A program made the translations under genes and the position numbers. Below, piece after piece: positions 1 through 64,000 of a stretch of 64,000 bases of DNA. The notes under the pieces are model-generated. The model saw only the letters and a list, made by a program, of their open reading frames with translations. It did no database searches and was not told the DNA's origin. The stretch lies in assembly GCF_041146795.1 (NCBI RefSeq), contig NC_135186.1, positions 36,778,867 to 36,842,866 on the forward strand, read 5' to 3'. The stretch's first letter is position 1. Every line of letters starts with the position of its first letter. This stretch comes from Maylandia zebra. Its lineage: Eukaryota; Chordata; Actinopteri; Cichliformes; Cichlidae.

Positions 1-237
1 GCTGAGGTGGTTCGGGCATCTGACAAGGATGCCCCCTGGGCGCCTCCTGGGTGAGGTGTTCCAGGCATGTCCCACCGGGAGGAGGCCCCGGGGCAGACCC
101 AGGACACGCTGGAGAGATTATATCTCTCGGCTGGCCTGGGAACGCCTTGGTGTTCCCCTGTATAAGCTGGAGGAGGTGGCTGGGGAGAGGGAGGTCTGGG
201 CCTCTTTGCTTAGGCTGCTGCGACCCGGCCTTGGATA
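1..237 (+). mobile_element. LINE 3' end, RTE/Rex3-like C-terminal fragment
   Basis: The plus strand reads an open frame with the motifs [20 protein letters not shown] and [20 protein letters not shown], ending in [10 protein letters not shown]. This is the familiar C-terminal tail of a very abundant teleost non-LTR retrotransposon. It is followed at once by a GATG/ATGG tandem tail, as known for Rex3-type RTE elements. Only the last part of the polymerase polypeptide is in the window; the rest is off the left edge or 5'-truncated. A second fragment of the same family lies at 49,840-50,175. The clade name is from memory of the family; that it is a LINE tail is secure. Confidence 0.7.
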
Positions 238-247
238 AAGCGGATGA

Positions 248-311
248 AGATGGATGGATGGATGGATGGATGGATGGATGGATGGATGGATGGATGGATG
301 GATGGATGGAT
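248..311. repeat. (ATGG)n tandem tail
   Basis: About 16 nearly perfect ATGG units directly follow the LINE fragment. This is best read as the element's own 3' repeat tail, possibly expanded after insertion, rather than an independent microsatellite. Confidence 0.85.
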
Positions 312-379
312 AATATTTTATAGTTATTAATACAAATTAATCCAAAGTAACCCTGTGATAAATCTGATTAAACATTTTA

Positions 380-662
380 ATTGTTGGGCAGCACTAATAT
401 ATATATTATATATTAGTGTATACTTACCTATTATTATATAGTTTTTTTTTTTGTATTTCACAGGAGAGAACCTGTGCTAAAAGATTGAAGAAAGCTATTC
501 AAATTTTCTTTGAATTTAAGCATTTAACATTCTTTGAGTTTAAAGTTGAAAAAATGTAATTGCAACCAGCCTCTTGATCAAGTAATTGCGATTAATCGTG
601 ATTAATTACAGAAAATTGTGAGAATAATTAGTTAATTTTTTTAATCTATTGACAGCACTAAT
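380..662. mobile_element. hAT-like non-autonomous element remnant
   Basis: The segment holds GCAGCACTA near 390 and TGACAGCACTA near 650, with GCGATTAATCGTGATTAATTA between them. This combination is typical of short fish hAT-like elements whose ends read TAGTGCTGTCAA. I could not define clean termini or a target duplication, so boundaries are approximate. The rest of 312-664 is AT-rich with no coding signal. Confidence 0.35.
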
Positions 663-664
663 AT

Positions 665-3305
665 GTATCCCTCAAGCTCGGGTCCTCTACCAGAGGCCTG
701 GGAGCTTGAGGGTCCTGCGCAGTATCTTAGCTGTTCCTAGGACTGCGCTCTTCTGGACAGAGATCTCCGATGTTATTCCCGGGATCTGCTGGAGCCACTC
801 GCCTAGTTTGGGAGTCACTGCAACGAGTGCTCCGATTACCACGGGGACCACCATCACCTTCACCCTCCACATCTTCTCGAGCTCTTCTCTGAGCCCTTGG
901 TATTTCTCGAGTTCCTTCTTCCTGATGTTGCTGTCATTGGGAACCGCTACATTGATCACTACGGCCGTCTTCTTCTGTTTGTCTACCACCACTATATCCG
1001 GTTGGTTAGCCACCACCATTTTGTCCGTCTGTATCTGGAAGTCCCACAGGATCTTAGCTTGGTCATTCTCCACCACCCTTGGGGGCATCTCCCACTTGAC
1101 CTCGGGACTTCCAGGTTTTACTCGGCACAGATGTTCCTGTACACTATGCCGGCCATTTGGTTATGGCGTTCCATGTATGCCCTGCCTGCTAGCATCTTGC
1201 ACCCTGCTGTTATGTGCTGGATTGTCTCAGGGGCATCTTTACACAGCCTGCACCTGGGGTCTTGCCTGGTGTGATAGACCCCAGCATCTATGGATCAGAG
1301 CTTGTTCCTGTACTGCTATGATTAGTGCCTCCATGCTGTCTTTCAGTCCAGCTTTGTCCAGCCACTGGTAGGATTTCTGGATATCAGCCACCTCTCCTAT
1401 CTGCCAGTGGTACATACCGTGCAAGGGCCTGTCCTTCCATGATGGTTCCTCGCCTTCCTCCACTTTCTTGGGTTTCTGCTGCCTGAGGTATTCACTGAGC
1501 ACGCTGTCAGTTGGGGCCTTATTCGTGATGTATTCGTGGATGTTCGTTGTCTCTTCCTGGACTGTGGTGCTGACACTCACCACCCCCCGGCCTCCTTCTT
1601 TCCGCTTAGCGTACAGCCTCAGGGTGCTGGACTTGGAGTGAAACCCTCCATGCATGGTCAGGACCTTTCTTGTCTTGATGTCCGTGGCTTCTATCTCCTC
1701 CTTTGGCCAGCTTATTATCCCAGCCGGGTACCTGATCACGGGCAGGGCGTAGGTGTTGATAGCCCGGATCTTGTTCTTACCGTGTAGCTGACTCCTCAGG
1801 ACTTGCCTGACCCTCTGCAGGTACTTGGTGGTTGCAGCTTTCCTAGCGACCTCTTCATGGTTCCCATTCGCCTGCGGGATCCCCAGGTACTTGTAACTGT
1901 CCTCTATGTCTGCAATGTTGCCGTCTGGTAGTTCGATCTCCTCAGTTCTGGCTACCTTCCCTCTCTTTGTTACCATCCGACTACACTTCTCCAGTCCGAA
2001 TGACATTCCGATGTCATTGCTGTATATCCTGGTGCATCAAGATTTAATCGATGCCTCGTTCAATCTTGGCATACAGCTTGATGTCATCCATGTACAGGAG
2101 GTGGCTGACAACTGCTCCACTCCGTAGTCGGTATCCGTAGCCAGTCTTGTCTATGATCTCACTGAGGGGGTTGAGGCCTATGCAGAACAGCAGTGGGGAC
2201 AGAGCATCTCCTTGGTAGATTCCACACTTGATGGTGACTTGTGCTATGGCTTGAAGTTGGCCTCTAGTGTTCCCGCCACATCTCCATTGAGTTCCTGATG
2301 AATACTCTTAGCATCCTGTTGATCTTATATAGTTCTAGGCATTCCTGGATCCATGTGTGGGGCACTGAGTCATAGGCCTTCTTGTAATCAATCCAGGCAG
2401 TGCACAGGTTGGTCAGTCTGGTCTTGCAGTCTCGGCTGATTGTTCGGTCTACCAGTAGCTGGTGTTGTGTGCCCCTTTCTGTGCCCCACTAATGTATTGA
2501 GCCATGTGCCTGTTCATCTTAGCCGCTGTGATGCCTGACAGGAGCTTTCACGTGGTGCTGAGGCAGGTTATTGGTCGGTAGTTGGAGGGGACCGGTCCCT
2601 TCTTGGGGTCCTTGGGGATCAGGACCGTCCGACCTTCGGTTAGCCATTCCGGGTGTCTCTCGTCAACTAGCAGCTAGTTCATTTGTGCTGCCAGACGCTC
2701 ATGGAGTGCAGTCAGCTTCTCAGGCAGTAGGCGTGAACCATGTCGGGGCCTGGTGCTGTCCAACTCTTCATACTGGAAACCCTTTCTTGGATATCTGCCA
2801 CTGTGATGGTTACTGGAAGCTGTTCAGGGAGGTTTCTGTGATCTGCCCTCAGATCCACTAGCCACTGAGCATTGCCGTTATGGGTTGCGTCCTTCTCCCA
2901 TATGCTCTTCCAGTATTGTTCCATCTCCAGCCTTGGTGATGCTGTTCTCATATTGTTCCCCTGCCACTGAGATTACACCTTGGTTCGTTGCATGAAGAAC
3001 AGATTTATGTTGTAACTCATCAATCTCTAGCTGTGAGAGCAGCACCTTGTTTTAAATGTTGGAACACTGAGCTACTAGTTGTTTCACCGTCATTGTGGAT
3101 GTTGGGTATTGAAGAATCCATAGGTCCCTCATCCTATTCATGTAGCCCCTTCCACCAGGGTTACTTACGTAGTAACATTGCAACAACGCCCTGTTTTTGT
3201 CTCTTACCCAATGATGCCTTCTTGTTCCAGTAGCCCACTTCTCGTCAGAGTGCCCTGGTTCCTCAACACCTGATGCAGACCTGGTTGATCAGGGCGATGT
3301 CCAGC
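665..3305 (-). mobile_element. Rex6-like (R4/Dong clade) LINE, copy 1, degenerate
   Basis: On the minus strand, broken frames run from the 5' part (about 3,300) to the C-terminus (about 687). Near 2,950-2,712 an open block carries SMKSWTAPGPDMVHAYCLRS, the region just before the reverse transcriptase. The block 2,006-1,239 holds the C-terminal half of the RT region and the thumb. The block 1,088-687 contains ANQPDIVVVDKQKKTAVVIN, matching the PD-(D/E)xK-like restriction-enzyme-like endonuclease of R2/R4/Dong-type elements, and ends in LKLPGLW. Stops and frameshifts split the frame, so the copy is dead. Its 3' end stops at CTCAAGCTCGGG near 670, shorter than copy 2. The 5' end abuts the 3' UTR of copy 2 at about 3,305. 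Confidence 0.8.
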
Positions 3306-4592
<1,287 letters not shown>

Positions 4593-4870
4593 TCATATCT
4601 TTGTGGGGACCAGAAATATGAAGTTTAATATGCATGTGGGGCATTTTTGAGACTTAAAATATGGTTTTATTGTCAGGGCTACAATTAGGCTATGGTTAGG
4701 TTTAGGGTAAGCATTAGGCATTCACTTTTGATGGTTAGGGTAAGTGGCTAGGAAAAGTATTATGTCAATTTGATGTCCCCACAAAATATGAATATGCAAT
4801 ATGAGGGGGGGATCGAGACAGATGTTAGCTATGGACGCTAACGAAGTCATTTTAAAATTTGTCTTTGCAG

Positions 4871-7253
4871 TATGGCTGGATTGGGTTATACAATAAGATT
4901 TGGAGCTGGTCGATGTCAGGCACAGATGTCTACAAAAACAGTGAAGCTGAGTTCAGAAATTGGGCACCTGGTGACCCAAACAACCAGAACGGTAATGAAG
5001 AATGTGGACAGATGATCGGTACCGGAGAATGGAATGATGTACCTTGTTAACTAAATGTTATGGCAGTCTGCTCCAGTGTCAGAGGTGAGGATTTAAACAG
5101 TTTAAAGACCACAACACAAACCAGTTTCAGCTCTTCATCTATGAGTTATGCCTGTTGCTGCACAATTTTATCTCTTTTCATACAGCTCATATTGATAACT
5201 AAAGATCAGAGAGTTGAAATGTAAGCAATAAAACGTGACTTGTGGATTTAAGAAATTAAGTGCAGCCTGTCTAGGACTGAGGACTGACACAAGTGGATGC
5301 AAAATATTATGATGGCTCAAAGGAGCTTGCAAAGAAAAGCGTCTGGACCTCCTTAAGTTGCTTGAAGACGTTTCCCCTCTCATCCGAGAAGCTTCTTCAG
5401 TTCTAAGGTCAAATGGTGGAGAGTCCCAGATTTAGAGGGAGACCTTAACCACTTAATATGATTTATTTAGACTGTAATGCTTTTTGTTTTGTTTGTTTTT
5501 TACATATTAATGTATTGCAAAAATATTTTATGATATTATATGGCACTTCACTTTGATCTGTTTCAGGGGCTAATGTGACTTTTATCTTAATCAACAATCC
5601 CATGACATGGACGGAGGCCCGGAGCTTCTGCAGAGCTCATTACACAGACCTGGCCAGTGTGAGGAACATGTCAGAGAACCAGAAGATAAAGGAGCTGATA
5701 CCTGCAGGACAAAAGGTCTGGATCGGCCTTTTCAGAGGCTGGATGTGGACTGATGGAAGTAAAACCTCATTTACATACTGGAATGTGAACCAGCCTAGCA
5801 GTGTCGTGTCGTATAATTGTGCAGCACTATACTTTGGAGCTGCTGGAAAATGGGAATCCTATACATGTGACTTTCAGAGAGGATTTATTTGCTACAATGG
5901 CTCAGGTACCCTCCAGGTTTACTTTGATTGGAGTTGCTGATATAACAAAACCCGCTGCACTAACAAAAAGTGACTTATTCTTAAGAAAGTGAGAAGATGG
6001 GTTTGTTTGTGTTGTTGTGAGGTTCATGCTAAGTTACACTAAGCTTTCTCTGCAACTAACAGCCAACTTCAAAAGGTCTCACATTAATATCCGAACAATT
6101 ATCGTCCATGTCACTGATAAATCTGCTTTTTGTTTGTTGAAGAGGAAAAGCAGAAGGAAGTTGTGCCACTTGTTTCAAAACATGTGGTGAAAGTGAGGCT
6201 GGAGAAAAGCCCGTCTCTCGGTCTGCAGGACTCTGCGGTGCAGGATGAGATGCTGCAGCAGGTAATCATATCTGTAACAGATGTTTTATGGATGGATTAG
6301 TTGTCTGTATTTAATGTGGGGGACATTTTCACAAATCATACTGAAAACAGAGGTAGAGTCCTAAGTTTCCAGTATCAGCAAACTTGAAGGCGTACACATG
6401 TTTCATTCTTCCTACTTTGATGTTTTCATGGGCTCTGAAAATGGGATGTGGGGAAAAAAAGAGATGCTTGAGAGAAGTATGATATTTCAATTTTTTCTGC
6501 AGTTTATTTTAAGCATGTTCTAACCATGAAGAGTGGTGCATAGGACCAGGGCTGTGCAGAGATGTTTGATGGGGCAGGTGCTTAAAGTTAAAAATGGGCA
6601 CATAGAACCAGGCTGAACAACAACACACATTCATCTAGAATCTAGTATGGAATCGCATCATGTTATATCACTGTCATCGGGCGGGGACAATGCAGAGCAA
6701 ACAGACTATGTCTGCCTGTTGGCTACAACGTTGCTGCTGCTCCTGCTGCTGATAGAGCTGGAGGGCAGGACTGTGCTGATCTGAGACTGCAGACATGAAG
6801 AAGTCCATAGGAGAGACGGTAGCTGATTAAACCATAAGACAACAAAACTGTAAGACATAAACGGGGCTCTGCCTGTGAATCACTCTTTGCCTCTCTTCCT
6901 CCTTCATCTCCTCATCTCATCTATCACTCTCCACCTAAGAACAAGGCACAGTCTGCTATTGCATTAATCTGTTATTTAATTATTCATACTTAACGACTCT
7001 TGCACCTAATCCATAATAAAGTAATGATAGAAAAATGTTATAGAACCAAAACACTGCAACTGTGTTGATCATTGTTTTTATAATAAAATATCTCCACAAT
7101 GCAACAGCTGGTACAGGTCTTATTGTTACCTGTGCACTTTGTAATCCAGCTGCTGAGGGATCCGCAGCCTTTAGCCACCCTCACAGCTCCTCCTCATGTC
7201 TTTACAGGGCATGTCTGGACAATGTTATATCATGAATAATAATTTTGAAAATC

Positions 7254-7311
<58 letters not shown>

Positions 7312-8339
7312 GTGACATCTTATACCTTCTGCAGAATACTGGATATACTTTCCATACTGATCCACAATCCTTCCCTTCTTATTTATTCCTAGCGCTTTAA
7401 TAATAAAGTGATGAGAATTTTAAAAAGCAATAAATATACAATAATGTATTTATGATGAATCAGTTTGTTTGACTATCCACTCTGTGCAGGCAGAAATCTT
7501 ATTAAATGCTTAAAGTGCAGAGATACAATAATGTTGCTGCTGTAAAAATCAGCATTTTGTCATTTTGTAAATGTAAATCTAATATAATGTATTTTCTTTA
7601 AAACACAATGTTTGCATTTTTTAATATCACTATTATAATAATACATAATTATGTGTATTTGCATATTAGATCGTTTATAGTGAAATATAAGCCCTCCAGA
7701 AAGGCAGGGAAAGCCCTGTAACTTACTTTAAAATTAAATACGTTCCCTACAAAATGCAGTGAATGAACTAAGGTGAAATCTAAATCACATCACAGTTTTT
7801 GAAGGATCTTGGCTGGTAGGTCGTTCCATCTTGGAGAACTAACCACAGATCTTCTGTGGATGTAGGCTTCTCACATCCTTCTGTCTCGTCATGTAATCCC
7901 AGACCAACTGCATGATGTTGAGATCAGGGCTCTGTGGGGTCGTACCATCACTTTCAGTACTACTTGTTCTTCTTCACGCGGAAGATGTTTGGGGTTGTGG
8001 TCCTGCTGCAGTACACATTTGGGGCCAATAAACAATCATTTACATTTCTGAAAGCTCTGTAAAAAATGTTTACAGCATTTTTTCACATCTGCTTGAAACA
8101 TTTGCACAGTACTGTGTTAACATTTCACCTTTGAACCCTGAGTTGTTTGACAGTTCATTAAGAGCTGTAATCGAACTCTTAGACAAACGTTTTTTCCGTC
8201 TTTGTTTCAGCTCAAAAAGAAGCTGAAGGACCAGGGAGTGAATGGAGACATCACAGTGAGCTGGAGGAAGCAGTCAGACGGAGAAGTTTTCCATGAGGAG
8301 GAGACGAAGAAGAAGAAAAACAAAAATGATGAGTGTTAA
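4871..8339 (+). CDS. C-type lectin-like protein, 3' part, with premature stop in first visible exon
   Basis: Four exons fit: 4,871-5,084, 5,567-5,905, 6,143-6,261 and 8,211-8,339 (stop TAA 8,337-8,339); phases agree (1, 1, 0). Exon 1 encodes the second half of a CTLD: YGWIGL, DPNNQNGNEEC in the EPN position, and the calcium-site motif WND. Exon 2 is a complete CTLD (MTWTEARSFCRAHYTDLASV, KVWIGLF, TCDFQRGFICY) that lacks WND and EPN, so it is unlikely to bind sugar classically. The last exons give the C-terminal VVKVRLEKSPSLGLQD and KLKDQGVNGDITVSWRK segments seen in fish macrophage-mannose-receptor-like lectins. Within exon 1 a TAA at 5,048-5,050 lies between the last two CTLD cysteines, with the frame resuming as MAVCSSVRG. 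The gene is therefore probably a pseudogene or null allele. Upstream exons are missing, replaced by LINE sequence. Confidence 0.72.
5310..5400. repeat. Dispersed teleost repeat, copy 1
   Basis: AAAGGAGCTTGCAAAGAAAA, GTCTGGAC, then TTGCTTGAAGACGTTTC and CATCCGAGAAGCTTCTTC match a second copy at 10,545-10,630 in the same orientation. This short motif series is widespread in fish genomes. It lies in an intron of the lectin gene. Confidence 0.65.
7258..7307. repeat. (CA)n microsatellite
   Basis: About 24 uninterrupted CA units inside the long third intron of the lectin-like gene. The rest of 6,262-7,800 has no recognisable coding sequence. Confidence 0.9.
7805..8045 (-). mobile_element. Tc1-like transposase fragment
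   Basis: The minus strand reads SPDLNIIESVWDYMTRQ-type residues followed by KDVRSLHPQKICG, the catalytic-Glu region of a Tc1/mariner DDE transposase. More degenerate Tc1 sequence (the QQDHNPKH-type region) lies further along toward 8,000-8,040. No intact frame and no terminal inverted repeats are visible. It lies in the last intron of the lectin-like gene. Confidence 0.6.
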
Positions 8340-8859
8340 ATGTTGGTAGAAAGTCAGCTTTAACAAACGATATGTGTCCTTTAACCCTCTCGAGGCAGGC
8401 GTCACCGATTTGCAACAGTTAAAAACTAACAACCTGATTACCCCACATACATATTTTATGAGGTTTTTTACTCACTGCAGGACTTGGTTGTGCATTAGCA
8501 ACAAAAAGTTTAATTTGAGCCTGAGAGGGTTAAAAGTAAGAGAAGATTCTGCAGTTTGTCTTATTATTTTTGGAATCTTGGATAATCTTGGTTAATGCTA
8601 ATGTGTGCTGTTTCTTTAATTCTGTTTATTTCACAACTCAACAGGAAGTTGTTGAATTTTTTGGCAAAATTAGTAACGTAATGTTGGGTTCTTTTTGACA
8701 TATGTACACTGTACTTACATATAATAGAGTATAATGTCTTTATGCATGAAAGAAATCTCCGTCCGTGGATCGGGTTTCCTTCGAGACATGGGCAGCGATA
8801 AGCAGAGTTCATCCTTTAACATATAACAAAATTAAAATATTCTCATGCATGATCAACGG

Positions 8860-10072
8860 TTAATCACGGTACCGGCTGGAGTACCGGGAGCAGTTTGGAA
8901 GAACAAGAAGACGCGGAGACTGTTCTAGGTGTCATTCCAAACTGACTCAAAGTTTATTTTCTGTGCAACAGTTTTTATAGGCAGGCAATAAGTTTCAGTT
9001 CAGACCCTGTCCACTGGGTGGGGTGGTGTCCTGACAGTTAAATTCCTTTGTTCAGCAAGGGCAATAAAAAAAGCACTCACAAAAACAATAAATCTTTACC
9101 GAGATCTCCTACATCCTGAGTTCTGACACAAAAACCAGATGGTCTTCACATAAACATTTTCTGCAAGGTAAAGAGTGATTTGTTGGTGTTTTTCCTCCAA
9201 CCTTAGTATACACCATAAATCTTGAGTTGACAAGGCAAAAGAAAATAACGGTTAACATAAAGAGCTTTGTTAAGTTACAGAATCTTCAGTCTAATATTAT
9301 CATACAGGTCCATTAAACACTAAACATTTAGAATCCTTTAGTGATATAAGTTTGCACATGGTAGAATACTGCATGTAGTTATTTGCATTAGGAAATGTTT
9401 AACCATATATACCTAAAGGCACATAATCAATTGTGTGTGTTCTTTAGCAGGCTGCAAGCTTGAGGTACACTGAGGAATGCACTCAAGGAATGCACTATCC
9501 CAGTTTAAGTGCCTTGTTTACATATAGATGAACTGTTGGATTTTCCAGACCAGCAGGCCAAAGGAAATGCCCGTGGGGTTATAAGAAGAGGAGATGAAGT
9601 TTTAAAACAAAGGGCATTGCAGAAACAGGGTCCTTTGTATAATATCATCAAAAACAATATCCTGTAAATGCTAACCGTAGTGCTAAAATTCACAACAATG
9701 CAGCTCTTTGTTTTTCCATTGTTGTCGCTTGTCAGTTCATATATCTGGTTAATGAAAGTTGAAGACAACAACATCAGGGAACTTAAACCGCTGCTCCTCT
9801 GTGCTCTTCCAAAAATTGGAAAAATGTAAAACACTACTGATTGCCTCAAAGATAGTAAACTCAATTTGTAATCCACAGCAGGTTGGAGAAAGAAGACTTC
9901 ACACACTTTTAACAATCACCCACTGTGCTGTGCAGTCACCTGATTCGAGCTATAACTTCACTATAACTAACCGCCCTCTCCTTTTCTCTGGAGCAAAAGC
10001 TACTTTATCACATAATCATATTTATTGAACATATTTCACTTCAGTTTGCATAATTTCAACATTTTCATTTTC
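8860..10072. other. Uncharacterised intergenic stretch, possible LTR-type remnant
   Basis: No coding exon is recognised. The first 150 bases (GGTACCGGCTGGAGTACCGG, then TCAAAGTTTATTTTCTGTGC) look like the reverse complement of a polyadenylation region. That would fit a minus-strand LTR or processed element, but no matching second LTR was found. The remainder is AT-rich and short-framed. Confidence 0.25.
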
Positions 10073-10320
10073 AAATTAGTTACTCAAAAATGACTTATTT
10101 TGGTTGTTCATGTATAATAAAATATAATAAAATTTAAAACTTTTGTTTCTGTCTTTTTGTCTGCTCCACTTTTGTCACACAGGCACTTTGTTAGCTCTGA
10201 TTAGATTTCATATTTGATCAATTAAATTACAGCAGGAACAACTATCAGCAAAAGCACATATTAAACTGTCACCCTACATTGCACCCATAAGGGTGGGATT
10301 TTAGGCCTTTTACTCGTGGG
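10073..10320. repeat. Diverged direct repeat, copy 1
   Basis: A roughly 250-base block shares ordered landmarks with 13,385-13,640. These are CTCAAAAATGACTTATT, ATAATAAAAT, TTTCTGTCTTTTTG, CTGCTCCACTT, TTTGTTAG, CTGATTAGATTT and TTTTAGGCCTTTTACT. The two copies lie in the same orientation about 3.3 kb apart, with Gypsy pol debris between them. They may be old LTRs or two copies of a dispersed repeat. Confidence 0.55.
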
Positions 10321-10519
10321 AGTGATAACTGCTAATAATGGCCTTGAATGTACTGACCTGAAGCAGGTGGTCCTTCCTCTCCTTCACGTTTCCATTCACT
10401 CTGGGAGAACAGCACATCCCTCACTCTTTCACAGCAACTGTCTGACAGTCTATAAATGCACCTATGTGTGAAATGTTTGGGTTTCTATTATAAATCTATA
10501 TTTTTTAATAATGTCTGTG

Positions 10520-10632
10520 AAGATTCTCAGTCATCCAGGTCATCGTAGTCAAAGGAGCTTGCAAAGAAAAGCGTCTGGACTTGTTTAAGTTGCTTGAAGA
10601 CGTTTCACCTCTCATCCGAGAAGCTTCTTCTT
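10520..10632. repeat. Dispersed teleost repeat, copy 2
   Basis: Contains CAGTCATCCAGGTCATCGTA, then GAGCTTGCAAAGAAAAGCGT and TTGCTTGAAGACGTTTCACC, ending in GAGAAGCTTCTTC. It extends further 5' than the copy at 5,310. Confidence 0.65.
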
Positions 10633-10783
10633 TTTTAATAATATATTTATAAATTATATAAAGTAGGAGGAATGGAGGGCTGATTCTGTTCTTCCACATT
10701 CTGCCTGAGAAGCAAGTCCGTGTATTCTATATACAGTAATAATTCATGGCACGGTCCTTCCCCATTTAGCGTGGTGTGAGACG

Positions 10784-10875
10784 GGGCTGTGCGATATGAC
10801 CAAAATCTCATATCCCGATATGAGACATTTCTCGCCCTGATAACGATATGTATCGCAAAATAGTGCATTTGTGTC
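10784..10875. mobile_element. hAT-type transposon end
   Basis: GGGGCTGTGCGATATGACCA, TCATATCCCGATATGAGACA and the following GATAACGATATGTATCGCAA match the subterminal region of a common fish hAT family with ends in CAGGGCTGTGCGATATG. The opposite end was not located. The region 10,876-11,595 after it has no clear coding sequence and may hold LTR sequence related to the pol remnant downstream. Confidence 0.4.
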
Positions 10876-11595
10876 AATCCTGTGAATCTCGGACAACTAG
10901 TCTTGTGTGAATCAGCTGGGCGTCGTGTACCTGGATTCGAGTTTTTGACCAATGCATGAAATGATACATTTTTAGACATAAGTTGTAACGGCCGCCGTTT
11001 TCTTTGTGAGCATCACACGGCCTGTTCTAACGTTTGAGTCTTTATTTTTAGCACCTGACGGCTCTTTTTTGCTTCTCACCCGTAAACTCTCTCCATACTC
11101 TTTCACCTGATTCCTGCATAGGTGGTTGAAGAGGTTTGTCTGAGTCTGTGGTGGGGACGAGTTTGCGGGATAATTTGCATAGTACAGCTTTATGGTCAGT
11201 GTCAGACTTTTCATAACCAAACCACGTCCTTGCTACAGAGGGAGCCCCTCGTTTAGTATGAAGGTCCTCGATTTGTTTTGACTGGTCCTTCTGATGGAGC
11301 TAGCTGGTTCTGGCTCATCTTCACTGGCCATGCTGGTATTCTCTGTGCCTTCATCCACGTGGTGACTGTAAGCACCATTTATAGTAACTTTTATTTGAGG
11401 TAATTTGTTTGATGCATATTCTGAAATTTGATGTTTGAGAATAATGTATAACATCATCATTTCAGTTTATTTTGAAACATCTCAACAGGATCTTGAGCTT
11501 TATTGTGAAATGCCCTAATGTGAGATATGACTACGCCTGCACTGTATGGCGACGCATCACAAGCTAGTTGCATAGGATCGAAATGCATTAAAGCA

Positions 11596-12263
11596 TCAGT
11601 CCCTAACCATGCAGTCTTTGTCTCTTTCAATGCTTAAACACTGCTCTGTCCATTCCCATGTCTTGTCATTGTCCTCACGTTGATGAAGAGGATATTGAAT
11701 AAACCTTCCATAATACTTGAGAAGTCCCAGATATTTGCACAGTTGACTCACATTTTGTGGAGCAGGCGAGTCCATCACTGCTTTGACTTTTGATGGTGCA
11801 GAAAAGAATAGCTGGGGCTAGTCTACAGTGTCTGTGGAGGCTCCTGTGAGTCACTGGTGTCAATAGTTCTCGTGTTCTCATCAACACACATTTGCAGGTA
11901 TGCCTGACTGGGATCAGTTTTGATGAATTTCTTTCTCTCCAGCCAAACTTGCAAACAAATCATCGATGTGCAGTACTGGGTATTGTTCTAACTCCAACAC
12001 TGGGTGTACATTGACTTTGAAATCCCCGTAGACTGTCACTGCATCATCTTGTTTCATTACAGGTACTATAGAAGTGGCCCACTCACTCTGGCTGACTCAT
12101 TCCAGTACACCACCCTCAACAAAGTCTGTAATTCATTGTCGACCTTTGGCTTAATAGCATAAGGAGCAGATCTTGCTTTTACTTTCAGGTAAACGACTGT
12201 CAGGCTTACATCTTCACTGTGCAGCCTTCGGACTGCAGCCCAATCAAGTTTTATTTTTTCCAT
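11596..12263 (-). mobile_element. Gypsy-type retrotransposon pol remnant
   Basis: Two minus-strand blocks are diagnostic. At 12,263-12,066, MEKIKLDWAAVRRLHSEDVS and a RSAPYAIKPKVDNELQ segment match the start of the reverse transcriptase region. At 11,778-11,596, APQNVSQLCKYLGLLKYYGR and TWEWTEQC match the RT/RNase H connection. Sequence between them includes DPSQAY-like and DDLF-like traces in shifted frames. The element is internally deleted and frameshifted; no protease, RNase H or integrase was recognised. Confidence 0.65.
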
Positions 12264-13384
12264 TCACAACTGACCAACCAGAGAACACCACGTATAATGG
12301 CAGTTCCAAAACTGACCATTGGTTCACCTCTATACGTTTTTAAAATGAGGTTGGAGGGCTGCAGTGGTAGGTGATGTAAGGTCTTTTTTTTGGGGGGGGG
12401 GGGTAATTTCGGAAGAATTATGTCATGAAGCTTGCCAGTTTTGTTTTTAGATTTATCTGTGGTGAATATAAAGTTTTATATTTTAAAAAATCCCTTAAAA
12501 GTGTTGTTTAGTGTTTCATGGTCATATATTGTGTTCCCAGACACGTCTTTAACAGCACATACTGTTGTTTTTTCCTTTTAACTAGTTAGCCAGAAATCGA
12601 CCAGATTTATTACTATGTTCAAAATTTTGCAAGCAAAGTCTTTCTACTAAGAGTCAAACCTTAAATACTGTATGTGTAGGTTTAGGATGGAGAAAGGTTC
12701 GGGCACGTGAAACACAAGGAGAGCACAGGCAGGAACTTCTGCAACAGAGGAGAGAAGTATCACTGGACTGGGAAACAAGTGAGTGGGTTGAGTTCAGTAG
12801 TACTTGTGGATGGTATGTCCTTACCTGTAGATGCAGGCCGACTGGCATAGGAGGGGTAGCTGTGAGAGTGTCCAGGGGAGGAGTATGCAGGTGAGATGGA
12901 TCCAGGTTCCGAGGGGTCCAGAGGGGAGATATATCCACAGTTGACACGACGGTTAGGAGGGCAGGCTGAGCAGCAGGTGAGTGTGAAATCGTTTGTCTGC
13001 AGGTAGACCGATAAGCGCGACAGGAGATCGCTCTGGAGACAACTGGAGATGGAAAAACGTTAATCCAAAAACAGGGGAGCATGAATAACGAACACAAGGA
13101 AGTCCGAGTTACCACCAACGGTAGCAGGATGGCAGAGGGTGGCAGGCAGCGCTGGTTTAAGAACCCTCCAGATAATGGCCCGGAAATTAGGAACAGGTGA
13201 TGTGCTGACAAAACTCCACCCCAGGGGACGAGGACGTGGAACTGGTCTCACACCCAACCAGGCACCGTTTGATCCTTCCATATACTTTTCATTTCTGATT
13301 ACTTTCTCTAAGAATGTGCTTTCTCTTGTTGTCTCTTTTCACTCAGTATGTAAACTTCAGTATTTATCAATCACAGTTCAAAAG
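12264..13384. other. Uncharacterised intergenic stretch
   Basis: No gene is supported. Poly-G near 12,391-12,403 is a simple run. From 12,660 to 13,280 the base composition shifts to GC-richer, repeat-like sequence whose only frames are unrelated to known proteins. This could be an internal or terminal part of a retroelement. Confidence 0.3.
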
Positions 13385-13640
13385 TTGGTTTCTCAAAAAT
13401 GACTTATTCTGGGGTTTTTCAGCATAATAAAATCCAAAAGGTTTCTGTTTCTCTGTCTTTTTGGCTGCTCCACTTACCTCATACACAGGCCCTTTGTTAG
13501 TTCTGATTAGATTTAAGATTTGATAATAAATTAAATTATAGCAAGAATATCTATCATCCAAAGCACATAGATTAAACTCTGTCACTTTGTGGTACATTAC
13601 ACCCACAAAAGCTGAGTTTTAGGCCTTTTACTTCACCTCT
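13385..13640. repeat. Diverged direct repeat, copy 2
   Basis: Homologous to 10,073-10,320, in the same orientation. Shared landmarks include TCTCAAAAATGACTTATT, CAGGCCCTTTGTTAG, CTGATTAGATTTAAGATTTG and TTTTAGGCCTTTTACTT. Divergence is perhaps 20-25 percent by eye. Confidence 0.55.
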
Positions 13641-13935
13641 GGTTGGAGCTGAGACGAGGGATCTCGGTCTTCTTGACATTTTCAATGCAGGTTCAAAGGG
13701 CAATAGCTTCACTTTCCAGGCCAAGCACCCCATCTGTAGGCACACATGTTCATCTTCGAAGTGTACTTTTATATAATTAAAGGGAGGATTTTGGAGTGGC
13801 TTGACTATCATACTGAGTTCAGATCAAACTGGCCCAGGAAACAGAATAAATTTGGCATCTCTGTTTCAAATCTTCTGAAGTTTTGTTCTGTTCTAAGCCT
13901 ATTAACTCCGAGGGTAATTGAATGCAGCTTACCTT

Positions 13936-14038
13936 CACGTCGTGACGTGTGGCTGTTACCATGGACACGAGGCAACGACAACGAGTGAGGAGTGAGTGTC
14001 ACGGATGTGAAGTAGCTAAAAACAGTTAGCGGAGCCCG
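13936..14038 (+). promoter_or_regulatory. Candidate DRC7 promoter with RFX X-box and untranslated first exon
   Basis: GTTACCATGGACAC at 13,955-13,968 matches 12 of 14 positions of the palindromic RFX X-box GTTACCATGGTAAC, the element that drives ciliary genes. Just upstream CACGTC and GACGTG form an inverted pair around GT (13,938-13,951), a CRE/E-box-like arrangement. A GC-richer stretch follows and ends in CCCGG before GTGAGA at about 14,039, a plausible donor for an untranslated first exon. Transcription start is inferred, not seen. Confidence 0.5.
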
Positions 14039-14689
14039 GGTGAGAAAAAGTTTATCCAATTTTCAAAAAGTTTGTTTGTTTCTCACTTTAGTTTGATAGT
14101 TACCGGAAATTAAAAAGCACGTTTTAAACGAGGTTACTTCTGTATGTGGGACTGCAGACATGGTTACCACAGGGAACTAAAACTGAACTGAAACGGAAAT
14201 AGATGTGAATTTTATTTCAAAGAAAAAATAACTTAAATCTTGAATCTTTGAAAAACACACAGAAAAATAAAAATATAGAGCTGATAAAAACTCAAAACGA
14301 CATTTTAAATAAAGAAAAGTGGAATTAATGAATAACGGGGGGACTACAAGAACTGTTGGCTTCCATTTATTCTTAAAAATAATTGAAAACATTTTATATA
14401 ATCGCACCGAAGCTGCAGAGCGTGGCCAGAAGGTCCCACACAAACAGATGCTTCTACCCACGTGATGATAACATGCCCAGAGACAGCAGGGACACCGCCA
14501 TGAAACTAAACTATTTATTGTATTCAAAGTTTCCTTACATTTTAAAAGTAAATGAGGTGTTGTCCAGCTCAATACGCACTACTCATTTCCAGAGCAGAAC
14601 TCTGGCATTTTAAAGTTGTGTTTAAGTTTGTTTTTACAGAAGATTTTTTAGCCTCTTTTTTTAAACAATAAGAAAATACTGACAACAAG

Positions 14690-14965
14690 ATCGAATTTGA
14701 TTGAATTATTTTAATTGGCAAAATTGTTTTTAAAAAAAAGTAGACAAGATGCTATTACAAAGTGCTTCACGTGAGAATGTAAAATCATATCAAACAGGCA
14801 GTATAACAATATAAAGAAGGTATAAAATCAAATAAAACATATTACACATGAACGTTACCCAGATGCCTGTCTAAGCAGATGTGTTTTAAGCTGCGTAGTG
14901 GGGGAGGTAAACTCTTCCACAGCATTGGAGCTGGTGTGCTTTTCTCATGTTTTTTTTCATGTGTG
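14690..14965 (-). mobile_element. LINE 3'-end fragment
   Basis: The minus strand encodes APMLWKSLPPPLRSLKHICL, the 'LWNSLP' C-terminal motif of fish non-LTR elements. It is followed by AT-rich 3' sequence. It ends about 70 bases before the proposed first coding exon of DRC7. Confidence 0.5.
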
Positions 14966-15032
14966 TGTTTATGTGCAAACTTCAGGCGCACATAAACATA
15001 ATTAACCTTAATCCAGGAGGAGCACAGCCCTG

Positions 15033-18000
15033 ATGGAGCAACAAGTTGCTGCTTCCGAGAAGCTTCTGTAAGTTCTTTACACTCATTCAAAAACTACACA
15101 CACAGCTGAAGAAAATACAAGACAAGCAAAGAGCTAGTTGTCTAGACAAGACTGTCAGGGAGTTCTGGAGGTTTCTTCCTGTTAAAAGGGAGTTTTTCCT
15201 TCCCACTCTCGCCAAAGCCTTTGCTCACAGAGGGTCGTCTGATTGTTAGCTTTTCTCTTTTTCTCTTGATTACCCCTTTAAAGTCTGAACCATGAAATAA
15301 CTGACAGAAAAATCTAATTTATTTAAAATAGAGGTTTAGTTTTGTTTGAAATCTATTCTGCAATTTATTAAGATTTTTCTGAGAGAAAAATTCCCACCAA
15401 TGATGTAGAAGTCTCAAAAGCTCAAATACGAAACATTAGATGTTCAGGGGTTAATGTAGGCTCTTTACCCTACAATGTAAAGCACTGTAGGGTAAAGCTG
15501 GTGGCTTTGAGGTCGTCTTCACCTGTTCTCCTTCTTCAGGCCCAAGTCCTACAGGAGCAACTCTCCAGAAGAGATTCGACTGTTAGCCATCGCAGAAAAC
15601 TTCCAGCGTCAGTACTCGCACTTGTGTCCTGACCGCAAACAGCTGCTGCTCTGTCCTGTAAACGAATGTGGAGTAAAGGTAGGTTTATCTCACTCAACCT
15701 TTTTGTCTCTGAAGAACAGATCCCATCGGACCTTCACATCTGCAAACACCCTAAATACTTTCTGCATCGCCGTCTGTCTCTTCTCATATTCAGAAGTTTG
15801 TGTCGACGTCTCTTCGTCCAACGCCGACCATCCACTGTGAACTGTTCGACTGGCAGGGCTGTGCCTCTTTTGTGGCCGACTTCCTGTCGTTGGTCCCTCT
15901 GGATCCGCCCGTGGAGCTGGTCAGAGAAATGTTTGAGTTTTAGGAGCAAACCAAATATTTTTTGTATTCTGTGGTTGAGAGTTAAAGCACATGTTAGAGA
16001 GGACGTCTTTTATTCTGCTGTTTCTGATTTGTGAAACCGTAATTTTCATCATTCAGATAATTATTGCATATAATGTAATTCTAATATGACAGGCTGCTTG
16101 TGTTTAGCTGCACATTAACTGCGCGTCATCCTGTCATGTCTGTATGCAGACACCTCACATGACCAGCAACTGATGATGTCACACTCAGAGAAACGTGTTT
16201 CTGAGAAGCTGAAACTGGAGCTGGACTTGGTTCTGTTTGTACTCTAACAGAGATCATTTAGCAGACAGATCGGTGCAGCATCTGCAGGGATGAGGAGTGT
16301 TTAGGTGAAGGGAGAGTTCAGCCCGAAGGCAAAGAAAGTTCATCTGCACCCAGCAGCCTCTCACCTGCTCAGCTCCATGTCAGACAAACACATGGTCAAG
16401 ACTTCCTCGGTCCTTGTAGATGAGACCAGAGGAGAAAGTTCAGACTGCTTTAAGCTGATAGAAAAGAAACAGCAACTCAGATTTGGAGTACAGTGACCCA
16501 GCCTGTGCTAACAGCCACTGCTCCTGTGCAGCATCTGGACATCTTCACCTGACTGTCATGCCTCTGAGAGACTCAAGTGCAGATTTTAGAGAATCAGGAT
16601 GTTTTCCACAGCTTCACTTGTCAGACGCTCTTCTTTCTTTTATATACAGTCATTGTTCTGAACATGTTTCAGCTTTTCAAGATGGTGGATGACAAAAGAA
16701 ACAAGGCTGCAGAACATAATCACATTCACATCAATAAATGCACACATGCGTGCACCTTCTCTCAGTGTGTGTCTGATTGTGCGTGTCTCCCATTGCAGCC
16801 GAAGGTCCTTTCCTCTCCCACCTCGGTGCTGCAGAGTCAGAGAGCCACGTGTTTTGAGTATGCCACTCTGCTGTGCAGCCTGCTGCTCGGCGAAGACTAC
16901 GATGCCTACTGCGTCAGCGGCTACGCCGTCAAAGAGATGTGTCTGCTCGATCAGAGCATGCAGCAGTGCCCCCTGCTGGACCCCGAGGTCAAGGTAAGTG
17001 CGTGCAGCGTGCACATGTGGTCGACAATCAGATTGTTGACTGCCAGATGTGAAAGTGACTTCTTGGTTGTGTGTTTGCGTGCAGGATGTGCAGGATGTGA
17101 CCCCAGAACAGAAGGACCAGGATGATAAATACTCAGTGAAGCTGCAGCTGCAGCTCAAGAGTCGTTTTCTGGCCGAGCAAGAGAAGAAGAAGCAGGAGGC
17201 TGAAGCTGCGCTGCTTGTAAAACAAAAACAACAAGAGGTAAAGTGATCTTTTCTCTACAAGAGCGACTGCATCTATGCTGCAATAAAGGCTCTCATGAGA
17301 TATGACATTTATAGGCTAAGAGTCACATGCACAGGATCTATGTAAGAAAGTCTGTTTACAAGACGAGGTGGTGTTTACCCTGCAACAGCAGCTCATCCTG
17401 GGTGCCTTTAACATAAGCTTGTCTGTCTTTTACTTTCTGTTAATTAAAATTAAGTGTAAGATCATATAAAAGGATTTACATAATTTAATTTGACTTTTAA
17501 ACTGTAGCTATTTTTCCTCCTTTGTGTTTTTCATGTTCATCGATGTATCTCATGTGTTTTCTGTTGGATTTTTGTGAGACTGGTTTGAAGTGTTATACAA
17601 ATTCACTGAATATTCTGACTGAAGATCAGTAATGATGGTGTATGTTGTGTCATCACTATGAATTCTCTGTGCGAGCAGGAGAAAGATCGGCAGCTGGCCG
17701 ACCCGCTGCGAGGCCTGTGGGTGCACTGCTGGGTGCTCGTGCTGTCGGGCTGTCGGGACGTCCAGGAGAACGTCTTCGTCGACCCTCTGACTGGGATCAG
17801 CTACCCCACCAACAGTGACAACTTCCTGGGCATCGAGAGTGTGTGGAACAACCTCAACTACTTTGTGAACATGCAGGACTGCAGTAACGGCTGTGCTGTG
17901 AGTCCATGTGCACGGTTAGAGTCAAAATAGCAGAGGCAGAACGGAGCAGGTTTGATGAAATATTCTGCGTGTGTAGGACATGATGTTTGACCTGGATGAT

Positions 18001-21000
18001 TTGAAAACGTGGGAGCCAGTCTTGTTTGGAGCATCAAGCAAAAAGCAACTGATTCAAGAAGTCCTGAAGAGAAAAGAGGCTAAAATGATGGGCAAAGGGA
18101 ACCTGGTGCAGGTACCGAATGCATGTGTGTTTCTCTGGGTGTCAGAAAGCAAAAACCTTAGCTGATTGAAATTTGTATGTTCTCCTCAGCAGGCCTGGAG
18201 CTCTTCTAGCTTTCATACATATAAGCCCTAATGTCCTGAAAGGAAAATCAGAAATCAAGAAAATCTCTGGCTCTTTGGGGACAAGGTGCATTAAAATGTG
18301 CTTCCAGGCTGTGATACACAAATGGCAGCAACAAGCATGGAGCAGGGGTCACCTGTATTTCAGTATATCTGATCCACAGTTATTATCATCAAAAAATACC
18401 ACATATACCACCCAGAAGAAGTCAAAATACTGCTGTAGAAGCTGTAAATAGATTCTCCTGGCTAGCCTACGGGCTAAGAGGGACTCACATAAAGTCCCTC
18501 CTAATTTAAAGCTCTGGTTCAGACTGACATTTATAATATAACAAACTTTTATTTTCTAAATCCCTAATAGAAAAAAAAGGAACTTACCTAACTCCAAAGA
18601 AAATCAAATCTACAAAGATAATCTACCTAACGAGCACATAAACGTGAGAAAACGAGGATCACAAAACAAAAGGAGCCCACAGAGACAATCACAGCAGTGT
18701 AAGCCTGCAGAACCCAGTGAGTCGGCACGCAGTCAGAATGGCCACAGCTCCACAGACCGCTCTGATGACTGATCACCCAATCAGGACAGAGGAGGTGGAG
18801 CCTAATGCCTCATTTGGGATTTAACAATAAATACAACAATGTACGACCGAGACAGTCGTACATTTTTACTTCATTAAAGGAAATTTAAAGGAAATATTTG
18901 ACCTCTCTGTCTGAATGACAAATGAAAGGATGAGGCTCTTAAACAGTTAGTACACACTTACTTCCTGCTATCAACAACTCTGTTAACAACAGTTCTTCTT
19001 TCAACATTAGTAATTTAAACACTCAAACGAGACTCTCAGAGTGAAACGCTGGTGTCCTGTGCTGCAAAAGTTATGCTGATATTTTCAGCTCTGTGTTGTC
19101 ATTTCACTTCTTTTCATTTATTTTTTAGTACATTTCTATTAATTTCCTGAGACGAACTGATTCAGGTCATTTTGTGAATTTAAATTTAAATTCCAGCTCC
19201 AGCAAATGAAACACGATTTTACTGTGAATACAATAAATGTAAATTGAACTTTCTTTGTCTCGAAGGAGGGCGGGCCCAACGTTTTGGAGATGCCGAGATC
19301 CTGGGTCAGCTACATTGCCATCTCAACAGAAGGTAGGCTCTGTTTGTACGAACATTACCTTGTACATTGTTCACCAGTTTTACTTCAGCTTTAGGAGTTC
19401 AAGATTTAACCTCTAGAACCCAAACAGACGTCACCTGATGCTGTCAAACCTGCACAAATACTGCCTCTTCTTTATTATTCAGCCCTGAAGAACCGCTGGC
19501 CAGGAGGAAAGAAGGTGATCCGCTACAAACAAGCCCAGCTGGAGAGGTTTGCCACGTCCAAAAGGTTATACGGCGTTGTCACACGACTGATCAAATACAA
19601 AGACCGAGGCTGTGAGTGCCAGAGAAACACGCTTTTCTGTCTTCATGTAGACGTGAATGTGCTTTTCTTTACAAGGAAAAAAGGGGAATTCATGAGTTTC
19701 TGGAAAATCTTTCTCAATCGATTTGGTGCAGTTCTCCAGCAGGAACGTCTCCCAGCAGCGCTCCTCATGCACTCCTCAGACGTTCTCAGATTCCTGAGAT
19801 TTTCTCAGTGTGCTAATCTTTTTAAGTTGATTTGTAAAATATGTAGTTTTTGATATTTTTAATAAATTAGACAACTTCTTTTATATTTTTAGTTCGTTAG
19901 TGAGATGATTTATGGTTGTGTTGTTTGTAATGAGTAACCTGTGAGTGTGCGTTGAAGGCACTGAGGTCGCCACGGTGAAGGAGTGGTATCAAGGCAGGAG
20001 CGACTTCCTGGAGGAGAAGGAGGTGGACAATATCAATAAGATCACCACAGAGCGCTTCAGACATGGAAGAAAACGTCACCTGCTGTGTAAGCTGGCTTTC
20101 TGCAGCCGTCCTCAGAGGCGCTGTGTAGTAACATTTTTCATGTTAGGTCTTAATACAGTGCAGCCGAAGGCACCTAAAATACATCTGACAAACACCAGCA
20201 GCTGTTTTATTCTAGAAATCATCAGTTTAAGAAAGTTTGACTCAGCTAACATTACAGCTCGGCTCAGGCTGAACATCCTAGGTAACACGATGGCGTCATA
20301 ATCTGTGATATAGATAAGAGCCGATGGGCCCTTTTTAGCTGCTCAGCGTCTGATTGTGGAGTTTGCAGACAAACAGACAAAGAGAGACTTCATGTGTTAT
20401 ACCATCAGTCTAAGTCGGGGGTATTACTCATTCCAGAATGACTTGTCGTTAGCCAATGAGCATGCAGTTTGATGGTCATACCCTCCCCCAAAACAGAAAC
20501 AGCAGTGTTCATCACGAGCTCTCAGTACGGGACTTCGTAGTCCAGTGGGCAATGTTATGATGGCGATGTCTGTCTTTTACACAGTCTATGACTGAGTTTT
20601 GGCGTCAGCTGCAAGCTCCCGAGCAGCTCAGACATGCAACTGAATGTTGTCACTTGCTCCATGTGTGAGCCTTCAGCAGCTTTGGAGTGAGCAGGAAAAT
20701 AGTGACTCATTCTAAATGATAATGTCAGAGAAGTGATGAACGAGTGAGCTGAGAGTAGGTGTGTTTCTTTTTCGTTCAGTTTTGAGGGTCAAATCACTTA
20801 CTGTGGGCACTGAGGTTGAAATGCACTTCAGCGGTGCTCGCGTTGACGACCTGGTGCGGAGGGTGCTGTCGCCGAAAGAATTAATCGAGCTCTTCGAAGG
20901 CCGGAGCGACTTCCTCCATTACCGGCACGTCTACTTCAAAAAACATATCCAGCTGCTCAGCGAGAACTCACACATGGAGGAAGTGCCCATACTGGTAAAT

Positions 21001-24000
21001 GACAGGAAACAAACACGCAGATCACTTCGTAAATCTTCGTAAAGATTGCTTTGTTTTTAAAAGCCACAGGATGCTTATGTGGATGTGTTTGGTTTGTTTT
21101 GTTTATTGCTCATCCAGAAAGTGGTAGAGCGTTTCCATAGAAACGGCTCCAAACCAGCCAATGAAGACGTGGCTGAGCGAGTGTTCCTGATACCAGAGAA
21201 ACTGATTGAGTTGAACTACCACTTAACGGAGGACCGATTGATCCCTTCAAAGATCAGCTTCATCAAGCCACTGGGCTCAGAAAAAAGGAACGCACAGGAA
21301 ATCTCTCTTGACATGATCTCCACCTTCCAGGTACACGTCGCAAATGCATGACAATACATACAGCAGATATCACAGTTACATTTTTTCAGTCTAAAAGCTT
21401 CTAATCTGCCTCTGGGTTCATGCACTCCACTGATACTTAAGGTGGATCTATCTGCGAAGCCGTTTACAGCCGTAACCCTGCATAAGATGCTGGTGGAACT
21501 GATGGAGGTTGAAGAGAAGGTGACTCATCATGTTATGTGGTCGGTGAAAGAGGTAACCACACCCTGGATTAAAAGAGTAGTCCCCACAACGCCTTCATTC
21601 TTAAAGTTTTCCCAGGGTAATGAGGAAAAGTACCTGTAAGTTCAGTTAAAGATGTTCTGTATTGATGTGTGAACAGATGAGAGACGTTGTGACCCTCCGT
21701 GAAAAGGAGACTAAAGAAATGAAGCTGTGGAGCCGAGCAGCTGCCCTCGTCCACAGCAGGAAACAGAAAAAGGTGAGACACCAGCTGTTTCTTTCTCTGC
21801 TGCTCACATTCCCCGACTTTTGTTGCCCCCCTTCCACATTTTTGAGATGTGTTGCTGCCATCAAATTCAAAGCAAGATGTCCCAGTGAAATGCATTTGTA
21901 TTTTATTTGGATTTCACACAACATTCGACCTCCTTCACAATAGGGGATATCTAACAGCTGTTTTTACAATCTTCGACTACTTTAACACTTAGACCCCCGG
22001 AGAGCAGTCATTTTGGTTTTCTACCTTAGACCCCTGCGGAGTCATCATTTTGCGTTTCTACCTTTAAAAGCCGGAGAGCAGTCAGTCAAATGCTGGAGTC
22101 GTTCATATGTATATTAGGTCGTTACCTAGGAATTCTGGAGGGAGGGGAGTGGGGGTGAGTGATTGAGGGGGTGGGGGAGTGGAGTGTTGCATGATGTCTT
22201 GGAAGCAGTTTCGTGCCATAGTTCCAATTATCTGTGGGTTTCCCAGGTTTGCTGACCAGCAGTCATTTACCGATGGAACCCTGTAAACCCCCTGCAAGAT
22301 GACAATTGCAATAAATGCCATTAGTTCAGGGAGGTCCATGAACCAATGAACATGCTCCATGCACCACTCAGCAGGCCATTTGTAAATATGTGTACAAATG
22401 GTTGGTTTTTTGTACTGTTTTCATCAATAAATGTCAGCAACAAAGGACATACACCCATGTGTGTTGATTTCTCCCTAAGATGGCAAACTGAAACACTCCA
22501 AGTTGGTGACTTTTGGAGATTTGTTTCCCTGGATGATTGAGAATGCATCAAGATGAAACACAAAAGGAAGCTCACCGCTTTTGTTGCTGCCATAAATGCC
22601 ATTAGTTCAGGGAGGTCCATGAACCAATGAACATGCTCCATGCACCACTCAGCAGGCCATTTGTAAATATGTGTACAAATGGTTGGTTTTTTGTACTGTT
22701 TTTATCAATAAATGTCAGCAACAAAGGACATACACCCATGTGTGTTGATTTCTCCCTAAGATGGCAAACTGAAACACTGAAACACTCCACTCCCCCACCC
22801 CCTCAATCACTCAGTGAGTGATTGAGGGGGTGGGGGAGCTGCTAAAAGCGGTGAGCTTCCTTTTGTGTTTCATCTTGATGCATTCTCAATCATCCAGGGA
22901 AACAAATCTCCAAAAGTCACCAACTTGGAGTGTTTCAGTTTGCCATCTTAGGGAGAAATCAACACACATGGGTGTATGTCCTTTGTTGCTGACATTTATT
23001 GATAAAAACAGTACAAAAAAACCAACCATTTGTACACATATTTACAAATGGCCTGCTGAGTGGTGCAAGGAGCAAGTTTTGGGTGGCTTGCGACCTAAAA
23101 TCCAAGTACACAGATGCAAAAAAAATCAGGCCACTGTGCGATGTGTTCACTGCTACAGGTACACATGTGGTAAATGCAGACGACAGATACCGTGGCAGTG
23201 CCAGGATTGTGAGTGATTGCTGAAAATGTTGAAATGTACTCACTCACTTTTTATCATTATTTGTAAATATGTGTACAAATGGTTGGTTTTTTGTACTGTT
23301 TTCATCAATAAATGTCAGCAACAAAGGACATGTGTTGATTTCTCCCTAAGATGGCAAACTGAAACACTCCACTCCCCCACCCCCTCAATCACTCACCCCC
23401 ACTCCCCTCCCTCCAGAATTCCTAGGTAACGACCTAATATACATATGAACGACTCCAGCATTTGACTGACTGCTCTCCGGCTTTTAAAGGTAGAAACGCA
23501 AAATGATGACTCCGCAGTCAATTTAGCCAATTTAGCTTCCACTTCCACCATTTGACTGCTCTCGGGTTTTATAGGTAGAAAGGTAGAAGCCTGGGGATGC
23601 TAGTGTTAAGAAAGTTAAACATTTGACTCACTGAAAATTTAGTAGATTATATATCAAATAAAGACTTTTACAAATATTTACACACAGAAATGTTGTTTAA
23701 AAGAAGACCAGGTCCCTCGAGATTCCAGATGATTCACATCTGTTAGTTTTATTTTTTCTTAAGTACAAGTAACACAATCAGTTTACATCCAGATTGTGCT
23801 CAGGCTTGAATCTGGATAAACGTTCATGGCTAAGAACTTCCTGGTATACTTTTTTTTAATGTGTAATAGACAATGATCTGTTGAACAAGATTGTGTGACT
23901 GGCTTTCAGAACTTCAGTGTGTAATGTGTAAATGTTCACATATATACAGATCTCTGTACTAGTGATGTGAATTCCAGCTCCTTCGGCTCCCAACCGACTC

Positions 24001-27000
24001 TTCAGGTTGTTTTGCTGCTTTAATTTATTTATTAGCAACAACAATATACAATTATGCACAAAAGGAATTACTAAAGTTTAAAAAAATGTGGTTTTATTTA
24101 TATATGTTTATAAATAAATGCAGTGGCCCCAAGAGACAAACTCCAAAACACATTGCCAGCGTTAACTGAACTTCCAAAACAGAGCTGCCTAGATCAAATT
24201 CAATTACATAACTGAAAGCAATATGCATTGTTTGTGTATTTATACACACACATTCAAATGATTAAAAATGTTCATTTACCTGTTACTACCACACACCAAA
24301 TCCAGTCGTTGGTACTTCCTGGCTTGTGTAGCCACGAGGTAACAAAAGCTCAACGCTGCGCCCGAGCGTCCTGGAGCACTGCTGTTGTGTTTTCAAATTT
24401 GTACGTATTTTGGAGTTTGTACGGGCCATCGTGAATATACTTTTATTTATTTACTCCACATAAAATGTAATAAATAAGCTATATAATGCAAAAAACAACT
24501 ATTCACATTTAAACTTTTAACTATTTAAATTTTCAGGTTTTTCCTTTTAAACAAATTTAAAGTGAAACAACACAAAATACTGCAAACCACAACACAATAA
24601 CATATAAATTACAATATGAAAACAAAAAGAAGATGCACGTCCTCTGTCACAGCGGTCCTCAACCTTTTTTGTGCCACGGACAGTTTAATGTAAGACAATA
24701 TTTTCATGGAGCCTTTAAGGTGTCGCGGATAAATACACCAAAATAAAATGAAACTGCAGCTTTACCTAATGTCAGCGCTACTGTTACTCATTTTATATTA
24801 GGATTTAAAAATCTAGCTGGTGTTGGCCTGGGGAGTAACCTTCAGTAATAGTAATAAATCACACACCAATACTACATTCAATACATTACAAAATACATTT
24901 TGGGGCATGTATTCTGTAATCTGTAGTGGAATACATTTTAAAACAAACTTCCCATCCAATTCTATTTATAAAGCACTTTAAAATACGCAGCACAGGACCA
25001 AAGTACAGAAAATAAGTTAAAAACAATAGAATAAATAAAAAATAAATAAAACACATAATACATAAAAATTAAAACAGCCCTATATTAAAAAAAGAACACA
25101 AGATAAAACAGCATAGGCCTTCCCAACACTGGTGGTGAGTCACATGGCAGGGTCAGATGTGGCCCTGCAACAAGGGAGAAGCTGAAAGCAGATTCTTCAT
25201 TGTCATTCAGTACAGAGAAGGTCCGGAGAGAAGCACAACAGTCTCCACCTATCTAGACCTCCACCTAACACAATGGAGGCTCTGTCATGGCATGGAGCTG
25301 CTTCTTTGCCAGTGGTGTTTGAGATCTTTTAGAGCGGTGGCCCCCAGGCTGTGGAATGCTCTCCCGCCATCATTACCTTGATTGGATTTATTCTTTTAAA
25401 AAGCAGCTTAAGACTCATTTATTAACATTGGCTTTTTTGTATTTCTGTGAAGCACTTTGTGGTTTTTATGCTGTGAAGAGAGCTATATATTGCTATAGAT
25501 TGGCAACAGTTTTATTTTTTAGCATCGCAATCAACCCAAACACGCGGCCAGTGCAGGAACAACATAGGTGGGGAGGAAATCACCCAGTGGGTCACTATCA
25601 GTAGTGGACTGGCCTCACCAGAGCCTGGATCTCATCGTTACTGAAGCAGTGTGAGATGGTCTCCCAGAGAAAAGGACCAAAGGCAGAAACGTGGAGTCTG
25701 GGGACGGACTTGTTTTCTGAGTCTGCCTCAAGTGGCCATTAGAGGAACTGCAGCTTTTGATACTCAGGCGGTTTCATTTTTCAGCTCTGGAGTTTGATGA
25801 TGGATGAGGCCCGCTGTCTATCTGTGGAACCTCTTTAATATCAAAACAGCATTTTAAAAAAATGAATTAAACATCTGTCTTTTAATTTGGAGTAATATTG
25901 TCTAAATCTCTTGCTGCTGTTATAGGTTTTGATCTTCTTTGTTATTTTTTTTTATCTCAGGTGTTTGTTGCAGTTTATTTTCTTTTTTTTAAATGATTCT
26001 TGTTGCATCAATCCTTTTGACTATTTGTGCTTTTTTTCAGGAAAATGGTGAACTTAAAAACATTTTGCAGAAGTATCTGTCTGAGGAGATCGACAAAGAC
26101 CAAGATGTGAAGAAGGAAGGCCTGAATCCAAATTTTGACATCGAAACAGAGGAGAAAATCAAAATCATTCAAGAACAATACATGAAGGTACCAGTGAAGC
26201 CTCACACAGTGACTCTGGGTGACCAGTTTTGTTTGCTGCACAGGTGGGGCTGTATAGTAAAATGGTAAATGGCCTGTATTTATATAGCGCTTTACTAGTC
26301 CCTAAGGACCCCAAAGCGCTTTACATATCCAGTCATCCACCCATTCACACACACATTCACACACACATTCACACATTGGTGATGGCAGCTACATTGTAGC
26401 CACAGCTGCCCTGGGGCGCACTGACAGAGGCGAGGCTGCCGGACACTGGCGCCACCGGGCCCTCTGACCACCACCAGTAGGCAACGGGGGAAGTGTCTTT
26501 CCCAAGGACACAACGACCGAGACTGTCCAAACAAACTGGCAACCTTCTGATTACAAGGCGAACTCCCAACTCTTGAGCCACGATCGATGGTTCTGTTGTC
26601 TGGCTTCATAGAAGTCATTTTTATTTTTGGATGTTTGATAAGTAAATTCGGGTAAATACACTTTGCAGAAACTTGTTACAATCCGTCCAGGTTCTTGTCC
26701 TTTGGTGGACGGTAAAACCTTCTCGACGGGTGCCAGAATTCTTTCCTTTGATAAAACTCTGGACAACGTCTCATCTCAGACTAAAACAGTCATTTGATGT
26801 ACATCAGTGTTTTCTTTTAGTTAGATTTGTAAGTACATACTGTCCATTGATGTAACAGGATCCAGAATCTGGGGTAAAAATGTGCCAAACTGAACATGTG
26901 ACCCGGCATGCTGCTTTAACGGAAGATAAAGGCTATAACAGCTTGTTTTAGGCAGATAAACTAAGAGCTGTGCAAGATAAACAAGGACTGTTTGGACTGT

Positions 27001-27562
27001 GAGTCACACAAAGCTCTTCTAGTAAAGTACAACAATAATATGTGGCTGGAAGTCAGAATGGTGACAACAGAAGCAGCGAGGGTTCAAACAAACTGACATG
27101 GTTGTTAAAAATGTGTGTTCAGGACATAGCAGAGGTGGAGAAGACGCAGGAGGGGTTAAAGATGAAATTGCACGAACTGAGAAAACATCGGGAGCGGGAC
27201 CAGCAGCAGCACTGCAACGAGATAAGAAGCCAAGTTAAAGCCGCCCTGGAGCAGCTGCACATGTACCCACACCCACCTCAGCCCAATTTTCCAAGACACA
27301 CCCAAAGATTCACGTTTAAAAACACAAACTTATTGTGTGTGTGTGTGCGTGTGTGTGTGCGTGCGTGTGTGCGTGCGTGCGTGCGTGTGTGTGTGTGTGT
27401 GTGTGTGCGTGCGTGTGTGTGTGTGTGTGTGTGTGCGTGCGTGTGTGTGTGTGTGTGTTTGTGTGTGTGTTCAGGGATATGCGGAGCGGAGAGGAGACAC
27501 ACAAGGATGTTCAGGAGGATCTCTGCCAGGAACTGAAGCTCTCCTCTCTGACGGACAGCTGA
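15033..27562 (+). CDS. drc7: Dynein regulatory complex subunit 7 (CCDC135)
   Basis: Seventeen coding exons keep frame and total 2,337 nt (778 residues): 15,033-15,067; 15,540-15,678; 15,794-15,919; 16,799-16,993; 17,085-17,237; 17,679-17,897; 17,977-18,111; 19,266-19,332; 19,483-19,611; 19,958-20,086; 20,780-20,994; 21,118-21,330; 21,442-21,552; 21,677-21,772; 26,041-26,187; 27,123-27,262; 27,475-27,562. DRC7 is a nexin-dynein regulatory complex subunit of motile cilia and sperm flagella. Diagnostic residues are [40 protein letters not shown]-like [21 protein letters not shown] and [14 protein letters not shown] transglutaminase-like Cys118/His232/Asp251 set is retained. Human DRC7 is about 874 residues. 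Here the N-terminus is shorter: the start ATG at 15,033 encodes [12 protein letters not shown], joining [11 protein letters not shown], which aligns with the human KLP-SY-NTP region. The last three exons form a divergent coiled coil. The start exon is the least certain part. Confidence 0.93.
15150..15260. repeat. Dispersed teleost repeat
   Basis: AGGTTTCTTCCTGTTAAAAG, GGAGTTTTTCCTTCCCACT, TCGCCAAAG and TTGCTCACAGAGGGTCGT occur in the order known from a very common fish repeat. It is located in the first DRC7 coding intron. Confidence 0.55.
21986..23605. mobile_element. piggyBac-like DNA transposon flanked by TTAA
   Basis: TTAA occurs at 21,982-21,985 and again at 23,606-23,609. The ends read CACTTAGACCCCCGG and, in reverse complement, CACTAGCATCCCCAGG. 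Behind them lie about 170-base, nearly identical inverted subterminal repeats (about 22,030-22,190 and 23,365-23,520), sharing CGGAGTCATCATTTTGCGTT and GTCGTTACCTAGGAATTCTG. Inside, a unit of about 200 bases occurs at 22,310-22,590, 22,592-22,790 and 23,257-23,360 and inverted at 22,840-23,070. A plus-strand frame ending at 23,216 encodes [17 protein letters not shown] then CQDCE, resembling the cysteine-rich C-terminal domain of piggyBac transposases. No catalytic domain remains, so this is a rearranged non-autonomous copy in a DRC7 intron. Confidence 0.7.
22790..22838. repeat. 49-bp perfect palindrome
   Basis: Two 24-base arms (CTCCCCCACCCCCTCAATCA plus CTCA, and its reverse complement) meet around one unpaired G at 22,814. 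The arms are the same purine/pyrimidine-rich block found near both ends of the surrounding TTAA-flanked element, so this is an internal junction between inverted copies. Confidence 0.9.
24645..24790 (+). mobile_element. hAT-type transposon 5' end
   Basis: CAGCGGTCCTCAACCTTTTT and GTGCCACGGACAGTTTAATG, then GTAAGACAATATTTTCATGG and AAGGTGTCGCGGATAAATAC, match the start of a widespread hAT (Charlie/Zaphod-like) family with CAGNGGTCCCCAACC termini. The other end is not evident. The region 23,610-24,640 before it is AT-rich intron without coding signal. Confidence 0.6.
25150..25690 (+). mobile_element. Tc1-like fragment interrupted by a LINE tail
   Basis: Plus-strand sequence at 25,270-25,325 (GGCTCTGTCATGGCATGGAG) and 25,530-25,690 (reading [14 protein letters not shown]) matches successive parts of a Tc1-like transposase. 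Between them, 25,325-25,500 reads [17 protein letters not shown] and [13 protein letters not shown], the C-terminal motif of a fish non-LTR retrotransposon, followed by GAGCTATATA tail sequence. The LINE fragment therefore appears to have inserted into the older Tc1 copy. Confidence 0.5.
26262..26590 (-). mobile_element. tRNA-derived SINE with LINE-like tail
   Basis: Read on the minus strand, the element starts with a tRNA-like head (A-box-like TGGCTCAAGAGTTGGGAGTT). It passes through a conserved body (GTCCTTGGGAAAGACACTTC) and ends with AAAGCGCTTTGGGGTCCTTA and GCGCTATATAAATACAGGCC. The head of the same family occurs at 39,640-39,745 with an intact B box. The related tail occurs at 33,494-33,705. 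It lies in the DRC7 intron just after exon 15. Confidence 0.7.
27334..27470. repeat. (GT)n/(GTGC)n microsatellite at the last DRC7 acceptor
   Basis: About 137 bases of GT with interspersed GC dinucleotides run up to TTCAG at 27,470-27,474, so the tract takes the place of a normal polypyrimidine tract for the terminal DRC7 exon. Confidence 0.9.
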
Positions 27563-27805
27563 GCCGCACACACCTGTCGCCTTTTTGTTTTAACAGTAAA
27601 AACAAATATTGGTGTTTATTCGTTACACAACCAAATGATACAACTACACACGTGTCTGTTTTTGTTTGCTTTGTTTTTCTTCATCTTTTTATTTTTGACA
27701 TTTAGATTTTTCAGGCCGTGTGTAAGACTTCATACAGGAGGGTCCTCTGTACACGACTGCCTCTAGATCTGATATTTATGGTTGTTGCTACGAAATCAAT
27801 CAACA

Positions 27806-27811
27806 AATAAA
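27806..27811 (+). promoter_or_regulatory. Candidate DRC7 polyadenylation signal
   Basis: AATAAA about 245 bases after the DRC7 stop codon, in an AT-rich setting and before the next repeat begins at 27,890. Confidence 0.5.
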
Positions 27812-27889
27812 TACAAATCATAAGGTTTCTGGGGTCCTGCGATTTCATGATTCAGGTGAAGCAAATATAACCAGGGAAGCAAAATGGAA

Positions 27890-28990
27890 TACGTGTGTGT
27901 GAAAGAGAGGGAGACAGATGGAAACATTCAAGGAGTCAAGAAAGTGAATGTGGATGAGTTTAAATACTTGGGGTGGAGCGGGTGGAGATGAGTGTCAGGA
28001 GGGATTTGTGACAGAAGGAGAGCAGCAAGAGTGAAAGTTAAAGACCTGCTGTGATGTTTGGTTTGGAGACGCTGTGTCACCAGCTGTCGTCGCTCCCGAT
28101 TCTTGGATTCTGACCCGGCGGAAACACGACTCGAGACGGGCGTCTCAGTTCAAGAACTTCCTTATTTACCCATGTATAAGAGGAGATGTTCACAGCGTGA
28201 AGCCTCCCGCAGATCTGAAGGGCAGGCCCTCGATCTGTCACATGTATACTTTTTCAAAGTTCCTCGTTCAGAGCCTACTTTTCCTGTTATGTAGTACTCT
28301 GTGTTCCTGTACCCTTCATACACAGTTTTTATCAAAACATCTCCTTATCTTTTCCTTTTATGGTCTCACACATCAGTTCATCTCTCCTTCTCTGCATGTC
28401 CTCATTTTCTATGCACGTGGGTGGCTGCATGTGGGGTCTCTGGATGCGCTAAGCTCTCTAGCTAGTTCAGCTTTTTTTATCTATACTTATCAAGATGTGT
28501 TAGTGGCAGTTAGTGCTGCCCTTTGCAGCCAGACTCTAATGCTGCTTCTACACTCTTTCCTATAATGCTGTTTTTTATTTGTAACTACTTGCTCCTGCAG
28601 TTGCACAGAGGCCTGCTAGCAGTATAATACTATATACAGTTCCACAGGTGGCACAAAGATGTTGAGATCCTCGGTGTGAGTGAGCAGTACATCAGAGGGA
28701 CAGCTCACCGTCAGGAGGCGAGGCTGAGGGTTACATTCAACCAGAATTTCATTCCAAAAAACACAAATACACACAAATAGTTACAAACTATGGCTGAAAA
28801 TAAAGGGAAAAATAAATAAAAAATACATACATATTGGACAAAGGATGTTAAAGATGAAGCCGATTGACAGGAGGAAGAGGAAGGCCTCAGAGGAGATTCA
28901 TGGACGTGGTGAAGGAGGACTGCAGAGGTTCTAAAGGGAACAGCTGGAAGAAGAAGGCTGAGAGAACCAGCATCCCTGTGCCGTGTCAGT
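27890..28990 (+). mobile_element. RTE-type LINE fragments interrupted by an LTR-like insert
   Basis: Plus-strand pieces at 27,895-28,066 (VKKVNVDEFKYLG, then GICDRRRAARVK), 28,655-28,735 (QYIRGTAHRQEARL) and 28,845-28,990 (IDRRKRKASEEIHGR) match successive C-terminal parts of an RTE/Expander-type reverse transcriptase seen in many fish. The first two pieces are separated by about 580 bases of unrelated sequence. All frames are broken. Together with the insert they fill the interval between DRC7 and receptor A. Confidence 0.55.
28070..28640 (-). mobile_element. Possible solo LTR inserted in the RTE fragment
   Basis: This block splits the RTE coding sequence. On the minus strand it offers CCATAAAAGG as a TATA-like element, then AATAAGG, then a GC-rich GAGTCGTGTTTCCGCCGGGT end, an order that resembles a retroviral or Gypsy LTR. 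No target duplication or internal region was established. No retroviral protein is present. Confidence 0.3.
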
Positions 28991-29357
28991 TAGAAACGAC
29001 AGATCTTTAAGATAAATAAACGTCACTGTTCCTTCAGTGCAGCAGTTTGCAAATAAAAGTCCGATTGCACTGTGAGAATGTATTTCACAGGTTTAAAGAA
29101 AATAAGAACTTTAAAGACCCAAATCAGTTTTTCTTCTTTTTAACAGTAAATGTCAACAGGAGTGTAAATATGTGTAACATATAAGGTGGTACACAAAATT
29201 AAATTCAGCAGCAGCTCACACACGACGCACAGATGGATGTAGAGGCGAGGAGCGTGGAGGAGCTGTGGTATTTGGAGGAGGGACTCTTTCAGAGACGTGA
29301 GTTCCTGCTTTCCAGTGAAGAAGAAGAGAGGCAGCAGCAAACCATCAGAGCCTCATC

Positions 29358-31683
29358 ATGAAAGTGCGTCACTCCTCTCTGACCTGTGAGTACACTCACC
29401 TCTTTGTTCTGTCATGAATGTAAAAATTGCAGCACTGAAAATGGGCACAAACCTTCAGCTACATGGTGGATTTGATTAAAGTCAGACATTCATGATGCTG
29501 CCGAACTTTCAGAGTCAGAGTCTGACTTGTTTGGCCTCAACCTTCTCCTGGATTAATAAAAAAATTAGTGCTTGTGTTTTTTGTTTTTTAAGTTGGCCAC
29601 AAAAAATAAACCTTCAGTTTAATTACAACTCAGCACTGCAGCCTTTACAGAAAAACTTTGTAAGCAGATGCTAAAAACACTCTGTCGTAACTTCTCTGTT
29701 ACTTTCAGATCGAACGGTGATCCTGACGGGTCCCCAGGACGTTCGCGCCCTCCGAGGTACCAGCGTCCTCCTGGACTGTTGTTTCGCTGTAGATCCTCGG
29801 CTGGGCAGTTACCAGGTGGTCTGGAGGCAAGGCGACCGGAAACTATCAGAGTCTAAGTGTCGATAAAAAGTAAACAAAAGCACACACTCGCTGTTTCTGT
29901 CCATTCTCAGAACATTCTGAACACATTGCTGTGTAAATACTCGGCTCAGATTCTGTCAAAACTGACTGCACAGAGCTTCACATCCAAAAGTGAGACAAGT
30001 GAGACAGAGCGAGCCACAAACAAGCAGCAACTGAAGGCAGCTGCAGGAAAGTGAAGGAGAGCATCTCCAGAGAGGAAGCAGCATTTAGTGTGGTTCAAAC
30101 GTCAGATTATTTTCATCCAAGTATTCAGCTAAATCCTTCAAAATCTGTTAGTTTGTGCAATTACTTTTAGCCTCAGTAGTCACGCTTAGAGAAATTGCTG
30201 ATTTTTTGTTTCCGGGCACTTTCAGGTGTCACCAACAGTCACTGTTGTGAAACGGCACAGCTCTGCCGATGCTTCGTTTTTATAATCACAATCCCTGAGA
30301 AACTCTGCCTCTCAAAGAAGCTCTTATTTGTACCGAGCCATGTTACCGACCTGCTGGCAGTTAACCCAATGAGATGCAACATGTTCCTCCCACTTTCGCT
30401 CTTTCGTCTGTTCTAACATCTCCGTGTTGTTGCCATCAAAGTCAACATCAACATTTCTGGATTTGGGTTGTACACGTGTGGTTCTCCGTCTGTGTGTAGG
30501 TACATGATCTTTGACAACGGTACGCTCAGAGTAACGGACGTCCAATTACACGACACCGCTGAATATTCCTGTGAGGTCATCACGGATGTGGACAAGGTTA
30601 CCGCCCAGGCCTCCATCACCGTCATCGGTGTGTGTGTTTCTGCATATTTTGTAAAGGGGTGGACCCTCAGCACCAGCCAGAGTCTAATATTGTTTTTAAT
30701 GACTCACCTTCTATTGTCTCACTGGCTGATAACCACCTGCACCATCGGGCTGCTGGTTCTGATAGTCTTCATCCTCACATGGTGCAAGCACAGCAAATAC
30801 AGAGGTTATGTTTCCAGCATATTCACAATGTGTCACAGACACAAAAATTATTTTCAAATGTTCACATTAGTTACATATGTTCAATTAAAAAAAGAGCTGC
30901 AATGAAATACAGTTTATTAATTCAGCAGATTTCAGCAGGAGGTAGCATCCACATCCCACAGTATACAAAAAAGAAACACTGGAACAGTTTTCAATGCTTT
31001 TTACACAACGACTCAACAGTCGCTATTTATTCAACTGGATGACGTTTAAACGTTTCACAGCATAACTGTTACCCCTGCTTTACTGTTGTCCTCCAGCCTC
31101 ACGTGCACTTTGAATGATTGTTCCCTCTAACAGAGGAACATCCTTTGTTTGTTCCACAGGGTTGAGGACCAGAGGAAACTCAGAGGGCACAAACATGGAG
31201 GTGACTTTCTTTCTCTTTGGTTCCTCTCACTGTTGACAGACTGCTACTGTAACAAAGAAATAAAGCAGTCACAGTGTGATGGTTCAGTTTGTAGACTGTT
31301 CCAGAAATTACAGTCCAAGAAGGTGAATTCAAACAGGTAGGTGACAAAAATGGCCGCCCAGACGGAGACTCCAACAACAAACAGAGACACTGTTGTCTGA
31401 GAGGTTCAACGAGGCAACGTGGAAATATTTACCAGCACAAATGATTTAACCAAGTCAGAGTCTCTTCTTTTTATGTGAAGAAGACAGTTTGTCTCTGTTT
31501 CAGGACGTCCACTACGAGAACTGTACTCCAGGTTCTACACGTGAAGACTCGACCTACCAGAGCCTCGATCCAGCCGGCAGGGACCAGGACCAGACCTACT
31601 CTACACTCACACATGAGACTCTCTGGATTCACACCTGGGTTTGTTTCAGTGCCTCAGGTTTAAAGTTGGAACACAAACCCTGA
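29358..31683 (+). CDS. Receptor A: single-Ig ITIM receptor with an L1CAM Ig6-like domain (chimeric)
   Basis: Exons 29,358-29,385, 29,709-29,856, 30,500-30,804, 31,160-31,200 and 31,504-31,683 join in frame to 702 nt (233 residues). Exon 1 (MKVRHSSLT) and its 5' flank are paralogous to receptor B. Exons 2-3 form one I-set Ig domain: VILTGPQDVRALRGTSVLLD, VVWRQGDRKLSES, then KYMIFDNGTLRVTDVQLHD and AEYSCEVITDVDKV. This is the pattern of the sixth Ig domain of L1CAM-family adhesion proteins, split by a phase-2 intron and bounded by phase-1 positions. The frame runs on into a hydrophobic segment (ITTCTIGLLVLIVFILTW), then the tail shared with B: YENC, STYQSL (ITIM fit) and QTYSTL. A 7-base loss relative to B extends the C-terminus. 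The leader lacks a hydrophobic core and one donor (GTGTCG) is weak, so surface expression is doubtful. Confidence 0.6.
30205..30420. repeat. Dispersed repeat inside receptor A intron
   Basis: The block containing TTTGTACCGAGCCATGTTAC, GACCTGCTGGCAGTTAACCC and ATGAGATGCAACATGTTCCT is related to 52,850-52,945 in the PHF20 intron (TACCGACCTGCTGCTAATTA, then GATGAGGTGCAACACGTTCC). It is probably the end of a DNA transposon family. Confidence 0.45.
31096..31651 (+). repeat. Receptor tail duplication, copy A
   Basis: Covers the two cytoplasmic exons of receptor A, the intron between them and flanks. It matches 43,036-43,610 with about four substitutions and one 7-base indel. The 303-base intron (31,201-31,503 versus 43,151-43,453) shows no difference at all by eye. 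Confidence 0.95.
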
Positions 31684-31699
31684 AAACTGTAAATATTGA

Positions 31700-31745
31700 C
31701 TCACTTTGGAGTCAGCTTCAAGTGGCTGTTAGAGGAACTGCAGCT
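31700..31745. repeat. Short dispersed repeat downstream of receptor A
   Basis: GACTCACTTTGGAGTCAGCT, then CAAGTGGCTGTTAGAGGAAC and TGCAG recur in diverged form at 25,725-25,790 and 43,845-43,885. The motif is a common fish repeat; two of the three copies lie just after the two receptor genes. Confidence 0.45.
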
Positions 31746-32999
31746 GCTGGAACTGCAGGAGGAACCAGCCCCACCAGCCCCCATCATCCTACACGAGTGC
31801 CCCGTGGACACTGTGAAGTCTTTCTGCTGCAGCGTGTCATCCATTTGTCTGAGAAGGTGTCTGCAGTCTTCCTTCTCTCCAACACCTCGACACCTCCAGG
31901 ACCCCGAGACTGACACGAAAAATGTCTTCTGACCCCTCCCACCCTGGACAGAAACAGTCGCTCCCCTCAGTATCATGAAACTGCCAATATTATGTACATG
32001 TTATTAAAAACAACAAAACATTACCTTCCCTGATCAGTCTGTTTTTTGTACACTAAGAAAAATAATTAAATGTTATAGATTTCATATTTTACTCAACCCT
32101 AAACAGAGACAACCGTCGCTTTGGATTCTTCTATTTTATTTGAGTGTTTTAAGTGAATCCATTGCATTAAATGTTCATTTGGAATCACTTGATGGATCTG
32201 CATCAGACTAATCAGCTGGTTAGCCACACAGAGCTAACAGCAAACCATCTACAGTGGGGCAAAAAAGTATTTAGTCAGCCACCGATTGTGCAAGTTCCCC
32301 CACCTAAAATGATGACAGAGGTCAGTAATTTGCACCAGAGGTACACTTCAACTGTGAGAGACAGAATGTGAAAACAAAATCCATGAATTCACATGGTAGG
32401 ATTTGTAAAGAATTTATTGGTAAATCAGGGTGGAAAATAAGTATTTGGTCAATAACAAAAATACAACTCAATACTTTGTAACATAACCTTTGTTGGCAAT
32501 AACAGAGGTCAAACGTTTACTATAGGTCTTTACCAAGGGCCCGTTCTTCGTACCTCGCTAAGTGAGTTAGCTGGATTAGATTGTTGACGATTTCGCGTGA
32601 TCCTGGATCGTTCGGTTCCCCGAAGCTCATCCGGGACTTGCTGTCATAGCAACAGAGCCGTAAGCGTAAACCTGCTCGGGAGCAGGTTTACTTTATGTAA
32701 ACAGGATTAGATCGTGGCCACGCAGGTATGTCCGCTTCATTTATACGAAAGCAACAGCGATATTCCACCACTGTTTCACCATAAATAAATAACATCAATG
32801 TAACTAAAGATAATGCAGCACCTGATCCTTTTATTGATGTCACACAGATACATACAGGTCATTCCCTAAAAAAGGGAAATGTACTATTAACATTCTATTA
32901 CATGTATGTGATTATTACAGATGTAATTCATATTTCAGAGTAGTAATTGTAAATTACTTCGTGTAATCAAGATGAGAGACCACGGCTATAAAAGCGAAG

Positions 33000-33311
33000 G
33001 TGGATTTGGGAAGCCTGTCGCAGCCATGTCCTGTCCGTTTACGCGAGCCACCCATTGAGGAAGGTGCAAGATTGATAAGGAGAGTCCTCAGAATTCAGCG
33101 TATATTGCGGGACAGACAGGATCCTTTAGCTCAGCGCGACAGTGTGCTCATAGAGACATATCGATTTTCCCGTGTGGGTATTATTTACTTAACCAACTTG
33201 TTGACGAGGGGGTGCAGGACCACCACCTGTCTTTTTTTGCTCTGCCCTTTTCTTTGTTGCTGTTATGAACAAACAAACAGATTATTTCAGGGTCTCTTTC
33301 CAAGAGACTAA
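33000..33311 (+). pseudogene. Harbinger transposase N-terminal remnant
   Basis: The frame holds REPPIEEGARLIRRVLRIQR, QDPLAQRDSVLIETYRFSR and GIIYLTNLLTRG, matching the N-terminal region of HARBI1-like transposases (the DPL...Y-L-ERYRFS...I-YL-LL pattern). It loses similarity after about 33,210, and the catalytic DDE domain is absent. Confidence 0.6.
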
Positions 33312-33493
33312 AAGCAATATAAGTGATAGATATTACCATTCTGTAGGATATTCTTATATTTCACTTTTACTTGTTCCCATGTTCTAGTGGGTCCTGTTGT
33401 GGCTCTAATGTGAAAGGGGATATAATATAACATATTATAATATAATATAATGTAATATAATATTGGTTAATATAGTGTAATATAATAAATCTA

Positions 33494-33705
33494 CCCTACC
33501 GCCTACTGGTATTGGCCAGAGGGGCCGATGGCGCGATATGGCAGCCTCGCCTCTGTCAGTCTGCCCCAGGGCAGCTGTGGCTACAACTGTAGCTGCCTCC
33601 ACCAGTGTGTGAATGTGAGAGTGACTGAATAGTGGCATTGTAAAGCGCTTTGGGTGCCTTGAAAAGCGCTATATAAATCCAATATATTATTATTATTATT
33701 ATTAA
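33494..33705 (+). mobile_element. SINE/LINE 3' tail with (ATT)n end
   Basis: Contains GCCTCGCCTCTGTCAGTCTG, CCCCAGGGCAGCTGTGGCTA, AAAGCGCTTTGGGTGCCTTG and AAAAGCGCTATATAAATCCA, ending in seven ATT-type units. This is the tail half of the SINE family at 26,262, in the opposite orientation, nested in the Harbinger element. Confidence 0.7.
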
Positions 33706-33710
33706 ATTAC

Positions 33711-33893
33711 TTACGAGTTTAATTTGTCAGCAACTTTCTGCCAGCCCTCTCTCCTTGCTTTTGCAGCCTTTGCAGTGTTCCCTTGCGTTCTGATTAAACT
33801 CTGAAACTCCTGAAATCCCTCACTCAAGAGTTCTTGCTCTGCTGCCGAAAAATACCGAGCCGAGCGCGCTCCTTCGACATTTTCGCCGACCAA
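33711..33893 (-). CDS. Myb/SANT-like DNA-binding protein fragment of Harbinger element
   Basis: A 60-residue frame with RYFSAAEQELLSEGFQEFQ, then GNTAKAAKARREGWQKVADK and LNS resembles the single Myb/SANT-like domain of the second Harbinger protein, which partners the transposase at the transposon ends. The frame stops at the SINE tail, so the protein is truncated. It is read toward the transposase remnant, as is usual for this family. Confidence 0.55.
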   Translation of the reverse strand: MVGENVEGARSARYFSAAEQELLSEGFQEFQSLIRTQGNTAKAAKARREGWQKVADKLNS

Positions 33894-34060
33894 TCAGAGG
33901 GTTGCCGATCACTGTTTCTGCTATCGATGCGTATCCCCTTTTACGGCACCCAGTGATCGCACATTACTTCATCCAGCTGTACTAATCGTCAACAGCAGGT
34001 GTGTTCGGGGAACCGGATTAGCGCGCTCACGGTTAGCGCGATGGTTTGGTCTTGGATGTT

Positions 34061-35062
34061 TCATTTGATCTTGGATGTAGTAAGCGACGTACGAAGCACA
34101 GGGCCCAGGTTTGCACACACAGTAGCTGGTATTTTGGCCCATTCCTCCATGCAGATCTTCTCGAGAGCAGTGATGTTTTGGGGCTGTCGCCGAGCAACAC
34201 GGACTTTCAACTCCCGCCACAGATTTTCTATGGGGTTGAGGTCTGGAGACTGGCTAGGCCACTCCAGGACTTTCAAATGCTTCTTACGGAGCCACTCCTT
34301 TGTTGCCCGGGCGGTGTGTTTTGGATCATTGTCATGTTGGAAGACCCAGCCTCGTTTCATCTTCAAAGTTCTCACTGATGGAAGGAGGTTTTGGCTCAAA
34401 ATCTCACGATACATGGCCCCATTCATTCTGTCCTTAACACGGATCAGTCGTCCTGTCCCCTTGGCAGAAAAACAGCCCCATAGCATGATGTTTCCACCCC
34501 CATGCTTCACAGTAGGTATGGTGTTCTTGGGATGCAACTCAGTATTCTTCTTCCTCCAAACACGACGAGTTGAGTTTATACCAAAAAGTTCTACTTTGGT
34601 TTCATCTGACCACATGACATTCTCCCAATCCTCTGCTGTATCATCCATGTGCTCTGTGGCAAACTTCAGACGGGCCTGGACATGCACTGGCTTCAGCAGC
34701 GGAACACGTCTGGCACTGCGGGATTTGATTCCCTGCCGCTGTAGTGTGTTACTGATGGTGACCTTTGTTACTTTGGTCCCAGCTCTCTGCAGGTCATTCA
34801 CCAGGTCCCCCCGTGTGGTTCTGGGATCTTTGCTCACCGTTCTCATGATCATTTTGACCCCACGGGATGAGATCTTGCGTGGAGCCCCAGATCGAGGGAG
34901 ATTATCAGTGGTCTTGTATGTCTTCCATTTTCTGATGATTGCTCCCACAGTTGATTTTTTCACACCAAGCTGCTTGCCTATTGTAGATTCACTCTTCCCA
35001 GTCTGGTGCAGGTCTACAATACTTTTCCTGGTGTCCTTCGAAAGCTCTTTGGTCTTGGCCAT
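34061..35062 (-). CDS. Tc1-like transposase, C-terminus replaced by nested insertion
   Basis: A 333-residue open frame begins [20 protein letters not shown] and has a paired-type helix-turn-helix N-terminus. Catalytic landmarks include the first Asp in [12 protein letters not shown], the second in [12 protein letters not shown] and the Glu in [11 protein letters not shown], with 34-residue spacing as expected for DD34E. No internal stop is present. After IPATVCANL the Tc1 sequence ends at the Harbinger junction (34,106/34,107), and the last 14 residues are encoded by the Harbinger terminus. The remaining native residues (VKTYSKRLTSVIANKG and a stop) lie on the other side of the insert at about 32,480-32,536. 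The intact upstream frame suggests a fairly young copy. Activity is unlikely given the split. Confidence 0.93.
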
Positions 35063-35597
35063 GGCGGAGTTTGGAGTCTGACTGTTTGAGGCTGTGGACA
35101 GGTGTCTTTTATACAGATGATGAGTTCAAACAGGTGCCATTCATACAGGTAACGAGTGGGGGACAGAAAAGCTTCTTACAGAAGATGTTACAGGTCTGTG
35201 AGAGCCAGAGATTTTCCTTGTTTGAGGTGACCAAATACTTATTTTCCACCCTAATTTACGAATAAATTCTTTACAAATCCTACCATGTGGATTCATGGAT
35301 TTTTTTGTTCACATTCTGTCTCTCACAGTTGAAGTGTACCTCTGGTGCAAATTACTGACCTCTGTCATCATTTTAAGTGGGGGAACTTGCACAATCGGTG
35401 GCTGACTAAATACTTTTTTGCCCCACTGTAAAACCTTAGCATACGCAGCACGCAGCAGCTACAAGGATGGTGTTCTTATTCTATTATTATTACAGTGGTT
35501 GAAACATCATAAGTCTGCCTTCACTTTGTAATCCACATCAGTCCTGCTGCAAATCCCACATTTCCACAGCGTTCCTGTGACTTTTGGTGTTCTTTAG

Positions 35598-35791
35598 GTC
35601 AGCACTATGTTGGTGTTTGTATTGAATCAGATTATTTGTATGGAACAGACTTTGGTGTCACACCAGTTTGTACTACAGGATGGAGTAGGGAGCTGATGTG
35701 GGGTCCAGTCTGTGAAAGAACAGCTGTTCCAGTTACCCTAACTTACAACAACAACACAATCAGTGGATGTGATGAGCACGTCACCTACTGA
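35598..35791 (+). CDS. Unassigned candidate terminal exon
   Basis: After a reasonable acceptor (TGGTGTTCTTTAG) a phase-1 frame of 64 codons runs to a TGA at 35,789-35,791. It encodes QHYVGVCIESDYLYGTDFGV, then TPVCTTGWSRELMWGPVCER and VPVTLTYNNNTISGCDEHVT. The residues are cysteine- and aromatic-rich and look like an extracellular domain end, not low-complexity sequence. The frame is open back to about 35,508 but has no suitable ATG. I do not recognise the family. It lies just after the Tc1 copy and in the same orientation as the two receptors. It could be a stranded exon of a disrupted gene or a chance frame. Confidence 0.3.
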
Positions 35792-35825
35792 ACTGTAAAC
35801 GGAGGAATTTCTGTGGATCATTTTT

Positions 35826-36080
35826 GTTAACTGCTTATTCAGCTGAGGGTCACAGGGGTGGAGTCTGTCCCAGCTGTCACAGGGAGAGAGGCGGGTCCAC
35901 CTGCACAGGTCGCAAGTCAGAAAGGACAGAAACCACACTCTCTCATATACACACCTATATGTTTTGGGCACAACCTGACAACCGTCTCATTGGACCGTGG
36001 GAGAGCACATGAATGTCACAGAAAGACCCCAGCTGACCAAGACCCTTGAACCTGGAGACTTTAATCTGGGCAGCAGTGCC
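35826..36080. repeat. Dispersed teleost repeat (copy related to 54,035)
   Basis: CAGGGGTGGAGTCTGTCCCA, GCTGTCACAGGGAGAGAGGC and ACCTGCACAGGTCGCAAGTC follow the order of a very abundant fish repeat, with better-preserved wording at 54,035-54,300. It has no coding content. Confidence 0.6.
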
Positions 36081-38640
36081 TGACATCACCTCACCGCCCC
36101 GACGTCAGGCTCTAATCTTGTGTTTGTGTTTTACTCCAGGGCAGCTGCCGTGACACCGTCACCTGGAGGAGTTTTAGTTTAGAACTCCTGTTATCAGATA
36201 CATGGATATAAAGTCTTTACTTTTTATGTGTCTTTATGCAATACATGTGGATTCTGTCAACTCAGTATTAATATTCAAGTCAAGCCAGCTTCATTTGAAC
36301 AGCACATTTTAAAAATAATTACTCCATTACTTAAATAATCAATAGCTGCAGCCCTACAGCTGTCCCCACCTGAGGAACTGGCGCGGGTGCAGGCCGGGCC
36401 CCGGTCGCTCTCACCCCGGGAACAGGGATGGGTGAAGGAGCAGGTTCAGGAGAAGCCCCAGGAACTGGAGGATAGACTGTGCTGGGGTGAAGCTGCAGAA
36501 CAGGAGAGCCAATCTGAGCCATACTTGGGAGTGATAACTGCTATTAACAGCCATTGGATAGAGTGATAACCATGGTGGGTCTAGTCAGTATAATCAGCAG
36601 TAAATGAGTGTGTGGGTGAAGAAATGCTGCACACAGTGCTGTTTGATTCAAGAACCCAAAGCAAAACTCAAAAAGTGTCTCAGGGAGGGGAACCAGCCAG
36701 ATGTTGTCAGTGTCACTGATGGAAATCCAGCTGCACTAACCCTCCAGTACATGAGACCTGCCACACAAACAGGCCTACAGAAAGACAGGGTGGAGTGATT
36801 CAGCACACAGTACACAGGCGGCTGCTGGCTGCAGACAGGCTCATTACATACAGAGACGTTCTCTTCACACTGATGCAAATAAAAGAAATTATATGACAGA
36901 TTTTACAGATGTATTTAGCAGTCAGTCAGCACTTTGAGGTTTTTGATTCCATAATAGTTGTTGTGAAATCAGAGTAAGGACAGTGGGCTGGACCTGTCTG
37001 GGAACTTTGTATCAAACTGAGAAAGAGCTCCATCGTCATACATTAGTCTGAAGGTAACAATGTTGAGAAATGCGAGAGCTTGTAGAATATTTCGAATGAG
37101 TTTGATTTGTTCCTTCATCCTGTTGATTTATAAAATTCATAACATGTGTGCTTAAACAACATTAAACTGTAGGTCTCCTGTCATAATCAGTTCAGTTATA
37201 ATCATACTGAAATACCATTGAAACGTTTTTTTACCATGAAACATGAACCTGGGACAGTCGCCTACAAACACCAAGCAGGTAGTTCTCTGATTACATCAAA
37301 CAGGAAACAGGCCGATAAACAGATAAACAGATAAACCCTCAGCCTTACACTGGAATTCAGTGTCGCGAAATCAGTTTTACCCCGGTTCTTTTTATTCCTC
37401 GAGCATCCAGAGATGGCACCGGACTCAGTAGTCATTTTCACAAAATCTTTATTCATCTTTATTCATCTTCATTTATCTTTACTCTTCTTCATTTAAGCAT
37501 GCACTTCTAGAAGGGAAGATGAGGCCGGTGTCCCTCTGCAAAAATCTTCATCCCTTTGTTAGTTCCACCCAGCTTTATAGAAACAACCCCATCATAAAAC
37601 CCCCCTACGGTGTGCTGCAAACTCTGTCTGTGTCTATGTGAGTGCTCATGAGTGAGTGTGTGCGCATACCTGTGTGTATGTGTGTGCACATGAGTGACTG
37701 TGCGTGTGGATGTGTGTGCGTGACAGTTAAAACACTGTGGGTGTAGGTGACTCCCTAGAGGTCATAAAACCCCTCTCCCTTCTAGACCACAGTTACAAGT
37801 ATCATAAATGTTGCAACCCCCACCCTAAAGCTTCCTCTGGGGAATTTCCACTCAGTGGGGGAGAAGCCTCCTACAATCTAAGTTCACAACAGAGTGAGGC
37901 CTTTATTACTCTACACACAGTGTCTCTACAATAGTTCTATATTCTACAATAACACATTTCTAAACTCTAGATCAGCTAAATATTCTACATCAGCAACACT
38001 TCAAATGTTTCCAAACACACAAGTTGCTCTCTCTCAGTCTCCGGTAGGTCACAAATATCAGATTACAGCTGATTTATTTATTTAATTTGTTTAATATTAA
38101 ACTTTACTCTGTCAAAAGAATGTTTTTTCTGTGTCTCAGGAGGATCAGTTGGCTGAGTGTGACAATAACATTCCTGCATTCCTGGAACTGGAATATTGAG
38201 CTAACTGGAATAATGTTGGGATGTCTCATGTCGGACTGAGGACGTACTGGATGCTACACTGACTCGTGCGTCACCTTGTGGTTCAAAGTGGTATTACACG
38301 AGGCTGTGCTGTCATGTAATACCACTTTGAACCACAAGGTGATTGAAATGTTTGATATAATATCAGAACTGTTGTTCTTTCATATTCTGTTCATAGATGT
38401 ATTTAAATGTTCAAAGATTTGAAACTCATGTTAAACAAACTGTGAGAAGAAAGAAAGTCTGACTCTTTTCTAACATTTGACCCAAACTGTTTTTCTAAAT
38501 GATCCCAAACTAAAGTTCTTCAGATACAGTAAGAGAAATGATTTCATGATGAATGATGATCATTGTTGGAGGTTTTGGTCACGGTGCTGAATTTAACAGA
38601 GTCAAGTGTCATCATTGTATTTCCACTTTGCACATAATAC
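36081..38640. other. Intergenic stretch, possible LTR-like block at 37,380-37,880
   Basis: No exon is supported. A minus-strand frame near 36,331-36,522 is proline-rich low-complexity sequence. The block 37,380-37,880 is GC- and motif-rich (CATAAAACCCCCCTACGGTG, CCCTAGAGGTCATAAAACCC) and bounded by AT-rich DNA, which would suit an LTR or non-autonomous element, but no termini were found. A strong hairpin lies at 38,271-38,342. Confidence 0.3.
38271..38342. repeat. 72-base perfect foldback hairpin
   Basis: TCACCTTGTGGTTCAAAGTG plus GTATTACA (38,271-38,298) is followed after a 16-base loop by its exact reverse complement (38,315-38,342). Twenty-eight paired bases without a mismatch suggest a foldback element or a very recent inverted duplication. 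It lies about 330 bases upstream of the receptor B TATA box. Confidence 0.9.
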
Positions 38641-38648
38641 TATAAATA
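38641..38648 (+). promoter_or_regulatory. TATA box of receptor B
   Basis: TATAAATA about 30 bases before GCAGCAGACTCACAGACGG, the start of the block shared with receptor A's 5' flank. Spacing to the ATG at 38,825 gives a 5' UTR of about 150 bases. Receptor A has only a weak CATATAAGG at the comparable place. Confidence 0.6.
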
Positions 38649-38824
38649 TAAGGAGGAAGCCTGAGGCCCTGCAGCAGACTCACAGACGGATGCAGAGGGG
38701 AGGAGTGTAGAGGTGCTGTGGTGTTTGGAGGAGGGACTCCTTCAGTTAGAGAAGTGAGGCGTCACAAGTTCCTGGTTTCCAGTGAAGAAGAAGAGAGGCA
38801 GCAGTGAACCATCAGAGCCTCATC

Positions 38825-41800
38825 ATGAAAGTCCGTCACACTCTGATCTGCTGCTTCTTCCTTTGTGAGTACATTCACTTGTTCTTTCTGTCACTCTCCT
38901 TCTTCAACATGTTTCTGTTGTTAAACATGATGATCAGAGTCAGCTATGAGTCACTTTCATGGACGCTTCTTCCATTCAAACTGCTTTTATTCATGATTTC
39001 ATGGATGTGTTTGTGGCCAGTATGGACAGAAGAAACCATCACAGTGAGACATTCATGGACATGTTGCTGCTCACTTTGGCTTTAGGATTCGTCCTTTCAA
39101 AGATGGTTTCTTACAAGTGTTTGTTACGTCCTCAAAATAACCTGTAACATCAAAGTAAAAACTCCACCTGATACTTTCAGTTATTATTTGAAAATACAAA
39201 CTTGTTGATCAAGTCAATGAATTTTTCTTTGAAAGACAAAAACACATTTTGTTGCTTTTACTGTTACATGTTCATGTTTCTTCACTGTGACTATTCACAG
39301 TTCACTCCCACAGTGCATATAGATTTGACAAAATGACATCACTACCTGCAGACAAATATAAACCTGTGAGAGACGTGAGTGAAATCTGTCAGCATCTTCA
39401 AACCCAGAGTTGTGTGAAAAGTTATTTGCTAATTCTTCCTGTTTGTCCTGTTGGAGCTGAACAGAAATACGACTGCACAGAGTTTAAATGCTGGAATGAA
39501 CTGAAATCATTCACATAAAGTAACTGACTCACATCAGCTGCTGAGTTTGGCTTCAGAGCTTTAAAATAGAGTCATAAATTACTCAATAACATGTCGTTAA
39601 TTGCAAGTATTTGTTACTTCCTCAAAAAAAAAAAAAAAACGAAGTGTCTTGCCCAAGGACACAACGACTGAGACTGTCCAAGCCGGGGCTCGAACCAGCA
39701 ACCTTCAGGTTACAAGGTGAACTCCCAACTCCTGAGCCACGATCACCCTCAGTAAAACAAAGTTACAACAAATAAAAACTTCATCACTGGTTTTGTTGTT
39801 GCTTCATGAACTTTGACACCAGCAGTACATTTAAACTAAATGATGACATCACTTCCTGTGGATGAAACACATGAAAAACTTGCATGTTGAGCTGTTGCTT
39901 CAATCTCTCAACACATAATTACTACAAGTACCACACAGAGGAGTTATGAGTCATTTACATGTTTTGTTTATCTTCATCTTTTATTGTCATTTTATTCATG
40001 CATAGGAAACATGTTCAGATATATTTTGAGTCGTGTCGACTGGAAGAAGATTTTCCACCACTTTAGACAATAAAATGTATTTGACATGAATCATTGTTGT
40101 TATTCAGACTTTAGTCTCAGTGTGTCTGTGTGTGAATGTTGTGATCAGACTGCAGCTTCTTACAGGAAGTACAAACAGTAACTGTTGATGGTTCATGTTT
40201 CCAACAGCTCTGCAGGAGGGAAACCCTGAAGTCACCGATGCTCAGATTCTTCACTATGGAGTCATTGGAGGAGATTTTAAAGCTGGATTCTCCTTTAATT
40301 CTCCAGGAACATGGAAGATGTTCTGCAGAGAAGAATGTGAAGGAGAAAACATTCTCATTAATACAACTGATGTCAGAGCTCAAACAGGCAGATACAGCAT
40401 TGAATATGAATGGACTGGTTCTCATGGTTTATATGTGAGCATCTCAAAGCTGACTGAGTCTGACTCTGGACAGTACAGCTGTGGTTTGGCTGGATCTTCA
40501 TCATCAGCTTCACTCACACAGTTTGTGATCGTTGTTGCTGAAGGTGAGTTTCTGTTTCAGCTGTGGAAATGTTTAGTTTCTGTTCCTGAAGCAAAGTTTG
40601 AGTTTCACTGACAGCTGCTGACGGTTTAAAGAAGCTGAAGTTTGTTCTTCTGTCAACTGTTGGTTACATTTGGACTCCTCTAAGTAACCGATGAACTGCA
40701 GCTGGGACACGAGTGTGTGTGAATATTAGTGAGTGTGTCAGCTGATAATGATGTGAATGAAATGTTGATGTCAGAAACAGACGCTGATGAATGAAAGAAG
40801 ATTTTCTGATGTAACTTTGATTTTCTTTGATGAGTTTTTGCTTCTGTGTCGTCGGTTTGATCTTTCCAAGAGTTCCCCTCACAGCAAAATGGATTCTTCC
40901 TCAATGAATGTGTGAAAATCACATTCACAACACAAACGTCCATCCAGACTTTAAATGTACTTAAAACCATGAAGGGTTCACAGTTTAGAGTCTATACTTG
41001 TCATAAAAGCTGGTTTTCATGAATCCAATCAGTCTGATGATGAAGCCGTTTAAATCTCACTTAGTTCAACAGTTCCTCTGTCAGACTGGTTGAACTGGGC
41101 AGCTCCCAGTGTAACTGTGGATGAAACTGGAGTTACTCTGATCAGACTGCATCATCTTCAGCACAGATAGTAACTATTGGTTGTTTGTCTCTTTAACAGC
41201 ACTGCTGGATGGAAACGATGATCAGCTGAAACACTTTGATAAAGAAACTGGAAGCTCTCTCACAGTCGGATGTTCCTTTAAACAACCTGGAAACAGAGTG
41301 TTCTTCTGCAGAGGAGAATGTGTAGGAGAAAACATTCTTGTTCTTACACTTGATATCAAAGCTCAGAGAGGCAGATACAAAATTGAATATGATTCAGGAG
41401 TTCTGTATGTGAGCATCACACAGCTGACCAAGTCTGACTCAGGACGGTACAGATGTTACCTGAGTGGATCTTCCAGCAGTTCATTCAGAGACTTTGAGGT
41501 CACTGTCACAGACGGTGAGTTTTTACTGACATTAATCAAATGTTGTCAGAGTGGAGCTGTTCAGCTGTTCCTTATTTCCTGTCATATATCTGCTGTTCCA
41601 GTGGTGGATGTTCATGTTGAACACGAGCAAAGTTTCTAATAATGAGCTCAGTGTCTGTACAGTGATCCCTGTGAGCCAACAGCTCAGGCTGCTCTCAGCA
41701 CTCAGTTTATCTCAACATAGAAACAGAATTATTTAGAAACAAGATTATTTAGAAGTGTGAACTTTGTAAAGTTACTGTGATGGAGAGCAGGAATCAGAGT

Positions 41801-43573
41801 GTGGAGCTGGAAATGAACAGGTGACCATTAATGTCCCTAAATGTCTTTATTGTTTCCAAGAACCTGATATTTCAACATACATTCATATTTTATTTCATTG
41901 TTAAACTATTTTAGTGCATTTTTTTAAATCTAACACTAAATTTGCCAAACTGGTTTTTTCTCAGTCAGTGGATCCATTTAAGGCTCGTTTGATTTCTCAG
42001 CTGATTTTTGAATCTTTGTGTTTTTCTTCTTCACAGCTCCAAACATTTATAAGTCAAACTTTCCTCTCTGCTCTTGTTCAGCAGCTGGACCATCAGCCAC
42101 GACTACAGGAAGCTGCACACCTTCATTAACTTTGACTGGAAGCACTGAGCAGCCTGAAAGAGCAGCATCTGCAGGTACATCCATCTATGAGTCTGAGAGT
42201 AGAAACACTGACAGATTCTTTATAACCTGAGTGAAAACTGGTTTAATTATTATCATAATTACTCCTTAATGTGTCCTGTTATATGCTTTTCATTTAGTTT
42301 GACAAGTGACATTAGCAAACAATCTGAAGTGAATATGTTCTTTAGAAGCTGTAAAATGCTAAAATAACACAACCTCTATTTCATATTATTTCAGTCTGTA
42401 GGTGATGAGTTCTTACTGTACAGCTCTATATACTGTACGCATGTCTTCAGCTTGTTGTTCTTCTCAATCAGCTGCAGATGTGCTGCTGGTTGTGGGTCTG
42501 ACTCTGGCTCTCATCATCATCCTCTCATCACTGACTGTTCTAATAATCTGCATCAAGAGAAAGAGCAGCAGAGGTAAGACAACAGAGACACAGAAACACA
42601 CAGAACGTCTCGTTTCTAACCAAAACTCTTTTTTCACTTCACTTGAAGTCTGTTCAAACAGCTGCAGTCAAACATCAAAATATTTCATCCTGCTTGTCCA
42701 CTTTGGGCTCTAAGAGGAGAGTGGAGTGACTTGTAGAGATGATGTTAAACACTGGAAGTAACTGAATCCTAAACTGTGTCACACATGAACTCTGGACACT
42801 GTCAGCAGGATCAGATCCAGATGTTCTCTGCTTCAGACGTGTGAAGTAAAAACAGGAAAAATATACTGACTACACGACCCATGAAAACTGTAAAATAGTA
42901 TAATTATTGTGGATCACTTCTTCAGTACACAGGAGGAGACTCGAGCAAATGTGAGTCTTTGATTCTGAAGGCAAAGTCTAAAATGAAGCCTAATAAAGTC
43001 CAACTAAGCAGGATGAAAGAACAGGAGGGGCAGCAGTGATCTTCAGCCTCACGTGCACTTTGAATGATTGTTGCCTCTAACAGAGGAACATCCTTTGTTT
43101 GTTCCACAGGTTTGAGGACCAGAGGAAACTCAGAGGGCACAAACATGGAGGTGACTTTCTTTCTCTTTGGTTCCTCTCACTGTTGACAGACTGCTACTGT
43201 AACAAAGAAATAAAGCAGTCACAGTGTGATGGTTCAGTTTGTAGACTGTTCCAGAAATTACAGTCCAAGAAGGTGAATTCAAACAGGTAGGTGACAAAAA
43301 TGGCCGCCCAGACGGAGACTCCAACAACAAACAGAGACACTGTTGTCTGAGAGGTTCAACGAGGCAACGTGGAAATATTTACCAGCACAAATGATTTAAC
43401 CAAGTCAGAGTCTCTTCTTTTTATGTGAAGAAGACAGTTTGTCTCTGTTTCAGGACGTCCACTACGAGAACTTTACTCCAGGTTCTACACGTGAAGACTC
43501 GACCTACCAGAGCCTCGATCCAGCCAGCAGGGACCAGGACCAGACCTACTCTACACTCACACACCACACATGA
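38825..43573 (+). CDS. Receptor B: CD300/pIgR-like two-Ig receptor with ITIM
   Basis: Seven exons (38,825-38,864; 40,208-40,543; 41,200-41,514; 42,037-42,174; 42,472-42,573; 43,110-43,150; 43,454-43,573) join to 1,092 nt, 363 residues. The leader is MKVRHTLICCFFL. Two V-type Ig domains follow (residues about 14-125 and 126-230), each with the extra cysteine pair of CD300/pIgR proteins (FCREEC, FFCRGEC) and a YVSI...L..SDSG-Y-C end. Ig1 has Gly-Phe-Ser-Phe where Ig2 has Gly-Cys-Ser-Phe, so its B-strand cysteine is lost. A Thr/Ser-rich stalk (231-276) and one membrane helix (VGLTLALIIILSSLTVLIIC) follow. The tail has VHY328ENF, the ITIM fit S340-T-Y342-Q-S-L345 and QTY356STL. An inhibitory leukocyte receptor is the likely role, and all external intron phases are 1. 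AATAAA at 43,714 fits polyadenylation. Confidence 0.87.
39640..39745 (-). mobile_element. tRNA-derived SINE head fragment
   Basis: On the minus strand the piece begins TCGTGGCTCAGGAGTTGGGA (A box TGGCTCAGGAG) and has an intact B box GGTTCGAGCCC (39,686-39,696), then GTCCTTGGGCAAGACACTTC. It ends at a poly-A/T run at 39,625-39,640. It lies in the first intron of receptor B. Confidence 0.75.
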
Positions 43574-43610
43574 GACTCTCTGGATTCACACCTGGGTTTG
43601 TTTTTGTACT
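43036..43610 (+). repeat. Receptor tail duplication, copy B
   Basis: Partner of 31,096-31,651, 11.94 kb away in the same orientation. It includes both cytoplasmic exons of receptor B. Similarity stops abruptly after CCTGGGTTTGTTT at the 3' side and at CAGCCTCACGTGCACTTT at the 5' side. Confidence 0.95.
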
Positions 43611-43719
43611 TGAAGACTTCAGTCTTTTTACAGACCCTGGAAATTCACAGCAACTACACCCATAAATGTGCACATTTTAAGCCTTAATACAACTTAATAG
43701 GTTAAGTTTTAAAAATAAA

Positions 43720-45250
43720 CAACTCCCTGAATGTTTGTTATAAAGGAGGAAATTGCAGATAGAAAGACAAAAACGTCTTGGTCTCTGTCTGTCACCCTTG
43801 TAAAACGTGTTTATTTCCGGTGTAAAGTTGGACATCAAGTCTATGGTTGACTCACTGGAGCCTCAAGTGAACATTAGTGAACTGCATTTTTTTTTATCAT
43901 TTTAATTTGCAACAAGACTAATGAGAACATGCCAGATCAGCTCATTTTTGCATGCTTGTCACATCCATTTACTTCAGTGCTCACTGCACTGTGCTCCCAT
44001 GTATTCATCGGCTGTCTCTTATGCTCTGCTTAGCTGTGGTTTTGATCTACTCTGCAGGTTATGTCCAAGTTACTGTCCTAACTTGCAGGTTTTATCTCAG
44101 GTTCATTGCTAGTGCATGTTTCTGTGTGTGAAAAGTGCATTTAGTCCCAGAAGTTCACAGTCTGATATGATTTTCAATAAGATTTTTTCTGCTGTTTACT
44201 TTGCCCTGTCGTTGACACAGTAATACTTATGATATGCAATTAAACAACTTCAGGCTTAGCTCGGTTTTCTTTATGAATGCCATTAAGTGTTATTGAACAT
44301 ATCTTATTTTCTTTTGTAATTAATTGATTTCTTTTAATAAACAGGCAGAACTTGTAACTGAAGCCACGTCTCTTCTTCTCCAAACCTCACTGTGTGCTGG
44401 TTAATGGCCGTGATGTGCAAAGCGAGGCTTCATGAAACACGAAACACACCACGCATGTGTGCTGGAATTATATTCAGGCTTCGAGACGATCTGAAAACAT
44501 CTCCACAGTGACACCTGCTGGACAATTTTACTATCGCCACATCTTGGAGATGCTGTTTATGAGATACTCGCAGCAGAAGCGTCAGTGAGACTTAAAATGA
44601 AAGAAAAAAACGCATGTCGTGAAAATCGTTAAGAAGTAGGTCACCTGTATTCATGTGTTTTTCTAATATTTCTTTTACAATATAAATAAATTCTTTATGG
44701 GAGTTACAGGGAGCATGACGTCACTCAATCCTGCAAATAACATTTTCTGTTGAAAGAAGAAAAAATAAAATTAGAGCACAGACGGAGTCAGAGTCGAACA
44801 TTTCTGTCTGTTTTATTTCTCCTTGAAAGCAGAAAGGAGGTTTTTTACTGAGATACTTTAATGAGTTTACAGAGCGCCGACGTCTCTTTCTCTGTGGATT
44901 CCCGTGTTTAAGTAATTAGATAATGTCGGTCTCCATTAACCACAAAGAAAATAATAAAGAGAGAGAGGGCCTTGTTTTCTGTTACACATGCGCGTGTCAT
45001 AAATACAAAAACATTAATTCAGTAATTACAAATGACTCTGGCTCATTAAAAAAAATGTGAATCCTGACGCCTCGCAGTGCCCGGAAGCAGCAGGTACACC
45101 ACCTGTCGGAACTGGGGCACCAAAGCCTAGTTTATTCGTGGTCATGTGATCTCTGTGTTCGGTGCAGTATTTTGAAACATCGCGTCGGAGCCTCGACACA
45201 GCGAAGAAACGCTTTTCAAGCGTCCCATCCCTGCCAGAAACTCGGCCCCC
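43720..45250. other. Intergenic stretch between receptor B and PHF20
   Basis: No exon is supported. GGCTTCATGAAACACGAAACA with GACACCTGCTGG near 44,430-44,520, and CATCGCGTCGGAGCCTCGAC near 45,180, resemble subterminal parts of common fish hAT elements; neither could be delimited. The remainder is AT-rich. Confidence 0.3.
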
Positions 45251-45252
45251 TT

Positions 45253-45315
45253 CGCGCATGCGCTCTATAGTCATCACAGTATGAGGAGTGCAGAGAACAA
45301 GTAACGTCAGAGGTA
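45253..45315 (+). promoter_or_regulatory. Candidate PHF20 promoter: NRF-1 palindrome and untranslated exon 1
   Basis: CGCGCATGCGCT (45,253-45,264) contains the full NRF-1 core GCGCATGCGC within a CpG-rich patch. About 45 bases on, CGTCAGAGGTAAAC offers a splice donor at about 45,312, suiting a short untranslated exon joined to the ATG exon at 46,489. No other gene start is visible nearby. Which strand is served is inferred. Confidence 0.45.
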
Positions 45316-46488
45316 AACAAGCTTTTATGTTTCTCGTTTACATATTCCACGCTCATGTTTGTAATTAAAGTGCAGAGACATTTTATTAAATATTCCGCTG
45401 GCCGACAGGAGGCCTGCGGCTGCTCGCAGCGGTCAGTGGGACTTGTCAGCCTAAGCTGCTTCAGCAGCAGCGAACTGTTAGCTGTGTTAGCTTCTGTATT
45501 CACAGTCAATGGAGAGGCGATCCAACTCCGCTGAACTGCACCAGCTCAGAGGACAGCTTTAAACATGCGACTGTATCTTCTCTTACGCTGGTGTCTTTTA
45601 CTGAAGTGTTCTTTTAAAGCACTTTCCGCTTCGTCCGGTGTCAATCTGTGCTAATATTTAGAGCTAACATTGATAGCATTAGCATCTTAGCCGCTGTCAA
45701 ATATCTGTTAAGCTAGACAGGGGAGGGACATTTAGAGCGACTGACGACCGAGACAGCCAATAAAATTTAGAGTAGGCGTCCTTAGGAGTCTTCAAGACCA
45801 ATTATCTTCTTCTACTAAGAAAGCTAAGGAATATCAAGCGGAAAGTCAAATGTCTGTTTCATTCATTACAAACTGTTCGAGTTTAATATTCGCACATTTG
45901 TTCAGTCGAAATTCAGACTGCACCCGTGGAAAGCTGATAATAACTACACTAAAAAAAGTTGGGCTGCAACCGTTATCAGAGACGGGCGCAACGTCATCAT
46001 ATGTATGCCGTCATCACGCAACTTGACGTACAGTAGCGTTCGCGACCTTTGACCTTTGTGTGTTCTTGCTTTTTTTTTTTTTTTTAACTTACAACAATAG
46101 TTTGCAAAAATAGAAGAAAAAAGAAAATTCAAACATTTATTTGTTAAGATAATAAATACAATATGGGGGAAACTGTAAAGAAAAGAAATCTTTGGCATAT
46201 CTAGAGTTTGAGTTTATTTAGGAATTTGCTTAGTTCAACCTATACTCTGTTTATAAGTTATTTGAATGGACCGCCTTTGAGTTTTTATTCACCTTGTCCA
46301 TTTACACTTGTTGTTCCACAAATAATGAAACATAGCAAATAGAATATTTATATCCAACATTGAGGATAACCGCTGTGCTCCATCAAAACAAAAGAAAATG
46401 GCTTAAAAATATTGAACTGTCAAATAAACTCTCCACAGTAAAATGACAGAAAATGCTCACATCAACACTTCCTGTGTTTTTGTACCAG

Positions 46489-46595
46489 ATGAAGACACCT
46501 CCGGACCGATCAGGCATCACATTTGAAGTCGGAGCCAAACTAGAAGCTCGAGACCACCACAAGAACTGGTCAGAAGACTCCTCCCCACCACCTTC

Positions 46596-46684
<89 letters not shown>

Positions 46685-49600
46685 ATTCTTTCCCTTAGGG
46701 GTCGTCACAGCAGATGATCTGCCTCCATCTCACTGTGTCCCTGCATCCTCCTCTGTTACTCCAACCACCAGCTCCATATTCAACAGCCTTTGCCCAAGAT
46801 ATCCACTCTCACTCTCCTACACACATCATAACCACCTCAGCCTTTCCTCCCTGACTCTGAGCCCTCCCTCTGATGCACTAATTTCTAATGCTGTTCATCC
46901 TGCTCACTCCTAGTCAACATCTGAACATCTTCAGCTCTGCCTCCTGTACAACCAAACATCACAATGGGCCTCACTACAATCTTTTAAACCTTCCCTTTCA
47001 CTATTGCTGCTCTCCTTCTGTCACTAATCACCCCGACACTCATGTCCACCCTCCTTGCACTAACACACTCAAAATAACAAAAATTAATTGTTTGTTTTAC
47101 TGAGCTTCTGCTGTTATGATGTACCCACTCATTCAAGCTTTTAAAGTAAAGTGTGGGTTAGCGACTTCTTAATAGTCCCTTTGTTATGAGTCTGATCTGT
47201 GGAAATCCGATGAGTGGATGATTCATTTAAGTTCCCACAGCAGTTCAGCCAACATACAGGAAACTTTCAGATACTGGTGGTGATTTTTTTTCCAGGATTT
47301 TAATAAAGTATTTAACTTTGTTATGATTTTTAATCCACCAAATAACAACAAAAAAAGGAACAGACTTATATTAAATGAAGTAACACTGACTCATTGCCTT
47401 AAAGATATGCAACCAGCTGTGCTCATGTGTGAATTCAAAAAGCCCAACCTTTCCTGTGGTGCGTAAATATCCTCTAATTTGTAGCTAAACAAAAGCTAAT
47501 TTTGAATGTGGAAATGATAAAGATTTTTGGGAGAACATACTTCAAATTTAATGGTGTACTAAAAGTTTGTCCTCCTTTTAGGTACACGGCCACCATTGAG
47601 AAGATTGATTATGACAAAGAGCGGGTCCTGATCCACTATCTGCAGTGGAGCCGTCGCCATGACGAGTGGTTTCAGTGGAACTCACCGTACCTGCGGCCGA
47701 AGGAGCGAGTCAGCCTGAGGAGGCAGGGCCTGAATCCAACGCGATCACAGCCGGTATAGAACATGTTAGACGTACACAGATGTTTCTTTTTAAATAGTTT
47801 TTAAAACATCGGTATCAGTGTCATGGCAGGGATGCTGATACTGAATAAGATTTTATTTTTCTAAGATGCATGAACTGAAATAATATATTTAATTCCTGCA
47901 TATAAATCCTAGATACTCTGCATTTGAAGTAAATGTGAAAATATCAGAGCCTGTACTACAACTTGGTTCATCGTATCCACAATATATTTCTGTTATCATT
48001 TACCCCACCATCAGTCAGGACGTGGACAGACGATGAGGCTATCATTTTAAATACATTTGAGGAGGTTAGGCTCATAATACAGACTGACAGTGAAGCAGCT
48101 GCTGTGGACAGAGCAGCAGAAACTGGGTGTGTGTTTTAGGGCTGCCACGATTAGTCGACTAGTCACGATTATGTCGACTATCAAAAATTTCGATGACAAA
48201 TTTAATAGTCAACGCGTCGTTTGAAGCTTTGTAAGATCCAGAAAGACGCAGGAATAAATATTAGGATTTAAGAGTGTAATAGCGGACTGAAACAGAAGGT
48301 GGCAGCACTGCATGTACAAAGATGCCAGCTGCCATTAAACCCCGAAGAAGAAGAAGAAGCTGTCTCCAGTATCATAGCTGTTGTCCAAATTTACGGGCTG
48401 CATCGTTAGGAGGCAGCGTTTGATTACGTTACAGCGACGCGACGAAGGCTTTCCAAATTTGAAGATTTCTCCAAATGCGTCCTACTTTTCCCCGAATTTG
48501 AAGGATGAGTCGGATGTATCCTTCCTGGCCCAAATGATCCCAGAATTCATAGCACGACCCAGCCAATTCCTGTTTCCAACAATGGCAGCAGCTACATAGT
48601 TTTAATATTACTCTTTCTGGGTCACAAAATAAACTTTTAACACATTTTTAGGCGAGAATGTAGCTGTGCAAACTTCAAATGTCTGCTCGGTTTATGAAGA
48701 CATCACAAATTTGTAAAAGTGCCCCGACGTTTTCGGAGACTTCTGCTACCCACCCGCTCGATAGCTGGAGGGTTCTAGGCTCACTAGAGCCGGCGTAAAA
48801 CACCAGACACTACCTGTTATATTTTAGATGGCAAGGAGCAGACGGCTGAGTTTATTAAACTCCACCGAGACAAAATTCATTAAAAGTTTAATAAACTATC
48901 ATCTTGTCTTTAGTTAGCACAGACCTTAAACACTTAAAGCTGTAAGTTAATGATAGTTATATAAGAGCAGATGCATCCTGGTGCAATAAGCTGTAAGTTT
49001 TACAGCCAATGGATGATGATCTAACTAGTCGACTATCAAAATAATTGTTTGTGGCAGCCCTAGTGTGTTTTAATAATGTTGGTCAAGAAGACTAGAAAGA
49101 TTATGACAATAATAAGTTGAAGCTAGGAGAATGTTGACTGCGTAAGCTAACAGATGTTTTCTCTGCGACTCAGACGTTTGTTTCAGGCTCAAAGGTTCTG
49201 GCCTGTTGGACCGACTGTCGTTTCTACCCGGCCAAAATCCTCCGTGTCAACAAGGACGGTGAGGTTCAGCTGTGACCTTTTACCTCTGCTGTTTTTCTAC
49301 TGTATTCTACTGCTGGTTGATTTACTGATTTTGGGGGGGGGGGGAGGGGGAAGGTCAGTGCAGCTGTTTATCACAAGGTTGTCTGATAAATCACTAAGCA
49401 CCTACCATCTGCACCCCTCACTAACTTTTGGCTATTCAATGGACCCATGCATATGTTTTCTTTCATAGTATATATCGTAACGATTCAGATTTAGCTTGCT
49501 TCTGCACTTAAGAAGTAAGGCGGTCTTAATAATACTGGGAAAAAAATGAGGTGAGAGGCCCAAAATTTCAGCCCACCCCTCTGTGCTTCTTGTTCCAGTA

Positions 49601-52600
49601 ACTTGACTAGTATGGAGGTCGGATTGTGTGTGGGTTCATTAATTACACTAAGTTACTCTACAATATAAGTCAGCTAATCCTGAGTGCTTTTCCTGATTCA
49701 ATGATATTAATGATATAATGCTGCTTACATTATTTTTACAGTTGAAGCTGATACATTGGACTGTTAAAAGCGTTTCATTAAAGAAAAGTCAAATAAATCC
49801 TGATTAATTCATACTAAAAACTCTGGTTTGGAGTCGAGTTGCTGCCTGAGGTGGGAGAGGTGAGGTATCTCTGGGCTTTGTTTGAGGCACTTAGGTGGAG
49901 ATTGAAGCAGGAGATTGACAGAAGGGCTGGTGCAGCTGGGTCCGGTCTGTTGTGAAGAGGGAGCTGAGCTTGAAGGCGAAGCTGTCAATTTACTGGTTGA
50001 TCTACATTCCCTCTCTCATATGTGACCCCGAGCTGTGGGTAGTTACCAGAAAATAAGATTGTGCATTCAAGTGGCAAAAATTGGGCTCTCCCTTCAGACA
50101 GAGCTCAGAGCACAGCCGTGCTCCTTTGCATCAAAAGGTGCCGGTTGAAGTGGTTCGGTCGGCTCTGACCCAGATAAGCTCAGTGAATGGATGGGCGTCT
50201 TTTATGTCCTCCCTTCATGCTGTTTGACTCCCGCTGTCCGTCTTTGGGTTGTTTGTGCTGCGTTCCTGTTGTTACTGAAGCGAATCGGCTGTTTTTGGAA
50301 CATGATTGATCTAAACCTGGTGTTTGTGTTTTCCTGTGTCAGACTCCTACACAGTGCGATTCTATGATGGCGTGGTTCGGACTGTGAAGCCCACCAAAGT
50401 CAAACCTTTCCAGGAAGTAAGAAATGCTTCTCTCTAATTGGTCCTCGTCTACTCAGTGTTTCACACAATCACAACGTCTTTGATCCTTAATGTGTTTGTT
50501 TTTGTTTGTTTGTCGTTCTTAGAAATCCAGATCTGAGAAAAGTGCTGTGGGAAGCGAGGGATGGGAGGAAGGTGAGAGTGAGGAGGAGGAAGGAGGAGAA
50601 GGACAGGAAGAAGAAGAGGAGGAGGAGAAAAAGGAGGAAGAGGAGGCAGATGAGAAGGTGACAACAGAAGAGACCGATGCAGCTTTGGAGAGGGAGGAGG
50701 ACAGGAAGAGGAAGGCAGAACCTTCATCCTCAAATCCACCTGCCAAGAAGAAAACAGATGACAGTAAGTAAGATGACCTCTGACCCCAAGCGCCCGCACA
50801 CTGTAGATCTGTCCAGATGTTTGGAGGCTCTGCAGCTCGTCAGCAGGAGCAAATTAAAATGGTTAACAATGGTCTGTCTCTCTTCCAGGCAGAAGCAGTG
50901 GAACTCAGAATCAGCCAATCACAGCTAACTCCACCCCCCCAGCAGCAGCAGCACTTAACCCTGCCCACATAGACAGAGGTACACTTATCTCTGTAAACAG
51001 ATATCTGCACAGGAATATGGAGAATACATAAAGGGTTTCTGGTTTCCACTTGTAGTCCGGGTTGAGTATGCACGAAAAAGTGAGGTCCTGTTTGCCGAAA
51101 TGAAACCTGAAAACCTTCAGCTACAATGTAACAACAACTTAGGCTTTTATAAGCTTTTCTAAATATGTCTGCATTAGAAAAGCCACAACTGGGGCAGGGG
51201 GCTGCAAGTCTCATCCAGAATATCAACAGACGACACCGGCGGCTCTGCACCAGCAAATCCTACAGCAGCAGACTCACTGATGGTGCCTGAAGTCGACAGA
51301 GGAGGACTTTAGACATGCGTGTATTGGTCCAAACATGAGAACTCCACAGAACATGTGCACATTTTACATGGTTCTCTTAGCTTTAAGACGATGTCTGTGG
51401 GGACTGTCTCACTCAGGAGGACAGCAGACATAGTTCTTATTAGACCTGGGTGAGATGGACAAAACTGGAACATGTTTTTCATACCAGTCAAATCACTATT
51501 TCTGTCCAGCTTAAAGATGACCTCTACTCCAAAGTGAAGATAAAATGTTAATTTTGACTTAAATATTAATTATTTTGTGTCACACATTGAACGTGACTAA
51601 TGTGCTGTAGAATATTATACAGGTGTACTTTGAGTACATAGTGCTAGTGTATGTGAGCATATAATAAAGTAAAATCTTAATTTTGACCGGTAAGAACATT
51701 CAAGCCAACCCGAGGATAAAACCACGGTGAATGTGAGAAAATCCAGTTCTTAACAGATGAAACACAGTTTAACTTTGTTCGCAGGTGCTTCTCTTATTTG
51801 GATCAGTAAGTGGTTATGCTTCTGTAACGTACTTGACCTGTTTGTTTTATTTAATCTTTGTTTCAGATGTCCTGCTGGAGCGTCAGGCTCACCTTCCCAC
51901 CACACACAAGTTCAGCAGAGAACCATGTAAGTCCCTCAGTCCTCCACATAAACACAAAAGGTTAGAACGTCTCGATGCATGCTCAATCATCCAGGTAAGT
52001 AAATCCCAGGACTGCTACGACCAGATGAACAGAATCAAACTTTGGGGACAAAAGTTTAGAGTTTAAAAGTTGTTTTTTTTTGTCTAATGAAAAAAGTAGG
52101 ACAGATAAAGACTGTCGGCTGCTCAATCCACACTTGTAATGGGGCGGGAACAGATTGAACATGAAAGGATATCAAATGTTTTAATTGAGAAAATTTGATG
52201 GAAGCGACACCTCTCAAGAGAACATGTACAGGGTGATGTTTCCTCTGTGTCTTAAACATCTCCGAGCCAAGGAGACCAGCAGCTGGACTCTTGGAAGAGG
52301 AATCTTGTCCCATTTTTAGGTTAAAGCTGCTCAGCAGTCCTGGCTCTTCTTTGGTGTCACCATGCTCCAAATGTTTTCAGCCGTGCTGTTGGAATCGATG
52401 CTTTATGTGATTTTAGCATTGTTGTGCTGAAACATGAAGAAGATGTAGAAGTCAGAGATGCAGGCTTTTAAACTGAGCGCTGATATTGAGCCACAGGGTC
52501 TCCCTTCTCTTTTTCCAAAAGTCATTAAAACATTTGTCTGACATCGGAACAGTTTTCTGTGAGTTTTGGTTCAGAGAAGACGACGTTGTTTCTGACCGTG

Positions 52601-55600
52601 TTTAGATGTGGCGACGTGTTTGCATGATCTTTAACCTGCTGCCTGAGGGCCTGAAGATCACGAGCATCGATGCTGAATTTCAGCCTCCATCCACACGCAG
52701 ATACTTCTCCAAATAATCTATAATAATAATTTATGATTTTATTTTATTGTAGATGATGAGACATTTAAAGTCTTCACAATCTCACATTGAGAAACATTAT
52801 TGTGAAATTGTTCAGTTTGTAGACAGTTCTTTGCAGATTGCTGAACCTCTTTAGTTCTGAGAACGTCTGCCTCTCTTTATACCGACCTGCTGCTAATTAA
52901 CCAGATGAGGTGCAACACGTTCCTCCAGCTGATCCTTTCTTACTGTCACTCACTTCTCCAGCGTTTTGTTGTCTGAAGCATTTAATGAAATGGTAAAATG
53001 TCTCAGTTGAAATATTTAACTTGTTTTCTGCTTTATTGTGAATAAAATTCATAAGATTTGCAAATCATTGCACAGCATCCAAACTTTTGTGGAACTGTGG
53101 TTTTTCTTCAGCTCCAGAGGAATTTTAGATGCCGTCTTAAATTGACAAATTGTGCTTCTGAGCAGACATTTAATGTAGCTTCCTGTCCTCTCTTCGTGCT
53201 TGGGGTTACAATACAAAGGCATATTATCAGTGTGCAGCTGCTCCCTTCTTCTTTCTAAGCATGAAAGTGCTGAGGTTTCCTAATCCAGTCCCACAGCAGT
53301 TAGAAACACTCGGTGTGTCCTCTCCTCTCAGTGTACAGGGTGATAAAGAACCAGCCTCCACCCATCCTCTCCATTGAGCTGGACCACAACCCCTTCAAGT
53401 GCCCTGCTCCCGGGTGCACTAAGTCATTCAGGAAGGCGAGCCTGCTGCACTACCACATCAAGTACTACCACACCGACCAGCAGCTGGAGGAGCAAAGCAG
53501 CGCGGAGGAGGCCGTGAGGTCGCTTTATGTCCCACGGATTAGATACGGTGAGCAGAGGGCGGTGAGTTTAACGCTGACTGGAGCTATTTTGGGGTTTTTT
53601 AGGAGGAAGCGATCTTTTTCAGAGGGTGGCGACTTGGTGTCAGACAGGAGGAGTGAGAACTCGACCAGCGGAGAACATGGCATCATGGGAACAGGTACAG
53701 AGCAGAGCACAACATCAGCACATAGGAGCAGAAAACTAGGCCAACCAGCAGCGTTGGTGTCATTTCTCTCATGTGTGCCTGTTAGTAGAAGCCAAGAAGG
53801 ATGGGGGGAAGGAGAAAACGGGAGGACTGGATAAGAAGGAGAGGAAGAACTTCCTGCGAATCAAACTGAAGAAGAAGAAAAAGAAGAAGAAGAAGAAGAA
53901 AAGTCAGACGGGTGAGACTCATTGTGTCTGTTGACCTTCTTAAACTGAGATTAACAGGTTTGTAAGATATTTGGAGCCTAAAATCAGAGGTCTGCCCTCA
54001 TCTAACAGTTTGAAGTTCGCTGTAGAAGTGTCATATTTTACCATCCATTTTCTTTCACTTATCTAAGTCAGAGTCATGGGGGAGGTCAGGTTGTCCCAGC
54101 TTCCACAGGGCGAGAGGCAGGGTACACCCTGCATAGGTCACCAGTGTGTCGCAGGGCTGACAGAGACAAACAACTATTCAGACTCACATTCACACCTGTG
54201 CCCAGTTTAGCATCACCAATTAACCTAACCCCACTAACTGCATGTCTTTGGACTTTGAGGAAGACAGGACCCCCCAAACACGGGGAGATCATGCAGTCTC
54301 CATCCATTTCAGCTACACTGGCTTCCTGTTGAATTTCAGTATATTTTAAGATCCTGGTCTTGACATTTAGAGCCTTGCATGGACTGGCACCAGCTTACAT
54401 CTCCGATCCGCTACAGCCCGATGTCCCCAGCAGGTCCCTGAGGTCATCTGATCAGGACTATAAAACAGACTAAGATGAGAACTAAGGGTCACAGAGCTTT
54501 TAGCCACTGTGGACTCTCTCCCTCAGACATTAAGACTGTGGACTCGGTCGTTGTTTTTAAAAAAACAACTCAAAACTCACCTTTTAAAACAGTTTTTAGT
54601 TAAATTTCTGCCTGTTTTATATTGTCTGTTTTACATTTTTATTATTTGTTATCTTATGTGCAGCACGTTGTGATTCTGTCTAGAAAGGTGCTACATAAAT
54701 AAAATTGTATTTATTATTTATCTTCAACTCACATTTTATCTGTTATTGCACTTATTGCATCCTCAAATTTAAATAGAGTCCCATCTGACAGAAGTGTGAA
54801 CCTGCGCATTAGTAACACTGCAGAAAATGAACTGCAGCGTGTTTGGCTCAGATTTGCTGTTGAGGGCGTTTTGGCTGCTCACAAACACGAGTGTAACGGG
54901 AAAGTAAAAACATTTATGTTTTGTTGGAAACGCTGCAGACGAAGCTAAAGCACCTTCACCACCTGTTTGTGATTTAAAACTCCTCTTTTTCAGCTGCTTC
55001 TCATTAGTTGTTGTCATTACTGTGAGTTACTGAGCACCAGAACAAGGTTGACAGCGTCCATGCGAGCACCGAGCGTCCAATCATTTTGTTGCTTCTCTCT
55101 TCTTCTCATCAGGTTTCTGCAGCAGCGACGATGAGAGCTCAGACAGACCTCCGATCACTCTCAAGCTCTCAACTGAACATCACAACACACACATGCAAGG
55201 TGGGAAAACACACACACATTAATATCACAAACACTGATACGATGTAAAAATTCAAAAACTGAGTTTCTGTACTTTTAGCCGACGATGGCAGCGATTGGTC
55301 AACGCTGACAGCAGAGAGTGGAGAAGACACGCCCTCCTGGCCTGTTGGCACGGAGACGGAGGAGTGTGAGGTGGTGAGGTGTGTGTGCGAGGTGGACGAG
55401 GAGAATGACTTCATGATCCAGGTGAGACACACACAGGAATGATTTGTCTGTAGCTGCTTTTAAAACGAATCCACAGAACTGACAAACAAGTCTGAAAGGA
55501 GAGAAATGAATCATGGGAAATATTTTACATCATTCATGTCCATCAGGTTCTGTTCAATGTGAAAATTTTGTCTTTATTAGGACTTCTTTTGTCACTGAAG

Positions 55601-58600
55601 GCCTTTGTGTCAGGAATGCTCAGAAACACAGGATTGTTTCGTGATGCTGCTGTGACGTGATCCCAGTGTTTTCTCTGTGTGTGTCTGTAGTGCGAGTCGT
55701 GTCTGTGCTGGCAGCACGGGACCTGTATGGGTTTATACGAGGACAACGTCCCACACAACTACATCTGCTACTACTGCAGACAGACCGCAGGTAGGATTCA
55801 CACTGTGAGCACTTACTGCTGTGCCGAGCCTGTGAAAGAAAGCAGGTAAAGGTGGATTATTTGATAGTTGGTGTAATATAAAACTCAAAGCTTGCATTTT
55901 ATATGTTACAGCAAAGGCCTGGAAAAGTTCCTCGACCCCTTGTCGAGTGGTCGTAGGATAGCTCTCTGTGTTTAGGTGAAAGTCAAAGTGTGTGTTTGTA
56001 TTGTAACCTTTTCTGACTGGTTGGAGAAGGACATGTGACTTATGTGTGTTTGTACCTCAGTGAGTGTGTGAGGCTTCGACGACACGAGCTCCACAGCTCA
56101 GGCTGAAGCCGTTTTCAGAGACCTGCTGGCTCTCTGTGGGTTCCTGTGTGGTGCTCGTGCTTCTCCTCTCATCTTGTTTTCATCTGTAATCCTCATTGGT
56201 CCAGGTTGGCGGTGTGCTCAGCGTTTCCGGTCTGAGCCCGACTTGTTGAAATCCGGTCACATGTTTGGCCTGTCGTGTGTGAAGGAGAACTACTCGGAGG
56301 TCAACGCCTCCAAGATCTCACACACCAGCCACCTGCTGGCGCACACGTACGGCATCAGCCAGGTCCTCAGCGCCCTGCAACTCAAAATCAGCCTGCTGCG
56401 GTGAGTGCGATCGCTCCGGCGGCTCGGCTCATCTGTTCGAGCCCGCAGAGACGTTAGCTCGGTCTGACTGTGGCCGTCTTTCCCCGCAGCTCGCCGTCCC
56501 ACCCCGACCAGCAGCTGTGGAGGTCACCGTGGAAGCAGGAGGAGAGGCACAGACTGACGTCCAGCCCGAGAGGAGAGCCGCCCGTCTGCTACGTCAGCAG
56601 CGAGCACTGCTATCAGAAGCCTGGAGCATCATGGGAAAAAGGAGAGGAGCAGGAGAAAGAGAGGCCGATGGTGACGGTGAAGCAAGAGCGCAGTGGCGAG
56701 GAGAAGGTAGAGACTCAGCAGACACTCGTGTAGCCTTTTAACTGTTCACACGTTTCCTACTCAGAAAGCCGAAACAGTCGTTCACAAGTGCTCACCAACT
56801 CGCTCCACTGCCCGAGGTAACAGGACACAAAACATTTTCATTTATTTGTGCTGTTCACACTGATGGGGGGGAAACGGACGACCGAATGAGTCGTACATGA
56901 GCAATAAACTCTAAGCTCGGATTTCACTCCTGCATTAAGGCTGAACATCATAAAATCAGAGCTGATTATTTTGAGCAAAGACGATGAATCTCTTTTTCTG
57001 TCTCCTCAAAGCTCTTCTCTGCTGTGAATTTGAGACGCGTGAATCTTCAGCTGTTGGGAGGTTTAGGTGTAGTAAAAAAAACAAAGCCTGGCTCACTGAG
57101 ACCTTGAGCAGAAGCAGCGCCTCACGCTCGCAGCGCTAAGCTCCTGCTGTTGCTATGAGACCAGTGAAGACCAGTTAGAAGCTCATTCTGGTGAATGTGG
57201 AACTATTTTTACCTTTTACTGAGTGTGAGGGGGGGGGAGCGAGAGCTGCAGAGGATACTCTGTGAAGATACACCAACAGAAAAGCTGTAACAGGCTTCCT
57301 CTGCACAATCACACAGCCAGAGATTTTACAAACGTAAGGCTCGTCGGGTAGATCATGAAAACCTGTCATCTGTTTGATTTCATGGGGACTTTGTCGTTTT
57401 TCAGACCAGTTTCTGATCCTGAATTGTTTTATTTCTCTTAACTGTTGTAGAATTCTTGTAGAATAGAAAGAATACATCATTAGTAGCAACGAAATGGAGC
57501 TAAAAATAAACGATTGATGGAGAATCAATAAGTGAAATGAGCAGATCACAGTGAATTTACTTAAGTGGACCAGAAGACAAGATGTGAGATGTAAGAGAGA
57601 TTCTTACATCCAGAGAGGGTCACGGAAATAAAAGGTTTCGACAGGTGAGCCTGTGGAGGGATTGTACGCTCCTCCTGTGATTGGCTCATGACTCTGTTGC
57701 CACCGGTGTCTTTTTCCTGCAGTAGAGGCTGTGGCCGTAAACTGTCTTTGAATTTTTATCTCAATCTTAAGGAGATCACCTGTAAAAAAGAAAATAATTA
57801 TTTATTTATTACAGAATAAGCAGGCCATGACTTGTAAAACCTAAATTTCATATTAAATTGTAAAGTTACTGAAATATAAACTGGAGATGTAATCTAATAA
57901 TATTCTAATTTCAGTTCGGCTATTAGATGAAAATCGATAAAAACTGAAAAATGTCCACCTGACCCTTCAGAATCAGCTGATCTCTTTGAACTTTTTAAAT
58001 ACAGCAGAAACTGCAGGACTCAGAATCCAAAGCCAGCTTCATTATCTGTTTAACCAACTCTGAGCATCACGGCTTGTATTGTAGCTGCAAGAGGTTTAAC
58101 ACTGTGATGTAACAGAAACAAGGACCTGGGGTTCTGTGGGGGCGAGGGGGAGGCCTCATTTTCTCCAGAAAAGGGAATTTTCAAGCATCATTGGCAGAGT
58201 GTCGTTATTCAAACCTGCTCTCCAAGTTTGTCAAATTCACTGAAAAACGAATTAGTCTTCGTGTGTCTCTGGCTGCTGTTTGTTAAAAGCATCTGTCATT
58301 CTCTCCGTGTAGGAAATAAAACCTGAAGATGTCAACAGGAGCGCAGCTCACACCGCCGCAGACAGAGACGCCACCGCACTCACAGATGTGCACAACATAA
58401 AAACAGAGAATCACGCAGGCGGCGGCGAGCAGGCGCACACTCGGACGTGCGCAGCGGAGCCTCGCGCGGCGTCGGTGGCCGAGTGTCAGCTGAACCTGCT
58501 GGAGCACATCGAGTCCCTGCACCAGCAGATCAGCGCCAGGATGGACGTGATCGAGAGAGAGCTGGACGGTAACGCACACGTTGAATGTAAAAGACAGAGT

Positions 58601-59297
58601 TGCACACAACACTCCACATTAATCATCATTCAGTGTTATTAAAATAGTCACGGTGGCTTCGTCTGGTTACGAAAGCAGAGAGAAATATTTAGAGAAAGAA
58701 GCAAGTAAGTAATTATCCACCGCGAGTTAGAGCCATTCTAGCTGGAGGAGAATAATTACTGAGGCGTGGGAGGAAGAAGAGAGAAGGTTCGGTTTTTGCG
58801 TCGCTTCACTTGGAGGGGTCGTGAAGCTCATGCATCCTGATCGCCGTGTTCCTGCCTGCTGCTCCACTTTCACCGTATTGATTATTTAGACCTGACATTA
58901 TTGTGAAAAAGTATCTATCGCATCTTCATTGCATGTTTGGCCTTTAATTTAATTGGGATTAGAGAAGTCTCGCTTCACTGCTGTACATCATGTATCTTGT
59001 GTGACTGACAGCAGCGCGGGCCTGAGCGTGATACAGCAACGCTGGGTTGGACGTGATGAGGCGTCAGAGTCGTGCTGTGCTCCTAAGTTACACCTCGGTG
59101 TTAGTTTGTGTCCACATGTGCTCGCTGCTGGTCGTAAAACTCGCTCTTCTCTGTCTTCAGTTCTAGAGTCCTGGTTGGACCACTCCGGCGAGCTCGAGCC
59201 TCCTGACCCTCTGTCCCGCCTCCCGCAGCTCAAACAGCGAATCAAACGGCTGCTGTGTGACCTGTGCACCGTGAGGCGCCTGTCGGTCTGCCGCTGA
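46489..59297 (+). CDS. phf20: PHF20-like chromatin reader (Tudor-Tudor-C2H2-PHD)
   Basis: Sixteen exons join in frame to 2,427 nt (808 residues): 46,489-46,568; 47,582-47,753; 49,174-49,258; 50,343-50,416; 50,523-50,763; 50,889-50,978; 51,867-51,926; 53,332-53,694; 53,786-53,911; 55,113-55,199; 55,279-55,421; 55,691-55,790; 56,205-56,400; 56,490-56,706; 58,313-58,568; 59,161-59,297. PHF20 reads methyl-lysine in the nuclear MOF-NSL acetyltransferase complex. Tudor 1 (residues 8-80) has [14 protein letters not shown] and [18 protein letters not shown]. Tudor 2 (85-137) has [15 protein letters not shown] and [12 protein letters not shown]. The C2H2 finger is C291/C296/H309/H314. The PHD is C494, C496, C508, C511, H516, C519, C533, C536. 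The C-terminus [20 protein letters not shown] is near-invariant in PHF20 and PHF20L1. Human PHF20 is about 1,012 residues; the Tudor-to-finger linker is shorter, acidic and lacks an AT hook. The finger favours PHF20 over PHF20L1. The 3' boundary of the finger exon is less certain. Confidence 0.93.
46596..46681. repeat. (CA)n microsatellite
   Basis: About 43 CA units, one CG interruption, starting 28 bases after the first PHF20 coding exon. It borders an RTE-type LINE fragment, a common association for that family's tail. Confidence 0.95.
46690..47060 (-). mobile_element. RTE/Expander-type LINE fragment
   Basis: GTCGTCACAGCAGATGATCT, GCCTCCATCTCACTGTGTCC and CATCATAACCACCTCAGCCT occur in the order of the reverse complement of a common fish RTE element's 3' coding end. 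No open frame remains. It lies in PHF20 coding intron 1. Confidence 0.5.
48137..49062. mobile_element. Non-autonomous hAT element with 8-bp target duplication
   Basis: Termini TAGGGCTGCCACGATTAGTC and, at the other end, TTGTGGCAGCCCTA form inverted repeats with a shared GACTAGT/CGACTA subterminal motif. GTGTGTTT is present directly outside both ends (48,129-48,136 and 49,063-49,070), the 8-base duplication of hAT insertion. The 926-base interior has no transposase frame. A GAAGAAGAAG tract occurs near 48,345. It lies in PHF20 coding intron 2. Confidence 0.9.
49840..50175 (+). mobile_element. LINE fragment (same family as 1-311)
   Basis: GAGGTATCTCTGGGCTTTGT, GAGCTTGAAGGCGAAGCTGT, GAGCTGTGGGTAGTTACC and GGCTCTCCCTTCAGACAGAG match the segment just 5' of the LRWFGHL motif in the family at the left edge of the window. 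It ends TTGAAGTGGTTCGGTCGGCT and then jumps to a short ATGGATGGGCG, so the C-terminus is deleted. All frames are broken. Confidence 0.6.
52380..53080. repeat. Transposon-like repeat in PHF20 intron
   Basis: TTTTCTGTGAGTTTTGGTTC, AACCTGCTGCCTGAGGGCCT and TGAAGATCACGAGCATCGAT, followed by an AT-rich end with TGCAAATCATTGCA, resemble the reverse-complement coding end of a fish DNA transposon family. The part at 52,850-52,945 is shared with 30,290-30,400. No open frame. Confidence 0.4.
54035..54300. repeat. Dispersed teleost repeat
   Basis: CATCCATTTTCTTTCACTTA, GGGCGAGAGGCAGGGTACAC, TCGCAGGGCTGACAGAGACA and CACCAATTAACCTAACCCC are the ordered hallmarks of a very abundant fish repeat, here in a PHF20 intron. 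A second copy is at 35,826. Confidence 0.75.
54305..54715 (+). mobile_element. LINE 3'-end fragment
   Basis: Plus-strand frames contain [14 protein letters not shown] (TACACTGGCTTCCTGTTGAA), then sequence reading [15 protein letters not shown] and [14 protein letters not shown], ending with AGAAAGGTGCTACATAAATA and an AAAATTG tail. This is the C-terminal end of a fish L2/Rex1-class element with several frameshifts. Confidence 0.55.
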
Positions 59298-62200
59298 CCG
59301 CCCTCCCTCTGAACTCTGACGAGACAAAGAGCGTGAAACTCTGAGTTGACTGTGGTTTGTTTCCCTGCAGTTACAGGACAGCGCCCCCCTGTGGTGGAGA
59401 AAAGGTGCTCTGCAACAAGATGGTGTTTTGTTTTTTTTGTTTTTTTAATACAACGCGACTGTTCCTGAAACGCCTCCAGCCGGACTTGAGAGCCCGTGTG
59501 AGCACCAGGCGAGGACGAGTTAGGTCATTGATCAGCTGTCATCCGTCTCATCGGGACGGGATGATGTTTGTCTCTGTGGAGGCTGAACGGACGCGTCGTC
59601 TGCCATCAGCTCGTTGTTTTTCTGCCAGCCAGCATCGAAGTGTAACAACGCACACAAAGGATTTGGATATCGTATATTTTCTAATTGTACTAATATTGCC
59701 AGTACTAATAATTGTTTGTTTGAAAGACTCTTGGAGGGTTTTACAGTCTGGTGAGACCAGGAGGTTCTTAAGGGTTGGTGACCACTAACTGCCTTTTTTT
59801 TTTAATGTTAGGAATCAGTGCGATGTGGAGCAACAACAAAACGGCTTCAGTGTTCCTCAGGAAGGATACCCTTCAAGCAGCTTATTTTCCTACCCACACA
59901 TATTTAATCTGACTAATTTACTGCAGGACATACCCCTTACTTTTATTTTGAAAGTCACTGCTTCATTGTTGTGTGGTTCCTGATGACTGATGTCATCACC
60001 GCTGGGGTGGGGCAGCACCACAGGTTAATTAATCATTGATCAATAATCATTATGCCCAGTGTGAGGCCAAACACCTTTAGTTTATTTGTCACTTCCAGCA
60101 TGAAGAGACGTTTACACGTTTGTGTAAAGCCACGACTGATTATGACGACTCGTGAGCGTCTGTGGGACTCTGCAGCAGTTTCAGGTTTCAGCGTTTTTGC
60201 TCAGCATTGGACTGATTCCAAGCTTTTTTGTCTTCTGTAATAATTTAAACCCAGAATGGAGCAGCGGGCTTTGTACCACACTGTGAACAGTGAGGCATGT
60301 TTAGGCTGGTGTTATACAAATCTTGAATATGGTTCAGTTTTCATGTACGTAAAGCTCTGAACCAGTCAACAAAGATGCAGGAGGTCATCACTGTGCAGAC
60401 TGCAGCAACAACCAGGGAAAGCCTACTGGGGACTCAGTGGTGAGCAATGGCCTTGATCTGTCCCACGGGCCATGGTTTGTTCCTGGTCTTTGACTGAAGG
60501 AATGATGTCACAGATACATGCAGCTGAAAGAACGTGTGGGCTCAGCCGTAGAGCGGACGAGGGGCTGTGGCGTCCCCGAGGGAGCTCAGAGTAGTCGCTG
60601 CACCTCCACGTCTAAAGGAGCCCGGTCATGAAAATTGCAGAGGGAGTCCACGCCTGGAATACCTACTTAGCCCACTGCCACCAGCAGACGGGCAGAAGGA
60701 AGATGGAAAAATCAGCCGCAGGTTAACAGATACTGAGGTTTTCCTTTCACGAGCTGTTTCAGTTGCTAATTTGAAGTTGATGCGGTCAGTTTAACCGTTT
60801 CAGACAACTAAAAATTCTGCTCCTGCATTTTTCACTCATTCAGAATCAAACAGTATATCTTTTAAAAGCACAAAAACTCGACACCAAATGGTGTGAACCA
60901 CTTATAAAGAGCACAGAAACAGTAGCTCTTTGTACTAATCTGTCGTTTCTCACCTCTGCTGAGCGCTGTTTTCACTACAAGTGTCCAACAAACGAAATGC
61001 TTCCAGACTTTCAGTGTCTTCAGTGGAAAAACAGGGTTTAAAAACACGCATGTTTAAATGGATGTAAACAGCTAACTGCAGAGCCGATCACATTCAGTTC
61101 TGTTAGAAAGTTATTCGGGGAAATTCTGGGAATCATTTTGCAGGAGGAATTCATCCATTCGTGGTATGATTCACTGCTGGCTCGAGCTGTGAGAGGTCAC
61201 CCAGATGAGGTTGTGGTGGCAGACTGTCATTACAGTGTCAGCTTTGGCGTCCTGTTGGTGTTTCTCTGTTAAAAGCCTCATTGAGGGAACAGTTTTCTTC
61301 CCCTCCTCCTGTCCTCGTTTATCTGCTTTTCTGCATTTATTTGTTTGTTCAAATAGACAGTATCTTGGGTTGTGAACAGCATGATACATTTTTTATTCTG
61401 GACTCTTCAGTGTTAGCTTTGCTTAATTCACAGTTAATAATTTATCTGCTCTGTTTGAAACTGTTTCAGCTCGTCTGCCTTTAAGGCTACTCTTTCCTAA
61501 TTGGTTGCTCCTCTTAAATAGAAGATTTGGACAGTAGGTGGGTGGGGCTTATGTGCCTGAGATGACCATATTAGTAATATCCTCTTTCTGTGACATCATA
61601 CAGATCCAGGGATAGAAAAAAAGCTGCCTGATATGTGGGCTCACAGCAAATTGTTCTTCATGTTAAACATGAACTTCCACGGCTGGCCCCAGAAATAAGG
61701 AAAAGCAGAGTATGTCCCCGGCTTTTTATTTTTTAACAGCTGGCTCATAATAAGTTTTATATGTATGAGTTCTGAACCAGACTGTCCTGCACAGAATCAG
61801 ATGGAGAAAACTGCAGGTGCTGTTGTTGGTGCAGTCTGCCATTAAAGCAAACAGCCTACTGTTAGATTAAGAAACCCCAGCAGCTTTAAAATGTACATAT
61901 GTCTGAATGAAGTTTTATATTCTTGAACAAGAAGCTAACTGTATATAGCTGTAGATTTTATTTTGATAGAATGGCTTGAAAGTGGAACTTTCCAGGAAAA
62001 CAGTTCATTTCATGTTATTTTCAGTTTTTCCTTCAGCGTCTCGTTACACTCTGAAAAACTTACCTGCTTAACGCTGATGTGTCTTTAATCCAACCTGTTG
62101 CTTCTCTTCAGTTTTTTAAAGTTTTATTACCACGCCGGCTAAAGATGCTGTGTTACGTATCGCAGCCCGCAGGGGCGTCTGACTCAGACCACATGAACTG

Positions 62201-63285
62201 TATATAAAAGATGGACACATAACATAAAGTCACCAGAACAGCGCTTCCTGAGATTGGCAATATCAGGAAGCGTCTCATAGACATTTCATCCAATCAGACA
62301 GCTTTTTACAGCCACAGTCGCCGCCCTCTGCTGGTCATCAGAAAGCAGGTTTAAGGCATTTACGTCTTTCATATACAGTCCCAAGTTTTCATTTTTATAT
62401 TCATACTCTTGTTTAAAGCACGAGGAAATGTGTTTTTCTGAGGAGTTGTAGCTTTGAATAAAGGTATAAAATCCCAGTCGGTGTGGTTGTATCACATTCA
62501 AGTGTCTGGATTTAAAGACCGCAGTGCTTTCCAGATTGAATACGTGCCCACGTGTTCATTACTCCTGTTTGTGGTTTGAGTTATTTTTAAAGATTTATTT
62601 ACTATGATCAACTTTTTAGTTCAACAAATGAGCACATCTGGATGCTTTTCAGCTATTTAAAGATATAATTTGCATTACTGAGACGACTTTTTAGGCCACA
62701 TGTATCCCAGCATTAATGAGTCACGCTGGGCGAAGGAATTATACAGATCACACAAACAGAACAGCTTGGAGAGCTTTTTTATTTTAACTGGAATTGAACG
62801 GATTAGAAAAGATTGATACTTACTGAAGAGCTGAGATTATGCTTCAAATATAATCTAAAATCCAGTCTTCAAATATGAGATGAAAATTATCCATAAAACT
62901 GGCAAATATTTATCATTTCAAATGTAATATAACTGACCCCGAGATGTTTACAAGGTAACACACAGAGCACGAGTTACTCCCTAACCCAAAGCATATTCCT
63001 GTTTGTTTCATGCAGTTTTTGTTGTCCCGCTGAGACACTGATGGGTTTTTCTTTGTGTTTAAACCTAAAATCAGAGGCTTTAATCTGAATGAGAGGTTTT
63101 CCCAGGCGAAATCAAAAATGTAATAATGATAAAGAATAAAAAGGTTGGAAAATTAAACAAAAAATGTGAGTGAATGGAAAAAAACCCATTAACATACAGA
63201 AATGAAAAGATGGAAACTGTTAAATGTGTGATCGTCTCTCAAACAGCATCTACAGATTATGCTGATCCAGACTTTAGGTCACAGA
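59298..63285. other. PHF20 3' flank and convergent intergenic region
   Basis: No exon is supported. The first part is presumably PHF20 3' UTR. The clearest plus-strand AATAAA is at 62,457-62,462, so the UTR could be up to 3.2 kb, but earlier non-canonical sites are possible. A minus-strand AATAAA (read from TTTATT at about 62,775) could serve the convergent gene that ends at 63,286. Frames at 59,357 and 60,567 are isolated and unlike known proteins. Confidence 0.35.
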
Positions 63286-63413
63286 TTAGTCCTCAGCAGA
63301 GAAGCGAAAACTCATGTTTAAACCTCTGACGTCCATCATCTGCCGCTCTTCACTGTTGAAGTATGCGGTGCCGTCATGCTCTGATCTCAAGAGCAAACCA
63401 GCGTCATTGATAC
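63286..63413 (-). CDS. Terminal exon of an unidentified convergent gene
   Basis: On the minus strand, TCCCTTCTTCACTCGTAG forms a strong acceptor, followed by a phase-1 frame of 42 codons that ends in TAA (63,286-63,288). It encodes INDAGLLLRSEHDGTAYFNS, then EERQMMDVRGLNMSFRFSAE and D. Composition and the clean acceptor and stop are typical of a true last exon. I do not recognise the protein. Upstream exons would lie at higher coordinates; a possible donor, GTGAGA on the minus strand, is near 63,918, but nothing in 63,414-64,000 is convincing, and the gene may mostly lie beyond the window. Confidence 0.4.
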
Positions 63414-63549
63414 CTACGAGTGAAGAAGGGATATAAATGGCCTGCAATCTTCAGCAGTTAGTTTACTAGATTTGACCAGGATTTCATCATTAAGGGACGG
63501 GATGACATTTTATGGTTCTTTCCATCCCATGATCTTCACTTAACTCGTG

Positions 63550-63770
63550 TTCATCAGAATCAGAATCAGAATCAGAATGGGTTTATTGCCAGATGTTGAG
63601 GTTTACAACATTAGGAATTTGCTGCGGTGCTTCAGTGCAAACAATAAGAATTAAAGTGCTATGTAGAAAGAAAGATATGTGCATGAGATATACATTAGAT
63701 ATATACATGAGAATAAGAATTAAGAGTGCTACGTAGAAGGATATATACATGAGTGCAGGTGGTGATCAGT
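63550..63770. repeat. (CAGAAT)n-headed dispersed repeat
   Basis: Four CAGAAT units are followed by GGGTTTATTGCCAGATGTTG, GGAATTTGCTGCGGTGCTTC and AGTGCAAACAATAAGAATTA, the layout of a widespread fish repeat that begins TCAGAATCAGAATCAG. Internal short duplications (TAAGAATTAA..AGTGCTA, ATATACATGAG) follow. Confidence 0.65.
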
Positions 63771-64000
63771 GCCAGACATGTTAACAATGAGAGAAAAAAT
63801 GGTGAAAATATTCAGGACAGCAACAGTTTTGAGACACCTGTCCTTTGATAGATGTGTCAGTGTGTGTGCAGTGACACAGAAAGTGTTGTGTTCAGGTCCA
63901 GTCAGCCAGATGGTCTCACTGTGCGTCCGCAGACCACCGGGACATTTCCTGTTGGCACAGACTGTGTTACACACTACAGTCCACTGAGCAGCAACATAAA

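Follow-up and report, generated by a model that had tools for sequence, protein, structure and literature searches.

Exon make-up of the hybrid locus

The window, as we call the whole 64,000-nt stretch analyzed here (C20:36,778,867-36,842,866, forward strand, in the 962 Mb genome of Maylandia zebra), contains a locus on the plus strand in which an Ig domain of the L1 type lies between a leader and a tail of the CD300/pIgR-like type. The locus begins with a block consisting of 5' flank and leader exon (29,224-29,386), which is common to a CD300/pIgR-like neighbor, receptor B (38,677-38,850; identity 81.4%, E 3.5e-44). The leader exon itself (29,358-29,385, encoding MKVRHSSLT) ends in a phase-1 donor, is 28 nt long vs 40 nt in receptor B, and is missing the hydrophobic core. 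The first half of an L1-type Ig6 domain (29,709-29,869, phase-1 acceptor) and its second half (30,500-30,627, entered in phase 2 and left in phase 1) follow, then a 5'-truncated remnant of an L1-type transmembrane (TM) exon (about 30,722-30,804) and a tail cassette (31,091-31,646). The cassette includes the first cytoplasmic exon (31,160-31,200; GLRTRGNSEGTNME) and the last exon (31,504-31,683), which encodes the ITIM STYQSL and the ITIM-like QTYSTL and has lost the usual stop. Receptor B (38,825-43,573, plus strand; annotated M. zebra protein P0017), a paralogue of the hybrid's leader and tail, comprises two V-type Ig exons, a TM exon and the same tail.

The preliminary description had joined five exons in frame into 233 residues, and this frame was reproduced, as was the phase-2 intron that splits the Ig domain. 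Two of its exon borders had to be redrawn. The first Ig exon, which had been ended at 29,856, extends to 29,869 in the alignment with l1cam and is followed there by gtaaac, so that the donor lies at 29,870 instead of 29,857; the supposed single exon 30,500-30,804 breaks up into the second Ig6 exon, which ends at 30,627, an intron that is retained in this frame, and the truncated TM exon.

The assignment of the Ig domain to the I-set and to L1-type Ig6 held up. The best Pfam match is I-set, with 39.8 bits (cut-off 23.7); V-set also scores above its own cut-off, at 30.1 bits, and is weaker. Among solved structures, the best relative is neurofascin, the matched domain being Ig6 (domain i-E 2.1e-5), with a DCC domain nearly as good (1.4e-4). 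The ITIM pattern [SIVL]xYxx[ILV] is matched by STYQSL in the window and in the related proteins P0002, P0003, P0038 and P0044 described below, whereas QTYSTL is merely ITIM-like. Matches to Ig1-5 in the window are weak and at chance level at most, and no remnants of these domains were found in the 10 kb upstream; an Rfam scan gave no match.

Relationship of the Ig6 and TM exons to l1cam

A search of the M. zebra genome with the Pundamilia hybrid P0038 as the query yielded at least 78 matches. Among the matches listed, all those with more than 60% identity outside the window and outside the query's tail part fall within C20:37,322,486-37,330,662. The gene there (C20 37.318-37.344 Mb) is l1cam, on the same strand and about 0.5 Mb downstream of the window; besides Ig exons and an L1 TM exon, it has exons that match P0050 in its FNIII part, and it encodes a FIGQY tail. 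For the Ig6 part of the query (residues 365-470), the matches listed outside the window comprise the two l1cam exons (56% and 66%), one more L1-like gene, at 38%, near C20:2.99 Mb, and two stretches of C16, at 36% and 28%. As previously proposed, the nearest relatives of the Ig domain outside the hybrids are L1 genes, and the match in the same genome is l1cam Ig6, with equal intron phases.

The likeness extends to the nucleotide level. In blastn comparisons with l1cam, window positions 29,704-29,887, covering the first Ig6 exon, match C20:37,329,113-37,329,295 with 69.6% identity (E 8.5e-16); positions 30,471-30,637, covering the second Ig6 exon and its intron flanks, match with 77.8% (E 1.3e-32); and positions 30,722-30,776 match the l1cam TM exon with 79.3% (E 5e-6). 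The introns before, inside and after Ig6 are in phases 1, 2 and 1 in the window and in l1cam alike, and the exit phase of the TM exon is 1 in both. What the two loci have in common, namely the exon borders, the phases of the introns and the intron bases next to the exons, identifies the Ig domain at 29,709-30,627 as L1CAM Ig6.

The TM exon, by the same kind of comparison, is L1-derived as well. When the codons of the window TM were shuffled, the score against l1cam was reached in 0 of 2000 shuffles and that against receptor B in 128 of 2000. At the protein level, each of three hybrid TMs scored 0 of 1000 shuffles against l1cam, vs 67 to 383 of 1000 against two CD300-type TMs, and a derivation of the hybrid TM from the CD300-type family was rejected on this basis. 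The TM of l1cam itself resembles both CD300-type TMs (2 of 1000 shuffles each), so that TM likeness alone is not absolute.

Identity to l1cam is uneven along the more complete hybrid of Pundamilia. P0038 is 77-89% identical to l1cam of M. zebra over most of Ig2-Ig4a (one Ig3 exon, 64%) vs only about 58-67% in Ig4b-Ig6, a drop that may reflect either unequal ages of the two parts or gene conversion between the hybrid and l1cam. A second, whole hybrid was not recognized in the M. zebra genome among the matches listed.

A tail cassette shared across the cluster

The leader and the ITIM tail of the window hybrid match the CD300/pIgR-like neighbors, in agreement with the earlier claim that receptor B has paralogous counterparts of the flank, leader and tail (81% for flank and leader, 98% for the tail block). 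The window tail block (31,091-31,646) and that of receptor B (43,041-43,603) are 97.9% identical, intron included, and the cassette occurs, at about 98% and likewise with its intron, in two further places on C20, namely, near 37.265 Mb (L015:5174-5721) and near 37.209 Mb (L016:4899-5461), to which the coding part of the window tail is 98.6% and 97.8% identical, respectively. The Ig6 exons of the window, in contrast, differ from those of l1cam by 22 to 30%. This combination is consistent with gene conversion among the tails of the cluster, and it looks as though conversion keeps the signaling tails alike.

L1-ITIM hybrids in other cichlids

Three protein searches, which returned 36 matches from 335 candidates, 8 from 1,811 and at least 41 from 7,991 scored, revealed genes of related design in other cichlids. 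The largest is a gene model of 797 aa from Archocentrus centrarchus (P0044), with L1 Ig1-6, one FNIII domain, an L1-type TM and the ITIM tail. A 558-aa protein of Pundamilia nyererei (P0038) comprises Ig2-6, TM and tail, the model beginning within Ig2; in Oreochromis niloticus (P0005), Ig4-6 and the TM are present and the model stops before any tail. The Sarotherodon galilaeus gene model (P0002) consists of Ig5-6, TM and tail preceded by a damaged piece of Ig4, in which DTADATNVH stands against DTAVYQCEATNVH in relatives and one cysteine is lost; this damage may reflect separate erosion or a mispredicted model. Finally, the 158-aa NCBI model of Astatotilapia calliptera (P0003), named 'neural cell adhesion molecule L1-like', has the window's leader peptide, Ig6 and tail in frame and skips the TM. 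Among the 43 proteins P0038-P0080, several of which are partial models, only P0038 and P0044 have an ITIM-type tail. The 36 matches of the first search include receptor B (P0017), whereas an M. zebra protein for the hybrid locus is absent from them.

Three of the hybrids are on contigs equal in length to contigs that bear pIgR-like genes or similar tails (P0002 and P0022; P0003, P0008 and P0009; P0005, P0013 and P0014). No hybrids beyond cichlids were found among the matches listed, within the word and length limits of the search, and literature searches brought up no description of an L1-ITIM hybrid gene among the best-ranked matches listed.

The comparison with related species that had been suggested recovered hybrids mostly in multi-domain L1 forms: a single Ig6 preceded immediately by the CD300-type leader was observed in just two cases, the window copy and A. 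calliptera. The proposal that an Ig6 module was shuffled into an ITIM receptor stands insofar as the locus unites an L1-type Ig6 with a leader of the CD300 type and an ITIM tail. What differs is the direction: in the Archocentrus, Pundamilia and Sarotherodon models, a duplicate of L1 with more than one Ig domain bears the ITIM tail and keeps the L1 TM.

In a tree of 27 Ig4-6 sequences, the hybrids group with support of 98 and then join cichlid l1cam with support of 96; with Ig6 alone (22 sequences), the corresponding supports are weaker, 86 and 78. The tree alignment retains a row from Hoplias that represents another Ig domain and forms a long branch. The grouping of the hybrids implies that they descend from a copy of l1cam that was duplicated in the cichlid lineage. 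Of the hybrid-bearing cichlids, Archocentrus is Neotropical whereas the rest are African, so the fusion predates that split. As far as can be read from these sequences, the L1 duplicate acquired its immune tail early in cichlids, and the shorter forms came later.

Comparison with known receptors and a structure model of a whole hybrid

L1-family proteins consist of six Ig and four or five FNIII domains. With teleost l1cam and the L1 family at large (L1CAM, neurofascin, NrCAM and CHL1), the hybrids share Ig4-6 (in Archocentrus, Ig1-6 and the first FNIII), the intron phases of Ig6 and the TM exon. The domain counts are smaller, with a single Ig in the window and Ig1-6 plus one fn3 stretch in P0044; the FNIII part is cut to one domain or none, and the FIGQY ankyrin-type tail of l1cam in the same genome and of P0050 is replaced by the ITIM tail. 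With CD300/pIgR-like (CMRF35-like) teleost receptors, such as receptor B, the hybrids share nearly identical tail exons and, in the window copy, the leader block, but their ectodomain is an I-set L1 Ig rather than a V-set one and their TM is of the L1 type. An adhesion ectodomain combined with an ITIM tail, as in the hybrid, is also found in the ITIM-bearing Ig adhesion receptors PECAM1 and CEACAM1, which are not L1-derived. Among fish, the carp receptor SITR is related to CD300 and has an unusual Ig arrangement for which its authors suggest exon shuffling; in contrast to the hybrid, SITR as described there has no L1 domain, ITIM or TM (PMC3031540).

The structure of P0044 was modeled from an alignment of 18 sequences (mean pLDDT 79), with a pTM of 0.54, so that the arrangement of the domains should be taken as approximate; the N-terminus of P0044 is hydrophobic, and the model contains a TM helix. 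In a Foldseek search with the ectodomain, the best E-value was obtained for neurofascin Ig1-6. The first four Ig domains superimpose on the homophilic neurofascin crystal structure 3p3y with a TM-score, normalized by the target, of 0.90 (2.4 A over 388 columns), and among the 50 matches listed the best six-domain superposition is that on contactin-1 Ig1-6 (0.78). A whole hybrid, which combines an extracellular L1 horseshoe with an intracellular ITIM, would most likely act by ligand-triggered inhibition via SHP phosphatases. We infer from general knowledge of L1 proteins and ITIMs, which is also the source of the ligand, cell type and signaling suggested below, that the whole hybrid would be an inhibitory surface receptor.

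State of the Maylandia copy

The window copy differs from its relatives in several features that would compromise a membrane receptor. The first Ig6 exon contains, at 29,855-29,856, one extra A that has no counterpart in l1cam or in the proteins of A. calliptera and Pundamilia. Where P0003 and P0038 have SESSVDKKYM, the window, read to the l1cam-aligned donor, gives KLSESKCR followed by a stop; the donor of the preliminary description, 13 bases upstream, bypasses the extra base. The segment DPDRFSTKN, with which the TM exon begins in relatives, could not be located in the window, and none of the five AGs between Ig6 and the TM segment gives the TM frame, so that the window TM can be read only by retaining the Ig6-TM intron. 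Pundamilia P0038 has a TM. The best 8-residue hydropathy within the first 26 residues of the leader is 1.14 in the window vs 2.75 in receptor B, that is, a signal core is lacking. Seven bases are absent at the usual stop, which makes the window tail 20 residues longer than that of receptor B. Misassembly could be the cause of the extra base, but not of the TM acceptor and leader lesions.

Comparison of Ig6 with l1cam over 89 codons, averaged over both lineages, gave dN/dS of 0.38 (NG86) and 0.54 (YN00). Values below 1 indicate some constraint for part of the history, so the copy was not neutral throughout. In our reading, the window copy would once have coded for a protein and lost this capacity recently, and it most likely yields no membrane receptor. 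The lesions listed above argue against the intact receptor that had been assumed.

Origin and alternative explanations

Taken together, these observations suggest, with a probability that we put at about 80%, that the Maylandia locus in the window is an L1-ITIM hybrid gene of cichlids in an eroded state, and not a functional receptor formed by insertion of a single Ig module. The sequences show a duplicate of l1cam, with its Ig domains and TM exon, joined via phase-1 introns to cytoplasmic ITIM exons of a CD300/pIgR-like family on the same chromosome. In the whole hybrid, the L1-type Ig horseshoe would bind L1-family ligands on other cells, Src-type kinases would phosphorylate the STYQSL ITIM, and SHP phosphatases would damp the activation of the hybrid-bearing cell. 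The shorter forms would be younger, and Malawi-type haplochromines have a leader of the CD300 type immediately before Ig6. In the Maylandia copy, the frameshift, the absence of a usable TM acceptor and the absence of a signal core would then most likely preclude a membrane receptor.

The reading that comes next takes the window copy as functional, the extra base being an assembly error and the product a short Ig6-tail protein like the A. calliptera model, perhaps a soluble or intracellular decoy. That model, which holds leader, Ig6 and tail in frame over its 158 aa with no TM, and the dN/dS below 1 speak for this possibility; however, such a protein would have neither signal core nor TM, leaving the ITIM tail without obvious use, and we consider it improbable. 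Slightly less probable still is the earlier view that a single L1 Ig6 was shuffled into a CD300-type receptor and that the window encodes a working one-Ig inhibitory receptor, using the donor at 29,856 and retaining the Ig6-TM intron. The window frame indeed stays open on these terms, over five exons and 233 residues with a TM segment whose 19-residue hydropathy is 2.45, and this speaks against decay. Against it, the TM is L1-type, multi-domain L1 hybrids occur in other cichlids, the window leader has no signal core, P0003 skips the TM, and P0024, a near-identical sequence, does not keep the TM in the retained-intron frame.

There is little to recommend the idea that no hybrid exists and that L1 fragments and CD300-type tail exons are mere neighbors fused by gene predictors. 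The tail cassette does occur elsewhere, and around the copy near 37.265 Mb (L015) neither V-set nor L1 exons were detected within 10 kb. Yet P0002, P0038 and P0044 have the same TM-to-tail junction, and the TMs of Archocentrus and of the African hybrids match (0 of 1000 shuffles). Convergence of an unrelated immune Ig domain on L1 Ig6, also raised in the preliminary description, could appeal to the general likeness of I-set domains and to the closeness of DCC to neurofascin, but is ruled out for practical purposes by the intron positions, phases and flanking intron bases common to l1cam, by the L1 genes being the nearest relatives and by the tree.

The eroded-hybrid reading makes it possible to follow how exon shuffling apparently made an inhibitory receptor of the immune type out of a neural adhesion receptor, with the donor gene, the tail cassette, intermediates and a decayed end state all present in cichlid genomes. 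It also makes testable whether an existing recognition ectodomain joined to an ITIM tail can yield a new checkpoint. A bolder version, which we regard as speculative and rather doubtful, is that the hybrids form a new cichlid checkpoint family: a leukocyte or microglia inhibitory receptor whose full L1 Ig1-6 horseshoe would recognize L1 on neural or other self cells, with an ITIM tail kept CD300-like by gene conversion, and which would later have lost its domains one after another during the African radiation. As a practical warning, a cichlid gene annotated as 'neural cell adhesion molecule L1-like' can turn out to be of the immune type.

Other features of the window

On the minus strand, 2.4 kb from the hybrid gene, lies a Tc1/Sleeping-Beauty-type transposase frame (34,061-35,122) of 353 residues with no stop, which contains the Pfam domains HTH_SB, HTH_Tnp_Tc3_2 and DDE_3. 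The window further contains a C-type lectin exon (5,557-5,940), DRC7-like exons (16,568-21,042), and an MBT domain with a C2H2 finger (47,478-53,834), a pair reminiscent of PHF20.
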